Assembly: GCF_015277875.1 (NCBI RefSeq) | Contig: NZ_CP063814.1 | Span: forward strand, 3,410,001-3,474,000 | Direction of reading: 5' to 3' | DNA length: 64,000 bases | Origin: Microbacterium luteum | Lineage (GTDB): Bacteria > Actinomycetota > Actinomycetes > Actinomycetales > Microbacteriaceae | Part shown: piece after piece, positions 1-64,000 of the stretch | Layout of the letters: each line of letters starts with the position of its first letter | Position numbering within the stretch: position 1 is the first letter of the stretch | The notes under the pieces: model-generated | What the model was told of the DNA's origin: nothing | Database searches by the model: none | What the model saw: only the letters and a program-made list of their open reading frames with translations | Program-made: the position numbers and the translations under genes

Positions 1-2
1 GC

Positions 3-80
3 ACGACCCGAGACACCCGATTCCTCAACCACCACCGAGCCTGGCTCACCACACAGCAACACGCCCAAATCGCCGCTTGA
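3..80 (+). CDS. C-terminal end of an unidentified protein (partial)
   Basis: An open frame enters from the left edge and stops with TGA at 78-80, giving about 25 residues ending in HAQIAA. The composition (RFLNHHRAW) looks protein-like and the position next to an IS110 suggests another mobile-element gene, but I cannot name the family. The frame choice rests only on openness over a short stretch. Confidence 0.3.
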   Translation, partial: TTRDTRFLNHHRAWLTTQQHAQIAA

Positions 81-380
81 CAACTTGTGAATCTAGAGGC
101 GGCTGGTCCGGGACTGGCTGGCAGGGTTGGCGTTGGTCGCTTCGCCGTGGTCGTGACTCATGACAAACCTGGCCCCTTCGGGGTGCCTTGCCTATGAACT
201 GTCCGGTCGCGGCGAGTGACCGGCGCCTTCCCGGCCCACCTCGGTGGCTTGATCAGAAGCATGTCCGACCTCGCGGTCGTGGCTCATCACAGGTATGCCC
301 CGAAGTGATCCCTTTCCGGGCCGGCGCCGGTCGTCAGCGACCGGAGTCATCGCCCATCTCAAGGAAAGGACCGGACCGCT
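81..380 (+). ncRNA. Non-coding left end of IS110, candidate bridge RNA region
   Basis: This 300-bp stretch before the IS110 transposase has no convincing ORF but has several potential stem-loops: GGCCCC/GGGGTGCC around 171-187, a CCGGTCGC/GTGACCGG pair near 202-223, and a perfect CCGGTCG-TCAG-CGACCGG hairpin near 328-345. Two similar segments (GGTCGTGACTCATGAC and GGTCGTGGCTCATCAC) occur about 125 bp apart. IS110-group elements are known to encode a structured bridge RNA in the end that precedes the recombinase gene. Assignment as a bridge RNA is inference from position and foldability; loop guides were not matched to a target. Confidence 0.4.
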
Positions 381-1448
381 GTGAGCACCATTGTCGCGCA
401 CACTCATCCGTTCATCATCGGCGTGGACACCCACGCCCGAACCCACACCTACGCCGTCCTCACGGCTGCAGGTGAGCACCTCGGGACCGAAACGTTCCCG
501 AACACCGCGGCGGGCCGTTCCCGCGCGATCTCCTGGGCCGCGCGTCGCGCCAGCGGTGTCGCCGACCCGCTCTGGGTGATCGAAGGGGCAGGCAGCTACG
601 GCGCACAGCTGGCACGCAACGTCACCGACACCGGCTACCGCGTCGTCGAGGCCGCCCGGATGAGCGGTGGTCGGCGAGGGGTCGGCAAGTCGGACCCGAT
701 CGATGCGCAGCGGATCGCCGCCGCAGTACTCGCCCTGCCGACCGATCAACTCCGAAACCCACGCCAAGACGAGGGCGTGCGCGCCGCGACGCAGATACTC
801 CTGACCGCTCGCGACGAGCTCGCCGGTGAGCGCACGCGAGCAGTCAACGCACTCACTGCCCTGCTCCGCATCACTGACCTCGGCCTCGACGTTCGTCGCC
901 CCCTCGGTGCTCGCCGGATCGCTGAGGTCGCGCGCTGGCGGACGCGGGACGAGCACATCGCCGCCGCGACCGCCCGGACAGAGGCGATCCGTCTGGCCAA
1001 ACGGATCCTCGAGCTCGACGCCGAGCTCGATCAGAACATGGCGCGCATCAGCGAGCTCGTCCAAGCCAGCCCGGCCACCGAACTGCTCCACAAGACCGGC
1101 ATCGGGCCTGTCACAGCAGCGAGAACTCTCGTCGCGTGGTCTCACCCCGGCCGAGTCACCAACGAAGCCGCGTTCGCCGCTCTCGCGGGGGTGAATCCCA
1201 TCCCGGCATCCTCGGGCAACACCACACGACACCGACTCAACCGCGGCGGAGACCGGCAGCTGAACCGAGCGCTGAACGTCATTGCGATGGTCCGAATGGT
1301 CCACGACCCCGGCACCCGCGCCTACGTCGACCGGCGGCGCGCCGAAGGCAAGACCGACCGCGAAATCCGGCGCATCCTCAAGCGCTACCTCGCCCGCAGC
1401 ATCTATCGACACCTCAACGCCGCCTCAGCCGCTCAAACTGGGGGTTGA
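381..1448 (+). CDS. IS110 family transposase (RNA-guided recombinase type), intact
   Basis: 355 residues from a GTG start preceded by AAGGAAAGGA at 361-370. The N-terminal half is the RuvC-like DEDD domain, beginning FIIGVDTHARTH, with the Asp of GVDTH as a first catalytic residue and a later SDPIDAQRIA segment. The C-terminal half is the Transposase_20 domain, with GIGPVTAART and a SSGNTTRHRLNRGGDRQLNRAL segment supplying the Ser-containing region. Length is normal for the family and there is no frameshift, so the element may be active. IS110 elements lack terminal inverted repeats, so its ends were not fixed; it probably extends from about 81 to about 1475. Confidence 0.93.
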   Translation: MSTIVAHTHPFIIGVDTHARTHTYAVLTAAGEHLGTETFPNTAAGRSRAISWAARRASGVADPLWVIEGAGSYGAQLARNVTDTGYRVVEAARMSGGRRGVGKSDPIDAQRIAAAVLALPTDQLRNPRQDEGVRAATQILLTARDELAGERTRAVNALTALLRITDLGLDVRRPLGARRIAEVARWRTRDEHIAAATARTEAIRLAKRILELDAELDQNMARISELVQASPATELLHKTGIGPVTAARTLVAWSHPGRVTNEAAFAALAGVNPIPASSGNTTRHRLNRGGDRQLNRALNVIAMVRMVHDPGTRAYVDRRRAEGKTDREIRRILKRYLARSIYRHLNAASAAQTGG

Positions 1449-1767
1449 CGAGACATAGAAGCTTCATAGGAGCGTCGGGGCCGCGCTGCGTCGTTGTGGT
1501 TGTCGAAAACGGGCTTGTGGCTGGGTTCGGCGGCGCCGGATGATGATGGTGCCGCGGTCGACGCCGCTGATGCTTAGTGCTTCGAGCCTGTATAGGAGCG
1601 TGGCGTGGAGGGCTTCCACGGGAACCGTGGATTGGTGCCTCGAGCCTGTCATTTCCTGGGCTTGATGAGCCCGACTAGGAGATTCCTGAATCATTTTCCC
1701 CGCCCTTCCCGCGGCACCCGCCCCACCGGACGGTGGGGCGAAGCGAAGAAGGACGGAGGAGCTGCAG
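1449..1767 (+). other. IS110 junction and non-coding leader of a second IS110
   Basis: No gene is visible. The block ends the first IS110 and forms the leader of the second, decayed copy starting at 1768. The motif ATAGGAGCGT occurs twice (about 1466 and 1592), and a CCACCGGACGGTGG hairpin lies near 1722-1737. By analogy with the upstream element this may be another bridge RNA region; its gene is broken, so it may be inert. Confidence 0.3.
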
Positions 1768-2080
1768 ATGGATATCGTGCATGATCGTGCTGCGGGAATC
1801 GACATCTCCAACGGGACGCGAAGGTCTGTGTTCGGATACCAGGAGCCCGCGCCGGTACGTTCAGCAAGACAGTCACGACGTACGGGGCGACGACGAATGA
1901 AATCTTGCGGCTACGTCACAACTTGGAAGAGGCCGCCGTGACCGTGGTCGCGATGGAAGCCACGGGCGATTACTGGAAGCCCTTCTTCTTCCTCCTGGAT
2001 GAGACTCTGAACGTGGAACTGGTCAACGCGAAGCAGGCCAAGAACATCCCGGGTCGCAAGACCGACGTGTCGGCGGAAAG
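1768..2080 (+). pseudogene. IS110 family transposase, frameshifted 5' fragment
   Basis: A start ATG at 1768 follows GGACGGAGGA and opens with MDIVHDRAAGIDIS. A lost base near 1798-1805 shifts the frame, and the family sequence resumes as NEILRLRHNLEEAAVTVVAMEATGDYW and continues through VELVNAKQAKNIPGRKTDVS. This is the DEDD-domain part of a different IS110 subgroup from its neighbour. It stops at the left end of the IS3 element, and the remaining two thirds are not found beyond that element. It is therefore truncated as well as frameshifted. Confidence 0.85.
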
Positions 2081-2106
2081 TGTCAAGGCGGGTGAGACAG
2101 ATTCCG

Positions 2107-3174
2107 TCAGGCGGTCTGTATGAGGGCCTCCTGTGAGGGCTGGTTGATCCAGGCGGCCTCGGGCAGCTTGGGCGCCTGGGGTCGGCGGTGGCCGAAGCGC
2201 TCGGGACGGGCGGCGTAGGCCGCGTCCAGGGTGGCCTGGCGCTGGGCGCGGACCTGCCCGGCGGTGCCGAAGTGGACGCTGGCGGGGGTGTGCAGCCCGA
2301 TCCCGCAGTGGCGGTGCTCGTGGTTGTAGTAGGCGAAGAACTGCTCGGCGAACGCGCCGGCGTCGGCCAGGGACCCGAAGCGCTCGGGGAAGACCGGGGC
2401 GTACTTCAGCGTCTTGAACGCCGCCTCGCTGTAAGGGTTGTCGTTCGACACGTGCGGGCGGGAGTGCGACCTGGCCACCCCGAGGTCGACGAGCAGCTGA
2501 GCGACCGGTTTGGAGGTCATCGAGGTCCCGCGGTCGGCGTGGATCGCCTCCGGCACGCCATGGATGCCCATGGCGTGCTCGAGCAGGTTCTTGGCGATCT
2601 CGGCGTCCTCGCGGGCCGCGATGGTCCAGCCCACGACGAACCTGGAGAAGATGTCGAGCACGACGTACAGGTCGTAGTACACGCCCCGCTCCGGCCCCTT
2701 GAGCTTTGTGATGTCCCAACTCCACACCTGCCCCGGCGCCGTCGCGACGAGCTCGGGCCGGGTCCGGGGCGGGTGGCTCGCCTGCCGGCGCCGTTCCCCG
2801 GCCATGTCGTGCTCGCGCAGGATCCGGTGCATCGTGGACATCGAGCACAGGTAGGTGCCCTCGTCCAGCAGCGTGGCCCAGACCTGGGCGACCGACTTGT
2901 CCGCGAACCGCTGGCTGGTCAACACGGCCAGCACGTGGGCCCGCTCGGCGGCGGACAGCTTGTTCGCCGGTGCCGGCCGCGGTGTCCGTGGACGTGGCGG
3001 TGGCGGGTTCTTGGCCCGGTAGTGACTGGCGCGGGAGCGACCCAGCAGCGCGCACGCAGCCGCGGTGCCGACGTGCTCGGCCAGCCCGTCGACGGCCGGG
3101 TTGATCACCGCGGCGACCGCGGCGGCTTGTCCGCGCTCTCGGAGAGCGTCTCCAAGAGCGCGTGTGCTTTTCCC
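2107..3174 (-). CDS. IS3 transposase OrfB (DDE integrase domain)
   Basis: The reading is taken from the frameshift site as GKSTRALGDALRERG and runs about 355 residues to the stop at 2107. It carries the HTH_21 region (AACALLGRSRASHYR) and a complete integrase core: Asp in VWSWDITKLKG, Asp in IHADRGTS, and Glu in DNPYSEAAFKTLKY. The C-terminal YYNHEHRHCGIGLHTPASVH tail is typical. It is probably made only as an OrfAB fusion. The frame also extends upstream to 3321, but that part is an out-of-frame reading of orfA. Confidence 0.9.
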   Translation of the reverse strand, partial: GKSTRALGDALRERGQAAAVAAVINPAVDGLAEHVGTAAACALLGRSRASHYRAKNPPPPRPRTPRPAPANKLSAAERAHVLAVLTSQRFADKSVAQVWATLLDEGTYLCSMSTMHRILREHDMAGERRRQASHPPRTRPELVATAPGQVWSWDITKLKGPERGVYYDLYVVLDIFSRFVVGWTIAAREDAEIAKNLLEHAMGIHGVPEAIHADRGTSMTSKPVAQLLVDLGVARSHSRPHVSNDNPYSEAAFKTLKYAPVFPERFGSLADAGAFAEQFFAYYNHEHRHCGIGLHTPASVHFGTAGQVRAQRQATLDAAYAARPERFGHRRPQAPKLPEAAWINQPSQEALIQTA

Positions 3175-3509
3175 ATCAGGTCCAGCGCCGCCCTGGTCTT
3201 GGCCAGCTCGGCCTCGGCCTTCTCCGCCCGGGCCCGTAGCGCCTGCAGCTCCCGCTCGCGCCGGTCCCGCGGCTTGCTGCCCAGCCCGGACAGCGAGCCG
3301 GCGGCCGCGGCCTTGCGCCACTCGATGATGTGGGAGGTGTACAGGCCCTCCCGGCGCAGGATCTCCCCACGCCCAGAGCGGTCCGCGGCGTCGTACTCGG
3401 CCAGGATCGCCGCTTTGAACTCGGCGGTGAACGTCCGCCTCTTGGGCCGGTCAGCACGAGGAGCCATAGCCCCATCATCGGTGCCGACGTCAGCAACCGT
3501 CATCGTCAT
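3105..3509 (-). CDS. IS3 transposase OrfA (helix-turn-helix)
   Basis: 134 residues with the OrfA signature KRRTFTAEFKAAILAEYD followed by GEILRREGLYTSHIIEWRK, a helix-turn-helix that binds the element ends, and then a leucine-rich coiled coil (RERELQALRARAEKAEAELAK). Its 3' part overlaps orfB in the -1 frame across a GGGAAAAG run at 3166-3174. This fits the programmed -1 frameshift that makes the OrfAB transposase in IS3 elements. Confidence 0.88.
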   Translation of the reverse strand: MTMTVADVGTDDGAMAPRADRPKRRTFTAEFKAAILAEYDAADRSGRGEILRREGLYTSHIIEWRKAAAAGSLSGLGSKPRDRRERELQALRARAEKAEAELAKTRAALDLMGKAHALLETLSESADKPPRSPR

Positions 3510-3654
3510 CTCAGTATTGGTCCGTTCTCGCCCCGTGCAGTGCGAAGGTCAGCAGTGCTGGTGTCTCACCCCATCCTGACGCACAGGGGGCGGCTGGACG
3601 ATCTCACCGAGTGGGCGCATGGTTTCACCGGCCGGGCCCAGTCGTTCCCCGGCT

Positions 3655-5081
3655 ACCGGGCCTGGAGTCCCGCGGGGTGGTGGTCTTTCGGGCCCGCGGC
3701 GTCGTGACCGCGACGGGGTGAGCCATCGTGCGATGGTCAGTGAGAACGACCAAGAACTCACACAGAAAGACGACACCGCACGATGGCTCTTGACCAGTCT
3801 GCCCTCCTCGAGCTGCTCGGGGAACTGAAGCTCACCGGCACCACCGACCGCATCCGAGCCGCGACCGAGCGGCTCTACCAGGAGCTGATCGACGCGGAGA
3901 CAGCCGCATTCATCGGCGCCGCCCCCTACGAGCGCACGAGCGAGCGCACGACTACCCGCAACGGTTCCCGGCCGCGGGTGCTGTCGACCACGGCTGGGGA
4001 TCTGGAGTTGCGGATCCCGAAGTTGCGGCAGGGGTCGTTCTTCCCGTCGCTGCTGGAGCGGCGCCGCCGGGTCGACCAAGCCTTGTTCGCGGTCGTGATG
4101 GAGGCCTACCTCCACGGCGTCTCAACCCGGAAGGTCGATGACCTCGTCAAAGCGCTCGGCGCTGACACTGGCATCTCGAAGTCCGAGGTGTCCCGCATCT
4201 GCCAAGGGCTCGACGCCGAGGTCGCATCGTTCCGCGACCGCTCGCTGTCTGACATCGCCTACCCCTACGTGTTCCTCGACGCGACCTACTGCAAGGTCCG
4301 CATCGACCACCGTGTCGTGTCCCAGGCGGTCGTCGTCGCGATCGGCGTCGCCGCTGACGGGCGGCGGGTCGTGCTGGGCTTCGATGTCGGAGACAGCGAG
4401 ACCGAGGAGTTCTGGAAGCAGTTCCTGCGCTCGTTGAAGACACGAGGTCTGGGCGGGGTGAAGCTGGTGATCTCCGACGCCCACGCCGGACTGAAGAAGG
4501 CCGCAGCGACCGTGTTGCAGGGCGCCGCCTGGCAGCGCTGCCGCGTCCACTTCATGCGCAACGTCCTGACCGCCCTCCCGAAGGGCCGGCAGGAGATGGT
4601 CGCCAGCGTGATCCGCACGATCTTCGCCCAACCCGACGCCGAGCACATCGATGCCCAGTTCGACGAAGTCGTGCGCATGATCGAGCGCGTCCACCCCAAG
4701 ACCGCCGTGATGCTCACCGACGCCCGTGACGACATCCTCGCGTTCAAAGCGTTCCCCGCCCGGCATTGGCGACAGATCTGGTCCACGAACCCGCTGGAAC
4801 GCCTCAATCGGGAGATCAAGCGCCGCACCGACGTCGTTGGCGTGTTCCCGAACAACGCCGCCCTGCTCCGCCTGGCCGGCTCCGTCCTCGTCGAGCAACA
4901 CGACGAATGGGAAGCCGCCGACCGCCGCTACTTCTCCGAAGCCTCCATGACCGAGCTCACCGCGACCACCCCCACCATCGACGAGGCGGTGATACTCCCC
5001 GAGATCACCGCCGCCTAAACTAACGACAGCTGATCATCGCAACGAAGCGAAAGACCACCACTCAAACGGACGCGGCCCTGT
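3655..5081 (+). mobile_element. IS256 family element
   Basis: Inverted repeats flank the transposase: GGTGGTGGTCTTTCG at 3676-3690 on the left and its mirror CGAAAGACCACCACTC at 5048-5063 on the right. Partial matches (GGCC, GTCC) extend outward to about 3655 and 5081. The exact outer bases and target duplication are uncertain. Confidence 0.8.
3783..5018 (+). CDS. IS256 family (Mutator type) transposase
   Basis: 411 residues, full length for the family. The N-terminus MALDQSALLELLGELK is followed by a zinc-like/HTH region and the DDE core: Asp in YVFLDATYCKVR, Asp in LVISDAHAGLKKA, and Glu in TNPLERLNREIKRRT. The C-W-H style insertion segment is seen in AWQRCRVHFMRNVL. No frameshift is present, so the element may be active. 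It abuts the IS3 on its left and lies 150 bp from the catabolic cluster on its right. Confidence 0.95.
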   Translation: MALDQSALLELLGELKLTGTTDRIRAATERLYQELIDAETAAFIGAAPYERTSERTTTRNGSRPRVLSTTAGDLELRIPKLRQGSFFPSLLERRRRVDQALFAVVMEAYLHGVSTRKVDDLVKALGADTGISKSEVSRICQGLDAEVASFRDRSLSDIAYPYVFLDATYCKVRIDHRVVSQAVVVAIGVAADGRRVVLGFDVGDSETEEFWKQFLRSLKTRGLGGVKLVISDAHAGLKKAAATVLQGAAWQRCRVHFMRNVLTALPKGRQEMVASVIRTIFAQPDAEHIDAQFDEVVRMIERVHPKTAVMLTDARDDILAFKAFPARHWRQIWSTNPLERLNREIKRRTDVVGVFPNNAALLRLAGSVLVEQHDEWEAADRRYFSEASMTELTATTPTIDEAVILPEITAA

Positions 5082-5231
5082 CACGGCGGCGAGAGCGCTG
5101 GAGGTCACTGCAGCTGGCCGAGCTCGAGCATCTCACCGTCGAGGAAGAACGTCGGAGGGGAATGCTGAAGCTTCGGTTGACTCTGGGACTGCCAATGACC
5201 CCACCACGAACGGATGCTCGCGGTCTCACTG

Positions 5232-6407
5232 TCACCGTTCCAGCACGACGGCGAGGCCTTGACCCACGCCGATGCAGATCGCCACGACGGCGACGCCGCC
5301 TCCGCGTCGCGCAAGCTCATGCGCGGCATGCCCGAGAATGCGGCCCCCCGAAGCGCCCAGCGGATGGCCGATGGCCAGCGCTCCGCCGTGGATGTTGACC
5401 CGCTCAGGATCAAGTTCAGGCCACCCGGCGACGCATGCGAGCGACTGTGAAGCGAACGCCTCGTTGAGCTCGACCACGTCGACATCGGCCCAGGACCGGC
5501 CGGCGCGTGCGAGCGCCTTGTTCGCCGCCTCGATCGGCGCGATCGGGAACAGATGCGGATCGACGCCATGCGCCCCGCGTCCCGCAATCCGCGCGAGTGG
5601 CTCGCCGGGCAGCGCACCCTCCGCGGCGATCAGAACGGCGGAAGCGCCGTCGTTGATCGGCGAGGAGTTGCCGGCGGTGACGGTGCCTTCGCCGTCGCGC
5701 GCGAACAGCGGAGTAAGCCCGGCGAGCTTGTCCACGGAAGTGTCGTCCCGGATGCCCTCGTCGCGTGCCAGGTCGGCCCCTGGCACGTGCACGATCTCGC
5801 CATCGTAGACCCCGTCAGCCCACGCTTTAGCTGCCAGCCGGTGAGAGCGCACGGCGAACTCGTCCTGGGCATCTCGGGAGATTCCCCACTCTCGGGCGAT
5901 CTTCTCCGCCGATTCTCCATTGGAGATGGTCCACTGCTTCGGCAGCTTCGGGTTGGTCATCCGCCACCCGATGGAGGTGTTCCACAGTGTCTGGTTACCG
6001 ACCGCCGGCCACGGCCTCGGCGACTTCTCCACGATGAACGGCGCCCGGCTCATCGACTCCACTCCGCCGGCGAGCACGAGACCGGCGTCGCCGGTCTCGA
6101 CAGCGCGGGCGGCCTGGATCACCGCTTCCAGCGACGACGAGCAGAGTCGGTTGACGGTCACGCCGGTGACACTGGTGGGGAAGCCTGCCAGCAGCGCCCC
6201 GAAACGGGCGACGTCGCGGTTGTCCTCTCCTGCTTGGTTCGCATCGCCGAAGATCACGTCATCGATGCGCGCGGGGTCGAGGCCCATGCGCGCGACGGTC
6301 GCCTTCATGACGACTGCGGCGAGATCGTCGGGCCGGATGCCGCTGAGCGCGCCACCCGCCCGCCCGAAGGGGGTGCGGACAGCATCGTAGACAAAGCTCG
6401 CGGTCAT
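5232..6407 (-). CDS. Acetyl-CoA acyltransferase (beta-ketoadipyl/3-ketoacyl-CoA thiolase)
   Basis: 391-residue thiolase with the full catalytic set: nucleophile Cys89 in NRLCSSSLEAV, His348 in GGALAIGHPLGASG, and Cys378 in AICIGVGQG. It cleaves 3-ketoacyl-CoA to acetyl-CoA and a shortened acyl-CoA. It is the last gene of a minus-strand operon behind a CoA transferase and an acyl-CoA dehydrogenase. In the proposed cyclohexanol route its substrate would be 3-oxoadipyl-CoA, giving succinyl-CoA and acetyl-CoA. The start at 6407 has GGGAG upstream. The thiolase assignment is firm; the exact substrate is inferred from context. Confidence 0.93.
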   Translation of the reverse strand: MTASFVYDAVRTPFGRAGGALSGIRPDDLAAVVMKATVARMGLDPARIDDVIFGDANQAGEDNRDVARFGALLAGFPTSVTGVTVNRLCSSSLEAVIQAARAVETGDAGLVLAGGVESMSRAPFIVEKSPRPWPAVGNQTLWNTSIGWRMTNPKLPKQWTISNGESAEKIAREWGISRDAQDEFAVRSHRLAAKAWADGVYDGEIVHVPGADLARDEGIRDDTSVDKLAGLTPLFARDGEGTVTAGNSSPINDGASAVLIAAEGALPGEPLARIAGRGAHGVDPHLFPIAPIEAANKALARAGRSWADVDVVELNEAFASQSLACVAGWPELDPERVNIHGGALAIGHPLGASGGRILGHAAHELARRGGGVAVVAICIGVGQGLAVVLER

Positions 6408-6437
6408 GGCGGGCTCCCTTCCGTGGTCGGCCGAGGG

Positions 6438-7640
6438 TCAGGCGAACGCCGATATTCCGGTGATCTGGCGGCCGATGATGAGCGACTGGATGAAGTCGGT
6501 CCCCTCATATGTGTGGACGACTTCCATGTCGGTGAGGTGGCGGGCGACGTGGTTCTCCAGAAGGAGTCCGTTGCCGCCGAGGAGGTCGCGGGCATCCCGG
6601 CAGAGTGCACGCGCGTGCTGGCCGGTGAACATCTTCGCGAGCGAGGCCTGTTCGTTCGTCAGTCGCCCTTCATCCTGCAGAGTGGCTGTGCGGAAGCAGA
6701 GCAACTGCATCGCGGTGAGATCGGCGAGCATGTTGGCCAGCTTGTTCTGCACCAGCTGGAAGCTGGCGATGGGCTTGCCGAACTGGACACGTTCCTGGAC
6801 GTAGACCGCCGCTGCCTCGTACGCGGCGAGAGCGTGCCCGAGCGCCTCCCACGCGACGGCGCTGCGGGTGCGGTTGAGGATCGCGGAGACGTCACGGAAT
6901 GAGGTCGACTTCGCCAGCTTGTTCCCGGCAGGGATCCTCAGTCCGGAGATCTCGATGTGCGCCTGCTGGATCGCGCGCTTAGCGATCTTCCCGGTGATCG
7001 CCTCCGCAGAGTACCCCTCGGGATACTGTCCGTCAGCGCCTTTCTCGAGCACGAATGCCTTCACTTTGGCATCCGCTGTGTCGCGGGCCCAGATGATGAC
7101 GAGGTCCGCAACGTGTCCGAGCCCGATCCACCGTTTGGCACCGTCTATGACATACGCGCTCCCGTCGCGGCGGGCAGTGGTCTCCAGGGCGACGGAGTCG
7201 GAGCCGTGATCGGGCTCGGTCAGCGCGAACGCGCCGAGCTTGCGGAGGGCTGCCATTTCGGGCAGCCAGCGCTGCTTCTGCTCGTCGTCGCCGAGCAACG
7301 CGATGCTGCCCATCGCAAGTCCCGAGTGCACGGCATTGAGCGTGTTCACACTCCCGTCTCCACGAGACAGTTCCATCGCGACGAGGCCGGTCTGCAGTCG
7401 GGTCAGTCCCGGACAGCCGTAGCCCTGGATCGCGGTGCCCACGATTCCCAGCTCGCCCAGTGCGGGGAGGATCTGGTAAGGGAAGTCCGCTAACTCCCAG
7501 TACTCGTTGATAACTGGCAGGACCTCGGAATCCACGAATCCGCGCACACGTGTGATGAGATTGCGGTCGTCGTCGCCGAGAAGATCACCGATCTGATAAA
7601 AGTCCGTATCCACCGGATGTGCCGCCTTCGTGATCGTCAT
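6438..7640 (-). CDS. Acyl-CoA dehydrogenase, glutaryl-CoA dehydrogenase-like
   Basis: 400 residues covering the acyl-CoA dehydrogenase N, middle and C domains. Visible signatures are FALTEPDHGSDS (FAD/substrate loop), KRWIGLGHVADL, and the catalytic base Glu379 in VVHTYEGTDF. The ending IIGRQITGISAF resembles the glutaryl-CoA dehydrogenase branch, which acts on dicarboxylyl-CoA thioesters. That fits an adipyl-CoA substrate here. It begins 3 bp after the CoA-transferase stop and is followed 30 bp later by the thiolase. Whether it only oxidises, or also decarboxylates, cannot be told from the sequence. Confidence 0.92.
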   Translation of the reverse strand: MTITKAAHPVDTDFYQIGDLLGDDDRNLITRVRGFVDSEVLPVINEYWELADFPYQILPALGELGIVGTAIQGYGCPGLTRLQTGLVAMELSRGDGSVNTLNAVHSGLAMGSIALLGDDEQKQRWLPEMAALRKLGAFALTEPDHGSDSVALETTARRDGSAYVIDGAKRWIGLGHVADLVIIWARDTADAKVKAFVLEKGADGQYPEGYSAEAITGKIAKRAIQQAHIEISGLRIPAGNKLAKSTSFRDVSAILNRTRSAVAWEALGHALAAYEAAAVYVQERVQFGKPIASFQLVQNKLANMLADLTAMQLLCFRTATLQDEGRLTNEQASLAKMFTGQHARALCRDARDLLGGNGLLLENHVARHLTDMEVVHTYEGTDFIQSLIIGRQITGISAFA

Positions 7641-7643
7641 CTC

Positions 7644-8891
7644 TCAGCGTCCCTCTTTCCGAATCGCCGGGACGGTAACCCGATCGCCGACGTGGTCTTC
7701 ATCGTCTTCCGCGACTTGCAGCCACCGTCGGACCGCCTCGCCATCCTGGTCGAGTGCAGGAGGCGCGGCGCGGTAACTCGCGGGGGTGCGGGAGAACGTT
7801 ATGGGGTTGCGAATGGTGGGCACCGCGTGGTCGCCGGTGCCGGCCGCGACGCTGGGCTCCAGGCCGATCTTCGCAGCGAACTCGACGCCTCCACGGACAT
7901 CCAGGACCGGCGCACACGGGACCTGCAACGGGCTGAAGATGTCGAACCACTCCCATGCGGTCTTGGTGACCAGCCGCGCTGTCAGCAGCGGGCGCAGGGC
8001 GTCTCGGTGCGCGCTGCGGTCTGCGTTGGACGCGAAGCGAGTGTCTGCGGCCAGCTGCGGCAGCCCGATGGCGTCGCAGAACGTAGCGAACTGCGCGTCG
8101 TTGCCGATCGCGAGCACCAGTTCCCCGTCATGGGTGCGAAACGGTGCGTAGGGGTAGATACTGGGGTGGTCATTGCCCATCCGGGTCGGAGACTGCCCGC
8201 TCAGCAGAAACCCGCCGGTCTGGTTGACCATGCCCGACAATGCGGAGGACAGCAGGTTCAGTTCGACGTGCTGTCCCTCTCCCGAGCGCTGTCGGTGGTA
8301 AAGGGCGGAGGTGATCGCGATGCACGTGTGCAACCCGGTGATCACATCGAACACCGCGACGCCCGCGCGGAACCCTTCCGTGTTCGGCGCGCCGGTCACG
8401 CTCATCAGTCCAGACAGCGCCTGTGCGAGCAGGTCGTAGCCGGCGAGCCCCGCGCCTCCCGCGGTACCGAAGCCGGTGATCGACGCATAGATCACACTGG
8501 GGTTCTCCCGCTTGACGGACTCGTAGTCCAAGCCGAATCGCCGGAGCCCGCCGGGTTTGAAGTTCTCTGTGACCACATCGGCTCGGGCCGCGAGACGCTG
8601 TGCGAGGACAAGGTCATCGGGGTTGCGGAAGTCCAGCACCACAGACTGCTTGTTCCTGTTAATGGAGAGGAAGTAGGTCGACTCGCCTCGGTACTCCGGT
8701 GGCCGGTAGCTGCGTGTCTCGTCCCCTAGCGGACTCTCCACCTTGATGACCGTCGCCCCGAGGTCCGCGAGCAGCATCGTGCAGTAGGGGCCAGCGAGTA
8801 CCCGGCCGAAATCCGCGACCAGGAGACCCTCGAAAGGACCACCGGCCACGTCCTGCACCGTCCGGCCATCCGGGAGCGAGCTCTTCATCAT
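7644..8891 (-). CDS. CaiB/BaiF (family III) CoA transferase
   Basis: About 415 residues from the ATG at 8891 (MMKSSLPDGR), chosen because the operator at 8947-8973 lies upstream of it; the frame stays open to 9041 but that extension covers the operator. Family III features are VADFGRVLAGPYCTMLLADLGA, KVESPLGDETR, ENFKPGGL and the catalytic Asp153 in GYDLLAQALSG. It would activate a carboxylic acid, here probably adipate, by CoA transfer. It heads the operon with acyl-CoA dehydrogenase and thiolase. Confidence 0.9.
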   Translation of the reverse strand: MMKSSLPDGRTVQDVAGGPFEGLLVADFGRVLAGPYCTMLLADLGATVIKVESPLGDETRSYRPPEYRGESTYFLSINRNKQSVVLDFRNPDDLVLAQRLAARADVVTENFKPGGLRRFGLDYESVKRENPSVIYASITGFGTAGGAGLAGYDLLAQALSGLMSVTGAPNTEGFRAGVAVFDVITGLHTCIAITSALYHRQRSGEGQHVELNLLSSALSGMVNQTGGFLLSGQSPTRMGNDHPSIYPYAPFRTHDGELVLAIGNDAQFATFCDAIGLPQLAADTRFASNADRSAHRDALRPLLTARLVTKTAWEWFDIFSPLQVPCAPVLDVRGGVEFAAKIGLEPSVAAGTGDHAVPTIRNPITFSRTPASYRAAPPALDQDGEAVRRWLQVAEDDEDHVGDRVTVPAIRKEGR

Positions 8892-8946
8892 CGGGAACAC
8901 CTCAGTCGTCGTGTTCGTCCAGACTCCCAGCAGCCGTTTATGTCCG

Positions 8947-8973
8947 TCCAATACCTGATCAGGCACGTATTGA
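8947..8973 (-). promoter_or_regulatory. Operator site A (CAATAC-N12-GTATTG)
   Basis: Perfect 6-bp arms CAATAC at 8949-8954 and GTATTG at 8967-8972 with a 12-bp spacer, embedded in the GGTATTGG core shared by five sites in this cluster. It lies about 56 bp upstream of the CoA-transferase start and about 145 bp before the divergent SDR gene, so it could serve either direction. Confidence 0.75.
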
Positions 8974-9117
8974 TGCTCTAATCTCATGAAACGAGGGCTG
9001 TTCCAGAACGGCACACTCGAGGCTCCCCATTTCGACGCCACCCTGGTGGTGTCGAGGCGATGGGGCCGGGAGCGGCCCGCGCCTGGGCGTGATCAGCAAT
9101 GAGGCTAAGGAGAACCC

Positions 9118-9873
9118 ATGGGTAGCAGGCTTGCAGGCAAGGTCGCGATCGTCACCGGCGCGGCGAACGGGATGGGGCGCGCACATGTGCGCCGCCTCGC
9201 CCAGGAAGGGGCGAGCGTCCTCGCCACCGACGTCGACTCGGCCGGGCTCGAGCACACCGTCGCCGAAGCGAACCGTGACGGCGGGACGGTCGTGGGGCTG
9301 GAGCAGGATGTCGCGATCGCGGCGAGGTGGGACGAGATCGTGGCAGAAGCCGAGCAGCGTTTCGGCCGGCTCGACATTCTGGTCAACAACGCGGGGGTGC
9401 TCATCCTCAAGCCCGTCGAGGAGACCACAGAGGAGGAGTGGGACCTCATCTTCCGCATCAACGCCAAGGGTGTCTTCCTCGGCACCAAGGCCGCGGTGCC
9501 TGCTCTGGTCCGCGCAGGCGGGGGATCGATCGTGAACATCTCGTCGATCTACGGCATCATCGGCGCACCGAGCGCCGCCGCGTACGAGGCGTCAAAGGGC
9601 GCCGTCCGGCTGCTGACCAAGGCCAGCGCGGTGGACCTGGCCAAGTACGGCATCCGGGTGAACTCTGTGCATCCCGGTGTCATCGCCACCCCCATGACCA
9701 CGGGGCTGCTGGCGACGCCGGAGTCGACGAAAGCCGTGCTGTCCACGACGATCCTCGACCGGCCCGGCCAGCCCGAGGAAGTCTCGAACGTCGTACTCTT
9801 CCTCGCCTCGGACGAGGCTTCCTTCGTCACCGGCGCCGAGTATGTCGTGGATGGCGGCTATACCGCGCAGTGA
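9118..9873 (+). CDS. SDR family alcohol dehydrogenase (cyclic alcohol type)
   Basis: 251-residue classical short-chain dehydrogenase. The cofactor motif TGAANGMG is at 13-20, NNAG at 90-93, and the catalytic Ser142/143, Tyr156 and Lys160 are in ISSIYG and YEASK. Asp38/Asp40 after the second strand suggests NAD preference. The start ATG follows AAGGAGAACCC. It resembles cyclopentanol/hydroxysteroid-type dehydrogenases, and in this cluster it is the best candidate to oxidise the cyclic alcohol to the ketone used by the monooxygenase. A strong terminator follows at once, separating it from the LysR gene. Confidence 0.9.
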   Translation: MGSRLAGKVAIVTGAANGMGRAHVRRLAQEGASVLATDVDSAGLEHTVAEANRDGGTVVGLEQDVAIAARWDEIVAEAEQRFGRLDILVNNAGVLILKPVEETTEEEWDLIFRINAKGVFLGTKAAVPALVRAGGGSIVNISSIYGIIGAPSAAAYEASKGAVRLLTKASAVDLAKYGIRVNSVHPGVIATPMTTGLLATPESTKAVLSTTILDRPGQPEEVSNVVLFLASDEASFVTGAEYVVDGGYTAQ

Positions 9874-9878
9874 TCTCG

Positions 9879-9909
9879 GTCGGCCGGGGTCTGCGCGACC
9901 CCGGCCGAC
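9879..9909 (+). terminator. Hairpin terminator after the SDR gene
   Basis: Perfect 13-bp stem GTCGGCCGGGGTC (9879-9891) and its complement (9897-9909) with a 5-base loop, starting 6 bp after the SDR stop. There is no T tract, as is common in high-GC actinobacteria. Confidence 0.8.
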
Positions 9910-9948
9910 TCATCCAGACTTGTATGCCAATCCACCTTCCATCGGTAC

Positions 9949-9965
9949 GGATTATGCAATAATCC
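9949..9965 (+). promoter_or_regulatory. Inverted repeat before the LysR gene
   Basis: Arms GGATTAT and ATAATCC with a 3-bp spacer end 4 bp before the LysR start codon. It contains an ATTAT-N3-ATAAT core of the type bound by LysR proteins, so it may be an autoregulatory site. A single site only, hence tentative. Confidence 0.45.
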
Positions 9966-9969
9966 CTGG

Positions 9970-10869
9970 ATGGATCTGCAGCAGCTGCGCACCTTCCTCG
10001 CCGTCGCCGAGGAACTGCACTTCGGACGGGCAGCCGAGCGCCTGCATATGGCGCAGCCGCCGATCAGCCGCGGCATCCAGCAGCTGGAGCGGGAGTTGGG
10101 TGCGCGGCTGTTCGAGCGGAGCACCCGCAAGGTAACGCTGACCTCGGTGGGCGAGGCCCTCGTCGCCCCCGCCCAGGAGGTCCTGGACGCGCTGGACCGG
10201 GTGAGCAGGGTCGCCCGCGCAGCCGGGACGGGCGAGATCGGTCACGTCCGTCTGGCGTACGCGGGTGCGTCCTCCAACGTGATGGTCGGATTGCTCGCCC
10301 GAGCAGTCAACCAGAACCACCCAGGCATCCACCTCGAGCTGCTCAGTCAGCACTTCGCCCAACCGGCGATGCAGCTGCTCACCCGCGGCGACATCGACAT
10401 CGCCCTCGGCAGGTGGGACCACATTCCCGCCGCCGTGCGCACCCGCGTGATCGCTGTCGAGGAACTCGTCATCGCCGTCCCGGAGACCCACCGTCTAGCC
10501 GACGCCGGTGCCGTGTCGATCGCGCAGTTCGAGGGTGAGCCGTTCGTGTCGCTCCAACCGCAGACCGGCACGTTGCTGCTGGAGCGGCTGCGACAGATGA
10601 GTAGAGCCGCCGGGTTCAACGCCGATGTCGTCCAGCACGCACCGGACTCGTGGACGCTGATGTCCCTCGTCTCCGCCGAGATCGGCTGCTCATTGACCCT
10701 GTCCTCGGTGATCGACAGCATCGCCGACCCGCACTTGCGCTTCCTGCGCCTGACCGACGACGTCGCACCTGTCGAGCTGCGGATGGCGTGGCTGCGCGAC
10801 AGCGACGACCGTGCCTTGCACGCCGTGCTCCGGTTGTCCGAATCCGTCCTCCCGACGCCGCAGGACTAA
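9970..10869 (+). CDS. LysR family transcriptional regulator
   Basis: 299 residues with a canonical N-terminal winged helix (MDLQQLRTFLAVAEELHFGRAAERLHMAQPPISRGIQQLERELGARLFERSTRKV split across residues 1-55) and a periplasmic-binding-like effector domain. It probably responds to a cluster metabolite, but the cluster also holds a Fis-type regulator, so its targets are uncertain. Its TAA stop overlaps the CTAAG target duplication of the IS1380 that follows, so the gene was left intact by one base. Confidence 0.92.
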   Translation: MDLQQLRTFLAVAEELHFGRAAERLHMAQPPISRGIQQLERELGARLFERSTRKVTLTSVGEALVAPAQEVLDALDRVSRVARAAGTGEIGHVRLAYAGASSNVMVGLLARAVNQNHPGIHLELLSQHFAQPAMQLLTRGDIDIALGRWDHIPAAVRTRVIAVEELVIAVPETHRLADAGAVSIAQFEGEPFVSLQPQTGTLLLERLRQMSRAAGFNADVVQHAPDSWTLMSLVSAEIGCSLTLSSVIDSIADPHLRFLRLTDDVAPVELRMAWLRDSDDRALHAVLRLSESVLPTPQD

Positions 10870-10870
10870 G

Positions 10871-12534
10871 CCTCGATCCACCGATGGACGGGGCGTTGAG
10901 CGAGCGTCGTGACGTAGAAATGCCCCTCTGATCAGGAAGAATAGAGCTTGCTTAGGGTTCTGTTCGTCTGGTCGGAGAGGCATCTCGTAGATGCAATTCA
11001 AGCACGCCCCCGCCGCAGTGTCTGCGGTGTTCGATGATCCGAATCTCGTGTCGGCCGCGGGGCTGGTGCCGATGCTCCGCCTGGCGCGTTCCGCGGGGTT
11101 GGACGAGCTCGCGCGTGAGCGGTTGAGCGTCCCGACGGATAAGGGCGCCAACGCGGGTGCGAAGGTGATGGCACTGGTCGCGGGCATGCTCGCCGGGGCG
11201 GACTCGATCGACGACATGAACCTGCTCCGCCATGGCGGAATGGGCCGGTTGTTCGACCGGACGTATGCGCCGTCGACGCTCGGGTCGTTCCTGCGGGAGT
11301 TCCGGTTCGGACACGTCCGCCAGCTCGACGCCGTCGCCTCCCGGGTGTTCGCGAATCTCGCTGTCGACGCGCCGCTGCTCCGAGCAGGCGATGGCGAGCG
11401 GGTGATGGTGGATCTGGACGACACCATCATCGAGGTCCACGGATACCAGAAGCAGGGCGCCGGTTTCGGGTACTCCGGCGTCCGGGGCTGAACGCCCTCC
11501 TCGCCACGGCATCGACCACCTCGTCGGCGCCGGTGATCCTGGCCCAGCGGTTGCGGCAGGGAAGACCGGGTCCCCGAAGGGGGCCGCGCGGATCGTCGGC
11601 GATGCTCTCGCCACCCTGCGCCGCACCCGCGCCGCGACCGGGGCCAGGCCGTTGCTGCGGGCGGACTCCGCGTTCTACGGACACGCGACCGTCGGCACCG
11701 CGATCAAGGCGGGCGCCGACGTGTCGGTGACCGTGAGGATGGACCCGGCGGTGAAGGCCGCGATCGCGACCATCCCGGATGATGCGTGGGAGATGATCGA
11801 GTACACCGACGCGATCCGTGACGAGACCACCGGGCAGCTGATCTCCAAAGCCGAGGTCGCCGAGGTCCCGTTCACCGCGTTCCGCTCGAGGAAGAAGGCG
11901 GAACAGGTCGCCGGACGGTTGGTGGTGCGGCGCATCCCCGATCTGAACCCGAGACAGGTGGAGCAGCCGACCCTGTTCGACGTCTACCGGCATCACGCGT
12001 TCTTCACCACCACAGCGAAGGAGGTGATGGACACGGTGGCCGCGGACAAGACCCACCGCGGTCACGCGATCATCGAGCAGGTCCACGCCGACCTCAAAGC
12101 GGGGCCGCTCGCGCACCTGCCCTCCGGGGTGTTCACCGCGAACAGCGCCTGGCTCGTCATCGCCGTGATCGCATTCAACCTCACCCGCGCTGCCGGTCTC
12201 GTCGCCGACCGAGCGGGACGGCTCGCGAGAGCAACGACCGCGACGATCCGCCGCACCCTGATCCACGTCCCCGCACGGCTGGCGCGCTCCGCGCGCCGAA
12301 TCACGCTGCACCTGCCCGAGGCCTGGCCATGGCAGACCGCGTTCGACCGGCTCTTCACAGCCACGCACGCGCCACCGCCAACGGTGACCACCTGACCATC
12401 GCCGCAACGCGGCACGACCGAGGACCAAGTGGACGACCGGGATGCGACGCCCGGAACTCAACCCTGCCCTCGACGCGTCACCGCGCCCCGATCATGCCGC
12501 CCCGGCACACCCACGGCTCATCGGTGGATCGAGG
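10871..12534 (+). mobile_element. IS1380 family element, copy 1 (decayed)
   Basis: The terminal repeats are CCTCGATCCACCGATG at 10871-10886 and its complement at 12519-12534. A perfect 5-bp target duplication CTAAG flanks it at 10866-10870 and 12535-12539. The ends match those of the second copy at 50962-52629. It separates the LysR gene from the alcohol dehydrogenase without destroying the operator at 12552. Confidence 0.9.
10991..12395 (+). pseudogene. IS1380 transposase with two frameshifts
   Basis: The sequence is closely similar to the intact 468-residue transposase at 51102-52508 but is 2 bp shorter. Compared with that copy, one C is missing near 11487 (GGGGCTGAAC against GGCCTGAAC) and one G near 11567 (CAGGGAAGACC against CAGGGGAAGACC). 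The first loss creates a stop after VRG. The DDE segments LDDTIIEVHGY, RADSAFYGH and IEQVHADLK are otherwise present. It could only move if the intact copy acts in trans. Confidence 0.9.
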
Positions 12535-12551
12535 CTAAGGGTCGCCAGGTA

Positions 12552-12578
12552 TCAATCCGCCTGCCATTTGGTATTGGA
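12552..12578 (+). promoter_or_regulatory. Operator site B before the Zn alcohol dehydrogenase
   Basis: CAATCC at 12553-12558, 12-bp spacer, GTATTG at 12571-12576, within the shared GGTATTGG core. It lies 63 bp upstream of the alcohol dehydrogenase start and only 13 bp beyond the IS1380 target duplication. Confidence 0.75.
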
Positions 12579-12640
12579 GAGAATCAGAACGAAGTGGAAG
12601 CGTGGAGTCCACTGTGCGTATATCAACGGCGAGGACAACC

Positions 12641-13699
12641 ATGCACGCATTCGCGATCTTCCAAGACGATCACACGGTGACCGATGTGGAATTGCCGACC
12701 CCGACCCCCGAAGGCACCGAAATCCTCCTGCGCGTGGTTCGGTCCGGGGTGTGCCACACCGACATGCACCTGCGTGAGGGGTACTACGATCTCGGCAGCC
12801 GGGGGCGTCTGAATCTGATCGACCGGGGCGTCACCTACCCGCTTGTCCTCGGCCATGAGGTCGTCGGCGTCGTCGAAGCGGCCGGCCCCGACGCCGACGG
12901 GGTCTCGCCGGGTGAGCATCGCCTTGTCTACCCATGGATCGGCGACGGCTCCTGCGACGCATGCCAGGCAGGTCACGAGAACCTGTGCCCCTCGCCCCGT
13001 AACCTCGGCGTCGCCCGCCACGGCGGGTATGCCGAGTTTATCCTCGTCCCGCACCCCCGTTACCTCCTCGACGTCACCGGGATCGAAGAGCGGTGGGCCG
13101 CAACTCTCGCCTGCTCCGGCCTGACCGCCTACAGTGCCGCGCGCAAGGCCCTTCCGGCCACCGCGTCCGATCCGGTCGTGGTGATAGGCGCCGGCGGTGT
13201 CGGGTTGATGGCGATCGCCACGCTGCGCGCGCTCGGCCACGAAGCAGTCCTCGCGGTGGACCTGCAGGAGCGCAATCTGGAACTGGCGCGGCAGCTCGGA
13301 GCGACCACGACGATCTCCGCCCGCCAGGAAGACCTTGCCGCCGCCATCGTCGCCGGCGCCGGTGGGCCGGTCGCGGCGATCGTGGACTTCGTCAACAACT
13401 CCACAACAGCTCCCGCTGCGTTCGCCGCGCTCCGCAAGGGCGGAACGATGGTTCAGGTCGGGCTGTTCGGCGGAGAGCTGGTCATCCCCACCGCGTTGCT
13501 CACTCTGAAGATCATCACCATCCGCGGAAGCTTCGTCGGGTCCCTCGGCGAGCTCGAGGAGCTCGTCGGGCTCGCGCGGCGCGGCGCGCTCCCGCATCTC
13601 CCGATCATCGACGGGGAGTTGTCTGCGACGGCGGTGCAGGATGCGCTGGACCGGCTCGCCGCGGGCGGCGTGCCCGGCCGGATCGTGCTCAGCGCGTGA
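12641..13699 (+). CDS. Zinc-dependent alcohol dehydrogenase (6-hydroxyhexanoate type)
   Basis: 352 residues from ATG 12641, preceded by GCGAGGACAACC. Medium-chain dehydrogenase features are catalytic-zinc Cys38 in RSGVCHTDMH, GHEVVG, and the Rossmann GAGGVGLMA. The structural zinc lobe reads GDGSCDACQAGHENLC and has three cysteines where the family usually has four, so that site may be altered or lost. In the proposed pathway it oxidises the omega-hydroxy acid released from the lactone to the aldehyde acid. The gene stands alone behind operator B. Confidence 0.9.
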   Translation: MHAFAIFQDDHTVTDVELPTPTPEGTEILLRVVRSGVCHTDMHLREGYYDLGSRGRLNLIDRGVTYPLVLGHEVVGVVEAAGPDADGVSPGEHRLVYPWIGDGSCDACQAGHENLCPSPRNLGVARHGGYAEFILVPHPRYLLDVTGIEERWAATLACSGLTAYSAARKALPATASDPVVVIGAGGVGLMAIATLRALGHEAVLAVDLQERNLELARQLGATTTISARQEDLAAAIVAGAGGPVAAIVDFVNNSTTAPAAFAALRKGGTMVQVGLFGGELVIPTALLTLKIITIRGSFVGSLGELEELVGLARRGALPHLPIIDGELSATAVQDALDRLAAGGVPGRIVLSA

Positions 13700-13727
13700 C
13701 CGCGCCGGGCGTCCAGCCGGCCACGAC

Positions 13728-14576
13728 TCACGCGTAGTCGAAGAAGCCGCGTCCCGTCTTGCGTCCCAGCTCCCCGGCCGCGACCTTGTCGCGGAGGATC
13801 TGCGGCGGGGCGAACCGCTCGCCGAGCGTCTCATAGAGGTATTCGGCGATCCCGAGACGCACGTCCAGCCCGACAAGATCGGAGGTGCGCAACGGACCTG
13901 TCGCGTGACGGTATCCCAGCACCATCGCCGTGTCGATGTCCTCAGCGCTGGCCACCCCCTCTTCGAGCATCCGCATCGCTTCCAGCGCGATTGCCGCGCC
14001 CAGGCGGGAGCTCGCGAAGCCGGGCGCGTCGTTGACGACGATCGGGGTCTTCCCCAGCGATGTCACCCACTGCTCCGCCCGTTGCCGCAGGTCCGGGTCG
14101 GTCGACGGCGTCAGCACGATCTCGACGAGTGACGAGGGCGGCACCGGATTGAAGAAGTGCAGTCCGCACACGCGCTCCGGCCTCGCCAGCTGCGCCGCGA
14201 GCCTTGTCACCGACAACGATGAGGTATTCGTGGCCAGCCACGCCGACTCCTCCACGATCCCCTCTGCTCTCTGCATCGCCTCGACCTTGAGTGCGAATGT
14301 CTCTGGGACAGCTTCGATCACGAGCTCGGCATTCCGCAGCGCCTCGTAGTCGGCGCTGGCCGCGACGCGGCCGGCGATTGCGTCGACGTCGACCGAGGCA
14401 TCCCGCTCCGCGGCCTTGCGGATCCCATCGGCCAACCGCGCGGCGGCCGCGCCCGCCGCCGCCGGGTCACGTTCGATCACGGTGACCTGGGCGCCCGCCT
14501 GAGCGAACACTTGCGCGATACCGGCGCCCATGCGGCCGCCCCCGATCACGCCGACGGTGGAGGGAACAGTGATCAT
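13728..14576 (-). CDS. 3-hydroxyacyl-CoA dehydrogenase
   Basis: 282 residues, the usual length of the free-standing 3-hydroxybutyryl-CoA dehydrogenase type. The NAD motif is VIGGGRMGAGIAQVFA at the N-terminus, and the catalytic His lies in LHFFNPVPPSSLVEIV. It oxidises the 3-hydroxyacyl-CoA made by the adjacent hydratase. Its start overlaps the hydratase stop by 4 bp, so the pair is translationally coupled. Confidence 0.93.
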   Translation of the reverse strand: MITVPSTVGVIGGGRMGAGIAQVFAQAGAQVTVIERDPAAAGAAAARLADGIRKAAERDASVDVDAIAGRVAASADYEALRNAELVIEAVPETFALKVEAMQRAEGIVEESAWLATNTSSLSVTRLAAQLARPERVCGLHFFNPVPPSSLVEIVLTPSTDPDLRQRAEQWVTSLGKTPIVVNDAPGFASSRLGAAIALEAMRMLEEGVASAEDIDTAMVLGYRHATGPLRTSDLVGLDVRLGIAEYLYETLGERFAPPQILRDKVAAGELGRKTGRGFFDYA

Positions 14577-15325
14577 CGGGTCTCCTGAGAACGGTTGAGG
14601 AATCGGGTCATCAGCTGCGTCTTGGCGTCCGACTCGAACAGGATCGCCTGCGCGAGTTCGTCGACAAGGGGGTGGGCGTCCCGCGGCGCAGCGAGCACGC
14701 GCTTCGAGAGGCGGAGGGCGAGCGGATCCTGGCCAGCGATCCGATCGGCGACGGTATCCGCCGCGGCCGCTAACTGGTCGGGTTCATGCACCGAGGCCAC
14801 CAACCCACACCGCAGCGCCTCCTCGGCGTCCAGCCGGCGCCCCGTGAACAGGATCTCCTTGGCCAGCGGCTCCCCCACCAGCTCGGCGAGCCGCCAGGTC
14901 GCCCCGGCCGCGGCCAGGATTCCGATCGCCGTCTCGGGGTTGCCGAACACGGCGCGGGTGGACGCGATCCGGATGTCGGCCGCGTACGCGAGTTCCGCAC
15001 CGCCCCCGATCGCGAACCCGTCGACCGCGGCGATCACCGGCATAGGCAGCCGCGCGATACGGGTGAACAGCCCGGAGTTGATGCCGGCCAGCGCTTCGTC
15101 GCGGCCGCGCTCGAGCAGCTGCCGGATGTCTGCGCCAGCCGCGAACACACCCCGTTCGGGCGTGGAGGTTCCGGTGAGAATCAGGATGCGGGGCTCTCGC
15201 TCCAGGCTCGTGCATACCGCGTGAAGTTCGTCGACCATGTCGTCGTTGATCGCGTTTCGCACGTCAGGACGGTTCAGTTCGACGTGAAGCCGGTCCGCGC
15301 CCTCGCGGAGTATCAGAGTGGTCAC
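14573..15325 (-). CDS. Enoyl-CoA hydratase/isomerase family protein
   Basis: 250-residue crotonase fold. The oxyanion-hole segment is FAAGADIRQLLERG and the second is GFAIGGGAELAYAADIRIAS; a catalytic-type Glu is seen in FGNPETAIGILAAAG. It hydrates the enoyl-CoA produced by the acyl-CoA dehydrogenase. It is the first gene of a two-gene operon with the 3-hydroxyacyl-CoA dehydrogenase and is driven from the divergent region with operators C and D. Confidence 0.92.
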   Translation of the reverse strand: MTTLILREGADRLHVELNRPDVRNAINDDMVDELHAVCTSLEREPRILILTGTSTPERGVFAAGADIRQLLERGRDEALAGINSGLFTRIARLPMPVIAAVDGFAIGGGAELAYAADIRIASTRAVFGNPETAIGILAAAGATWRLAELVGEPLAKEILFTGRRLDAEEALRCGLVASVHEPDQLAAAADTVADRIAGQDPLALRLSKRVLAAPRDAHPLVDELAQAILFESDAKTQLMTRFLNRSQETR

Positions 15326-15357
15326 CGTCCCAGCCTCCCATCACCGATCAATGCGCG

Positions 15358-15384
15358 TCCAATACCCGATCCACGTACATCTGA
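15358..15384 (-). promoter_or_regulatory. Operator site C before the hydratase operon
   Basis: Read leftward it is CAGATG, 12 bp, GTATTG, with the core GGTATTGG (CAATAC at 15360-15365 on the plus strand). It lies 33 bp upstream of the hydratase start. The left arm is the weaker one, as in site E. Confidence 0.68.
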
Positions 15385-15397
15385 TGCGCCATCGTCA

Positions 15398-15424
15398 TCA
15401 ATCTCGGCCGGGATCGGTATTGGA
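15398..15424 (+). promoter_or_regulatory. Operator site D before the aldehyde dehydrogenase
   Basis: CAATCT at 15399-15404, 12-bp spacer, GTATTG at 15417-15422, inside GGTATTGGA. It points toward the aldehyde dehydrogenase, whose start is 113 bp downstream. Sites C and D sit back to back in one divergent promoter region. Confidence 0.75.
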
Positions 15425-15537
15425 CGAACTCGGCCACGGCGCGACAGGCTGAGTGGGCAGTACCGCGCCAGACGACCGCCGATCTGGGCGGGCGTGGCCC
15501 GAGAGACGCACGACAGCAATGAAGCGAGGAGACCACG

Positions 15538-16908
15538 ATGGGTGCATACCGGACCATCAACCCAGCCACCGGCCAGACGGTCGCCGAGTACCCCGTGATC
15601 GGCGATGCGGACGTGGCCGACATCGTCGCCCGCTCGCACACGGCCTACCGCAGGTACCGGGAGCTGCCGCTCGCCGAACGGACGGGGATCCTGGCACGCG
15701 CGGCGCAACTGCACCGGGACCGCATCGATGAACTGAGCGCGCTGCTGACCCTCGAGGTCGGCAAACCCGTCACGCAGGCCCGCGGGGAAGTCGAGCTGGT
15801 CGCCTCGATCTACCAGTACTACGCCGACCACGCCGAAGCGTTTCTCACCGACGAGACCCTCGACATCGTCGGCGGAGGGGAAGCGCTCGTCCGCACCGAG
15901 CCGATCGGGCCGCTGTTGGGGATCATGCCGTGGAACTACCCGTACTACCAGGTGGCCCGGTTTGTCGCCCCCAACCTCGCACTGGGCAACACGATCATCC
16001 TCAAACACGCCCGCAACTGCCCGCAGTCCGCCCTCGCCATCGAACGCGTGCTCCACGATGCCGGGCTTCCGGCCGACGCGTACATCAACGCGTTCGTAGA
16101 CAGCCGCCAGATCGCCGGCATCATCGCCGACCCGCGCGTGCAAGGGGTGTCGCTGACCGGCTCCGAGAAGGCGGGCTCGGCTGTCGGCGAGGTGGCCGGC
16201 AGGCATATGAAGAAGGTCGTCCTCGAGCTGGGCGGCTCGGACCCGTTCATCGTCCTGGAGGATGCTGACGTCGACGCGGCCGTGGCAGCCGGCGTGCGCG
16301 GCCGCATCGCCAACGGCGGCCAGGCGTGCACGGCATCCAAGCGGTTCATCGTCGTGGATGCCGTCTACGACGAGTTCTCCCGGAAGTTCATCGACGCGAT
16401 CACGAAGATCACCCCCGACGACCCCACGGACCCCGACACGTTCCTCGGCCCGCTGGCGTCCGCGGATGCCGGCAAGGAGCTCGAGGAGCTCGTCGAGGAC
16501 GCGGTCGCCAAGGGCGCCACCCTGCACATCGCCCCCGGTGCACGCCGAGAGGGCGCCTTCTACCCGCCCAGCGTGCTCACCGGGGTCACCCCGCCGATGC
16601 GAGCCTACGAGGAGGAGCTGTTCGGACCGACCGCGGTCGTGTACCGGGTGCCCTCCCCGCAGGCCGCGGTCGCCCTGGCCAACGAATCGCCCTTCGGGCT
16701 GTCCAGCAGCGTCTTCACGCAGGACCCTCTGGCGGCCGCGCAGATCGCCCGCGAACTGGAGGTCGGGATGGTGTGGATCAACAGCACCAGCCGCAGCGCA
16801 CCGGACCTCCCCTTCGGCGGCGTGAAGCGCTCCGGCATCGGACGCGAGCTCGCCCGGTACGGCATGGACGAGTTCGCGAACAAGAAGCTCATCCGAACCC
16901 CCGCCTGA
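15538..16908 (+). CDS. NAD(P)-dependent aldehyde dehydrogenase (semialdehyde type)
   Basis: 456 residues of the succinate-semialdehyde dehydrogenase-like branch: YRTINPATGQTV at the N-terminus, PWNYPYYQ, catalytic Glu230 in LELGGSDPF and nucleophile Cys264 in NGGQACTASKRF. It ends with LPFGGVKRSGIGREL. The start follows GCGAGGAG. In the proposed route it turns 6-oxohexanoate into adipate; succinate semialdehyde or a similar aldehyde acid is the alternative. It is a single-gene unit behind operator D. Confidence 0.93.
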   Translation: MGAYRTINPATGQTVAEYPVIGDADVADIVARSHTAYRRYRELPLAERTGILARAAQLHRDRIDELSALLTLEVGKPVTQARGEVELVASIYQYYADHAEAFLTDETLDIVGGGEALVRTEPIGPLLGIMPWNYPYYQVARFVAPNLALGNTIILKHARNCPQSALAIERVLHDAGLPADAYINAFVDSRQIAGIIADPRVQGVSLTGSEKAGSAVGEVAGRHMKKVVLELGGSDPFIVLEDADVDAAVAAGVRGRIANGGQACTASKRFIVVDAVYDEFSRKFIDAITKITPDDPTDPDTFLGPLASADAGKELEELVEDAVAKGATLHIAPGARREGAFYPPSVLTGVTPPMRAYEEELFGPTAVVYRVPSPQAAVALANESPFGLSSSVFTQDPLAAAQIARELEVGMVWINSTSRSAPDLPFGGVKRSGIGRELARYGMDEFANKKLIRTPA

Positions 16909-16990
16909 TATCCCCGCGTAACGCCTCCGCCGCGCCGAGTACGCAACTGCGAATCCAGGCCTCCCTGGTCGGCAGGCGGGGGCGCTGTTT

Positions 16991-18706
16991 TCAGGAGATC
17001 AGGGTGTTCTGCCCGTCGAGACCGTACGCGCGCAGTTTCCGGTACAGCGTCGTGCGCCCGATACCGAGGATCTCCGCTGCACGCGAACGGTTTCCGTCCG
17101 CCTCCCGCAGCGCCGCATCGATCGCCCGGTACTCGGATGCGGCGATGCCGCGCAGCTGGCGGGCACGTGTGCGCATCTCGACGGGCAGAAGGTCGACGTC
17201 CAGGACGGTGCCGACGGGGCGGTACGCCACCATCGCGGCAATCAGAACCCGCAGCTCCGAGGCGCCACCAGGCCAGTCCCACCGGGAAAGCGCCTGCAGC
17301 AGAGCAGGGCTCAGTGTCACCGAGTGCTCCTGAGCGAGTCTCACGGCCAGGCCGATGACACGGTCTGGGTCATCGCGCAGCGCTGGGAGGTCGAGTCGCG
17401 GCCCCAGGCGGCCCAGGAAACTGAAGACGACGCCAGTCAGGTCGTCTGCGACACAGAACACCACCCGGGCGGACCGGACGGGATCTGCCGCGCCGGCCAA
17501 TTGCTGCAGGACCGGGAAGTCAGCGTCGGTCAAAGACTCGACGCTGCGGACGACCACCGACGTGCCTGTGCTCAGCGCCTGCACCGCCGTGACCACGGCC
17601 CCCGGTTCCCGAAGCGCCGGGGCGTCGATGACGACCGGGTCGTGGCGGTCGCGTTCGCGCAGCCAGAGCTGGGCGAGAAGCGTCTTCCCGCTGTCGCGGG
17701 GACCGTGGATCGCGATGCACCCGCTGGTGCGACCGAGCACGTCGAGGTGCGCGGCAAGGCGGGAGAGTCGGGTGGGTTCCGGCGCTGCGGTCGGCTCGTC
17801 CTCGGGCAGTTCAACGAGGTAGATGCTCTCGCCTGCCCGATTCACGATGCGGCGGGCAGTGCTCGGCCGACCCGCGAGCAGGACGGATGCGACATCCCCC
17901 TGCCAATGGTGAGCCTGCAACTCGTCCCACAGCGTCACGTGCCGCTCGGCCGAGAGCATCGGCAACGCGCCCGTCGAGGCGAGCACGCCTCCTCGACCGA
18001 TGGCCAGCACGCGGTGGCCGGCGGTGCCGCCCGCGAACCGGGCCAGCAGCGCCTGCAACTCCAGCGGTGCGGTGTTCAGGAGCGCGTCCTGGAGGTCACG
18101 AGCGGCCTGCTTCGCGATCGCGAGCATCGCGGGATGGGATGCCCCGACTGGAGAGGCGAGGGCGAGCGAGCCGATGACACGCTGCGAGAGGGGGTCGTGG
18201 ATGGGGGCGCCGGCGCAGGCTAGGGTCTGCAGCCGGTCGTTGACGTGCTCGGCGCCGCGCACGAACACTGCGGATCTTTCCTCCATCGCCGTTCCGAGTC
18301 CGTTCGTGCCCAGCGCGGACTCCGAGAATTCGAATCCTTCGGCGGCGGACACCTTGTCGAGCCGTCTCGCGTGGCTCGGGTCGCCTACCTTTCGGGCGAG
18401 GATCCGTCCGGATCGGTCGCTGACCAGCAGCGCGACACGCATGTCAGCGAGTGATTCCGCCCATCGCGCCAGGACGGTCTCAGCGGTGTCCTGGAAGCGT
18501 CCCGCCAGTTCGGAGAACGGGTGGTAAGCAGGAGTCGCAGTCGGATCGCAGCCGCCACCGGTGGTGATCGAGCGACGCCAACTGCGCTCGATCACCGGGG
18601 GGACGTTCAGTGTTCGGGGAGTGAGACCGTGCGCGCCGACGCCAGCTTCGAGAAGGCGTTCACGAGCCTGCCGCACGCTCGCGGCGGAATAGGTGTCGAT
18701 GGACAT
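16991..18706 (-). CDS. Fis-type regulator with GAF and degenerate AAA domain (AcoR-like)
   Basis: 571 residues in the order of sigma-54 enhancer-binding proteins: an N-terminal GAF sensor region (about 70-220, SALGTNGLGTAMEERSA), a central AAA-like domain (Walker A GPRDSGKT, about 345) and a C-terminal Fis HTH (NRSRAAEILGIGRTTLYRKLRAYGL split at 545-570). I see no GAFTGA loop, the sigma-54 contact, and Walker B is not obvious. It therefore probably acts with the ordinary polymerase, as proposed for such actinobacterial proteins. Operator E lies 62 bp upstream of its start, implying autoregulation. Confidence 0.85.
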   Translation of the reverse strand: MSIDTYSAASVRQARERLLEAGVGAHGLTPRTLNVPPVIERSWRRSITTGGGCDPTATPAYHPFSELAGRFQDTAETVLARWAESLADMRVALLVSDRSGRILARKVGDPSHARRLDKVSAAEGFEFSESALGTNGLGTAMEERSAVFVRGAEHVNDRLQTLACAGAPIHDPLSQRVIGSLALASPVGASHPAMLAIAKQAARDLQDALLNTAPLELQALLARFAGGTAGHRVLAIGRGGVLASTGALPMLSAERHVTLWDELQAHHWQGDVASVLLAGRPSTARRIVNRAGESIYLVELPEDEPTAAPEPTRLSRLAAHLDVLGRTSGCIAIHGPRDSGKTLLAQLWLRERDRHDPVVIDAPALREPGAVVTAVQALSTGTSVVVRSVESLTDADFPVLQQLAGAADPVRSARVVFCVADDLTGVVFSFLGRLGPRLDLPALRDDPDRVIGLAVRLAQEHSVTLSPALLQALSRWDWPGGASELRVLIAAMVAYRPVGTVLDVDLLPVEMRTRARQLRGIAASEYRAIDAALREADGNRSRAAEILGIGRTTLYRKLRAYGLDGQNTLIS

Positions 18707-18767
18707 AGCTGGGACCTCGCGTCACTGCAAGTGGTCACACCCAGTATCCGCCTCCCTATTGGAACCC

Positions 18768-18794
18768 GCCAATACCTAATCCGCTGTGGATCTA
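18768..18794 (-). promoter_or_regulatory. Operator site E before the Fis-type regulator
   Basis: Read leftward it is AGATCC, 12 bp, GTATTG within GGTATTGG (CAATAC at 18770-18775). It overlaps the last codons of the thioesterase and lies about 62 bp upstream of the regulator start. A second, poorer CTATTGGA copy is at 18756-18763. Confidence 0.68.
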
Positions 18795-19231
18795 TCCTCT
18801 GTGCGCATGAGTCCATGGTGGTGGGGAAGCCGGTCGCGTTCGTAGGTGATGTCGGTGTAGCCGTGAGGAATGGGCTGGCCGTGGTCATCGAGGCCGACGA
18901 AGACGATCTTCTCGATCGTGAGAATGCGTTCACGAGTGATCATGTTGCGCACCTCGGCGCGCATCGTGAGGGAGGTGCGCCCGAACGCGGTGGCGCGCAG
19001 TCCCATCTCGATCAGATCGCCTTGTCGCGCGGAACTGACGAAGTCGATCTCGGAGATGTACTTGGTGACCGCCCGGGAGTTTCCGAGCTGGATGATGGCG
19101 TAGATCGCGGCCTCTTCATCGATCCAGCGCAGCAGGCTGCCGCCGAACAGGGTGCCGTGCGCGTTCAGGTCCTCGGGACGGACCCAGCGGCGTGACCGGA
19201 ATGTGACGTCTGCTGACATGGAGTCGCTCAT
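18776..19231 (-). CDS. Acyl-CoA thioesterase (hotdog fold)
   Basis: 151 residues from ATG 19231 (MSDSMSADVTF). The single hotdog domain has LNAHGTLFGGSLLRWIDEEAAIYA, with the Asp of WIDEEA as likely catalytic acid, and RAEVRNMITRERILTIEKIVFV. It would release CoA from acyl-CoA intermediates, perhaps as a safety valve for CoA pools. It follows the monooxygenase on the same strand across a strong hairpin. The start could also be the second Met, 4 codons in. Confidence 0.85.
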   Translation of the reverse strand: MSDSMSADVTFRSRRWVRPEDLNAHGTLFGGSLLRWIDEEAAIYAIIQLGNSRAVTKYISEIDFVSSARQGDLIEMGLRATAFGRTSLTMRAEVRNMITRERILTIEKIVFVGLDDHGQPIPHGYTDITYERDRLPHHHGLMRTEDRSTAD

Positions 19232-19239
19232 AGGACGAC

Positions 19240-19270
19240 CGTAGGCCGGGAAGCACACTCCCGGCCTACG
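19240..19270 (-). terminator. Strong intergenic hairpin between monooxygenase and thioesterase
   Basis: Perfect 12-bp stem CGTAGGCCGGGA (19240-19251) pairing with 19259-19270 around a 7-base loop, 11 bp after the monooxygenase stop. There is no T tract. It may terminate, or set the level of thioesterase transcription, or protect the upstream mRNA from decay. Confidence 0.7.
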
Positions 19271-19281
19271 GTTACCGTCGA

Positions 19282-20895
19282 TCAGGCCGGGACGGGCTGT
19301 CCGATGCTGAATCCTTCGAAGTCCTTCGCCTGGATCTCCGAGAGGAGGCCGCGGTAGGCGCCTAGGCCGCCGAGGTAGAACATCACGGCGTGCTTCTTGC
19401 CGGGGATGTTCGCCCCGAAGATCCACGAGTCGGTCTTGGGGAACAGCGTGTAGTTCGCGATCGTCGTGCAGGTCTCGGTCCATTCGTCCTCGACCTGCTG
19501 CGACACCTCGATGAGCCCGCCTCTCCGCTCCGCCTCGGTGACCAGGGTCGTGATGAACTCGACCTGCGCCTCGATGCTGGGCACCAGGTTGGTGAACGGC
19601 CCGTTGGGGCCGAGGATCATGAACATGTTCGGGAATCCGGCCGTCATGATGCCGAGGAAGCTGGTCGGGGCGTCGGCCCAGTGCTCGTCGACGCTCACCC
19701 CTCCGCGCCCGCGGATGTCGATGCGGCGGTAGTTGCCGTCGACCGCGTCGAACCCGGTAGCCAGCACGAGCACATCCAGCTCGTGCTCCACGCCGTCCGC
19801 GGTCTTCACGCCTCGCGGGGTGATCTCGACGATCGGGTTCTCCTTGATCGACACCAGCTTCACGTTGTCCTGGTTGTACACGTCGTAGTAGCCCTGGTTG
19901 CACAGCGGCCGCTTCGCATACGGCTGGGTCGGGGTGAGCAATCGCGCCGTCTCCGGATCCTTGACCGTCTCAGCGATCTTGCGGCGGATGAACGCAGCGG
20001 CTGCCTCGTTCGACTCCGGGTTGATAGCGATGTCGTTGAACGTGCCGAACATGAAATAGAATCCGTTGCCTCGGTCCCATGCCGCCTGGAACACGCGCTC
20101 CCGCTCGGCCTCGTCGACATCGGTGGCCGCGACGGTGGACTCCTCGAACCCGAACGCGACGCCCGAGTTGCGGACCTGCTCCCAGATCTCCGGGAACCGG
20201 GACTTGTAGTTCTCCACCTCTCCCGGCTCGACCGGTCCGTTGCCAGAGGGGACGCTGTATTGCGCGGAACGCTGGAACACGGTCAGGTGCGACACCTGCT
20301 TGGCTGCGGCGACGATGAACTGGGTTCCGGTCGAGCCGGTGCCGATGACGCCCACCCGCTTGCCCTCGATCGACAGGTCGTCCGGCCACTCCGCGGTGTG
20401 CACGAGGCGGCCTTCAAACGAGTCGATCCCGGGGATGTCGGGGATGTTGGTTGCTGCGAGCAGTCCCAGCGCCGTCACCACGTATCGGGCCGTGAAGGAC
20501 TCTCCGGCGGAGGTGCCGACCGTCCAGGTGTTGGTGGCTTCGTCGAAGACGATCGACGTGACTTCGGTGTTCAGCCGGAAGTCCTTGCGGAGGTCGTACC
20601 GGTCGACGACGGTCTCAAGGTAGCGGAGGATGTCGGGCTGGTCGATGTACTTTCGCGCCCAGTCCCACTCCTGCAGCAGTTCGTCATCGAACGAGTATCG
20701 GTAGAAGGGGCTCTCCGTGTCGGACATGGCGCCGGGATACCGGTTCCAGTACCAGGTGCCTCCGATGCCGGCGCCCTTCTCGAAGCCGCGGACGCGCAGG
20801 CCGAGCTTGTCGCGCAGGGTGTGCAGCTGGTAGATGCCGCCGAAACCGGCGCCGACGACGATCGCGTCGAAGTCCGTGGTCTGTGTGGATGTCAT
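19282..20895 (-). CDS. Baeyer-Villiger monooxygenase, cyclohexanone monooxygenase type
   Basis: 537 residues from ATG 20895, which follows GAAGGAG; the frame is open to 20952 but has no ribosome site there. The FAD motif GAGFGG is at 15-20, the BVMO fingerprint FEGRLVHTAEWP at 160-171, and the NADPH motif GTGSTG at 185-190. Many stretches match what I recall of Acinetobacter cyclohexanone monooxygenase (GTWYWNRYPGA, TALGLL, FQRSAQYSVP, AKRPLC, ATGFDAVDGNY, SWIFGANIPGKK). It inserts oxygen into a cyclic ketone to give a lactone. It is coupled with the esterase upstream. Confidence 0.95.
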   Translation of the reverse strand: MTSTQTTDFDAIVVGAGFGGIYQLHTLRDKLGLRVRGFEKGAGIGGTWYWNRYPGAMSDTESPFYRYSFDDELLQEWDWARKYIDQPDILRYLETVVDRYDLRKDFRLNTEVTSIVFDEATNTWTVGTSAGESFTARYVVTALGLLAATNIPDIPGIDSFEGRLVHTAEWPDDLSIEGKRVGVIGTGSTGTQFIVAAAKQVSHLTVFQRSAQYSVPSGNGPVEPGEVENYKSRFPEIWEQVRNSGVAFGFEESTVAATDVDEAERERVFQAAWDRGNGFYFMFGTFNDIAINPESNEAAAAFIRRKIAETVKDPETARLLTPTQPYAKRPLCNQGYYDVYNQDNVKLVSIKENPIVEITPRGVKTADGVEHELDVLVLATGFDAVDGNYRRIDIRGRGGVSVDEHWADAPTSFLGIMTAGFPNMFMILGPNGPFTNLVPSIEAQVEFITTLVTEAERRGGLIEVSQQVEDEWTETCTTIANYTLFPKTDSWIFGANIPGKKHAVMFYLGGLGAYRGLLSEIQAKDFEGFSIGQPVPA

Positions 20896-20936
20896 GGTGC
20901 AACTCCTTCGTTGAATAAGCGGGGGTGTGTTGCAGG

Positions 20937-21848
20937 TCAGTGGCGAAGCCACTGGCCGATCGCCGCAAGCTCCGCGTCGACGTCCGCGTCGCGGCCAGCC
21001 AGGAACGGGTAGACGTGCTGCTGTCCTTCGGCGACATGCAGGGTGACGTCAACGCCGGCGCCCTTGGCGCGCTCTGCCACGCGGATGGCATTGTCGACCA
21101 ACGACTCGACCGAACCGGCGTTGACGTACAGCGGGGGGAACCCGGTGAAATCCGCGTAGAGCGGGTTCGCGAGCGGCGCCGACGGGCTGGTGGTCGCCCC
21201 CAGCACGCCGGCGATCATGCCCTCCAGGAGCGGCACGGAGATCAGCGCGTCGGTCGCATCGTTGGTGACCAGCGTCGCGCCGCGGTTCTCCATGTCCAGC
21301 CACGGGGAGAACGCGATGACGTGCCCGGGCAGCGGCCGCCCCTTCGCCTTCAACGCCAACGGGATGGCGATGGCGAGATTGCCTCCCGCCGAGTCGCCGA
21401 TCGTGGTGACGTCCTCGGGGTGGACCCCCCGCTCCAGCAGGGCCTCGAACGCCGCGACCCCGTCGTCTACCTGGGCGGGGTGCGGGTGCTCGGGCGCGCG
21501 ACGGTAGTCCAGCACGAACGCTGTTACCCCGGCCGCCTTCGCGACGTGCGCGGCGAGCTTCCGGTGGCTGGCCGCAGAGCCGACGGCGAACCCGCCGCCG
21601 TGCGTGTAGAGGAGGACCTTGGAGCGATCGGCTCCGGCCGGGAACGCCCAGATGCCGGGCACGCCGCCGACCGTCTCCTCCTTGTAGGTGACATCTTCCG
21701 GTTCGATGGTCGGCTGATGCCATTCATCGAAGATGCTGCGGAACAGCCGCATGTCCAGCTCGTGAGTGGCCATGAGCTCGGACCAGCCCAGATACAGATC
21801 ACGCAGGGCGCTCGGGACGACTGCGGTCGCGGTGGATGACGAGGACAT
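20937..21848 (-). CDS. HSL-family alpha/beta hydrolase, probable lactone hydrolase
   Basis: 303 residues from ATG 21848, preceded by the same AACGAAGGAGTT leader as the monooxygenase. The oxyanion motif HGGGF is at 83-87, the nucleophile Ser153 is in GDSAGGN, and the acid and His are probably in VESLVDNA and GQQHVYPF. It belongs to the hormone-sensitive lipase group, like the caprolactone hydrolase ChnC. It should open the lactone made by the adjacent monooxygenase to a hydroxy acid. A CACAGCGCTGTG palindrome lies upstream at 21935-21946. Confidence 0.88.
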   Translation of the reverse strand: MSSSSTATAVVPSALRDLYLGWSELMATHELDMRLFRSIFDEWHQPTIEPEDVTYKEETVGGVPGIWAFPAGADRSKVLLYTHGGGFAVGSAASHRKLAAHVAKAAGVTAFVLDYRRAPEHPHPAQVDDGVAAFEALLERGVHPEDVTTIGDSAGGNLAIAIPLALKAKGRPLPGHVIAFSPWLDMENRGATLVTNDATDALISVPLLEGMIAGVLGATTSPSAPLANPLYADFTGFPPLYVNAGSVESLVDNAIRVAERAKGAGVDVTLHVAEGQQHVYPFLAGRDADVDAELAAIGQWLRH

Positions 21849-21918
21849 CGCATAACTCCTTCGTTGATGCTCGGCGCCTGCAGGAACGAGGCGACCACTC
21901 GGTGGATGAGCTCTACTC

Positions 21919-22167
21919 TCAGGGAGGATTCCGCCACAGCGCTGTGCCGATTTGGAACAGCTCACCCGGGTTGCCCGGTGACCACGACAGAGATCGGCTC
22001 CGGCGCACGGCATGATCAGGATCCAGCGCACGAACGAGACCGGATCGGGCACGGTGCCAGACGATCAGCGCCGCCACGACGAGAGTCGCGGCGGTCACCG
22101 CCATTGCTCCGACCCAGCCGCTCTGCGTGAAGACCGTCGCCAGGACGAGACCGACAGCCGGGATTCC
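21919..22167 (-). pseudogene. C-terminal fragment of a membrane transporter (MFS-like)
   Basis: About 82 residues in one open frame begin GIPAVGLVLATVFTQSG and carry one clear membrane segment (MAVTAATLVVAALIVW) followed by a charged tail. It looks like the last helix of a major facilitator permease. It has no start and ends 70 bp before the esterase. It may be what is left of an uptake gene at the head of the esterase operon, lost at a junction near 22170. Family call is tentative. Confidence 0.35.
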
Positions 22168-22199
22168 ATCTCCACGGAGAGCGACGGCAGCACACGCCG

Positions 22200-22319
22200 G
22201 ACGGCGAAGATCTACTCACCGCCACCGTCTCCGCTTCCGACGACGACGACAGCTTCGGCTTCTACTCCCGGCCCACCAAGGCCCACATCATCGCCGCCGG
22301 CATCCGCCGCACCGCATGA
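22200..22319 (+). pseudogene. C-terminal fragment of an unknown gene
   Basis: An open frame ending in TGA 22317-22319 reads GEDLLTATVSASDDDD and FGFYSRPTKAHIIAAGIRR. Its stop overlaps the next start as ATGA, so it was once the upstream gene of a coupled pair. The rest is missing at the junction near 22170-22200. Family not recognised. Confidence 0.4.
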
Positions 22320-22765
22320 ACGAGCGCCTCATGAACAGCCGCACCAGCCTCACCATCTACCCCGCCCACGACGAGCAAACCCTGCTCCCGCCGACGCCGA
22401 TCCTCGTCGACGAGCACTACTTCGTCCGCGCCGGGCTCGAGCAACTCCCCGCCCGCCTCATCGGGTTCAGCCCCGCCGGCGCGCTCGCCATCACGGCGTG
22501 GGTTCACGACGTGTTCCGTGCCCCGGAGCTCGCACGCGACCTGTACCCGACTTTCATCATCGCCGGTCGCGTCCAGGCATATCCGATCCCCGCCGCCAGG
22601 GTCACCGTGCGCGAGCCCGCCGGCGTCGTCCAGGTCGTGATCACCGACCCTCGCGGCAAGAGATACCGGCCATACCTCGGCGAGGACCGCGACATTGCCG
22701 ACCGCATCGCCGCGGCCTGGGGCTCCCACCGCGGATACTCCGCCACCGTCCAACCGATCACCTGA
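22316..22765 (+). CDS. Hypothetical protein, 149 residues
   Basis: It starts at ATG 22316, overlapping the stop of the preceding fragment by ATGA; a second Met occurs at 22331. The product is soluble with a mixed composition (LPARLIGFSPAGALAITAWVHDVF, then FIIAGRVQAYPIPAARVTV). I do not recognise a family. The coupling with a truncated upstream gene and a zinc-ribbon gene downstream suggests a remnant of a plasmid, phage or conjugative-element operon. Confidence 0.6.
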   Translation: MNERLMNSRTSLTIYPAHDEQTLLPPTPILVDEHYFVRAGLEQLPARLIGFSPAGALAITAWVHDVFRAPELARDLYPTFIIAGRVQAYPIPAARVTVREPAGVVQVVITDPRGKRYRPYLGEDRDIADRIAAAWGSHRGYSATVQPIT

Positions 22766-22785
22766 CAATCACGAACGGAGACACC

Positions 22786-23121
22786 ATGCGCTGCTTGATG
22801 TGCGAAGAGCCCACCACGATGTACATCCCCTCGGACGACGTCGACGGCATCGGGCTGCATAGCTGCGGTGTCTGCGGGTTCGAGATCGAAGGCCCCCGCG
22901 ACGAACCCGCGCATGTCGCCGACCATCGGAAGCTCACTGCAACGACGACCTCGACGACGATGTGGGTTCCCGCTCGAGATGGCATGAACCCCTCGCGATT
23001 CCACGGTAGTTGGCAACGGTTTCAGGGCCAGGATTCCACGCGAAATGGCATTTTCCTACAGTTGGTCCGACTCAACTCAGATGCCCGCTTGCGGCAGGCA
23101 GATCGACCTAGAGTGTGTTAA
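22786..23121 (+). CDS. Small zinc-ribbon protein
   Basis: 111 residues from ATG 22786, after ACGGAGACACC. It has two CxxC pairs, CLMCEEP near the start and CGVCGFEIEG at about 30, a typical zinc-ribbon knuckle arrangement. The part after residue 65 is low in recognisable structure and may be read-through into degraded sequence. Function unknown. It follows the 149-residue gene by 20 bp. Confidence 0.5.
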   Translation: MRCLMCEEPTTMYIPSDDVDGIGLHSCGVCGFEIEGPRDEPAHVADHRKLTATTTSTTMWVPARDGMNPSRFHGSWQRFQGQDSTRNGIFLQLVRLNSDARLRQADRPRVC

Positions 23122-23306
23122 CGAGTGAGCAGCCGCGCCGTTCAGAGGCGAGGGCGATCGCCGACGGGGCGGCTCACTCTTCTCCTCATCCCGGTGTTGC
23201 TCAGCGCGACCGGCGTCCTCGATCTCCGCATTCCTTGGCCGTGGCTCCATGGCGAGTCCGCGGGGGATCGTCCGGTCGAGCACTCACCCCTGAGAGCCCT
23301 GTCAAG

Positions 23307-23710
23307 GTGAGCTGGACCGGGACAGCCGCTGGAGTGCTCTATCTCGCGTGGCTGGCGTCCGCAACCCTGCGCCCCGGCGGCAACGGGCTATTCGAGACAC
23401 AATCCCACGCGCGCGACTCCCGGTCGAAGCTGTTCCGGATGGGGCTCGTCACCAACCTGCTCAACCCCAAGGCCGCTGTCATGTAACTCGCGATCATCCC
23501 GCAGTTCATAGATCACGGGCAGGGAAACACGACCGCTCAGGGATTCGTTCTCGGCGGAGTTCAGATCATCGTCAGGATGATCGTCAACTCCCTCATCGTG
23601 CTGGGCGCCGGCACAATCTCCGGATTCGTGTCGACGCGACTCACATGGATCCGGCACCCCGCTCGGCGCAGTGGCGGTCACGCTGGCCAGAGAGGTCCCG
23701 CAATGCATCT
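23307..23710 (+). pseudogene. LysE-family exporter, 5'-truncated with a stop codon
   Basis: Translation is closely similar to the intact exporter at 40538-41200: AAGVLYLAWLAS, RPGGNGLFE, KLFRMGLVTNLLNPKAAVM, then TAA at 23484-23486 in place of Tyr, then LAIIPQFIDHGQGN and IVNSLIVLGAGTISGF. The first third is missing. It is a dead copy derived from a common ancestor with that exporter. Confidence 0.85.
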
Positions 23711-23830
23711 CGCCCCTGAACCGGGCGATCATGCTGCAGGACCTCCGTGAGACGCCGCTCAGATAGACCGTCCTCCGGAAGCTCGACGAGTACGAATGAC
23801 CCTTTCTGAAGGGATTGAACAGGACTGTTG

Positions 23831-23850
23831 TTCTGCACAGATTCTGCTAG
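23831..23850. promoter_or_regulatory. Possible IclR-type site before the hydrolase pair
   Basis: CAGATTCTGCTAG at 23838-23850 is a near-complete inverted match to CTAGCAGAATCAG in the Rieske promoter region. It lies about 57 bp before the first hydrolase gene. Spacing to a second arm is not clear. Confidence 0.45.
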
Positions 23851-23906
23851 GTAGAGTGGGATTCCATCCGACGGAACCCGCCGTCGGTGAACAAAGGAGT
23901 TCCAGA

Positions 23907-24620
23907 ATGCGCATCGTCTTGGTTCATGGAGGTTGGCAGGGTGGTTGGGCGTGGGACGGCGTTGTCGCTGAGCTCACGAAGGCAGGCCACGAGGTATGGG
24001 CCCCAACCTTGCAGGGTCACGGTGACAACGACGACCGTGCAGGTGTCACGCTCTCGACCATGGCGGACAATCTCATCGGCCGGATCGCCGACAAGGGGTG
24101 GGACCGGTTCGTCGTAGTCGGCCACAGTGGCGGCGGCCCGATCATCCAGCTCGTAGCTGAGGCGATGCCGGAGCAGGTGGAGCAGGCGATCTTCATCGAC
24201 GCGTGGGTACTCGCCGACGGCGAGTCGATCAATGCGATCCTCCCCACCGAGTTGGCGAATTTCGCCCGTGGCACAGCCGCATCCTCGCCCGACCAGAGCG
24301 TGCCGATCCCGCCGCAGCTATTCATGACGGCTTTCTTGCAGGACGGATCGGAGGAGCTTCACGCGCAGGTCGAGCCCCGTCTGGTGCCGTCGCCTGGCGG
24401 TTGGCTCGACGAGCCGATCCGTCTTCGGTCGGCCGGCACCGGTGACGTGCCGAGCGGCTACATCTTCCTGCAAGAGGATCGGGCTGTGCCGCAGGAGTTG
24501 TACCGCGCATCAGCAGACCGGCTCACGAACCCGACGACCGCGAGCTCGCCGGGGAGCCACCAGGCCATGTTGACGCGCCCGGTGGAGCTGGCAGCAGCCA
24601 TCGTCTCCGTTATGTCGTGA
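23907..24620 (+). CDS. Alpha/beta hydrolase 1
   Basis: 237 residues from ATG 23907 after AAAGGAG. It begins directly with the first strand and oxyanion segment (MRIVLVHGGWQGGWAWDGVV). The nucleophile elbow is GHSGGGP and the C-terminal His is in GSHQAML. The compact single-domain form resembles esterases such as the pyrethroid or salicylate-ester hydrolase group. Its GTGA-overlapped partner is a second hydrolase. The pair may hydrolyse an ester that feeds the dioxygenase; the substrate is not determined. Confidence 0.88.
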   Translation: MRIVLVHGGWQGGWAWDGVVAELTKAGHEVWAPTLQGHGDNDDRAGVTLSTMADNLIGRIADKGWDRFVVVGHSGGGPIIQLVAEAMPEQVEQAIFIDAWVLADGESINAILPTELANFARGTAASSPDQSVPIPPQLFMTAFLQDGSEELHAQVEPRLVPSPGGWLDEPIRLRSAGTGDVPSGYIFLQEDRAVPQELYRASADRLTNPTTASSPGSHQAMLTRPVELAAAIVSVMS

Positions 24621-25531
24621 CGACGTTTCGCTCTTTCGCGACTTCCGCTGGGACCGTCGCTTACGCCGAATGGCTGCCCGGCGGCCCCGCCCGTGCGACG
24701 GTGCTGCTCGTTCACGGCGGGGGGGTGGGCCCCGATGGCTGGAGTCGAGCGATCGGCGGGCGACCCGGGTGGGCGCCCCGTCTCGCCGAAGCCGGATACC
24801 GCGCGGTCGTGATGACGTGGCCTGGGTTGTCGGCTGGCGGCGCATGGGACCCCGACACGCGGCTGGATGGGGCGGCGGTCGCCGGCGCGATCGTGGAGCT
24901 AATCGCTGCGCTCGGCGTTCCGGTCGTCCTCGTGGTCCACTCCATGTCCGCCGCTTTCGGTTATCGGGTCGCTTTCCACCATCGGGATTCACTGATCGCC
25001 CTAGTCGCGCTGGCACCCGCTCCCCCCGGGGACATCCAGCCCGAGCCCGCCGTGCTGGAGGAGGACGCCGATCACATCGTCGTCCAGGGACGCCCGCTCA
25101 CCTGGAGGCTTCCCCGTCGCGGCTGGTGGCATCCCGGATCAGAGTTCATCGAGACGAAGCTGGTCGGTGCAAGCGAGCAATTCCCACCCGGTCACCTGGA
25201 CGAGCTCCGTTCGCAGCTGGTGCCAATCCCAGCCGGGCTCCTCCTCGAGCGGCAGAACGTTCGCGGTGCGCAGGTCCATATCGGCGACAGGGAGTTGGAC
25301 GGCCTACCGACCCTCGTGATGGTCGGTACCCACGACACCGATCATCCGATCGAGTCGGACCGCGCGACTGCTGACTGGCTCGCCGAGCGAGGCGGCGATG
25401 TCAGGTTCGTCGCGTTGACGGCAGCGAACGTGGCTGGCAACGGCCACATGCTGATGCAGGAGTCGAACAGCGATGCGGTGCTCAACCTTGTAACGGAGTG
25501 GCTCGGTCCAAATGTACGCCCGCGGCGGTGA
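24617..25531 (+). CDS. Alpha/beta hydrolase 2
   Basis: 304 residues from a GTG whose TG overlaps the previous TGA stop. The oxyanion segment is LLVHGGGVGPDGW, the nucleophile elbow VHSMSAAFGY (Ser in HSMSA), and the catalytic His is in GNGHMLMQES. It belongs to a different branch from hydrolase 1, so the two probably cut different bonds, for example diester then monoester. Convergent with the class II aldolase gene 33 bp later. Confidence 0.87.
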   Translation: MTTFRSFATSAGTVAYAEWLPGGPARATVLLVHGGGVGPDGWSRAIGGRPGWAPRLAEAGYRAVVMTWPGLSAGGAWDPDTRLDGAAVAGAIVELIAALGVPVVLVVHSMSAAFGYRVAFHHRDSLIALVALAPAPPGDIQPEPAVLEEDADHIVVQGRPLTWRLPRRGWWHPGSEFIETKLVGASEQFPPGHLDELRSQLVPIPAGLLLERQNVRGAQVHIGDRELDGLPTLVMVGTHDTDHPIESDRATADWLAERGGDVRFVALTAANVAGNGHMLMQESNSDAVLNLVTEWLGPNVRPRR

Positions 25532-25564
25532 GGATGGTGCAGCTGATCGCGACCCGGGCGCCGG

Positions 25565-26311
25565 TCATCTCTGATGGCCCGAGTACAGCAGGAGCCGTTG
25601 CTCAGCAAGTTCCTGCAGCAGGAATCGCCAGAGATGCCCGTCGTTGAATGCGTCACCCAGGTCGGGCAGGTCGGCGAGATCGTCGTCGTCGATCGGCATA
25701 GGCTCGGCCCCTGCCTGCAGAACGGCGAGGTGCACGCGAGCCAGGCTGTCGACATTGATCGCGCGGATGACGGCCTGCGGGACGCTCTCGCCGACGGCGG
25801 TGAGGCCGTGACCGCGCAGGATGCCGACGGGCCGCGTGCCGAAATCGTCCGCCATGGCCGTCGCGCGTGCGTGGTTGCGGATCAGCGCAGACGAGGAATG
25901 CGCGGGGATGCCGCCGCGCGCCATCCGCATAGCGGGGATGTTGAAGGCACCGACAATCGGTAGCAACGTCCGTCCGGTCAGCGAGAACGCGACGACAGCC
26001 GGCGGATGCGCGTGGACGACGGATCGAGCCGCAGGATTGCGGCGCAGCAGCTCAAGATGCAGAGACAGCTCGTTCGGCGCCCGGTACCCGCCGGCGAGCT
26101 CGAACGATCCCTCAAGGGGCACGGCGAGGATGTCGTCGGCGGTGGTGAACCGCAGCCCTCGCTCCTGCGGTCCGCGGGCTCGGATGAGGACGGTGTCGTC
26201 GTCGACCCGCAGGCTGACGTGCCCGAGGATGTCGTCCACGAGCCCCCGGACCGCGAGCACGCGGCAAGCATTGGCGACGAGCATGCGTTCGTCGACGTAG
26301 TCGTTCATCAT
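25565..26311 (-). CDS. Class II aldolase/adducin family protein, possible decarboxylase
   Basis: 248 residues. The family metal ligands are visible in SVVHAHPPAVVAF and GILRGHGLTAVG, and the start region DILGHVSLRVDDDTVLIRARG is typical. Members act as aldolases or decarboxylases; 3,4-dihydroxyphthalate decarboxylase of actinobacterial phthalate pathways belongs here as far as I recall. It is divergent from the Rieske oxygenase and shares its operator region. That context favours a role after dihydrodiol rearomatisation, but this is inference. Confidence 0.88.
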   Translation of the reverse strand: MMNDYVDERMLVANACRVLAVRGLVDDILGHVSLRVDDDTVLIRARGPQERGLRFTTADDILAVPLEGSFELAGGYRAPNELSLHLELLRRNPAARSVVHAHPPAVVAFSLTGRTLLPIVGAFNIPAMRMARGGIPAHSSSALIRNHARATAMADDFGTRPVGILRGHGLTAVGESVPQAVIRAINVDSLARVHLAVLQAGAEPMPIDDDDLADLPDLGDAFNDGHLWRFLLQELAEQRLLLYSGHQR

Positions 26312-26363
26312 CCACTTCTCCTTCGAGGCGTGATCTCCGATTGCGAATTCCTGGAAAATCTAG

Positions 26364-26378
26364 CAGAATCAGATTCTG
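26364..26378. promoter_or_regulatory. Palindromic operator in the aldolase-dioxygenase divergent region
   Basis: Perfect 7-bp arms CAGAATC and GATTCTG around a single A, in the 145-bp region between the divergent class II aldolase and Rieske genes. The half-site resembles the arms of the palindrome at the IclR gene (CAGAAATC), so the IclR protein is its likely ligand. Confidence 0.65.
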
Positions 26379-26456
26379 TCTTAAAGAAAACCGGTCTCGA
26401 CCGACATCATCTTCAAGGCGCGGAATAGGACTCTGACATCAGGAAGCAGCGGCCCA

Positions 26457-27851
26457 ATGGCGAGCAAGACGACGATCTTCGAGGACGTGCGGCGCGGCAT
26501 GATCCCGGCGCACATCTATAACGACGAGGAGATCTTCGAGCAGGAGAAGAGCAAGCTCTTCAGCCGCGCGTGGATTTTCGTCGGACATGAATCCGAGATC
26601 CCTCAGCCCGGTGACTACGTGGTGCGGCATGTGCTCGACGACTCGTTTATCGTCGTGCGCGATGAGAGTGGTGAGATTCGGGCGCACTTCAACATGTGCC
26701 TGCACCGCGGGATGCAGGTGTGCCGCGCCGAGGTCGGCAACGCCTCCCACTTCCGTTGCCCCTACCACGGGTGGTCATACCGCAACGACGGCCGGATTAT
26801 GGGCCTCCCGTTCCACGAGGAGGCCTACGGGGGTGAGGCAGGGTTCAACAAGAAGGGTGCACGACTGCTCCCGGCGCCGAACCTCGACACATACAACGGT
26901 CTGATCTTCATCAGCATGGACCCGAACGCGCCGACCCTGCGGGAATACATCGGCGACTTCGCGTTCTACCTCGACTACTACACCGGGCAGAGCGCCAAGG
27001 GCATCGAGCTGCGTGGCCCGCAGCGGTGGCGCGTCAAGGCGAACTGGAAGATCGGCGCCGAGAACTTCGCCGGCGACATGTATCACACGCCCCAGACCCA
27101 CACCTCGGTCGTCGAGATCGGGTTGTTCCGTGAGCCGAAGGCGGAGAAGCGCAAGGACGGCAACACGTACTGGGCCGGCAACGGCGGCGGCACGACCTAC
27201 AAGCTCCCGCCTGGCAGCCTCGAGGAGCGGCTGCGCTATGTCGGATATCCCGACGCGATGATCGAGCGGATGAAGGAGCAGTGGTCGCCTGAGCAGCTCG
27301 ATGTGATTGGCCGTGACGGGTTCATGATCTCTGCGGCATCGCTCTTCCCGAACATGAGTTTCGTGCACAACTGGCCGAAGGTGGAGGACGGGGACGACGT
27401 GCTGCCCTTCATCTCGATCCGTTCGTGGCAGCCCATTAGCGAGAACGAGACGGAGGTCTACTCCTGGTTCGCGGTCGATGCCGAGGCGCCGGAGGAGTTC
27501 AAGGATCTCTCGTACAAGGCCTACCTGATGTGCTTCGGTAGCACGGGAATGTTCGAGCAGGACGATGTCGAGAACTGGGTCTCGCTGACCACGACTGCCA
27601 AGGGTTCGATGGCTCGACGGCTCCTGCTCAACAGTCGGATGGGGACTCTCAAAGACGACACTCCGGTCGTCGCTGCGCTGACTCCTGAACAGTTCGCCGG
27701 TCCAGGCGTCGCGCACGTTGGTTACGGCGAGTACAACCAGCGTCATCTGCTCGATCGCTGGGCCGACTACCTCGACACCGATGACGAAGTCGAGGTGCAG
27801 GTCGCGAGCATCGGTACAGGCATCACCAACAACGGGGAGGCACCCGCATGA
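26457..27851 (+). CDS. Rieske aromatic-ring dioxygenase, alpha subunit
   Basis: 464 residues. The Rieske 2Fe-2S ligands are Cys81, His83, Cys101 and His104 (CLHRGMQVC, CPYHGWSY). The mononuclear iron site shows Asp207, His210 and His215 in ENFAGDMYHTPQTH. It is the catalytic subunit of a cis-dihydroxylating dioxygenase. It overlaps the beta-subunit start by 4 bp. The ferredoxin type downstream fits the class that includes actinobacterial phthalate and phenanthrene dioxygenases. The substrate is not fixed by visible residues. Confidence 0.95.
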   Translation: MASKTTIFEDVRRGMIPAHIYNDEEIFEQEKSKLFSRAWIFVGHESEIPQPGDYVVRHVLDDSFIVVRDESGEIRAHFNMCLHRGMQVCRAEVGNASHFRCPYHGWSYRNDGRIMGLPFHEEAYGGEAGFNKKGARLLPAPNLDTYNGLIFISMDPNAPTLREYIGDFAFYLDYYTGQSAKGIELRGPQRWRVKANWKIGAENFAGDMYHTPQTHTSVVEIGLFREPKAEKRKDGNTYWAGNGGGTTYKLPPGSLEERLRYVGYPDAMIERMKEQWSPEQLDVIGRDGFMISAASLFPNMSFVHNWPKVEDGDDVLPFISIRSWQPISENETEVYSWFAVDAEAPEEFKDLSYKAYLMCFGSTGMFEQDDVENWVSLTTTAKGSMARRLLLNSRMGTLKDDTPVVAALTPEQFAGPGVAHVGYGEYNQRHLLDRWADYLDTDDEVEVQVASIGTGITNNGEAPA

Positions 27852-28441
27852 TGAACACCGAGACCGGTGTCCAGATATCCGAGCAATCGCCTCTCGGCGC
27901 CCACGCCACGCGCGCCGATCGAGTCGGGCGGTCCCTATTGTTCTCCGACGAACTGCATCTCGAGGCGCATCGTTGGTTGATTGAAGAGGCTTACACCCTC
28001 GACGAGCAACGGTACGAGCACTGGCTTGAGACGCTTACAGAGGATATTCACTACATCATGCCGGTGCGTCAGACGACGGCTCTCGGGTCTTCCTTCACGA
28101 CGGCGAGGGGGATGTCGCACTGGGACGAGAATAAGTACTCGCTCAGCCGCCGGGTCGCGCGATTCCTGACTGAACACGCTTGGACGGAGGACCCTCCCTC
28201 ACGCCTGCGTCATTACGTGACGAACGTGCGTGTGTTCCTGTCCTCGGTCGAGGACGAGCTCATCGTCGACTCCGCCGTCCTGCTGTTCCGCAGCCGGGGA
28301 GACGTCAACGAGCCGTCAATCATCTCCGCTCACCGCGAGGATGTATTGCGTCGCGTCGGTGACGACCTGCAGCTGGCACGTCGGGTGATCATGGTGGACG
28401 AGTCGGTGCTCCGCATCCAGAACCTGGCGATCTTCCTGTGA
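27848..28441 (+). CDS. Aromatic-ring dioxygenase, beta subunit
   Basis: 197 residues of the NTF2-like small-subunit fold: AHRWLIEEAYTLDEQRYEHWLETLTEDIHYIMPVRQT is diagnostic (residues about 36-75), and HYVTNVRVF follows. It has a structural role in the alpha3-beta3 oxygenase. It is coupled to alpha (ATGA) and to the next small gene (GTGA overlap). Confidence 0.94.
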   Translation: MMNTETGVQISEQSPLGAHATRADRVGRSLLFSDELHLEAHRWLIEEAYTLDEQRYEHWLETLTEDIHYIMPVRQTTALGSSFTTARGMSHWDENKYSLSRRVARFLTEHAWTEDPPSRLRHYVTNVRVFLSSVEDELIVDSAVLLFRSRGDVNEPSIISAHREDVLRRVGDDLQLARRVIMVDESVLRIQNLAIFL

Positions 28442-28752
28442 GCGGCCTCGACTGGGAGGGTGCCGACGTCGATCGTGATGCCGCGGCGGCTGCGGCTGCG
28501 GAGCGCGAGCGTCTTATTGCCCGCACCGTCGGGGAGCCGCTCGTCATCGCCAACGAGTTTTCGGAGATCGAAGTGCGCCGTGTGGAAACTCACAACGGCA
28601 CGAGGCTTCTGATCGACGCCCCGAAAACTGGCCAGTGGATCGCAATCGACCCCATGGAGCTCGAGGCCCTCACCTGGCAGACCACGCAGACGTTCTCCGA
28701 GATGATCGCGCGGCCTGACCAGCCGATGTTCCCCGAAATGCGACCGCAGTAG
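28438..28752 (+). CDS. Small dioxygenase-associated protein
   Basis: 104 residues from a GTG overlapping the beta-subunit stop. It has an Ala/Arg-rich helical start and then a compact domain with TRLLIDAPKTGQWIAIDPMELEALTW. Similar small proteins sit in actinobacterial Rieske operons and are sometimes labelled as dihydrodiol dehydrogenases, which its size does not support. Its place between oxygenase and ferredoxin suggests an assembly or accessory role, unproven. Confidence 0.7.
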   Translation: MSGLDWEGADVDRDAAAAAAAERERLIARTVGEPLVIANEFSEIEVRRVETHNGTRLLIDAPKTGQWIAIDPMELEALTWQTTQTFSEMIARPDQPMFPEMRPQ

Positions 28753-28765
28753 AAAGGAGAGACCG

Positions 28766-28960
28766 ATGGCACGGATCATCGCAGACCGCAGCGCCTGTCA
28801 GGGCTACGCCAATTGCGTTGTCGCCGCGGGCGACTACTTCGACCTCGATGACGACGCCCTGGTGATCGTTCTGCGCGAGGACCTGCCCGACAGTGAGCGC
28901 AAGCGAGTAGAGGAGGCGGCGCGCAGCTGCCCCGTCTCCGCCTTGGTTGTGGAGGACTGA
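28766..28960 (+). CDS. [3Fe-4S]-type ferredoxin
   Basis: 64 residues with Cys11, Cys17 and Cys55 (CQGYANC and SCPVSAL). The middle cysteine usual for a 4Fe-4S cluster is missing, so a 3Fe-4S cluster is expected. It carries electrons from the adjacent reductase to the Rieske oxygenase. The start has AAAGGAGA at 28753-28760. The reductase start follows 1 bp after its stop. Confidence 0.93.
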   Translation: MARIIADRSACQGYANCVVAAGDYFDLDDDALVIVLREDLPDSERKRVEEAARSCPVSALVVED

Positions 28961-28961
28961 C

Positions 28962-30185
28962 GTGTCCCGGGTCGTCATCGTCGGCGCCTCTGTTGGTGGG
29001 CTCAAGACCGCCCAAGCTCTTCGAAGCGAGGGGTTCGAGGGCGAGATCGTCCTGATTGACCAGGAGCGCCATCCCACCTACGACAAACCTCCGCTCTCGA
29101 AGAAGTACCTCACCGGTGAGACGGCGCGACACGAGATCGAACTTCTTTCCGAGCACGAGACGCGGGGGATCGGAGCCATCTCGATCTTCGGCACGCCCGC
29201 GGCATCCGTCGACCTCGAAGGCCAGGTTGTGACGCTCGCGGACGGTACAGCCGTCTCATACGACACACTCGTGATCGCCACCGGGTCACGCGCCCGTCGC
29301 TCTCCGTGGGGTGAAGGTGAGCATATTCACTTGCTGCGTACCAGCGGCGATGCCGAGCGCTTGCGGGATGAGCTGGCCACAGCGAGGCACCTTGTGGTCA
29401 TCGGCGCAGGCTTCATCGGGGGTGAGGCTGCCGCGACCGCGATCACGGCGGGCGTGCGGGTCAGCATGGTTGACCCGTTCCCGGCGCCGATGTCGCGGGT
29501 GCTCAATGCCGAGGTCGGCCAGATCTTCAGCCGCAAGTATGCGCATGAGGGCGTCGAGGAGTACTTCGGAAGGACAGTCGAAGGCGTCGAACAGACGGCA
29601 GACGGGGTGCGCGTGGTGCTCGATGGCGGCGAGATCATCGAGGCCGATGCAGCTCTCGTCGGTATCGGAGCTGTGGTCAACACGGAGTGGCTCGAGGGTT
29701 CCGGCATCGAACTCGACAACGGGGTGATCTGCGACTCTGGGCTGCGGGCCATCGGGCATCCTGAGATCTTTGCCGTCGGCGATATCGCACGTTGGGCGAG
29801 TGCGTCGCGCAACGTCTCGCTGCGCCTCGAACATTGGACCAATGCCGTTGATCAGGCTCGCGTCGTCGCACACAACATCGTCCACCCTGATGATTGCGAG
29901 GACTACGACACGACCGAGTATGTCTGGAGCGACCAGTACGACTGGAAGATCCAGGTGGTCGGGCGCACCGGCGCCGACGACATCGTCATCATCGGGTCCG
30001 AGGAGGACCAGCGCTTCGCCGTGCTCTACTCGGAGAGTGGCGACTCGCTGACCGGCGCGCTCGTCGTCAACTGGCCGCGGGCGCTCGTTAACACGCGGCG
30101 AGCGGTGGCTACGAGAACCGATCGAGCCGAGGTCGCGGCGCGCCTGAGCGGCGACGGCGCGCGGTCGGTCACGCCCGCGGTCTGA
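28962..30185 (+). CDS. FAD-dependent ferredoxin reductase
   Basis: 407 residues from GTG 28962; an upstream TTG at 28947 lies inside the ferredoxin and is not preferred. The FAD motif is VIVGASVGGLKTAQALR, the NAD(P)H motif VIGAGFIGGEAAATA, and the second FAD contact EIFAVGDIARW. It is of the glutathione-reductase-like type that serves dioxygenase and P450 ferredoxins. It completes the three-component oxygenase in one operon. Confidence 0.93.
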   Translation: MSRVVIVGASVGGLKTAQALRSEGFEGEIVLIDQERHPTYDKPPLSKKYLTGETARHEIELLSEHETRGIGAISIFGTPAASVDLEGQVVTLADGTAVSYDTLVIATGSRARRSPWGEGEHIHLLRTSGDAERLRDELATARHLVVIGAGFIGGEAAATAITAGVRVSMVDPFPAPMSRVLNAEVGQIFSRKYAHEGVEEYFGRTVEGVEQTADGVRVVLDGGEIIEADAALVGIGAVVNTEWLEGSGIELDNGVICDSGLRAIGHPEIFAVGDIARWASASRNVSLRLEHWTNAVDQARVVAHNIVHPDDCEDYDTTEYVWSDQYDWKIQVVGRTGADDIVIIGSEEDQRFAVLYSESGDSLTGALVVNWPRALVNTRRAVATRTDRAEVAARLSGDGARSVTPAV

Positions 30186-30213
30186 GGATGGTCCCCGTGA
30201 CCACAAGAGGATA

Positions 30214-30236
30214 CGATTTCTGTTGTGCAGAAATCG
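30214..30236. promoter_or_regulatory. Palindrome overlapping the IclR start codon
   Basis: Perfect 9-bp arms CGATTTCTG (30214-30222) and CAGAAATCG (30228-30236) with a 5-bp spacer. The GTG start of the IclR gene lies in the spacer. Binding here would block translation-start-proximal transcription, so autorepression is likely. Confidence 0.75.
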
Positions 30237-31004
30237 CCCGGCGACGGTGTAGCGCCCCAATACCCGATCGAGTCAGTGGACAACGCACTGCGGTTGCTCC
30301 TCCTTCTTGGCGAGCGTACGGAGGAGGTAAGGCTGACCGACGTCAGCGCCGAACTCGGGGTGGCGTCTTCGACGGCGCACCGCATCCTCGCAATGCTCAT
30401 CTGGCGCGGATTCGCCCGTCAGGATCCGCGCACGAAGACCTACGGTCCGGGTCCGACACTCACGAGCGTGGCCTTCTCAATTTTCCGGCGCATGGATCTT
30501 CCGCGCCTGGCGCAGCCGATCCTCGAGGATCTCAGTTCCTCGATGGGCGAGACGAGCCATCTCGGCACCCTCGAAGGCGCGAACGTCCGCTTCATCGCGG
30601 CGTCCGAGCCGGCGGCGGCAGTCCGCGTCGCCTCACGCCTCGGACGGGAGATCCCGGCGTACGCGACCTCGACCGGCAAGGCGATGCTTGCCAGCCTGCC
30701 GGCAGAACAGCTCGGGCGCTTGTTCCCAACGGACTCACTCCCCGCGGTGACCTCGCACACCGTTCAGTCCCTTGCGGACCTCGAGAAGGAACTCGAAACC
30801 GTTCGGCGCCAGGGCTACTCGACGAACCGCGAGGAGAGCGAGGACGGTGTGGCATCGGTCGCAGTCTCGGTCGCGAACTCAGCAGGCATCAATCTCGCCA
30901 TCAACCTCGCTGCCCCAGTCCATCGTCTTCCGGTCTCGAAAGTCGCGACCTTCGGGCGAGCACTCAAGGACGCCTCGATGCGGCTGAGCGAGGCGTTGGG
31001 CTAA
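30225..31004 (+). CDS. IclR family transcriptional regulator
   Basis: 259 residues. The winged helix covers IESVDNALRLLLLLGER through TDVSAELGVASSTAHRILAMLIWRGF (about 15-70), followed by the GAF-like effector domain with RVASRLGREIPAYATSTGKAMLA. IclR proteins often control aromatic-acid operons. The GTG start at 30225 is chosen because the next in-frame start would cut into the helix-turn-helix. It lies between the dioxygenase operon and the aldo/keto reductase, all in one direction. Confidence 0.92.
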   Translation: MQKSPGDGVAPQYPIESVDNALRLLLLLGERTEEVRLTDVSAELGVASSTAHRILAMLIWRGFARQDPRTKTYGPGPTLTSVAFSIFRRMDLPRLAQPILEDLSSSMGETSHLGTLEGANVRFIAASEPAAAVRVASRLGREIPAYATSTGKAMLASLPAEQLGRLFPTDSLPAVTSHTVQSLADLEKELETVRRQGYSTNREESEDGVASVAVSVANSAGINLAINLAAPVHRLPVSKVATFGRALKDASMRLSEALG

Positions 31005-31020
31005 TCACGGGGGTGCTCCA

Positions 31021-31854
31021 GTGAACCCCGCCCCGATCCCCCTCCTCCACGGACACTCGATTCCGCGTCTGGGTCTCGGCACGTGGCCGCTCAAGGGCGA
31101 CGCGGTGCACGAGATGGTCGCGCTGGCGCTCGACATCGGCTATCGACTGATCGACACGTCTCACAAGTACCTCAACGAGGAACCGGTTGGCGCGGCGATC
31201 CGAGAGAGCGGGATCGCTCGCGAGGAGATCTTCGTCACCAGCAAGTTCAACAAGGAGAATCACAGCGTAGATGGTGTCCAGCGCGCCTATGACGAGAGCC
31301 TCCGACGGACCGGGCTCGACTACCTCGATCTATTCCTCATTCACTGGCCAGTGCCTTGGCTCGACACCTACGTTGCGGCGTGGCGGGGTCTTGTAAGACT
31401 CGTCGAGCAGGGGCGGGTCGGAGCAATCGGCGTCTCAAACTTCAAACGACCACATCTGGAACGGATCGTCGCCGCTACCGGACGCGTGCCCGACGTCAAC
31501 CAGATCCAACTGAGTGCCGACCTGGCGCGCGACGATATCCGTGATCTGCACAAGCGGTGGGGCATCGTGACCGAGGCCTGGAGTCCGCTCGGGCGCGGAG
31601 GCCCCTTGCTCACACATCCCGTCGTGGTAGACATCGCAGACCGGGTCGGTCGCACCCCCGCGCAGGTGTTGTTGCGGTGGCATGTGCAGCACAACATCGT
31701 CCCGATTCCGCGCGCGGACGACCCCAGACAGCTGCGGGAGAACGCACAGATCTTCGATTTCAACCTCACTCACGACGACCTTGCGGAGCTGAGGAACCTC
31801 GATCGCGGTGAATCAGCGGCACGAGATTCCGACTCAAAAGAGAACGGACATTAG
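31021..31854 (+). CDS. Aldo/keto reductase
   Basis: 277 residues, TIM-barrel family. The catalytic tetrad is visible: Asp and Tyr in LIDTSHKYLNEE, Lys in VTSKFNKEN, and His in LFLIHWP. NADP-binding segments PIPRADDPRQLRENAQIFDF are present at the C-terminus. It follows the IclR gene by 16 bp from a GTG start. A dihydrodiol dehydrogenase is otherwise missing from this cluster, so it may fill that step; a general carbonyl reductase role is equally possible. Confidence 0.9.
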   Translation: MNPAPIPLLHGHSIPRLGLGTWPLKGDAVHEMVALALDIGYRLIDTSHKYLNEEPVGAAIRESGIAREEIFVTSKFNKENHSVDGVQRAYDESLRRTGLDYLDLFLIHWPVPWLDTYVAAWRGLVRLVEQGRVGAIGVSNFKRPHLERIVAATGRVPDVNQIQLSADLARDDIRDLHKRWGIVTEAWSPLGRGGPLLTHPVVVDIADRVGRTPAQVLLRWHVQHNIVPIPRADDPRQLRENAQIFDFNLTHDDLAELRNLDRGESAARDSDSKENGH

Positions 31855-31948
31855 CGCGTTTCTCCCCGACTCGATCGCGTTTCAAGTTTCAGGGGCCGAG
31901 CGATCACGTCGAATCCGGAAACGATCAATTTCGGGATGCGTGCGGAGG

Positions 31949-32200
31949 CTAACCGTTGTCGAGCAGTTCGAGCAGCCGTGTAGTTACGCGCCAGGTTCGG
32001 ACTGTCATCTGTTGAAACATCGGCATAGCGAGTACGCGCTGAACGCGGGTCTTGGTCGCTTGCGCGGCTACCCGCGAGAAGTACAGGACACCCGGCCCGA
32101 TTGCCATCGCGTCGACGCCCTCGCGCATTTCGGGAAGATCTGCAAACGCCGCTTCGGCCGTGAGGGGATCCTTTACGAAGAACACTTCGCTGCGTAGCCG
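31949..32200 (-). pseudogene. DUF1697-like C-terminal remnant
   Basis: About 80 residues read EVFFVKDPLTAEAAFADLP, REGVDAMAIGPGVLYFSR and TVRTWRVTTRLLELLD. This matches the C-terminal half of DUF1697 proteins as I recall them. No N-terminal half is found; upstream sequence in the frame is not coding-like. The rest of the 31855-32370 interval shows nothing else. Confidence 0.45.
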
Positions 32201-32370
32201 ATCTGATCCGTGGTCCGATGGTGCTTGGGCGATAATCGCTGCTAGCTTCCAACAACGTCGCCGGCCAGTACGGTCGGAACCAAGACAGTGCTCAACGCTG
32301 TAACCGGGCTCTATGCAGCCCCACGAATTTTCTGCCCGAAGGAACAATGCTGACGAGCTACACGGAAGAT

Positions 32371-33117
32371 TCAAACTCGATGCTGGAGTCGGCTGGCGAT
32401 GCGGCAGAGGATGACTGCTCGGCTTCCGATTCGGAACCATGCGAGAGGTCGCCGGGGGCCGGTTAGGCGCACCTTGCGGGCGCGGGTCGTCACTGCGATC
32501 ACGGTTCCCTCGTCGAGTACCTCTTCCAGCGAATTCAGCATGCCGTCGAGGCCTCGTGCAGCATCCGGTCCGTGCCACGCTGTCTGCTCGCCGTAGGGGA
32601 TATCGGTGACCACGACATTGGGGCGTCGCCCGTTCAACGCGCGCCGGAGTTGTGCGGGGTCGAAGACGTCGGCTGGTGCGATGTTGTAGTCGAATGAGCC
32701 GTCGCCTGACGCGAGCCGGCGAGCGAGTCGCTGTGCAGCGGCGGCGGCATCGAGGTAGGCGGGTTTGCTCAGGCGCTCGGCGCGGGCCTGCAGTTCATTC
32801 GCGCGGGCGGTCATGCCGTGCTTGCTCAGAAGGGCGAGGTTCTTCCGGGCGAGTTCCAGCGCCGCGTGATCGACGTCGGAGCCGAGGACGCTGGTGATTC
32901 TGTCTCTATGCAGGAGTGTGAGAGTGGTGAGGAGGTGGCCGCTGCCGCAGCATGGATCCCATACCTGGGCGGTGGGGTTCGGGGTGAGCGCCAATGCTCG
33001 CTGGAACATCTCGCTGGCGAGGCGTGCGGGGAAGGCGGGGAACCCGGGGGCAGAGTGGAGCACGCCGCCGGAGAGGTCGGCGTAACTCTCTCGCGTGACG
33101 GCGTAGCGGTAGGCCAT
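32371..33117 (-). CDS. aviRa: 23S rRNA methyltransferase AviRa homologue (avilamycin resistance)
   Basis: 248 residues from ATG 33117 (MAYRYAVTRESYADLSGGV). The SAM-binding motif is VWDPCCGSGHLLTTL, with GSDVDHAALELARKNLALLS and the TDIPYGEQTAWHG catalytic-loop region. The order and wording match AviRa, the 23S rRNA guanine-N1 methyltransferase of the avilamycin producer (LHSAPGFPAFPARLA, DPCCGSG, AAKNLALLS-like). The product would protect ribosomes from orthosomycins. It begins 8 bp after the AviRb-like gene in one operon. Confidence 0.88.
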   Translation of the reverse strand: MAYRYAVTRESYADLSGGVLHSAPGFPAFPARLASEMFQRALALTPNPTAQVWDPCCGSGHLLTTLTLLHRDRITSVLGSDVDHAALELARKNLALLSKHGMTARANELQARAERLSKPAYLDAAAAAQRLARRLASGDGSFDYNIAPADVFDPAQLRRALNGRRPNVVVTDIPYGEQTAWHGPDAARGLDGMLNSLEEVLDEGTVIAVTTRARKVRLTGPRRPLAWFRIGSRAVILCRIASRLQHRV

Positions 33118-33125
33118 TCGCGTGC

Positions 33126-33956
33126 CTATGCCCGTCCGCGCTGGCGCGCGGCCTCGTAGAGAGCGATCGATGCCGCGTTGGCAGCGTTCAGCGAGCTGGC
33201 GGCGCCGCCGATGGGGATGCGTGCGACGACATCGCACGCATCGCGCCATCCCGCGCTGAGTCCGGCGTTCTCATTGCCGATCGCGAGCAGGACGGGGCCT
33301 GTCAGATCCACGTCGGCGATGTCGTCGGACCCGTTCTCGTCGGTTCCGACGATCGTGAGGGGGATGCCCGCAGCGCGTTGCTCCCGTACCCAGGTCACCA
33401 GTGGTTGATGAGATGGTTGTCGGATCACCGGCACCGCGAACAGCGACCCAGTGGAGGCGCGGACGGCTCTGGGGTCGTACGGATCTGCGCCGTGTCCGGT
33501 GACGATCAGGCCCGACCCGCCGAAGGCATCCAATGAACGGATGATCGTGCCGATGTTGCCGGGCAGGGAGGGGCGGTCGAATGCCATCCCGAGGAACGAC
33601 GGCCCCATAGGTATGCGAGACAGCTGATCGTCCGGCACGGCGGCTACGGCGATCAGCTCGGGGGAGCCGTCGTCTTGGTCGCTCAACTGATGCAGCAGCT
33701 GAGCCGCGACGGCTACCCGCTCGCCTCCTGATCCTTCGATAACCTGTGCACCCCACCGCGACAGCGGCCGATCCGCGTCATAGAGGACTGCGCGGATCGG
33801 CCAGCCCCGCTCGAGTGCGAGGCTGATGGGGCGCACACCCTGCACGATGAACTCGCCGGCCCGCTGGCGCTTGTTGCGGTTGTGGAGCAGAGCTTCCCAC
33901 TGTTGGAATCTTGCGTTCGGCCGGGAGACGCGCAGAGTTGGCTTACGCGCGTTCAA
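33126..33956 (-). CDS. aviRb: 23S rRNA 2'-O-methyltransferase AviRb homologue (SpoU/TrmH family)
   Basis: 276 residues from a TTG at 33956 that overlaps the GyrI stop by 14 bp; the open frame extends further up but has no better start. It has NARFQQWEALLHNRNKRQRAGEFIVQGVRPI at the substrate-binding N-domain (split here for description) and the SPOUT knot motifs DRPSLPGNIGTIIRS, LAIGNENAGLS and SSLNAANAASIALYE. These match AviRb, which 2'-O-methylates a 23S rRNA uridine and acts together with AviRa. Finding both adjacent is strong support. Confidence 0.9.
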   Translation of the reverse strand: MNARKPTLRVSRPNARFQQWEALLHNRNKRQRAGEFIVQGVRPISLALERGWPIRAVLYDADRPLSRWGAQVIEGSGGERVAVAAQLLHQLSDQDDGSPELIAVAAVPDDQLSRIPMGPSFLGMAFDRPSLPGNIGTIIRSLDAFGGSGLIVTGHGADPYDPRAVRASTGSLFAVPVIRQPSHQPLVTWVREQRAAGIPLTIVGTDENGSDDIADVDLTGPVLLAIGNENAGLSAGWRDACDVVARIPIGGAASSLNAANAASIALYEAARQRGRA

Positions 33957-34425
33957 CGGGAATCCAGACCTCGGCGGTTGCGGCGCGCTGCTCGCCTGGT
34001 CGGCGCTCAGTGACGATCGACGGCCCCGGACGCAGGCGCCACGGGTGTGACGGAAACCACTCGCTGACAATGTCCATCCAGGCCGACGCAAAAGGAGCGC
34101 CCGTGCGGAACACCGCCCATTTGCCGGCAGGAACCTCGATCACATCGAGGCGCTCAGGTGCGGGCGGAGCCGCATCGAGGGCGACACCGACCATGAACGT
34201 GAACCGACTGTTCACTGCGTAGTCGGCGTCGACCTCCGTACTCACCTGAAGCAGACCCGAGGGCTCCGAGCAGCCCAGTGCTCGGAGCCGCTCCACGTTC
34301 TCCGCAGACAGCGCCGTGATGTGTGCCTCGACATGAGGATTCCGGAATTCCGACACGACCGGGACGCACGCGGCGTAACCGATCAGGCGGAAGGCCGTCC
34401 GCTCGACGATACGGGCGTCTAACAT
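33943..34425 (-). CDS. Stand-alone GyrI-like small-molecule-binding protein
   Basis: 160 residues of a GyrI/effector-binding domain: RIVERTAFRLIGYAACVPV, then LDVIEVPAGKWAVFRTG and EWFPSHPWRLRPGPSIV. It is clearly paralogous to the C-terminal half of the divergent AraC regulator. GyrI-like domains bind drugs or other cationic or hydrophobic ligands. It is the first gene of the operon with the two rRNA methyltransferases, so it may sequester or sense the same antibiotic. Inference only. Confidence 0.85.
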   Translation of the reverse strand: MLDARIVERTAFRLIGYAACVPVVSEFRNPHVEAHITALSAENVERLRALGCSEPSGLLQVSTEVDADYAVNSRFTFMVGVALDAAPPAPERLDVIEVPAGKWAVFRTGAPFASAWMDIVSEWFPSHPWRLRPGPSIVTERRPGEQRAATAEVWIPVERA

Positions 34426-34672
34426 GCTTCCCTTCAGCTTGGACTCTCGTGGTGCGAGACGATTTCCAGGGTGTTCGTCACGCCGGGTCCAGCGCCCGAC
34501 AATTGGAGACCGATCAAGTCGGGTGAAGGCGCCCGGGACGCCTGATGGTGTGTGGTGTTGCGTGTCGTCGGACGTCGCCGGCCGTCACGAGCCGGCCCGC
34601 TCGGATCGGAGTCGCACGTTCGGACAAACCACTGCACCCCGGCAAGCAGAATTGGAATGAAGGGAGGCTTGT

Positions 34673-35551
34673 GTGATCAGTGAGCTCAACAGGCTCATCG
34701 AGGTCGTCGAAGCGGATCTGTCCGACGACCTCGACATCGGTGCGCTGGCTGCTTCCTTCGGCACCACGGAGTACCACTTGCGGCGGATGTTCGCATCGCT
34801 TGTCGGCATGCCGTTGTCCGAGTATGTGCGGCGTCGGCGGATGACGGTCGCCGCGGCCGACGTCATCGCGGGCGATCCGCTTCTCCAGGTTGCGGTTCGA
34901 TTTGGTTATGGCTCGGCCGAGGCATTCGGACGTGCGTTCCGGGCGGTCCACGGTGCGGCGCCTATCGAGGTGCGGACGAACGGCGGCCCGCTTCGGTCAC
35001 AGCCGCAACTCACGCTGCGACTGACTGTCCACGGCGCCACGTCGATGGACACGCGTATCGTGGATCGACCCGCGTTCCGGCTCGTCGGCCATGCTGCACG
35101 CGTTCCGCTCATCCACCGGAGCGCGAATCCTCACATCCAAGCGCACGTCGCTTCTCTGCCGGCGCACGAGCACGCGCGACTGACGGCGCTCGGCAACACG
35201 GATCCTCACGGACTGCTTCAGATAAGCGCAGATGTCGATTCCGACTACACCGAGGGAAGCACACTGACCTATCTGCACGGCGTTGCCCGGGACGCCGCGA
35301 CGACCACGCCGGAAGGACTCGACGTGATCGAGGTTCCTGCCGGCACGTGGGCTGTGTTCCGGGCATCTGGACCATATCCCGCGGCTCTGCAGGAGACGTA
35401 TGCGGCATCGGCATCCGAGTGGTTTCCGTCGAACCCGTGGCTGCTGCGACCAGGCCCCTCGATCGTCGCGATCCTCGATCGCGCTGAAGACTTCCGTTCC
35501 GCGACGACGGAGTTGTGGCTGCCGATCGTCCGCCAGCGTGATGACGTGTAA
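34673..35551 (+). CDS. AraC family regulator with C-terminal GyrI-like domain
   Basis: 292 residues from GTG 34673 (AAGGGAGGC just upstream). The two AraC helix-turn-helices are at the N-terminus (DLDIGALAASFGTTEYHLRRMF and LLQVAVRFGYGSAEAFGRAFRAVHG), and a GyrI-like effector domain fills 125-290. This Rob/TipA-style layout senses small molecules. It is divergent from the GyrI-AviRb-AviRa operon across 247 bp that contains a GCCGGC-N8-GCCGGC hairpin at 34577-34596. It is the natural candidate inducer of the resistance genes. Confidence 0.9.
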   Translation: MISELNRLIEVVEADLSDDLDIGALAASFGTTEYHLRRMFASLVGMPLSEYVRRRRMTVAAADVIAGDPLLQVAVRFGYGSAEAFGRAFRAVHGAAPIEVRTNGGPLRSQPQLTLRLTVHGATSMDTRIVDRPAFRLVGHAARVPLIHRSANPHIQAHVASLPAHEHARLTALGNTDPHGLLQISADVDSDYTEGSTLTYLHGVARDAATTTPEGLDVIEVPAGTWAVFRASGPYPAALQETYAASASEWFPSNPWLLRPGPSIVAILDRAEDFRSATTELWLPIVRQRDDV

Positions 35552-35732
35552 CCGCGACACGACCATGACCTCGCTACCCGAGGGGCGCGACTTCATGCCA
35601 TCCCGATCTCGCGGACGAATGTCTACACGGTGTCCATCTGGGCGATTCGCTCGTCTTCGGCTGATCGCTCGTGTATTTCGGGATTACGCGGACGCGGTAC
35701 TGTGCGGAAGCAACGACTCTCGAAGGACGACG

Positions 35733-36344
35733 ATGAGCATTGCATTCCTGCTGACCACCCTCGTGGTGGTCGCCACCCCCGGCACCGGCGCCGTCTACTC
35801 GATCGCCGCTGGGCTCTCCCGCGGCGCAAAGGCTGGCATTATTGCGGCGTTCGGCTGCACCCTCGGGGTCATCCCTCACATGGTGGCCGCGATCACCGGA
35901 CTGGCCGCGATCCTGAATGCCTCCGCGATCGCGTTCCAGACGATCAAGTGGCTCGGTGTCGCCTATCTGCTTTACCTCGCCTGGCAGACATTCCGCGACA
36001 AGACGATGATCGACGGCGACGCGAACCCCGCCCCGGTTTCGTTCTGGCGGGTCATCCGTACCGCCGTGCTCATCAACCTGCTTAATCCGAAGCTGACCAT
36101 CTTTTTCTTCGCGTTCCTCCCTCAGTTCGTTCCCGCGGGCGAGGCGAAAGGCACGTGGCACATGATCTGGCTCAGCCTTGTGTTTATGGCGTTGACGTTC
36201 GTCGTGTTTGCGCTGTATGGGGTGTTCGCCGCGGGGATGCGCAACCAGGTCATCACGCGCCCGAAGGTCATGGCGTGGCTGCGTCGCACCTTCGCGGGCA
36301 CGTATGGGCTGCTCGCCGGCCGTCTCGCCCTCGAAACCCGCTGA
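35733..36344 (+). CDS. LysE family exporter (1)
   Basis: 203 residues from ATG 35733 (GAAGGACGACG before it). Six hydrophobic segments with the LysE signature VVVATPGTGAVYSIAAGLSRGAKAG near the start and INLLNPKLTIFFFAFLPQFV centrally. It is an inner-membrane amino acid or small-metabolite exporter. It lies downstream of the AraC-GyrI gene on the same strand, 181 bp apart. The substrate is unknown. Confidence 0.9.
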   Translation: MSIAFLLTTLVVVATPGTGAVYSIAAGLSRGAKAGIIAAFGCTLGVIPHMVAAITGLAAILNASAIAFQTIKWLGVAYLLYLAWQTFRDKTMIDGDANPAPVSFWRVIRTAVLINLLNPKLTIFFFAFLPQFVPAGEAKGTWHMIWLSLVFMALTFVVFALYGVFAAGMRNQVITRPKVMAWLRRTFAGTYGLLAGRLALETR

Positions 36345-36377
36345 TGCAGCTCAGTTCATGACTCGGCGCTGCGCGCT

Positions 36378-36827
36378 CATTTCCCTCAGCTCGCCGTCGC
36401 GACACTCACCCTCGATGGCGTGACCGACACGGCGGACGTCTCGGCGACCGCGGCACCATTCCGCGAGCGGGCCTCCATGCGCCTCTCCGAACGACCGGAG
36501 AGCGAGTTCCCCGAGATCGTCGCCTGGCGGCGCGCATTCAGTCAGATGGGACTCAAACCCACCCAGTACCGGTGCGCGTCGGAAGCGCTGCCACGCTGAT
36601 TCAAGAGCGACGGGGAATTGCCCTCGATCCACCCGCTCGTCGACCTGTGCAACGCCGTCTCACTCGCTTACGCGATTCCCATCGCCGTGTTCGACCTCGT
36701 CCACGAGGCGCCCCTGCCCGGTGGCAGCGGCACCTGGGCGGAGAAGGTTCTCGTGACCAGTGCCCACGTCGCGCGCGTGCCCGACGGCTTGGCGCCGGCG
36801 GCCGCTCACGCGGAGTCAAGTACGTGA
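36378..36827 (+). pseudogene. B3/B4-domain (PheRS beta-like editing) protein, broken
   Basis: One frame reads HFPQLAVATLTLDGV, EFPEIVAWRRAFSQMGLKPTQYR, ASEALPR, then TGA at 36597-36599, then FKSDGELPSIHPLVDLCNAVSLAYAIPIAVFDL. This is the tRNA-synthetase B3/B4 editing-like family. The internal stop (Arg to stop) and a missing C-terminus make it a pseudogene. The following 36828-37308 stretch shows nothing I can support. Confidence 0.82.
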
Positions 36828-37308
36828 TCGAGCTCTGACAGCGCCGGACGTGAACGCCGGGGTCCTCGCTGCGCCCACGAGTTGTTATCGATAGTTCAGG
36901 GCGCTCGTGCCCGTCATTGTGGCGCTCGTGGTGTCGGCCATTTGCTTCACGATCATCGTCGCGGGCTCCGGATATGAATCCGGCCACGATGAGTGGAATT
37001 GGCACGGGCCACGGCAGACTGCCTACGCGCGTTGTTCCATGCACTCGTGGTCGTCAACAACATCGGTGCGCTGAGCATCTGCTCCCGTTCGGAGGGGGTG
37101 AGGGGAGGATCGCCGATCGGTAGCCGACCTTGCATTCCAGTAACAGACGCTCTCGGTGCGGTCTGGGTTGCTTGGGCCAGCCGGAATCTTGCCGCGCTGC
37201 GCCAGCGAGTCGTTACGCTCGGCAACGCTCACTAACTGGTGCCGAGGTCCTTTCCGAGCTTGGCGTACAGCTCTATCACCGACCGGGGTGGATCTCGTAT
37301 CGGGTTCG

Positions 37309-38259
37309 CTACCCGCGGCGGGCTTGCTCAGGGGGCGAGCCGAGGATGACGACTCCGAGCGGCTCGGTGACATCGACTTCATCCCGGTAGCGCAGAAGCG
37401 CGTCGATGAACTCCTGCTGCGCGGGGGACGGAACGTAGGTAGACCGAGTGATGAGGAGTGCGCGGCGGTCGGCCCATTCCTCTGCCACCGGATGTATGGC
37501 AGCAGGCAGTGTGGGAGAGCGGCTGACGGTCCCATACGGGACGATCGCCGCGCCAGCCCCAGTGCTGGCGACGGCGTACACCGCGTTGAGGGTTGGCAAC
37601 CGCACGCGGTACGCCGGTGACACACCGAGGATGCGCGCCTGCTCGTCGATGAGTGTCTGAAGCGGGTTTGCCGCTGGCAACCCGATCAGCGGCCCCCGCA
37701 TCACCTCCTCGAAGGAAGGAGCCACGTCGTCTCCGCGGAACACCGAGCCACGAACGACGACAAGGGGATCCGCCCATAACTCACGAGCGATCAAACCGTC
37801 GCCCGTCGGTGGGAGGGAAACGATCCCGAGGTCAGCACCCCCCTCGCGGACCCGAGACGCGACCTCGACGCTGCTTGTCTCGACCACCGCGATCCGCATC
37901 GTAGGGAATCGTGCGAGAGTCGCGGCCAGGAACTCGGTCAAGGTATCGACGGCTGATGTGTTGCTGGCGAGCCGGATCTCGTGGGCAGAGTCCCCGCGCA
38001 GCCCGTCCATCGCCTGCCGCAGTTCATCAGCACGTTCGAGAAGGGCACGGGCATGTATCGCCAGGGTCGTGCCGGCCGTGGTCGGCACGATCCCACCTCG
38101 TCGACGCGACAACAGCTCGACTCGCTCTTGCCGTTCCAGTAGAGCGATCCGGCTGCTGGCCGACGACAGCGAGACCCCCACGGCGCGGGCGCCCGCCGTG
38201 ATCGAGCCGGCGTCGATGATCGCGACGAACAGCTCCAGATCCCGCAAGTTGGGCGCCAC
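37309..38259 (-). CDS. LysR family regulator, divergent from TauE/SafE exporter
   Basis: 316 residues with the LysR helix-turn-helix (LRDLELFVAIIDAGSITAGARAVGVSLSSASSRIALLE read in residues 5-42) and a full effector domain ending in AGAAIVPYGTV. It faces the TauE/SafE exporter gene across about 120 bp, the usual arrangement for a LysR regulator and its target. The effector is unknown. Confidence 0.91.
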   Translation of the reverse strand: MAPNLRDLELFVAIIDAGSITAGARAVGVSLSSASSRIALLERQERVELLSRRRGGIVPTTAGTTLAIHARALLERADELRQAMDGLRGDSAHEIRLASNTSAVDTLTEFLAATLARFPTMRIAVVETSSVEVASRVREGGADLGIVSLPPTGDGLIARELWADPLVVVRGSVFRGDDVAPSFEEVMRGPLIGLPAANPLQTLIDEQARILGVSPAYRVRLPTLNAVYAVASTGAGAAIVPYGTVSRSPTLPAAIHPVAEEWADRRALLITRSTYVPSPAQQEFIDALLRYRDEVDVTEPLGVVILGSPPEQARRG

Positions 38260-38379
38260 GAACTAGCTTTCGGATTTCGCGTACATCCCTTCCGATTCTA
38301 TCAACCTGCGTCCAGCGCACTTTTGGAAGCCTTGAAGGCCTCCGGGACATCTTGTGACCCGGGCGAGGAGGAGGCCAAC

Positions 38380-39183
38380 GTGCTGATAGAAATCGCGCCG
38401 CTTCTGCGAGGAGCGGCGGTCGTCGGCGCAGGCTTCCTTGCAGGAGGTCTGAACGTCGTCGTAGGCGCGGGGACACTGGCGTCCTTCCCCATCCTCGTTC
38501 TGCTGGGGTTTCCGCCGTTGACGGCGACGATGGCGAACACGGTCGGCATCGTGCCCGGCAGCCTGTCGGGGGTATTCGTCTACCGACGCGAGCTGCGCGC
38601 ACACTACCGCGTTACTCGCCTACTGCTTCCCTCATCCAGCGCCGGCGGCGTCACCGGCGCGCTCCTCCTCCTGCACTTGTCCGCCGACATCTTCGCTGCC
38701 GTCATCCCTTGGCTGATTGGTATCGGTACGCTTCTGGTACTCAGCGGACCCGCCATCAAGAACCGCATCGGCCGCGTGGCGGCAACCGACGACGTCGACG
38801 CGACGCCATTCCCTCGCCGAGGTTCGAAAGTCGCCTCCGTGGTCGGCGCGTTCCTGCTCGGAGTTTATGGTGGCTACTTCAGTGCAGCGCAGGGGATCCT
38901 CCTCGTCGCCCTGCTCGGGATCACGACGACGTTGCTGATGCAAGAACTCAACGCCGTGAAGAACGCCAGCGTCGCCGCGGTCAACATCATCGCCGCCACG
39001 GTCTTCATCTTCGTCTCACCAGAACTGATCTCGTGGCCCATCGTCGCCCTCGTTGCTCTCGGCTCGATCCTGGGAGGATTGGTCGGCGGCAGGTTCGCAA
39101 GACGACTCCCCGCAGGCCTGTTCCGCGGGTTCGTCGTCATCGTCGGCATCACCACCGTCACGGCAACGGTCTTAAGCCATTGA
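38380..39183 (+). CDS. Sulfite exporter TauE/SafE family protein
   Basis: 267 residues from GTG 38380 (GAGGAGG 7 bp before). The frame is open from 38323 but the ribosome site supports the later start. About eight membrane segments and the family repeats GAGFLAGGLNVVVGAGTLASFPIL and GVYGGYFSAAQGILLVALLG. It exports sulfur-containing or organic anions. Control by the divergent LysR gene is likely. Confidence 0.9.
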   Translation: MLIEIAPLLRGAAVVGAGFLAGGLNVVVGAGTLASFPILVLLGFPPLTATMANTVGIVPGSLSGVFVYRRELRAHYRVTRLLLPSSSAGGVTGALLLLHLSADIFAAVIPWLIGIGTLLVLSGPAIKNRIGRVAATDDVDATPFPRRGSKVASVVGAFLLGVYGGYFSAAQGILLVALLGITTTLLMQELNAVKNASVAAVNIIAATVFIFVSPELISWPIVALVALGSILGGLVGGRFARRLPAGLFRGFVVIVGITTVTATVLSH

Positions 39184-39484
39184 CCACCCTCGGTCGGCAG
39201 GAACGGTCGAGCCAGATGTCAGCGCCGGAATCACCCCGGCACGCGACGATCGATCTGCCCGTCCGGGCCCCGGGCGTAGGCCGAACTCGTTGACGTGGAA
39301 CCGGTTCACGGAGTTGCTCGCTCAGTGCAGCCGCTGGCGGCCGCCGCCCGCGAGGTCGGCGCGATGCGGACGGCCGCGTACCCCCGGCGCGATGGCACCG
39401 CGGTGCGGCGCAAGGATAGCGCGGTGAAGGTCGTGCCACAGCCCTGGCCCGCTTTCGCTTCTCCCCATCTCCTCGAGGCTTCTT

Positions 39485-39612
39485 TTCGAAGAGGAGCGCG
39501 TTCTGATCGCGATCTCGCGAGCCGAGGTGCGCGGCCAACGGAGATCGCCGCGCTGCATGACCGATCTCCGTCCACAACCAGCCGGGAGTTGCGTCGCAGC
39601 GCGCACGGTCGC
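39485..39612 (+). pseudogene. IS30-like transposase N-terminal remnant
   Basis: Read across one frameshift: FEEERVLIAISRAE in one frame, then EIAALHDRSPSTTSRELRRS in another. This is the IS30 helix-turn-helix region. No other part of the element is present. The rest of 39184-39654 shows no gene I can support. Confidence 0.6.
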
Positions 39613-39654
39613 ACGAGAGGCGCGTGACTCCTCCGTCCGTCGCCTCTGCAGCAG

Positions 39655-40301
39655 TCAGCGGATCGCATCGAGCGCTGCGATGATGTCCCGCGGTTCCGCA
39701 CGTCTGGTGTGGTCGCTGTCCACGAACGACCACGATATAGACCCGCTCTGCCTGATCACATAGGTCGCGGGGATCACAAGCGTTCGACCATCGCCACCGT
39801 TTCGACGGATGAGATCGTGACCTCGTCGCTCGTAGAGCGCAGCCAGCTCCGTAGGAATGACGAAGGACAGGCCGTAGCTTTGGGAGACAGTGGCCCCCAC
39901 GTCGCTCAGAACGTCAAAGTGAGGCTGTGTTTCTCAGCGGTCGACAATGACTCGTCAGGCACCTGCGGCGAGATCGCAACGAGCCGCGCGTTGCGCGCCT
40001 TGAACTCCATGATGTTCGCTTGAAGCGCCCGCAGCTCGAGATTGCAATACGGGCACCAGCTGCCTCGGTAAAAGCTCAGCACCACGGGGCCATCCTCAAG
40101 CAGATCACTCAAGGTCACCGTTTCGCCAGTGGCGCTGGGGAGAGAAAACACCGGCGCCACATCTCCGACGGCCTTCGCGCGGTCTGCCGTACCGGCGTCG
40201 AAGAGCTCCGCAGCCGCACGATCCGTCGTCTCGTTCTCCTCGGAGGACCGGTTGGACCGCGCGTCCTCGTAGACACGCAGAAGCTCTTCCCGCAGGTTCA
40301 T
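39655..40301 (-). pseudogene. Peroxiredoxin (AhpC/TSA-like), one frameshift
   Basis: From ATG 40301, MNLREELLRVYEDAR leads into VAPVFSLPSATGETVTLSDLL and the active-site GSWCPYCNLELRAL. The frame breaks at about 39905 (SLTLTF then stop) and resumes as VLSDVGATVSQSYGLSFVIP through DIIAALDAIR at 39655. One lost base explains it. The full product would be about 215 residues, normal for this peroxiredoxin type. A sequencing error is possible, but neighbouring genes are also decayed. Confidence 0.82.
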
Positions 40302-40537
40302 CTCGCTCCCATTCTGCGGCCGTTGACATACACGCTCAGCTGTCCACGCCCTCGGCTTCTGATGTACGGGGTTGCCGTCGTCGGCGCTCGTGCGCACGTG
40401 GCACTCACGACGTGTGCCGCGAGAGCGATCAGTCGATGTCGCAACGAATCGGTTGAACGGATTCGTCCATTTCAGGTTACATCGGCGCTGCGATGGCTGG
40501 CGCGCTGGCCACACGCGCGCGACCACCTGCAGGTTGT

Positions 40538-41200
40538 CTACGCGCGGGCAGCCTGGGGAACTTCCCTGGCCAGCATGACGGCGACCGCGGCAAGAAGGCT
40601 GCCGGTGATGCGGCGCTGCCACTTGAGCCAGGACGGGCGGGTTCCGATGAATCCTGCGATCGTCCCGGCGGCCAGCACGATTGCTGCGTTGACGATCACG
40701 CTGACAGTGATCTGGACTGTGCCGAGCGTGAACCCCTGCGCAATCGGGTTGCCGTGCGATGTGTCGATGAACTGCGGGATGATCGCCAGGTACATCACCG
40801 CCGCCTTCGGATTCAGCAGGTTGGTAAACAGCCCCATCCGGAAGAGCTTCCCGTGCGTATCGCGGGTGAGCGGTCCGGGTTCGAACAGTCCTGTCCCTCC
40901 TGGGCGGAACGTCTTGAACGCGAGCCAGGCGAGGTACAGCACTCCTGCGGCCTTCAGACCGATGTAGAGCCACGGAACCACAACGAACACGACACTGAGC
41001 CCCAGGTTCGCCATCGTCATGTAGGTGAGGAATCCCACGCCCGTCCCCGCCAGCGAGACCAGACCTGCGATTCGCCCCTGAGCGATACTGCGCGACACGA
41101 GATAGATCATGTTCGGCCCAGGCGTGAGCACCATCACCAACGCCGCCAACCCCATCCCGCCGACCGCGGCCCACGGGAGTCCAGTACCCAGCACCGTCAT
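40538..41200 (-). CDS. LysE family exporter (2)
   Basis: 220 residues from ATG 41200 (GGAAGGAAC before it). The signature VMVLTPGPNMIYLVSRSIAQGR and KLFRMGLFTNLLNPKAAVMYLAIIPQF are typical of LysE/RhtB exporters with six membrane segments. It is the intact relative of the pseudogene at 23307-23710. It is divergent from a CGNR zinc-finger regulator 48 bp away, which probably controls it. Confidence 0.93.
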   Translation of the reverse strand: MTVLGTGLPWAAVGGMGLAALVMVLTPGPNMIYLVSRSIAQGRIAGLVSLAGTGVGFLTYMTMANLGLSVVFVVVPWLYIGLKAAGVLYLAWLAFKTFRPGGTGLFEPGPLTRDTHGKLFRMGLFTNLLNPKAAVMYLAIIPQFIDTSHGNPIAQGFTLGTVQITVSVIVNAAIVLAAGTIAGFIGTRPSWLKWQRRITGSLLAAVAVMLAREVPQAARA

Positions 41201-41248
41201 AGTCAGTTCCTTCCAACGATTCACGTTCCAGTGTGATGTAATGCCCTT

Positions 41249-41785
41249 ATGCATCTCAACCCTTACGGCGAGTACGCGGTCCTGCTCGCCGCGTCACTGG
41301 CAAACGACTGGCCCGAAGATCGAGCGGGCATTGTCGACCGTGCGGAGTCTTATGGGATGCAGACGCCGTTCGCGAATCCGCAAGCGGACGACTACACCGG
41401 TGTCCGCAGGGTAATCGACCGATGGCTCGAAGTCGTTGATGAACCTTTGCCGCAACGACGCGCCGACCTCCTCAACCAACACCTCGCAGAGGCGGCCGCC
41501 TACCCGCGCCTAACCGACCACCATGATGAAGGCTGGCACCTCCACTATCGAGACCAAGACCAAGCCCTGCCGCATGTGCTGGAGGCCGTCATCAGCGTCG
41601 GCACCGCACTCCACCTGACAACGCGGGGAATGCACCGCCTTCACCGATGCGACGCCGGCAAAGTCCCGGGTGACCCGTGCCACAACGTCGTGGTAGACGT
41701 CACGCGCAACGGCCGCCAGCGGTACTGCAGCGTCCGCTGCGCCAACCGCGCTGCAGTACGTCGGCACCGCGCGCGACACGCGTGA
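41249..41785 (+). CDS. CGNR zinc-finger (ABATE-domain) putative regulator
   Basis: 178 residues. The N-terminal part resembles the ABATE stress-response domain, and the C-terminus carries the CGNR zinc finger: HRCDAGKVPGDPCHNVVVDVT followed by RQRYCSVRCANRAAVRRHR, with cysteine pairs for zinc. Such proteins are thought to be transcription factors. It is divergent from the LysE exporter, so the exporter is a likely target. Confidence 0.85.
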   Translation: MHLNPYGEYAVLLAASLANDWPEDRAGIVDRAESYGMQTPFANPQADDYTGVRRVIDRWLEVVDEPLPQRRADLLNQHLAEAAAYPRLTDHHDEGWHLHYRDQDQALPHVLEAVISVGTALHLTTRGMHRLHRCDAGKVPGDPCHNVVVDVTRNGRQRYCSVRCANRAAVRRHRARHA

Positions 41786-42013
41786 ACATGGAGACCTGAC
41801 TACGCCCGGCCACCCACATCGCAATGAGCCTCATCGCCAGCAGCACCGGATCCCACACGCCGGTAGCGGCATCGTCGCCTCCCGCTGGCCCGCTCAGAAA
41901 CGGAACTACGCCTCTCGACCTCCTCGAGGAAGGCGCCGACGCCGGGGAAAGTACGGCACCAACGTCGCATGCCGTGGCTCCACGAGCGGGGCGGCAACGC
42001 GGCTGACTCGCCC

Positions 42014-42358
42014 TCACCGGAGTCGGTCGACGCCCAGGTTCCAGATGGTCACGTTCGGTTCCGCGCCGTCGTGGCGAGCGGCGTACTCATGGAGCGCGTC
42101 CGTGCGCACGTGCTCCGGGTCCTCGCCGTCCGCGAGTCGGCGGATGAGCGGAGCCATCCATTCCCATCCCTGATCGACGAGCCGACTGGACCACCGCGAC
42201 AGGAACCCGTCCGCCGTCCAGACTCCCGCGTGATCGTCGGGACCGTACCTCTCGCCGGTCGCGACGAGGCGCTCCTCGAACGCGACCCAGACGAACACGG
42301 AGCGGTAGGGCTGCGGCGTCCACCCAGCGAGCTCGGTGAACCGAACCGGGGACGTCAT
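42014..42358 (-). CDS. Hypothetical protein, 114 residues
   Basis: It starts at ATG 42358 (MTSPVRFTELAGWTPQ). The product contains FVWVAFEERLVATGERYG, WTADGFLSRWSSRLVDQGWEW and EPNVTIWNLGVD. The composition is protein-like but I recognise no family. It lies just after the S66 peptidase remnant on the same strand. The 41786-42013 gap before it on the left is empty. Confidence 0.6.
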   Translation of the reverse strand: MTSPVRFTELAGWTPQPYRSVFVWVAFEERLVATGERYGPDDHAGVWTADGFLSRWSSRLVDQGWEWMAPLIRRLADGEDPEHVRTDALHEYAARHDGAEPNVTIWNLGVDRLR

Positions 42359-42870
42359 GCTTCCGTGATGCGCACAGGCGAGCGACTGGTCAGAGTCGGT
42401 CGTGGTTCGCCGGACTGTTCTGCACGAGCCACCTCCCCGTGAACGGGTAGACGAGGTCGACCGGATCCACCGTAGAAGCTCCGCACGCCGAGGTTCCAAA
42501 GAAGGTTGTGCAGGTTCGTGTTATCGCTGTACCCGAGGAACGGCTTCGGGTTCGCCGCGATCACGGCGGCATCGAAGTGCGGAATGACAGTGATCTGGTC
42601 ATCACCACCGATGGCGGCCAGCACCGCGCGAATGCTCCGATCCGCGAACACCGCGTTCACGTCTGCCGCACGGGCTTCCGCGCTCGCGCCGAGTTGCCGC
42701 GTCGTGGGGTACTCGACCGGGATGAACCCGGTCGCCTCCTTCAGACGCCGCATCGCTTGCTCGTGGAGAACGGGCGAAATCGCTGGGGCGGCGAATGCCG
42801 GCGAGATCACGGCGACACGATCACCCGGACGGACTTTGGGAACGGCTTCAACGAAGCTGCGACCATCCAC
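42355..42870 (-). pseudogene. Truncated S66 (LD-carboxypeptidase/MccF-like) peptidase
   Basis: From GTG 42870 the N-terminal S66 domain is good: RPGDRVAVISPAF, AIGGDDQITVIPHFD, and the nucleophile Ser in FLGYSDNTNLHNLLWNLG. After SFYGGS (about residue 145 of the usual 330 or more) homology stops. In the next frame the DNA reads VDLVYPFTGRWLVQNSPAN, which looks like part of a different protein, so a deletion joined two genes. The catalytic Glu-His half is missing. Confidence 0.7.
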
Positions 42871-43097
42871 CGATTAGACCAGACTCCCGCACCGCGGCCC
42901 CGTTCGTCGGAGAATACGCCCACTTCGAGCGTATCTACACGCGGCCCCTTGGCTGGCGCGCCAGCGGCGGCGGGCGGCGGGCAGCGGCGGCGGCGGCGAT
43001 TACGTCCCCACGACACTGCAATTCGCAACTCGCTCGAAAGACCTCGTGGAATTGGCATCTCGTATCGAGAACCTTCAACTGCCGGTCGTGTCGGCCC

Positions 43098-44492
43098 TCA
43101 GGCCTCTCCCGGCCTTGAACTGACCACGATTACCTTGGGTTCGACTGGTGCTCCGTGGGAACCCTTCACATACGACGCGATCCAGATCAGTCGGGTGCGC
43201 ACGTGGCCGTCGTCGTCGAGCCCGAGTGAGGGGTAGGGCTGTCGCCGCCAGTGGCCGCGAACCGACCAGGCCGCACGATCGGGCGGCTCGCCGTCGCTCC
43301 CCTCTCGATAGACGGATACGTGATCGCTGCCCGCTTGCACGCGCACGATCGTCAGCTCGCCCTGCGGCTCGCCGCTGGGCACGACGACGCCTGTGACGCG
43401 TTCCGACTCAGTTATGCCGCCCTGGGCCATTAACGCCCACACCGCGGCAAGCAGTTTCTGTTCCGGTCGGGTGTCATCCCAGACCGGGACGAATGGCACG
43501 CGGCCGGACAGCTGCGGCCCGACCTGTTTGACATTGACCGCGCCGGATCCCGCAACGCCAGCAACGTATGTGCGTATGCGCCACATCGAGCCGCCCTGCC
43601 GGTACCAGACCGCGCGGACATGGCGGTCGCTGTCGCCCGCCCGCTGCATCACGATCGGGCGCGCGAAGAACCAGATCGCGTTGATATGCACGGGCAGCGG
43701 ATCGAGAACGTCCGCGTCGACGAGGCTGTCGACAGCCAGACGCAGAAGCTCTTCGTGAAGGAGGAACGCTTCTTCGGGACGATCCGACCCCTCGCCGACC
43801 GCCGCGACGACGGACGGCACTTTGTTGGCGGTGAAGAGCTGTGCGCGAGGGTTGATGCGGGGCGGTTCACCGGCGCTAGGGGGTGGCACCCGCACGAGCG
43901 AGTCCGCAGCCAATCGTTCACCAGGATGCCCGATCGTCTTCAGCGACCTTCCTAGCCAGACGTGTTGATGGGCGAGGTCGAAGGCGATGTAGAGATTGGG
44001 TGGCGTCCACCCGCGAGCGACATAGTCGCGGTCAACGTCCCGCAACGGCGCCAACAGCCTCCGTGCATCCGAAGCGTTGAGCACAGTGGGTGGCAGCGGC
44101 CCGCCCGACAGGGTGCAGAACCCGTACCGCGCGACGGCGTCACGGTTGTGGAATGCGACGATGACTTCGTTACCCTCGGGCAGCCGAGCGGCAACGGTCA
44201 AGCCCGCCGCGATGGTGGGGATGACGCGACGGATTGCGTCGTCATGCTGCTCCCGAATGCCTTGAGCAAACCTCGACCGGCGGCGCGCTGGCTCCACACC
44301 CCGCCGCCGCTCCGGCACAGCCCCGCCACCATTCAAATGCACTCGCACCTTGCGAGCGAGCGACTCACTCAGCTGCGCCTCAGGGCGCACTTCCGCCTCA
44401 CCCAGGCTCCGCAGCGCGTCGAGCACGGTGCGCACGTCAACGCCGAGCTCATTTGCAACCTCGAACACTCGGCGTCGGTACACGAAGTCCAT
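43098..44492 (-). CDS. Hypothetical protein with IF-2 N-terminal-like domain
   Basis: 464 residues from ATG 44492; the frame extends to 44867 but the added part is Arg-rich shadow sequence. The N-terminus YRRRVFEVANELGVDVRTVLDALRSLGE is an IF2_N-type nucleic-acid-binding helix bundle. The rest (AFDLAHQHVWLGRSLKTIG, HINAIWFFARPIVMQRAG, AVWALMAQGGITE) is not a family I know. It ends in the same direction as the PIN gene and may be coupled with it functionally. The 42871-43097 gap is empty. Confidence 0.75.
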   Translation of the reverse strand: MDFVYRRRVFEVANELGVDVRTVLDALRSLGEAEVRPEAQLSESLARKVRVHLNGGGAVPERRRGVEPARRRSRFAQGIREQHDDAIRRVIPTIAAGLTVAARLPEGNEVIVAFHNRDAVARYGFCTLSGGPLPPTVLNASDARRLLAPLRDVDRDYVARGWTPPNLYIAFDLAHQHVWLGRSLKTIGHPGERLAADSLVRVPPPSAGEPPRINPRAQLFTANKVPSVVAAVGEGSDRPEEAFLLHEELLRLAVDSLVDADVLDPLPVHINAIWFFARPIVMQRAGDSDRHVRAVWYRQGGSMWRIRTYVAGVAGSGAVNVKQVGPQLSGRVPFVPVWDDTRPEQKLLAAVWALMAQGGITESERVTGVVVPSGEPQGELTIVRVQAGSDHVSVYREGSDGEPPDRAAWSVRGHWRRQPYPSLGLDDDGHVRTRLIWIASYVKGSHGAPVEPKVIVVSSRPGEA

Positions 44493-44635
44493 GATGACTT
44501 GCCGAGCGTCACCGCCGAACCGCGAAGGCCGCCGACATAAAGCGAGGACAGCCGAGTGCCGATCAGATGCACGCCCCACCTGAACAGCGGCGGCCGCGCC
44601 GGCGGCCCTCGAGGTAGCTCCTACCCGCCCACTGT

Positions 44636-44683
44636 CTATGCCGGTGCGTCTCCTTCGATCTATGCCGGTGCGTCTCCTTCGAT
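44636..44683. repeat. 24-bp perfect tandem duplication at the PIN gene stop
   Basis: Two identical 24-bp units (44636-44659 and 44660-44683) duplicate the last seven codons plus stop (IEGDAPA, TAG) of the PIN-domain gene. The second unit lies beyond the stop and is not translated. Likely a replication-slippage event. Confidence 0.9.
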
Positions 44684-45679
44684 GGTGTCGAGACGCAGGG
44701 AGGCGACCTCGTCGATGCGGTTCCCTGACGAGTAAGCATTGCCGCTGAGATCCAGGACCCATACGGCGGTGTCCCGATGGGTGGCGTAGTCGCCGGCGTC
44801 CTCGTCGAGGATCTCGACGCTCTCGAGCTTCACGAGGCACGTTGCCTGGGCGGTGTAGTTGATCCATAGATCGCGCGACTTTCGCTCGATCTGCACCCCT
44901 TCCACGTTCACATCCAGTAACAAGACTTCAAGCACATCAGCAACGTCGAACTCGGTCTTCGCTGCCAGCGAGTGAGTGAAGTCCTTGGGTGTTCCGCCTG
45001 CCAGCACCGCATCCTGTACCGCGTCGTGAAGCTGTCGCTCCTGCTCGTAGTCCAATGAGCCCTCGTCATCGAGGAACTGCCCGGGAACCTTGAAATCGGA
45101 GATGCTTTCAAGGATCTTCACCTCCCACTCCACATCGAGTTTCTCGATCTCGGCCAAGAGTTCGCGCCGTCGCGCTGGTCCGAACGCACGCTTGTCAGCC
45201 GACAGAAGAAACGCGTGCGGATCTTCGGGTTCGCACGTGAGAAGCAGATCGACAAAGACGTACCAGTGCAGCGCGTCACGGTATCCGTTGCCCTCCCTGT
45301 CGAACGGTGCCGACCGTGAGATCGCCCGCAACGCGACCTCACGATGCTCTACCTCCGGGTAGCCGACGATCTCTGCACCCATCTGTTCGAGGCGCGCCCG
45401 CAGAAGACTCTCGTACTCGGCGGCGAAGGACTCTGAAGCGTTGATGGCTTCCTGGACGAGTTCCCGTGACCTCGGCGGCCATGTCTTGAGAGCCTTCTTC
45501 GCCTCGCGTTCACGCAATGCTGCACTGTCGCGGTACCGTGCCACGGCTTCATCGACCGCAAGCTCGGGCACATAAAGATCGAGCGCTTCGGAAGCGACCG
45601 CATCCGCGACGGCGTCCCACTGCCGCCCGCGCAGAAGCGGATTGCCGACGATCACGTTGGCGTCAAGCAGCAAGAACAC
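44660..45679 (-). CDS. PIN-domain (DUF4935-like) nuclease-type protein
   Basis: 339 residues from GTG 45679. The PIN start MFLLLDANVIVGNPLL gives the first metal-binding Asp; further acids are in VDEAVARYRD, GYRDALHWYVFVDLLL and FLLSADKRAF. The C-terminal half (VADVLEVLLLDVNVEGVQI) looks like a separate beta domain. Large PIN proteins of this type occur in defence and toxin contexts. No antitoxin partner is evident next to it. Confidence 0.8.
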   Translation of the reverse strand: MFLLLDANVIVGNPLLRGRQWDAVADAVASEALDLYVPELAVDEAVARYRDSAALREREAKKALKTWPPRSRELVQEAINASESFAAEYESLLRARLEQMGAEIVGYPEVEHREVALRAISRSAPFDREGNGYRDALHWYVFVDLLLTCEPEDPHAFLLSADKRAFGPARRRELLAEIEKLDVEWEVKILESISDFKVPGQFLDDEGSLDYEQERQLHDAVQDAVLAGGTPKDFTHSLAAKTEFDVADVLEVLLLDVNVEGVQIERKSRDLWINYTAQATCLVKLESVEILDEDAGDYATHRDTAVWVLDLSGNAYSSGNRIDEVASLRLDTIEGDAPA

Positions 45680-45750
45680 AGCTCGACGGTACCCGGTGGA
45701 GTGTCAAGGTGAACGTGGGGCCGCTCCGATGAAGCAGAGCTCGTGATTCG

Positions 45751-46179
45751 TTACAGGTTCAGCCCGTGAGCACGCGCCAGCAGATCGGCGACATCGTTCA
45801 GCCCCTGATGGCGGAGGTAGGGGATGAAGTGGGTCATGGGTGGCTGATTCGAGCGGTACGGGTTCGGGTCTGCACCGTCATACAGCCCACCCCCAGGCAG
45901 CGAGGAGAGACCTCCGCCAGGAAGCGTAGACAAGCCGCCCCCGGGAAGCGTCGACAGACCACCGCCAGGAAGCGTCGACATACCGCCACCAGGGAGCGTG
46001 GATAAACCGCCACCAGGAAGGGTCGACAGGCCACCACCTGGGAGTGTCGACAGACCACCGCCGGGAAGCGTAGAGGCCCCGTCACCCGGCAGGGTGGACA
46101 AGCCGCCACCAGGAAGCGTCGACAGGCCACCGCCAGGAAGCGTCGACCGGTTGCGTGGCCAGGTGTTTCGTTCAGTCAT
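45751..46179 (-). CDS. Octapeptide-repeat protein (STLPGGGL repeats)
   Basis: 142 residues from ATG 46179 (MTERNTWPRNR). Eleven consecutive repeats of STLPGGGL fill residues 12-99, with single changes (GDGA, GGGM, SSL). A unique C-terminus follows (DPNPYRSNQPPMTHFIPYLRHQGLNDVADLLARAHGLNL, of which the last 20 form a helix). There is no signal peptide. The opposite strand is also open as Pro-rich ORFs, but this frame has a normal end and start. Function unknown. Confidence 0.6.
   Translation of the reverse strand: MTERNTWPRNRSTLPGGGLSTLPGGGLSTLPGDGASTLPGGGLSTLPGGGLSTLPGGGLSTLPGGGMSTLPGGGLSTLPGGGLSTLPGGGLSSLPGGGLYDGADPNPYRSNQPPMTHFIPYLRHQGLNDVADLLARAHGLNL
45883..46146. repeat. 24-bp coding minisatellite, 11 units
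   Basis: Eleven tandem 24-bp units encode the octapeptide repeats. The units vary at third codon positions (for example GGAAGCGTCGAC against GGGAGTGTCGAC), so they are not recent perfect copies and selection on the peptide is plausible. There are no spacers, so this is not a CRISPR array. Confidence 0.9.
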
Positions 46180-46317
46180 CCGATCAGCGTGCCCCATCTC
46201 CCGCACCAACTCCAGCGGCCCGCGCGACGCACAGCTCGGCGTCCTGTCAGGGCGACGATAGAGTCGGCGGTGAGCAGCGCGTTCCATGGACACCGCTGTC
46301 GCGACGGAGGTCGGTCG

Positions 46318-48885
46318 ATGACGGACGCGGTGCAAGCGGACACACGGGTGGACCCCCGTCAGCTTCTTGGCGCGTGGGCGAACAGTTCCGACGAATGGGT
46401 GCGGTACATCGTGCGCGTCGTACTCACCGGAGCTGGCCCTCTCAACTCCGACGAAGAGGACCACGCGTACACGCTGTTCCGGCAAGAGAAGGCGCTGGAC
46501 GCCCGGGAACTGTCGACCGAGGATCAGCTCGCGATGATCGACGGGGAGGACGAGGCGCTCGAACCTTTGACCGTGACCTCACTGTCAGAGGTTGCGGGGG
46601 TGAACGCTCTGATCGGTGGTGGGGTCATCGAACCGCATCAGGGCCTCACCATTCTGTTCGGTGAGAACGGCACCGGCAAGACCGGGTACTCGAGAATCTT
46701 CAAAGCGCTTGCTGCCAGCCGCACCGCGGACGTCATCCTCGGGGATATCGAGGCGACGGCGCCGCAATCCCCGTCCGCGACGATCGGCTACCAACTCGGA
46801 GCGGAAGCGAAGACGTACGCCTGGACAGGGCAACGGGGGGTTGCCCCGTTCACGCGCATCTCGATCTTCGACAGCCCATCGGTGAGCTTCCATGTCGACG
46901 AAGACCTCGAGTATGTGTACGTCCCCGCCGCGCTTGCCTTGTTCAACCACGTCATCGCCGGAATCAAGGCCGTCCAGGCCCGCATTGATGCGGCAATCAG
47001 CGACCTGCGATCCGGCCCCACAGGACTGCTGGGCCGATTCCCGCGAGCGGCGTCGGTGTACCCGCTGATCGAGACGCTCGGCGCCGCGACAGACCTGGAC
47101 CAGCTCAGGGCGATGGCCGACCACCACACCGACGCTGATACCCGCATCGGGACACTGCGCCGCACCGTGGCCGCGCTGGAGGCCGACACGATCAGCGCCG
47201 AGATCACCCTGCAACAACGCGCCGAGCGTGTCCTAGCCGAGGCGAGCACGGCCGCACAGATTCTCGGTCGGTTCAGCCCCGCCACGTACAGCAGCGAGCT
47301 CACCGCCCTGGCGTACCTGCAGGAGGAGTATCGAGCCTTCCGCGCGGCGCTGTTCGAAGCGGCGGACCTGCCCGCCGCCCCCGACGACACCTGGACCCGG
47401 TTCATCCAGGCCGGTGAGGAGTACGAAGCACACCTGAGCGCACACGACGCGCACGACGCAGACCGGTGCCTCTACTGCCGCCAACCGCTCAGTGACCCGG
47501 CACGGGCGCTGATCGGAAAGTATTCCGAGTTCCTCGAGGAAAAGATCGCCGGCGACATCGAAGCCGCCAAGGGGCGGCTCAGCGCCCTGACCTCACCCGT
47601 GTTCGGCATCCGGACCAGCGATGTCGACGCCTACGCGCGCGACCACGCCACGAGCAACCCGCAGCCCGTGTTCTTGCCACTGCTGGAACGCACGCTCAGC
47701 ACTGCCACCGCGCTCCTTGACCACCTCCGCGACAACACCCCCGTCACAGCCGACCTCCTGGCTCACGTGGCCGCCGACGCAGATGGCCTCACCGAAGCAC
47801 TCGAGACCACCAGCGGCGCCCTGGTGGAACTGCGAGGACAAGCCGCGCGGCGCGCGGAAACACTCGCTGAGAAGAAGAAGGAACTGGTCGAACTCGAAGC
47901 TGCCGCCGAACTCGCCCGGTCCTGGGCGATCATCGAACAACAGGTGCGCGACGCGAAACAAGCCGACCGCCTCGCACTGCTCGCCAAGCCCATGCCTGCG
48001 CTACTACGCGCGGTCACTGGCCTTGCCAAAACCGCGAGCGACCAGATGATCAACGAAAGCTTCGACGCGCTGTTCGCCGAAGAACGCACCGCGCTCCGTG
48101 CACCCGAACTTCAAGTCGAGTTCGTGGGCCGTCAGGGACGAGCGCACCGCCGCAAGGTCCTCACCGGCAAGCACAAGCCGTCGAAGGTCCTCTCCGAGGG
48201 CGAGCAGAAGGTTCTCGCGATGGCGGACTTTCTCGCCGAAGCACGCCTCGCCGGCATCACCGCACCGGTGATCTTCGACGACCCGGTCTCCAGTCTCGAT
48301 CATCGCCGCATCAACGAGGTCGCGCAGCGTGTCGCGGCACTCGCCGACACGACCCAGGTGATCGTGTTCACCCACGACATCTTCTTCGCCACCACACTGC
48401 TGAACCTGATGGCAGCGTCCAAACGATGCTCGTACTTCCACATCACCGACGAGGACGGCAAGGGGCAGGTCACCCGAGCTACCGGGCCCCGCTGGGACAG
48501 CATCAGCAATCTGAAGAAGAACATCAACGAGACCATCCAGGCCGCCAAGTCCCAGCAGGGTGATGCGCGCGCCGCGCTCGTACGCACCGGCTACGACTGG
48601 ATCCGGGCCTGGTGCGAGGTGTTCACCGAAACTGAGCTGCTGCAGGGGGTGACGCAGCGTTACCAGCCCAACGTGCGGATGACCGCGCTACCGAACATCA
48701 AGACGGCCGCCCTGCCTGCCGCTATCGAGACTGTGAACCGCGTGTTCGAAGAAGCCTGCCGCTACATCGACGGACACTCCCAGCCGCTCCCCACCCTGAA
48801 CGTCAGCCCCACTCTGGCCGGCCTCGAGGCGCACTGGGCAGAGTTGAGCGAGGCCAGAGCCGCGTACCTCAGCGCCGGCGCGTGA
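46318..48885 (+). CDS. Zinc-hook AAA/SMC-like ATPase (RloC/PrrC-like, AAA_13)
   Basis: 855 residues from ATG 46318 after ACGGAGG. Walker A GENGTGKT is at 115-122, a Rad50-like zinc hook CLYC (Cys384, Cys387) lies in the coiled-coil middle, the signature LSEGEQKVLAMADF is near 625, and Walker B VIFDDPVSSLDHRR near 652. This is the layout of RloC-type proteins. The C-terminal part has RAWCE (Arg763, Glu767) and His820, a possible anticodon-nuclease-like set, which I cannot confirm. It lies 221 bp upstream of the Wadjet operon. Confidence 0.85.
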   Translation: MTDAVQADTRVDPRQLLGAWANSSDEWVRYIVRVVLTGAGPLNSDEEDHAYTLFRQEKALDARELSTEDQLAMIDGEDEALEPLTVTSLSEVAGVNALIGGGVIEPHQGLTILFGENGTGKTGYSRIFKALAASRTADVILGDIEATAPQSPSATIGYQLGAEAKTYAWTGQRGVAPFTRISIFDSPSVSFHVDEDLEYVYVPAALALFNHVIAGIKAVQARIDAAISDLRSGPTGLLGRFPRAASVYPLIETLGAATDLDQLRAMADHHTDADTRIGTLRRTVAALEADTISAEITLQQRAERVLAEASTAAQILGRFSPATYSSELTALAYLQEEYRAFRAALFEAADLPAAPDDTWTRFIQAGEEYEAHLSAHDAHDADRCLYCRQPLSDPARALIGKYSEFLEEKIAGDIEAAKGRLSALTSPVFGIRTSDVDAYARDHATSNPQPVFLPLLERTLSTATALLDHLRDNTPVTADLLAHVAADADGLTEALETTSGALVELRGQAARRAETLAEKKKELVELEAAAELARSWAIIEQQVRDAKQADRLALLAKPMPALLRAVTGLAKTASDQMINESFDALFAEERTALRAPELQVEFVGRQGRAHRRKVLTGKHKPSKVLSEGEQKVLAMADFLAEARLAGITAPVIFDDPVSSLDHRRINEVAQRVAALADTTQVIVFTHDIFFATTLLNLMAASKRCSYFHITDEDGKGQVTRATGPRWDSISNLKKNINETIQAAKSQQGDARAALVRTGYDWIRAWCEVFTETELLQGVTQRYQPNVRMTALPNIKTAALPAAIETVNRVFEEACRYIDGHSQPLPTLNVSPTLAGLEAHWAELSEARAAYLSAGA

Positions 48886-49106
48886 TTGGCCGTCGTTCGG
48901 GTGGGAGGAGACCCCGGCCTCGACAAGAACGCTACGTACCCCGGGCTGCCGACCCCGACCACATACCGCCGAGGGCATCTGGCGGATGAGGGTGCCCAGG
49001 CGCACGCATCCTCGCCCTCCTCGAGCCCCCGTCCGCCCGCCAAAGCGGCACCGTGTCGTCGGTATAGGAGATACTGGCGACACCTGAGGCCGGCAGGGGG
49101 GACCCG

Positions 49107-50564
49107 TTGACAGCAACACCACAGCAGTTGGCTGAAGCCGTCGACACCAACCCGACTCTTCGTCTTCTCGGCGCATACAGTCGCGACTGGGTCCTGCCGC
49201 TGTTCGCCACCCACCTGGGGACCATCGATGGTTCCGTCTCCGCGGAGTGGTTCCATGAGCGGGTCGCTGAGACCATCGACGCCTTGCCGAGCATGACGGG
49301 AGATCGTACTCCCGCCGAGCACTGTAAAAAGTGGGTCGAGGACCGGTGGCTGGAAACGGAGATGGACGCTGGCCGCCTGCGATACCGGCTCTCCGCCTAC
49401 TCGCTGCGAGCCCTGCAGTTCGTCCGTGAGATCGTCGACGGTGAAACCACTGTCACCACGGCTCGGTTAGAGAGCATCGCGCATGCCGTCCACACGCTCG
49501 CGGATATGACCAACCCCGACCGGCGCGTGCAGGTTCGTCGGATCGATCGGGAGATCTCCCGGCTCAAGAAGCAGCGGGACGACATCAAGTCTGGTCGGAC
49601 CCGGCTGTCTACCGTGGAGGAGCAGCAACAGCAGCTGCGTGAGATCTTGGCGATGACCCGCACGCTGCCTGCGGACTTCCGGCAACTGCGCACCCTTGTC
49701 GAGGACCGTCACCAGCGAGTCGCCCGACGAGCGATGGCCGACGGTCCTACCAAAGCAGAGCTCGTCGAGGACTACCTCCACGAGCACGACCTCCTCGGCG
49801 ACACCCCCGAGGGCCGCTCCTACCAAGGGTTTTCGAGGCTGTTGACGTCCAAGCAGGCCCAATCCATCCCGGACGACATCGATCAGATCCTCTCCCAGGA
49901 GTTCGCCCGCGAGCACATGACTGTGACCGAGCGGGCGCAGCTCGAGACGATGTTCTCGACCCTGCTCGCCGCGCAACTTCGCGTACAGCAGAGCTACGTC
50001 AAATGGACCTCGTCACTGCGGCGCTTCCTCACCAGGAGCACACACGAGAAGCACCGGCGCCTCCTCGCCCTCGCTGACCGGGCGCTCAGCGCCGGCGCCG
50101 AATGGGTCGAACGGCACCCCGGCCCCGCGGTGATCGACAGCGACGTGCTCGGCATCGGAACGATCGACACCACCGACATCTCCCAGACCCAGTTTTGGAT
50201 CGACCGGGGACCTCAAGAGGTTCAGGTCCGCGCGATCTCGCCGCACGCAGACCTCCCGACTGCGGATCGTGAGGCGTTGCGGCTGGCGGCTGGGACGAGC
50301 CCGAGAGTCGTCGCCCGGACCGTGAACCGGCTGATCCGTGAGCGCGGTGCGGTGACCGGCAGCGAAGTCTTCGACGCGACGCCGCCAGACTTCCGACGGC
50401 TGGGAGCACTCGTCTCCCTCCTTGATCTAGCCATCACCTACGGCCAGGTATCAGACCACATCAGAGATCGCGTCGCACTCCAGCCCGCGCAGGAACGTGC
50501 ACTCCACGTCGCGCTCCCCCATCTACGCTTCGACACACCCATCATGATCGGTGAGCACGAATGA
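49107..50564 (+). CDS. jetA: Wadjet protein JetA (DUF3375)
   Basis: 485 residues from TTG 49107 with a strong AGGGGGG site before it. It is rich in helix and coiled coil (REISRLKKQRDDIKSGRTRLSTVEEQQQQLREIL, about 150-185), with ARLLGAYSRDW-like N-terminal text (LRLLGAYSRDWVLPLFATHL) typical of DUF3375. It is the kleisin-like/MukF-type subunit of the Wadjet complex, which recognises and cleaves circular plasmid DNA. It overlaps jetB by ATGA. Confidence 0.9.
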   Translation: MTATPQQLAEAVDTNPTLRLLGAYSRDWVLPLFATHLGTIDGSVSAEWFHERVAETIDALPSMTGDRTPAEHCKKWVEDRWLETEMDAGRLRYRLSAYSLRALQFVREIVDGETTVTTARLESIAHAVHTLADMTNPDRRVQVRRIDREISRLKKQRDDIKSGRTRLSTVEEQQQQLREILAMTRTLPADFRQLRTLVEDRHQRVARRAMADGPTKAELVEDYLHEHDLLGDTPEGRSYQGFSRLLTSKQAQSIPDDIDQILSQEFAREHMTVTERAQLETMFSTLLAAQLRVQQSYVKWTSSLRRFLTRSTHEKHRRLLALADRALSAGAEWVERHPGPAVIDSDVLGIGTIDTTDISQTQFWIDRGPQEVQVRAISPHADLPTADREALRLAAGTSPRVVARTVNRLIRERGAVTGSEVFDATPPDFRRLGALVSLLDLAITYGQVSDHIRDRVALQPAQERALHVALPHLRFDTPIMIGEHE

Positions 50565-50961
50565 GCGACGGACACGGCACCACCGATACAGGAGAGCTAG
50601 CGCCTGACGCCCCCGAGGATTTCCCTGACGGTGCCCGCCGCGCGCTCGTCGTGCTTCTCACGAACCGGTTCATCACCCGGACGAGGAATCGCGCCGTGTG
50701 GGACATCCTGCGTGGGTATGAAGAAGAGATCCGCGGCCGCCTCGCAGATCTCTACCTGACACTGGAGATCGACCACGACCACGGCGTCGCATTCAAACGG
50801 CAGATCATGGAGGAGGACACTCCCCGCATCCTCCGCAAAGATCGCCCGCTCAGTCGCGACGCCTCGTTCCTGCTCATCTTTCTCTGCCAGGAGTGCGCCC
50901 ACGCCGACCCCCAGGACGAGCTCGTCGTGGTCACCCGGGCTCAGATCGACGAGTTCCTTAG

Positions 50962-52629
50962 CCTCGATCCACCGATGAGCCTTCGGCTGGCCGTCCTGGC
51001 GTGATCGGTGCGAGATGATGCGCCGCGGGCAGGGGTGTGTTCCGGGCGTCGCATCCCGGTCGTCCACTTGGTCCTTGGTCGTGCCGCGGGCGCGGCGGTG
51101 GTCAGCTGGTCGCGGCCGGTGGTGGTGCGTGCGTCGCGGTGAAGAGCTGCTCGAACGGGGCCTGCCAGGGCCAGGCCTCGGGCAGGTGCAGTGTGACCCG
51201 GCGCGCGGACCGCGCCAGCCGCGCGGGCACGGAGATGAGAGTGCGGCGGATCGTCGCGGTCGTCGCTCTGGCGAGCCGGCCGGCGTGGTCGGCGATGAGT
51301 CCGGCGGCGCGGGTGAGGTTGAACGCGATCACCGCGAGGACGAGCCAGGCGCTGTTCGCGGTGAACACCCCGGAGGGCAGGTGAGCGAGCGGGCCGCTCT
51401 TCAGGTCGGCGTGGACTTGCTCGATGATCGCGTGTGCCCGGTGGGTCTTGTCCGCCACCACGGTGCCCATCACTGTCTTGTCGGTGGTTGTGAAGAACGC
51501 GTGGTGCCGGTAGATGTCGAACAGTGTCGGCTGCTCGACCTGCTTCGGGTTCAGGTCCGGGATCCGCCGCACCACTAGACGACCTTCAACCCGCTCAACG
51601 ATCTTCCTCGACCGAAACGCGACGAAGGGCACTTCGGCGACTTCTGCTTTGGAGATCAGTCGCCCGGTGGCCTCGTCACGGATCGAGTCGGTGTACTCGA
51701 TCATCTCCCACACATCCTCGGGGATCGTCGCGATCGCCGCCTTCACCGCGGGGTCCATCCGGACGGTCACCGATACGTCCGCGCCGGCCTTGATCGCCGT
51801 GCCGATGGTGGCGTGACCGTAGAACGCGGAGTCTGCCCGCAGCAGCGGCCGGGCGCTGGTCCCGGGGTTCATGCGGCGGAGGGTGGCGAGAGCGTCGCCG
51901 ACGATCCGTGCGGCACCCTTCGGGGAACCGGTCTTCCCCTGCCGCAGCCGCTGCCCCACGATCACCGGCGCCGACTGCGATGTCGACGCCGTGGCGAACA
52001 GGGCGTTCAGGCCGCGGACGCCGGAGTACCCGAACGACGCGCCCTGCTTCTGGTATCCGTGGACTTCGATGATCGTGTCGTCCAGATCCACCATTACCCG
52101 CTCGCCGTTCGACGCCCGCAGCAGCGGCGCGGATTGCGCGACGTTCACCAGGGTCCGGGAGGCGACGGCGTCGAGCTGGCGGACGTGCCCGAACCGGAAC
52201 TCCCGCAGGAACGAGCCCAGCGTCGACGGCGCATACGTCCGGTCGAACAACCTGCCCATCCCGCCGTGACGAAGCACGTTCATGTCGTCGATCGAGTCCG
52301 CCCCGGCGAGCATCCCCGCCACCAGCGCCATCACCTTGCTGCCCGCGTTCGCGCCCTTATCCGACGGGACCGTCAACCGGACCTGCGCGAGCTGATCGAG
52401 CCCTGCGGTGCGGGCCAGGCGGAGCATCGGGACCAGCCCTGCGGCCGACACAAGATTCGGGTCATCGAACTTCGCTGACACCGCAGCGGGAGCATGCTTG
52501 AATTGCACCTACGAGATGCCTCTCGGATCGGTCGAACAGAATCTTTAGCAAGCTCTATTCTTCCTGATCAGAGGGGCATTTCTGCGTCACGGCACCCGCT
52601 TGTCACCCAAGCTCATCGGTGGATCGAGG
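50962..52629 (-). mobile_element. IS1380 family element, copy 2 (intact), inserted in jetB
   Basis: Ends are CCTCGATCCACCGATGAGC (50962-50980) and the complement CATCGGTGGATCGAGG (52614-52629). The target duplication CTTAG is exact at 50957-50961 and 52630-52634. It is nearly identical in structure to copy 1 (1664 bp) but has an intact gene, so it is the active form. Confidence 0.95.
51102..52508 (-). CDS. IS1380 family transposase, intact
   Basis: 468 residues, full length. DDE core segments: MVDLDDTIIEVHGYQKQG (first Asp), LLRADSAFYGHATIG (second Asp) and IIEQVHADLKSGPLAHLPSG (Glu). The C-terminus FNLTRAAGLIADHAGRLARATTATIRR is typical. No frameshift, unlike the copy at 10991-12395. It could supply transposase in trans to that copy, whose ends are conserved. 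Confidence 0.95.
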   Translation of the reverse strand: MQFKHAPAAVSAKFDDPNLVSAAGLVPMLRLARTAGLDQLAQVRLTVPSDKGANAGSKVMALVAGMLAGADSIDDMNVLRHGGMGRLFDRTYAPSTLGSFLREFRFGHVRQLDAVASRTLVNVAQSAPLLRASNGERVMVDLDDTIIEVHGYQKQGASFGYSGVRGLNALFATASTSQSAPVIVGQRLRQGKTGSPKGAARIVGDALATLRRMNPGTSARPLLRADSAFYGHATIGTAIKAGADVSVTVRMDPAVKAAIATIPEDVWEMIEYTDSIRDEATGRLISKAEVAEVPFVAFRSRKIVERVEGRLVVRRIPDLNPKQVEQPTLFDIYRHHAFFTTTDKTVMGTVVADKTHRAHAIIEQVHADLKSGPLAHLPSGVFTANSAWLVLAVIAFNLTRAAGLIADHAGRLARATTATIRRTLISVPARLARSARRVTLHLPEAWPWQAPFEQLFTATHAPPPAATS

Positions 52630-52898
52630 CTTAGCGCCTACCGCCAGGATGACGACGGCGACCAGGCGAAGTTCGATCGTCGCGTCACCGCCGCCATCCG
52701 GCAGCTGCAGGATCTGCGGCTGCTCAACCAGGACCCTGACGCCGACTACCTCTACACGATCTCGCCAGTCGTGGTACCTCTTGTCGGTGTCGATGAACTG
52801 ACGCGGCTGGAAGCGGCATACCGGCTCGGGGCAGGCGCCACCGCAAATGACGGGAATGGCACCGAAAACTCAGCCCAGCTCCTTGACGAGGAGTCCTG

Positions 52899-55800
52899 AT
52901 GCTAATCAATGGGCAGTTCCGCATCGAGAAGGTCCAGGTCCTGAACTGGGGCGGATACTCCGACCTACAGGTCATGCATGTCGAACGTGCCGGCACCGCG
53001 ATCCTCGGACCGTCCGGACGCGGCAAGTCCACCCTGCTCGATGCGATGGCCTCGGTCATCCTTCCCAACCCGCAAGAGTTCAACCAGGCCGCACGCGACG
53101 ACAAAGGCCAGAAGCGCGAGCGCACCGTATACACGTACGCGCGTGGGCTCACTGACCGGCGGCGTGACGAGAACCGACGCTCCGGCACAACCACCTACGT
53201 GCGTCCACCCGGCACAAACGGGTTCGCCAGCGGCGCTGCGATCACGTGGGCTCATGACGATGGCCGACGGGTCACGGTGTTTCGACTCGCATGGGTTGCC
53301 AGCGACACCACCGGCGCCGACGCGATCAACGCGAATACGATCTACGGGTTCGTCTCCGGCGACTTCGACCTGGACCGCCTGAACGGGCTCACCGGTGTCC
53401 GCTCCGGCTCATCGCCCCTGACCAAGACGACGCTCAGCGGCCTGATCGACACCAGCCGCGGTGATCTCGTCGATTCCTCACAGAGCAAGATCCACGCGAA
53501 GATGCGCTCCGTGATGGAGATGGGCAAGTCCGACGAATCCCAGCGCCTTGCCATGCACCTGCTGCGCCGCGCCCAGGCCTCCAAAGGCATTTTCAACATC
53601 AACGCGCTGTTCAAGGAGTTTGTGCTCACCGAGCCGCTCGCGCTCGACCGGTGGGGAACCGCGCTCGAGGCGTACCGAGAGGCGTCACGTCTGTATGACG
53701 AGTACGAAGCCACCCGACGCCAGCTGGAGACCCTCACCCGCCTCCCTCAGCTCGCCGAGAAGTACCAGCACGCGGGCAAAGACCACACACGCAAGACTTC
53801 ACTCCTCTTGGAGCGGGCCGAAGGGACCCCCGCGCGCCTACGGATCTGGCACGCCCACAAGCTCCTCGACTGGTTGCGCGCACGGATCGATGACAATCGC
53901 CTGACGACGGCAGAGACCAACGAAGATCTGCAGGCAGCGAACACGCGAAGGACACACGCGAAGACAACGTTCGACAACCTCCTGCTCAGCCTCACCTCGG
54001 CCGGCGGAGACAAAGCACCCCTCCTCAAGGTCCAACTCGACACCGCCCAGCACAACCTGGACCGGATCGGCATTCACCGCGCAGCCGTCTCCCGTCGCCT
54101 ATCTGAGTTCGACCGCACCCTGCCCGCCTCGCAGGGTGATCTGTTGCTTCTGCAGGACGACCTCAGCGATATGCGCACCCAACTGGAGACCCAACAGATC
54201 GCTCTTGACGCCGAGGCCAAGGCTGCGGTGCTCCGCGCGGGCATGATCGCCGGACAACGGAAGTCGGTCGCACACGAGCTGCATCAACTCAGCTCCCGAC
54301 GATCCAACATCTCTCCCGAGGCGGCTCAGCTGCGCGCCGACATCGCCGCAGCTACCAACGTGCCGCTGGACCGGCTGCATTTCTTCGGTGAACTCATCCA
54401 GATCAAGGCCGAGCACCAATCATGGGAGGCTGCCGTCTTCAGTGTTCTGCGCGGCGTCGCCAAGGATCTCGTCGTCGATCAGGAACACTTCATCACCGTT
54501 CGGCGATTCATCAATGAGCATGACACCCGGATGCACGTGTCGCTCGTTCCCGTTCGCGAACAGGGCTCTCAGCGCGAGCCGGTACCCGGCACCGTACCGG
54601 CGATTGTCGAACTGGCGGACTCACCGTTCGCCCCGTGGGTACTCAACGAGCTCGTCGACCGATTCTCCTACCAGCTCGTGGAACGCGACTCGGATCTGGA
54701 CACCAAACGTGCGTCACACCTCAACGGCGCCGTCACCCGCGCAGGGATGCGCACCGCAGCATTCGGACGGTTCGCGAAGGACGACTCGGTACAGAGGTAC
54801 TCGTTCATCGGCTGGGACACCGCCGATCTACGCCGCGACCTTGAGCAGAACCTCGCGTCGCTTACCGCGGAACTGGCACCCGCTGACGCCGCGTCCAACA
54901 CCGCTCAAGCCACACGCGACGACGCACGCGATCGGGCACAGCGCCTCACGACACTCCTCGAAGAACTCGACTGGTCATCCATCGATACGGCACCTGCAGC
55001 CGACCAGGTGCGACAGCTCCAAGAGGAGATCGCCGAGGCCAACACCCCCGAAGTCACCGAACTCCAGAAGCAACTGGACGACGCGCGAACAGAAATGACC
55101 GAGTCGGAGCTGCACGCACGCGAGATCGAGACGAAGCTCACGACTCTGAACGCAGCGTGGGGAGTGCTGGTCGACCTGGAAGACGAGTCATCTCTTCTCA
55201 TCGACGACTCCGCCGTGTTGGACGCCGACGAACGCGAGGCCACCGGCACACTCGGATTCCTCGCACCTCCCGTCGATGTCACGACGGCGACGGGTCGCGC
55301 GCTCCGTGCGGCAATCGAAGCCAGCTACGGGCAAGCGGCCACGGATCTGCAGAACCAGCTCGTCTCACTCAGGAAGGAACGCGAAGCACTCGAGACCGCT
55401 GTCCTCGCCACCATCCGTGCATTCCGCGGCCTGGAGGATCGAAACCAGAGGGAAATCGACGAGAGCATCGACAGCCTGCCGGCGCTGCTCTCCATTCACG
55501 ACCAGCTGCTCACCGATGACCTCCCCCGCACCAAGCAACGCTGGCTCGAGCAGGTCGACCAGGACATGAACACACAGCTGCGAGGACTTCTCGTCCAGAT
55601 CGATGACGATCGCCGCTCAATCGTCCGAGGCCTCGCCCCCATCGATAGGGTTCTCGAGCGTGTGGCGTTCCGCGTCGACTCCACCCTCACGATCGACGTC
55701 TCCGACAAACCCAGCGGTGAGCTCAACGAGTTCCGCTCCACGATCTCGGAGTACACCAGCAACACCCTCCACCAATCCATCGAACGCGACGCGGAGAAGA

Positions 55801-56309
55801 TCGAACGCGACTTCAACCGGCTGCGCCGCAAACTGGCCCTCCTCGACGACCTCACCCGAACCGGCGAGAGCTGGCGTCGCCGCGTATTCGACGCGCGCGA
55901 ACACGTCGAGTTCAAGGCAATCGAGAAGAGAGCCGACGGCGTCGAAATCGTGCACGACGGTGTCTCCGGGATGAGCGGCGGGGAGGGGCAGGAACTCATC
56001 GCATTCATCCTCGGCGCAGCCCTGAGATATCGGCTGGGCGAAGGAACGGACGCCCCTCCCACCTACGCGTCGATCGTGCTCGATGAAGGATTTGTCAAAG
56101 CCGATAGCGACTACACCGGACGGGCCCTCGCCGCCTTGTCCGCGCTCGGGTTCCAGCTCATCATCGGCGCGCCGCGTGAGAAGGCAACGGCGTTCGAGTC
56201 CCACGTGGAAACCGTCGCATACATCAACTCCGACCCAGCCAACCCGCAGGGCGTGCGCATCTTCGAGATGACGATCAGCGAAGCGCTCAGTATCGAGGAA
56301 GCCGCGTGA
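52899..56309 (+). CDS. jetC: Wadjet protein JetC (SMC-like ATPase)
   Basis: 1136 residues. Walker A GPSGRGKS is at 37-44, long coiled coils fill about 220-480 and 640-960 with a hinge-like region between (TNVPLDRLHFFGELIQIK), the signature GMSGGEGQE lies near 1025, and Walker B IVLDEGFVKAD near 1058. It is the MukB-like motor that extrudes DNA loops. Its ATG overlaps the jetB stop by one base (TGATG), so its translation may depend on jetB being translated. Confidence 0.95.
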   Translation: MLINGQFRIEKVQVLNWGGYSDLQVMHVERAGTAILGPSGRGKSTLLDAMASVILPNPQEFNQAARDDKGQKRERTVYTYARGLTDRRRDENRRSGTTTYVRPPGTNGFASGAAITWAHDDGRRVTVFRLAWVASDTTGADAINANTIYGFVSGDFDLDRLNGLTGVRSGSSPLTKTTLSGLIDTSRGDLVDSSQSKIHAKMRSVMEMGKSDESQRLAMHLLRRAQASKGIFNINALFKEFVLTEPLALDRWGTALEAYREASRLYDEYEATRRQLETLTRLPQLAEKYQHAGKDHTRKTSLLLERAEGTPARLRIWHAHKLLDWLRARIDDNRLTTAETNEDLQAANTRRTHAKTTFDNLLLSLTSAGGDKAPLLKVQLDTAQHNLDRIGIHRAAVSRRLSEFDRTLPASQGDLLLLQDDLSDMRTQLETQQIALDAEAKAAVLRAGMIAGQRKSVAHELHQLSSRRSNISPEAAQLRADIAAATNVPLDRLHFFGELIQIKAEHQSWEAAVFSVLRGVAKDLVVDQEHFITVRRFINEHDTRMHVSLVPVREQGSQREPVPGTVPAIVELADSPFAPWVLNELVDRFSYQLVERDSDLDTKRASHLNGAVTRAGMRTAAFGRFAKDDSVQRYSFIGWDTADLRRDLEQNLASLTAELAPADAASNTAQATRDDARDRAQRLTTLLEELDWSSIDTAPAADQVRQLQEEIAEANTPEVTELQKQLDDARTEMTESELHAREIETKLTTLNAAWGVLVDLEDESSLLIDDSAVLDADEREATGTLGFLAPPVDVTTATGRALRAAIEASYGQAATDLQNQLVSLRKEREALETAVLATIRAFRGLEDRNQREIDESIDSLPALLSIHDQLLTDDLPRTKQRWLEQVDQDMNTQLRGLLVQIDDDRRSIVRGLAPIDRVLERVAFRVDSTLTIDVSDKPSGELNEFRSTISEYTSNTLHQSIERDAEKIERDFNRLRRKLALLDDLTRTGESWRRRVFDAREHVEFKAIEKRADGVEIVHDGVSGMSGGEGQELIAFILGAALRYRLGEGTDAPPTYASIVLDEGFVKADSDYTGRALAALSALGFQLIIGAPREKATAFESHVETVAYINSDPANPQGVRIFEMTISEALSIEEAA

Positions 56310-57511
56310 GGAGCCCCGCAGACGTTGAACGTCTTATCACCACCCGCTACAAGTCGTCCTGGCGCGCCTGGCTCACACAATCCTCCCCTGAACAGATCAC
56401 CTTCCCCCTCCAGCCACCCACCGCGTCAACCATCCCCGCACAAGAAGAGGCCGTCCGGACGTGGCTACATGCGTGGCGTGCCTGGCACGACCTGCACCCC
56501 GCTACCAGCCTGCGAACCGCGACCGTCCGCACGGCCGCTGGCGCTCAGGTCGTCTACACACACATCGACATCCCTGGGCCAACAGCGCTCGCTGGACTCG
56601 ACCCCGCGACCGCTAACCACTGGCAGACCGCGATTTCCCGCTACCCCCAACTGGCAGACCTCGACGTCTCCACCGACCAGCTGCGGCCGATCCTGCCCCG
56701 CATTGTCGACCTCGACGATTACGACTTCGAACTGCTCCTGCGCGTCGTGGAATGGTTCCGCAACAACCCCGCATCCGGGCTCACCGCCCGCCAAGTCCCT
56801 GTCACAGGTCTCCACACCAAGTGGCTGGGACGGCACAAGGCGATCGTCATCTGCCTGCTTCGAACCGACATCCCCAACCGGGTGGCTGATCTTGGCGCAG
56901 AAGCCGTCGACCCTGAACTCGACATCAACGACCTCGATCTACTCGGACTGCGGCGACTGCCGAACCACGTCGACGTCATCCTCGCCGACCCCGCCGACCG
57001 CCGACTCGTGGGCGGCATCCGCCAACTCCGAGCACCCGTCGAAGAAGTCGCCGGCCTCCCCCTCACCCCCGATGACGTCCTGATCATCGAGAACAAGGAG
57101 GCCGCGACGCCAATAGAGGACCGAGCAGGGCTTGTAGTGATTCATTCGCTTGGCAACTTTCTCGACGTGCTCGACGCGCTCCCATGGCTGCGGTCCGCAC
57201 GCACCTGGTACTGGGGAGACCTCGATCGAGCCGGGATCACACTGCTGTCGCGTGCCCGGGCTAGGGTGCCCGAGATCGCCTCCCTACTCATGCACGCCGA
57301 CACTGTCCGGGAGTTCGAACCACTCGCGAACGCCGACCCGAGCGGTCGCGTAGACCCACCCGAACCAGTCCTCACGCAAGATGAACGTGCCGCGCTGGAA
57401 TATCTCGACGCTGGACAGCCGCCGCTCCGCCTCGAACAAGAACGCATTCCATGGCACACAGCGCAAACCACCATCAACCTGGCGATCGACCAGGCCGCTG
57501 TCCTCGATTAG
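56306..57511 (+). CDS. jetD: Wadjet protein JetD (DUF3322/DUF2220 nuclease)
   Basis: 401 residues from GTG 56306, overlapping the jetC stop. The N-terminal DUF3322 includes SWRAWLTQSSPEQITFPL and the C-terminal DUF2220 is Toprim-like: VLIIENKEA (Glu near 262) and TWYWGDLDRAGITLLS (Asp near 304 and 306). It is the nuclease subunit that cuts the plasmid after loop extrusion. The metal-binding residues are present, so the subunit itself looks functional. Confidence 0.93.
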   Translation: MRSPADVERLITTRYKSSWRAWLTQSSPEQITFPLQPPTASTIPAQEEAVRTWLHAWRAWHDLHPATSLRTATVRTAAGAQVVYTHIDIPGPTALAGLDPATANHWQTAISRYPQLADLDVSTDQLRPILPRIVDLDDYDFELLLRVVEWFRNNPASGLTARQVPVTGLHTKWLGRHKAIVICLLRTDIPNRVADLGAEAVDPELDINDLDLLGLRRLPNHVDVILADPADRRLVGGIRQLRAPVEEVAGLPLTPDDVLIIENKEAATPIEDRAGLVVIHSLGNFLDVLDALPWLRSARTWYWGDLDRAGITLLSRARARVPEIASLLMHADTVREFEPLANADPSGRVDPPEPVLTQDERAALEYLDAGQPPLRLEQERIPWHTAQTTINLAIDQAAVLD

Positions 57512-57639
57512 CGCTCGTGTGGCACCATCCCAGACCACCTCGAGGACACCCCGACGTGGACGGGCTCTGATCCCCGATGCCGTGGACACCGCGTCATCGG
57601 CATGACAGACTGCTCTGTTCTGCTGGAAGGGGAACCACC

Positions 57640-58101
57640 GTGCCGCACACAGACGACCACACCGACTGGGAACAGATCATCCGCGACATGATCGCGCGGA
57701 GCAGCGAATCCGCACCTACCGAGCCAGGCGTGTACCGGATGCCGTGCGGGAACTGCTACGTCGACTTCTTCCGCACCTCGGACGGCACCGAAAGTTGGCT
57801 CGTCCCCGGCGACGAGCGCAGCTACACTCGCGACACTGTCGCCATCGACCGGCACGGCGACCACCCGTGGGAGCGGATGTACACCCTCGGCCACGCCGCC
57901 GCCGAGATCCGACGCCGCGCGACCGCCGACGATACGCCCGTCGAGGTGCTGGTCGAGCAGCTGGCGGCGATCGCCGCGGTGGAGGACGCGGCCGAGGCGG
58001 AGGAGATCGCCCGCATCGCCCGGGAACGTCCCGCCGACAGCCCGGACGTCCCGCTCGCCGATGTCGCTCGGAAGTTCGGGATCGATCTCGACGAGCTCTA
58101 G
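57640..58101 (+). CDS. Hypothetical protein, 153 residues
   Basis: It starts at GTG 57640 after GGAAGGGGAACC. The product has YRMPCGNCYVDFFRTSDG, with a CxxC pair, and an acidic helical C-terminus (AIAAVEDAAEAEEIARIARERP, then DVARKFGIDLDEL). No family recognised. It lies 128 bp after jetD and before the phosphoesterase, all on the plus strand, and may be an accessory cargo gene. Confidence 0.7.
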   Translation: MPHTDDHTDWEQIIRDMIARSSESAPTEPGVYRMPCGNCYVDFFRTSDGTESWLVPGDERSYTRDTVAIDRHGDHPWERMYTLGHAAAEIRRRATADDTPVEVLVEQLAAIAAVEDAAEAEEIARIARERPADSPDVPLADVARKFGIDLDEL

Positions 58102-58181
58102 CGATACCTGTCGTCGCCTACTGGCACGCTAGAGACACCAGATCATGCGAGACACCGATCACCTGCGAGAGGGGCGTCGTC

Positions 58182-58974
58182 GTGAACCTGTATCCGCGGT
58201 TCGACTTCGACCAGGTCGACTTCGTCACCGCGGACACCCACTTCAGCCACGCGCGGATCAGCGAACTCGCGGATCGCCCGTTCGCAACGGTCGACGAGAT
58301 GAACGCTGAACTCATCCGCCGCTGGAACGAAACGGTCAGTCCGACAGAGGTGGTGCTCCACCTCGGAGATGTCGCGCTCGGCCCGATCGAGGAATCGATC
58401 GGTATCACCGCGCAACTGCACGGCCGCCGATTCCTGGTCCCCGGAAACCACGACCGGGTGTCACCGGCGACGCAGTCGAAGAAGGCGATCGAACGGTTCG
58501 CGGCGCTCTACGAAGCGGCCGGTTGGACGATTCTGCCGGAGGTCATCGAAGGCACCCGACGCGGGTATCGGATCCTCGCTTCTCACTACCCATACAAGGG
58601 CGACTCGCAGGAGTCGGATCGGCACACCACCCATCGACCGCGCTGGGACGACGGGATCCCACTCCTACACCCACGCCCGCGACCACGGACCGAACGGGCA
58701 CCAGTTCCACGTCGGCGTCGACGCCCACGGCTACACGCCCGTCCCCTTCACCGAAATCGACGCGTGGATCCGCGGCCTCCCAGACGCCGAACCATGGCTC
58801 GACATCGCAATCCGTGAGGCCCGCCAGACCATTACCGACCTCGACGGCAGCGAAACCTCAAACTCCGACGCGCTGTTCTACACGATGGGCTACAACGAGC
58901 TACGGGTCGCGCTGGAAGAACTCCTCGGCGCGTTCGACTCCGCCCACCCCGACTCGCCCCCGGGGACTGTCTAG
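58182..58974 (+). pseudogene. Metallophosphoesterase, frameshifted at its GHxH motif
   Basis: From GTG 58182, metal-binding motifs are in order: DTHFSH (Asp18, His20), HLGDVALG, PGNHDRVSP and SHYPYKGD. The frame then breaks near 58665-58675, where the expected HGHTHARDHG reads only as YTHARDHG in another frame, and continues GPNGHQFHVGVDAHGYTPVPF to 58974. An 8-bp deletion (or a change equal to it) removes the last metal-binding motif. The protein should be inactive. Confidence 0.82.
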
Positions 58975-59384
58975 GCGCGGGACTTCCGCGTCGGCGTATA
59001 CCGCGTGGGCCCGAGTGTAAACAGTTCGCCTGCCGCGGGACCTGATCGGAGGGTACGCGGTTCCCGTCGGAAGCGGATCCATCCGCGACGCCGCCAGTGC
59101 ACCATCGTCAGGTACCGCACCGACGCCGAAGACCACGCCTCCTGACGCTCCGCGGCGTCGGGGTCGTGGGCGGCGAGCTCCGCGAACACCTCACGGAAGG
59201 TCGGCGGCTGACCACGCTCGCGGGTGTGGCGGTGGATGAACCTCACGGCGCGGCGCGCCCACACCGGCGCTGTCTCATCAGCGGTGAGTTCAGTGAACAG
59301 CGGCACGAGGTGCGGTGCCGACCACGGCTTCTCGTACACTTCACCGTCGTTCGACACCACCCTGCAGCTCCCCTCAGCGGTCAT
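58971..59384 (-). CDS. Hypothetical protein behind tniQ, 137 residues
   Basis: It starts at ATG 59384, inside the 3' end of the preceding 80-residue gene (11-bp overlap), so it is coupled to the tni operon. The product has RRAVRFIHRHTRERGQPPTFREVFAELA and SVRYLTMVHWRRRGWIRF, which could form a winged-helix-like DNA-binding domain. Family not recognised. It converges on the broken phosphoesterase with a 4-bp overlap. Confidence 0.75.
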   Translation of the reverse strand: MTAEGSCRVVSNDGEVYEKPWSAPHLVPLFTELTADETAPVWARRAVRFIHRHTRERGQPPTFREVFAELAAHDPDAAERQEAWSSASVRYLTMVHWRRRGWIRFRREPRTLRSGPAAGELFTLGPTRYTPTRKSRA

Positions 59385-59616
59385 CCCAGATATACCGCCG
59401 CCGAGCCCAGCCAGGGGCGCGGGCGTCGTCAGAAGGATGATCCTCGCCAGGGGAGGATGTCAGTGTCTCGCGTGGGGCGGTCGGCGAGGATGTGCTCGGC
59501 AACGGCGCCGCATCGATGAGTGCTTGCAGTGCCGTGGTGTACTTCTCTCCGGTCGCCTTCATGCGTTCCCTGGCGGCTTGCTGCAGCCGACGGGAGGTTC
59601 GCTTCTCAGTTGTCAT
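59374..59616 (-). CDS. Small basic protein coupled to tniQ, 80 residues
   Basis: From ATG 59616, overlapping the tniQ stop by ATGA. It begins EKRTSRRLQQAARERMKATGEKYTTALQALID, a basic helical segment seen in small proteins of actinobacterial mobile elements, followed by a Ser/Pro-rich tail ending RRRYIWDDR. Function unknown; possibly an accessory or regulator of the transposon. Confidence 0.7.
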   Translation of the reverse strand: MTTEKRTSRRLQQAARERMKATGEKYTTALQALIDAAPLPSTSSPTAPRETLTSSPGEDHPSDDARAPGWARRRYIWDDR

Positions 59617-61703
59617 GACGTCCCTGCTTTCCCGCGGGGGCGGACGGTGATGCCGGCGGCGTGCAGGTGCCGGTTGATGGTCATCTCGCTGCATCCGGCA
59701 AGGTGCGCGATCTGTGCCATAGTCCTCCCTTGCGTCTCATAGTGGTCGCGTAGCCAATCGGAATCGAGGGTGAAGGTGGGGGGTCGTCCGCGACGCGACT
59801 TGGTGCCCGTGTCGGCGAGGATGCGGCCCACGGTCTGCCGGGACACGTTCACGTCCGCGGCGATCTCGTACGTCGACGCCCCCGCCGCATACGCCCGCGC
59901 TAACACATCGGGAGGCATCACGTCCGCGGCCGTTGATCGTGCTGGGCGGCTCCGCGCCCACGCCGCAGGCGCGTCCGGGACACCGTCCGAAGGCTCGGGT
60001 GTCCATGTGACGGGCTCATCGATGCCGTTGACGAGAAGGAAGTCCGCGGCGAGCTGGTCGAGTCCCGTCCGCACCGCTGACGGCAGTCCATCGGCGAAGC
60101 GGGCGACGGCCGGCGCGGTCACCCCTGCCTGATCCCACTCCGGCGGGATCGAATGGATCGGATTCCCCGACAGTGTCCGGTGCAGGAGCGCCCGGGCCAA
60201 ACGCCATCGTCGTCCACCCCCAGCCGATACCCCCGCCACCCGGCACACCTCCTGCCACTGGGATTCGAGGAGGATCCCGCTGTAGTCGAGGGCGCGACGT
60301 CGGGCGTAGTCAACGGGCACGTCATGCGTATCGAGGAACGCGGCCAGCCGGAGGATCGCGTGCAGGGTGCCCACGTCATGAGAGCTGCGACCGAGGTCAC
60401 GCATCACATGGGTCACCTGGCGGGCCGGCGCCTGCGGATCGAGCAATGCAAGAGCGGCGGAGTGTGTGAGCCTCGTGCCCGTGAACACCACCGCCGCCGC
60501 CAACGCCGACGCCACCACCTCACTGCCGACCCGTTGCGGCGCGTACCGGGTGATCCACTCGCCCCACAACTGTGCCGGTACCTTTCGCGCTCGTTCGACC
60601 GGGCTGACCCCTGACGGTGGTGCGGACTGCAGGAACACCGTCGGCCGGCGACGACGCCCCAGCGCGGCCGCGATCAGGGTCTGCAGTTGCGGCGTGTGCG
60701 CCGTGTACGACGAACTCTGAGCCAGCCGCCCCTGCAGCAGCGCGGCGACACTGCCCGGCTTCGCCAGTGCGGTGACGGCGAGGGTGGTGCCGACGGCGGC
60801 CCCGACGGCAGAATCCGGTCGTGCCCGTACTGCCGTCGTCCAATCCTCGCTCGCCCTAAACAGCGCCACGAGCTCCTCACCAAGCGGACTGATGTCGAGG
60901 CGATCGCCGGCGGCAATCGCGTGCCGGGCGGTACGGGACAGCAACCGAGTGTCTTCCAGCACCGCGACCGCCGGCTGCGGCGCCTCCGCATAGATCCCGA
61001 ACCCTGCCCCGCCGGTGGAAACGATCCGCATCAACGCCCGCTGCGCATCCAGGACCGCCCGCGACACTGGAGTGCGGGTCGGGTCGGCCGTGAGGTCGGC
61101 CCGACACCGGTTCGCTTGCGGGCCCCGTCCCGGCCCTTGGACGGGATTGTGGCACCGGCCAGGAACGGGAACAAGCGCGAGCGGGTGGGCACGGTACCGG
61201 GCAGGACGATCACACACGGGGCACCGGTCCACGAGCAGGCGGCGGTGGCGAAAACAGGCGAACCCGAACGGGAACTGCCACGACATCCGCCACCGGCCAC
61301 CCGAATCGACCAGGCACTCCGGGCAGTAGCGTCCCGCGGTCCCCGCCGCCGGGCATTGCGAACTGATCCGCCCCCGCCGGGTGTACCGGATCGCATGGTG
61401 CGCGAACCGCATTCTCGTCATCTCCTGGAACTGATCCGCCGGAATGCCCGTCGACGCCTCGAGCCGCGACGCCTGCTCATCAGTCAGCGCGGTGGCCCAA
61501 CTGTCCGCCATCCACGCGGTCGCCGACACCGCCACACCCTCCTGCTGCTCGATGAGGCCGAGCGCGCAGGCCATCTCGTTCATCGTCGCCCCATAGGTGG
61601 CCGCCATCTTCTCCAGCCAAGAGTCGAACGGCTCATCAGGCAGCGGCCGCACCCGAAACGGCAGCACCCGCACCTCATAGGAAATCGTCGACGTCGTGGT
61701 CAT
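59613..61703 (-). CDS. tniQ: TniQ/TnsD-family target-selection protein
   Basis: 696 residues, long for simple TniQ and closer to TnsD size. The TniQ N-terminal domain is clear: FRVRPLPDEPFDSWLEKMA, then a zinc-binding set CPECLVDSGG, FACFRHRRLLVDRCPVC. The C-terminus has two helix-turn-helix-like units (TYEIAADVNVSRQTVGRIL and TMAQIAHLAGCSEMTINRHLHAAG). It probably recognises a target sequence directly. Both ends overlap neighbours by ATGA. Confidence 0.92.
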   Translation of the reverse strand: MTTTSTISYEVRVLPFRVRPLPDEPFDSWLEKMAATYGATMNEMACALGLIEQQEGVAVSATAWMADSWATALTDEQASRLEASTGIPADQFQEMTRMRFAHHAIRYTRRGRISSQCPAAGTAGRYCPECLVDSGGRWRMSWQFPFGFACFRHRRLLVDRCPVCDRPARYRAHPLALVPVPGRCHNPVQGPGRGPQANRCRADLTADPTRTPVSRAVLDAQRALMRIVSTGGAGFGIYAEAPQPAVAVLEDTRLLSRTARHAIAAGDRLDISPLGEELVALFRASEDWTTAVRARPDSAVGAAVGTTLAVTALAKPGSVAALLQGRLAQSSSYTAHTPQLQTLIAAALGRRRRPTVFLQSAPPSGVSPVERARKVPAQLWGEWITRYAPQRVGSEVVASALAAAVVFTGTRLTHSAALALLDPQAPARQVTHVMRDLGRSSHDVGTLHAILRLAAFLDTHDVPVDYARRRALDYSGILLESQWQEVCRVAGVSAGGGRRWRLARALLHRTLSGNPIHSIPPEWDQAGVTAPAVARFADGLPSAVRTGLDQLAADFLLVNGIDEPVTWTPEPSDGVPDAPAAWARSRPARSTAADVMPPDVLARAYAAGASTYEIAADVNVSRQTVGRILADTGTKSRRGRPPTFTLDSDWLRDHYETQGRTMAQIAHLAGCSEMTINRHLHAAGITVRPRGKAGTS

Positions 61704-62857
61704 GCGGCGGCCGCCTCGCCGTCCTGGTTCTTGCGGCGGCGTGCCTGGTGGTTTCGCAGCTGCTGATCCAGCTTCGCCTCAAGCTCGCGGCGCTCCGTCT
61801 CCGCGCCCTCATCGATGCGGATGTCGTCGAGCAGTTCCCGATCGATGACCTCCCGCCCTGTGCGGATCGCGCGGGACGCGCCGCGACGGATCAGGTCCAT
61901 GAGGGATCCGATGTTGCCGGTGGTGCGGGCGAACAGGTACCGGGACAGGTCGACCAGCATCCCGGGGCGAGCACCGGTGAGGACGAGAGCTTGTTCGACG
62001 CCGAATAGCAGCCGGTCCCACTCCTCCCTGCCCCTCTTGTGGGTAAGCGTGAAGGGGCTGAGCCCGAGGACGGTCCATCGGCGGAAGGTCTGCGCCATCG
62101 CCGCCTCCCGGCCGGTCTCCCCTTCACCCACCAGGCCGCGGGCGCGGAGGGCGACGCCGGCGAACAAGAACGTCGCGTTGTATTCGTTTGCGAGCCACTT
62201 CAGCTGGTTGGCGACTTCGACCCCGTCGCGGGTGCGCATGTTCAAGAAGTGCAGGTCGTCAACGATCACCAGCCGGGTGTCATGCCGTTCGATGCACTCC
62301 GCCGCCGCCCGGGCCAGGTCCCGGCCGGCCATGGAGCGGTGCAGGATGCCGGCGGTGGCGGGGTGGGCGTAGAAGCCGAGGATCATCATGTGCAGGCCCT
62401 TGATCGTCAGCCGCCCCGTCAGCGTCACATGACACACCGGCAGGTGCCGCACGTCCCTGTCCGCGTCCAGCCATCCCCCGGCCTCCGCGATCCGCTGCTG
62501 GTGGAACACGCGGCCGAAGTTGTTCACCACGGTCGACTTCCCGAGCGCCGGCGGGGCGTCGATCGCTGCGGCTGACTTCACCCGGTCGGAGTCCTGCAGG
62601 TTGGAGTCGAGGATGTCCGCCAGCTGCAGTTCGATGTCCTCTACCTGCCGTGTGCGCAGCAGGATGTTCGCGTGCCACACCCGCCGCTCCAAGTCGTAGA
62701 CGACGCGATCGCGAGCAGGCAACGACTCCAGCTGGGCGCGCGAGAGCTCCTCAGGGCGAGCGCGGGGAGGCCGTTCGGCGAAGTCTGTCCAGCCCTCGTA
62801 GGTGGAGAGGCTCCGTTGGCGGGGCGGCTGCTGCGGGGCGCTCGTCGGGCTGGTCAT
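61700..62857 (-). CDS. tniB: TniB/TnsC-family AAA ATPase
   Basis: 385 residues. The P-loop reads APPALGKSTVV (about 102-112), with the first glycine of the motif replaced; the Walker B is RLVIVDDLHFLN and a sensor region GVALRARGL follows. It is the regulator that links target selection (TniQ) with the transposase (TniA). The start at 62857 overlaps the tniA stop by ATGA. Confidence 0.93.
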   Translation of the reverse strand: MTSPTSAPQQPPRQRSLSTYEGWTDFAERPPRARPEELSRAQLESLPARDRVVYDLERRVWHANILLRTRQVEDIELQLADILDSNLQDSDRVKSAAAIDAPPALGKSTVVNNFGRVFHQQRIAEAGGWLDADRDVRHLPVCHVTLTGRLTIKGLHMMILGFYAHPATAGILHRSMAGRDLARAAAECIERHDTRLVIVDDLHFLNMRTRDGVEVANQLKWLANEYNATFLFAGVALRARGLVGEGETGREAAMAQTFRRWTVLGLSPFTLTHKRGREEWDRLLFGVEQALVLTGARPGMLVDLSRYLFARTTGNIGSLMDLIRRGASRAIRTGREVIDRELLDDIRIDEGAETERRELEAKLDQQLRNHQARRRKNQDGEAAAA

Positions 62858-64000
62858 CGGAGCATCTCCATCGGTTCGAAGTGGTAGTCGCCGCGGATGG
62901 TGGGCTCGTCGATGTCGTCCTCGTCGTCATCATCACCGGTCTCGGGCGTGTCGACGCGTCGGCGCGGGTCGCGGACGGAGCCGGTGAGCTCGGTTCCGAG
63001 ATCAGACGAGGCGGTCAGTTCCGCGTCGAGCATCCGTTGCACGGTGCGTAGCGACCACACCCCGTCCGGGTCCGGTTCCTTGTCGTTCAGCTGTGCGGCC
63101 ATCCGGGCGCTCATCCGCCGCTCCGATGGCGTCAGACCACGGCCGGCGCCCCAGTCCTCCAGCAGCTGCGCGGCGACGTCGTCAACCTGGGAGGGGCGAC
63201 CCTGCCGGATTGCGATCTTCTTCGCGTACTCCAACGCGTCCAGGCTGAACGGGGTGTCGAAGCTGCCCTTGTGCTCCCATTCGAGGGTGTGCCAGGTGTG
63301 GTCCTCGGGGTCGTGGAAGTAGATTCTGGTGAGGTCGTCGGGGTTGACGAAGAATGGCCACTCCGTACCCTTGTCGCGGTGGATCGACCGGGCCCGGTTG
63401 CGGTACTTCGCGACCGACTCGCCGGTGTAGCGGAGTTTGTGGATCTCCACCCCGTAGTGGTTGAACTGCCGCTTCACCACCGGCAGCAGCTCCAGCAGCA
63501 CGTTCCGGTCGGTGGGCAGACGCAGCTGTCCCGCGACAGCCAGGCCCTGTTCGTATCGTTGCGCGGGGCTGAGCTTTACCCCGGGCAGGTTTGGATCCTC
63601 CAACGAACTGTGGGGACGAAGGTGGTAGACGGTGGCTACCCATTCCCGGATGATCTGCTCCAGCTGCGGCACCGTGTAGACGGCCTCTGCTTCGGGGTCC
63701 TCGCCGCGTCCGGCGACGTCCGCGCCCTTGTAGCCGGGCAGCTCTTGCAGCAGGTCGTCGAGGGTGCGGAAGAATCGTTCCACGGGGCTCTTGTCGGTGG
63801 GCTGGTAGATCCGGGCGGGTTGGATCGAGATCCCCAACCGGGCGCACCCGCTGGTGAGATGCTCCGACAGGTAGGCGGCGCCGTGGTCGACGACCAGCGT
63901 CTCCGGCAGGATGCCGGCGCGGGTGAACCGGGACACCTTCGTACGGGTCGGGTCTACCAGCAGCGTGTCGGGCAGACCGTGGTACGGCCAGCGAGCGGAC
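62854..64000 (-). CDS. tniA: TniA/TnsB-family DDE transposase (N-terminus beyond the window)
   Basis: The open frame continues upstream of 63936 to the right edge (WPYHGLPDTLLVDPTRTKVSRF), so the gene is partial. The catalytic core shows Asp in ETLVVDHGAAYLSE and Glu in PTDKSPVERFFRTLDD; the first Asp is probably outside or near the edge. A Mu-type C-terminal domain follows (TGESVAKYRNR, PFFVNPDDLTRIYF), then an acidic tail (GDDDDEDDIDEP). Confidence 0.92.
   Translation of the reverse strand, partial: SARWPYHGLPDTLLVDPTRTKVSRFTRAGILPETLVVDHGAAYLSEHLTSGCARLGISIQPARIYQPTDKSPVERFFRTLDDLLQELPGYKGADVAGRGEDPEAEAVYTVPQLEQIIREWVATVYHLRPHSSLEDPNLPGVKLSPAQRYEQGLAVAGQLRLPTDRNVLLELLPVVKRQFNHYGVEIHKLRYTGESVAKYRNRARSIHRDKGTEWPFFVNPDDLTRIYFHDPEDHTWHTLEWEHKGSFDTPFSLDALEYAKKIAIRQGRPSQVDDVAAQLLEDWGAGRGLTPSERRMSARMAAQLNDKEPDPDGVWSLRTVQRMLDAELTASSDLGTELTGSVRDPRRRVDTPETGDDDDEDDIDEPTIRGDYHFEPMEMLR

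Follow-up and report, generated by a model that had tools for sequence, protein, structure and literature searches.

The pairing of an AviRa-type with an AviRb-type 23S rRNA methyltransferase gene in Microbacterium luteum raises the question of what these enzymes do outside an avilamycin producer, how they are controlled and how they reached this genome (3.52 Mb, a single contig). We therefore analysed 64,000 nucleotides of contig NZ_CP063814.1 (positions 3,410,001 to 3,474,000; the whole stretch is called the window here), in which a stand-alone GyrI-like gene (33943..34425, minus strand), the aviRb-type gene (33126..33956, minus, with an inferred TTG start) and the aviRa-type gene (32371..33117, minus) form, in this order, one tight operon. 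The GyrI-like gene and the AviRb gene, counted from its inferred TTG start, have 14 nt in common, and 8 nt separate the AviRb stop codon (33126-33128) from the AviRa ATG at 33117. A gene for an AraC regulator (34673..35551, plus) is divergent from the operon and encodes an AraC DNA-binding domain (HTH_18, 65.1 bits) followed by a GyrI-type domain (PF06445, 85.7 bits). This is the layout that the first-pass annotation had described, namely two neighbouring avilamycin resistance homologues preceded by a GyrI-like protein and faced by a regulator with a paralogous C-terminal domain, and it holds in every part: both methyltransferase families were matched, the stand-alone GyrI-like protein scored 53.4 bits against PF06445 (cut-off 26), and the two GyrI-type domains are 52.8% identical (E 1e-54). 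An origin of the stand-alone protein by recent duplication of the AraC gene is unsupported, its identity to the four AraC domains compared being 52-57%.

The identity of both enzymes is firmly anchored in family profiles and solved structures. AviRa (248 aa) matches the PF11599 'AviRa' profile over its full length (positions 1-232 of 232; 229.5 bits, cut-off 25.7), and its two nearest structures are 1o9h (E 4.9e-70) and 1o9g (E 1.9e-69), with the following match at E 0.012. AviRb has 1x7o as its nearest structure (340.8 bits, with the second best at 114 bits) and carries the SpoU_methylase and SpoU L30e-like domains of Pfam, while it stays under the cut-offs of other models (RlmB, 86.5 vs 160.15; NshR/TsnR, 51.1 vs 425). 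The PDB table labels 1o9g and 1x7o merely as 'rRNA methyltransferase'; we take them to be AviRa and AviRb of the avilamycin producer. In the alignment with the PDB chain, the motifs for SAM binding and catalysis correspond to those of the producer enzyme (WDPCCGSG, identical; TDIPYGEQT vs TDLPYGERT), and the SpoU motifs N..R, GNE.AGLS and SSLNAANAA were found in AviRb as PGNIGTIIRS, IGNENAGLS and ASSLNAANAA. Streptomyces viridochromogenes Tu57, which produces avilamycin and uses AviRa/AviRb for self-resistance, thus offers the closest comparison, since both enzymes are present and each is the nearest solved relative by a wide margin; the Tu57 genes, however, belong to a biosynthetic cluster with transporters, whereas those of the window, accompanied by GyrI-type genes, form an operon of their own within a transposon (PMC6804068, as far as the available part of that source goes).

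An alternative is that the methylases are enzymes of rRNA maturation or stress under a general stress regulator, with no resistance role. This reading draws on the recurrence of AviRa relatives in Nonomuraea, Streptosporangium, Microbispora and Actinomadura among the matches listed, and on three Microbispora AviRa loci with no AviRb in the stretch examined. Against it, a housekeeping origin of AviRb was ruled out by its distance from the remaining four SpoU enzymes encoded in the genome (27-36% identity), which sit on very long branches apart from the AviRb rows of the tree; as two of these four paralogues fill less than half of the columns, the tree shows their separation and not their order. 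AviRa was the sole match in its own genome at E <= 0.001, so that no paralogue was seen there at this threshold. The grouping with housekeeping families that the first-pass annotation had named as grounds for abandoning its proposal was thus not found in the tree run for AviRb. The AviRa tree has 35 rows (15 from the loci and the PDB chain, plus 20 of 24 retrieved proteins, hand-picked from 120 listed) and was built without a housekeeping outgroup; it joins the window to locus L005 (100/98) and then to L006 and Agromyces silvae (100/99), and the producer chain falls within a separate nine-row branch.

The distribution of AviRa, which is rare and patchy, also speaks against the maturation reading. 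With the own genome included in each count and with draws that may overlap, the Pfam cut-off was passed in 9/366 genomes of the genus (four of these nine share the window's region), 7/398 of the family draw (3 long matches, 4 at 26-29 bits), 4/396 of the order draw and 1/396 of the phylum draw, the last being the window's own genome. A match that is over cut-off in 9/366 genus and 1/396 phylum genomes is not a chance match. Given these counts, the transposon on which the operon lies (see below) and the distance of AviRb from housekeeping paralogues, we consider a pure maturation or stress role improbable. Among the 13 AviRa loci first gathered, nine have AviRb directly before AviRa and one (L004) ends at a contig edge; where AviRa is identical, the locus comes from a named Microbacterium record.

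A further possibility is that the pair is what remained of an orthosomycin biosynthetic cluster after the loss of its other genes. A Streptomyces camelliae plasmid, on which AviRa-AviRb lies beside two dTDP-glucose genes, could be such a remnant. The operon of the window does not lie in an orthosomycin cluster: no biosynthetic gene was seen among the window's 54 called genes (by eye, partly with Pfam), in line with the absence already stated in the first-pass annotation, and no orthosomycin-type cluster was seen by eye among the neighbours of 12 loci. The genome as a whole yielded three ketosynthase matches, a strong one in a 457-aa frame and two that are weak (24.6 and 22.3 bits), and a single ordinary ketosynthase would argue against an orsellinate-type synthase. 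As gene order and regulator moreover match other loci with no evident cluster, an origin as a cluster remnant is scarcely credible. A plasmid home was likewise rejected, AviRa being present in 3/72,556 plasmid records, none of them from Microbacterium; a 177,760-bp plasmid of M. paraoxydans carries window positions 22216-29971 at 97.9% identity, with AviR absent from the 43.7 kb shown.

The analysis of the upstream DNA points to a common mode of regulation. A 31-bp block in which 16 positions are invariant is common to the DNA before the operon in the window and in loci L005, L006 and L123; a motif was defined on these four loci, and the candidate operator of the window (34493..34522, minus) is the one strict match in its own genome. 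Across 413 non-overlapping background tiles of 300 bp, six score 13 and one scores 14 of 16, the window's own site being split by the tiles and hence outside this background. Among seven further loci, L040 scores 16, L007 15 and L039 13, while L009, L011, L014 and L062 reach 10-12; the Actinomadura and S. camelliae loci are without the motif (10-12/16). In total, six independent AviR operons have the motif before them, among these the four on which it was trained; its orientation is that of the operon at the training loci and the opposite in L007 and L040. A strict pattern occurs exactly once in each of 9/18 genomes (reversed control, 0/18), eight of these nine sites lying at an AviR operon and the ninth, in G013, directly before an AraC-GyrI gene; since the pattern had been relaxed at one position after L007 (=G295) was seen, the only independent strict matches are those of G146 and G013. 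Two genomes with AviRa, G215 and G130, have no strict site.

The regulator is not always a neighbour of the operon. AraC-GyrI homologues were found in 9/11 genomes searched and were absent from G330 and G130, which have divergent AviRa forms; G146, G295 and G215 have unlinked homologues (69%, 60% and 46% identity), and their AviR loci are without AraC-GyrI. In all five unlinked AraC-GyrI paralogues examined (L172, L174-L177), the top site of a 3.9-kb stretch scores 13-15/16 and begins 73-102 nt upstream of the point where the regulator gene is predicted to start. Because the motif precedes both AviR operons and unlinked AraC-GyrI paralogues, direct control of the operons is suggested, and the simplest reading of these sites is that the AraC-GyrI family binds the motif and is autoregulated, several AviR operons having come under its control. 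Across 13 independent AviRb-AviRa loci, one per lineage (the window, L005, L006, L007, L008, L009, L011, L014, L039, L040, L042, L062 and L063), a GyrI-domain gene adjoins five in varied layouts: in the window, L005 and L006 it is a divergent AraC-GyrI gene, in L063 a downstream one, and in L040 a divergent gene for a stand-alone GyrI. The remaining eight have no linked GyrI gene within the stretch examined. The inducibility through AraC-GyrI that the first-pass annotation had proposed is therefore well supported by inference, and regulation of the operon by this protein is strongly suggested by the shared sites. The order of AraC and GyrI-type domains is that of Rob, and the NCBIfam RobA_TF model matches residues 7-262 of the regulator. 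Its score (52.8 bits vs a cut-off of 380) excludes Rob itself, and the regulator differs further in adjoining a resistance operon and in having a likely site also before its own paralogues.

The right-hand part of the window holds transposition genes of the Tn7 type: tniQ (59616..61703, minus; PF06527, 64.7 bits, cut-off 27), a TnsC-like tniB (61703..62857, minus; PF05621, 29.5 bits, cut-off 22.4) and a TnsB-like tniA (62857..64000, minus), which extends beyond the window to 65007 and was assigned by position and by HTH_29 in the copy of genome G340. In that copy HTH_29 is just over its cut-off and rve under it (21.8 vs 32.6). A TnsA-like protein barely passes its cut-off (26.9 bits vs 26.5). 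The set that marks a Tn7-like element, namely TnsA, TnsB, TnsC and TniQ genes, is accordingly present, with TniA recognised by HTH_29 only. The inner left end (TGTGGGTTCC..., 22961..22983, plus) is a breakpoint common to G340 and G213, which have different flanks there. The right end, at 70181 outside the window, is GGAACCTACA and agrees with TGTGGGTTCC at 17/23 positions, giving TGT...ACA inverted ends; both left ends have boxes at 5, 37 and 72, and one box was found at the right end. The G340 element measures 45,547 bp and is flanked on both sides by the 5-bp duplication AGCCG. The own genome has no 5-bp duplication at the inner left end (22961), and GCTGC after the right end matches GCTGC before an outer left end 59 kb ahead of the window, which gives a composite of 129,633 bp with the whole window inside it. 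The AviR module is thus cargo of a Tn7-like transposon, and the mobile elements that had been noted on both sides of the module understated its situation.

This element moved recently between Microbacterium species. Three other species carry the window's region at 98.7-100% identity, sharing 46 kb (G340), 53 kb (G148, MAG 67-17) and 10 kb (G213, 5K110) with it, although at the rpoB locus their identity to the own genome is 87-89%; the element DNA of the own genome and G340 is 99.6 and 99.99% identical. Homology ends at window position 22961 in G340 and G213, where the flanks are unrelated, and continues to 4969 in G148. The potential mobility suggested at first inspection is thereby borne out by genes for transposition, by repeats at the element's ends with duplications of 5 bp, and by a region that recurs almost unchanged in three species.

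Taken together, the locus is probably an inducible target-protection operon on a Tn7-like transposon, in which an AraC-GyrI regulator would control methylases that block orthosomycins. The regulator may sense a small molecule through its GyrI-type domain, bind the candidate site at 34493-34522 and turn on the coupled operon gyrI-aviRb-aviRa. In this reading AviRb would 2'-O-methylate U2479 and AviRa would methylate G2535 of 23S rRNA, the two positions that the title of Treede 2003 reportedly names, and these methylations would block orthosomycin binding to the large subunit. The study of Treede 2003 is cited in PMC13372681 (reference list). The ligand of the regulator is probably also bound by the stand-alone GyrI, which would act as a buffer or modulator; this protein is dispensable in L005, where it is reduced to a stub of the first codons (MSDARMIERTAVR vs MLDARIVERTAFR in the window) in frame with aviRb. 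A dedicated orthosomycin-sensing circuit is a doubtful though possible extension, in which the GyrI-type domain would see the oligosaccharide drug and induce the operon, the free GyrI would sequester or degrade the drug, and the whole would spread among Microbacteriaceae as Tn7-like cargo behind dnaB.

The same operon, regulator and transposon could instead act against another large-subunit inhibitor that acts at or near the same rRNA helices and is sensed by the GyrI-type domains. Such domains are generally known as broad ligand binders, and the pair occurs in many non-producers, for which the drug encountered is not evident. Nevertheless, the joint presence of both enzymes is the hallmark of orthosomycin producers. 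Of five strains compared, only Kocuria carniphila 988, a non-producer that carries an AviRb-type gene, was resistant to avilamycin, with an MIC50 of >1024 ug/ml vs 1 in the four others (PMC12562059). A different target drug is hence rather unlikely, and protection from orthosomycins remains the reading that we prefer. The Kocuria strain resembles the present case as a non-producer actinobacterium with avilamycin resistance and an AviRb-type gene judged to be horizontally acquired; it differs in that AviRa, a regulator and an element are unmentioned, with 0 occurrences of 'AviR', in the available part of the report (PMC12562059).

The pair of AviRa and AviRb, known for orthosomycin resistance in the producer, here forms a separate and probably inducible unit in non-producers, and the transposon that carries it has recently crossed species borders. 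EmtA is also a 23S methyltransferase that gives orthosomycin resistance in a non-producer, but as a single enzyme acting at another position. As for the vehicle, an uncharacterised Tn7-like clade of mostly actinobacterial elements was described by Benler (2021), with Wadjet JetD in 34 elements and defence and resistance genes together in 22 (PMC8649781). Actinobacterial Tn7-like transposons, including Tn7706 of Rhodococcus, share with our element TnsA, TnsB/TniA, TnsC/TniB and TniQ, TGT...ACA ends and resistance or defence cargo, whereas AviR cargo is unmentioned in the available parts of these sources (PMC8649781; PMC12915292). In the literature searched, AviRa or AviRb was not found together with Microbacterium, nor was the combination of methylase operon, regulator and Tn7-like transposon, whose parts are known; because AviRb-type resistance in Kocuria and resistance-carrying Tn7-like elements are already in print, this combination is a variation on a known type. 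It provides a regulator and an operator that can be tested as a pair, and a 45.5-kb element with exact ends.

The element also suggests dnaB as a candidate attachment site for Tn7-like transposons of Actinomycetota, and an insertion of this type at the dnaB 3' end was not found in the literature searched. In both the own genome and G340, the element terminates on its right at the 3' end of dnaB. Among 11 further genomes, ten have no element end beside dnaB, nine have no end at all and G018 has one weak end-like match far from dnaB; the remaining one, G148, carries a related right end at the 3' end of this gene. Over 200 bp, the left flank of the own element has no counterpart in any of the other 11 dnaB regions, so that no empty site for it was found among them. 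The left flank of the G340 element is partly collinear with the region after dnaB in G001, the 7 kb nearest the element being unmatched.

The element that bears the AviR genes also carries a Wadjet-type gene set at 49128-57508 of the window, comprising DUF3375, SbcC-like and JetD genes, in which an IS1380-type insertion (about 50962-52630) occupies the position expected for DUF4194 (JetB). Comparison of the shared region revealed that this insertion is absent from the Microbacterium genomes G340 and G148. Adjoining the Wadjet genes are those for a PIN-domain protein (44666-45679) and an 855-aa AAA_13 protein (46318-48882), which are possible further defence cargo. Moreover, a single composite element in the M. 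luteum genome holds two related aromatic-ring dioxygenase clusters, the first at 26457-31851 and the second before the window start (-34631 to -29134 in window numbering), with a DNA identity of 70-84% between them; a plasmid of M. paraoxydans also carries most of the first, with 97.9% identity.

At the dnaB loci of the relatives, a single open frame of 896-939 aa was observed to contain the dnaB matches in two parts in G340 (L145/L148), G003 (L143/L147) and G215 (L144/L146), as an intein would give. In another Microbacterium genome, G213, the last 35 codons of dnaB are present again (L153, G213:C136:9168-9272), roughly 9 kb away from the complete dnaB, a trace such as another island would leave if it had copied the attachment site.

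Among the compared AviR loci, L042, L125 and L126, which come from Microbacterium and from other families in the order, form a deep AviRa side branch (100/100) that may have a different target; at L042, the side-branch AviRa gene and an AviRb-type gene lie end to end, facing each other. A Streptomyces camelliae plasmid (L062) displays AviRa-AviRb in reverse order, adjoining two dTDP-glucose genes and with ketosynthase III genes nearby, and the AviRa reading frame of Actinomadura formosensis (L014) is in two pieces in the record examined.
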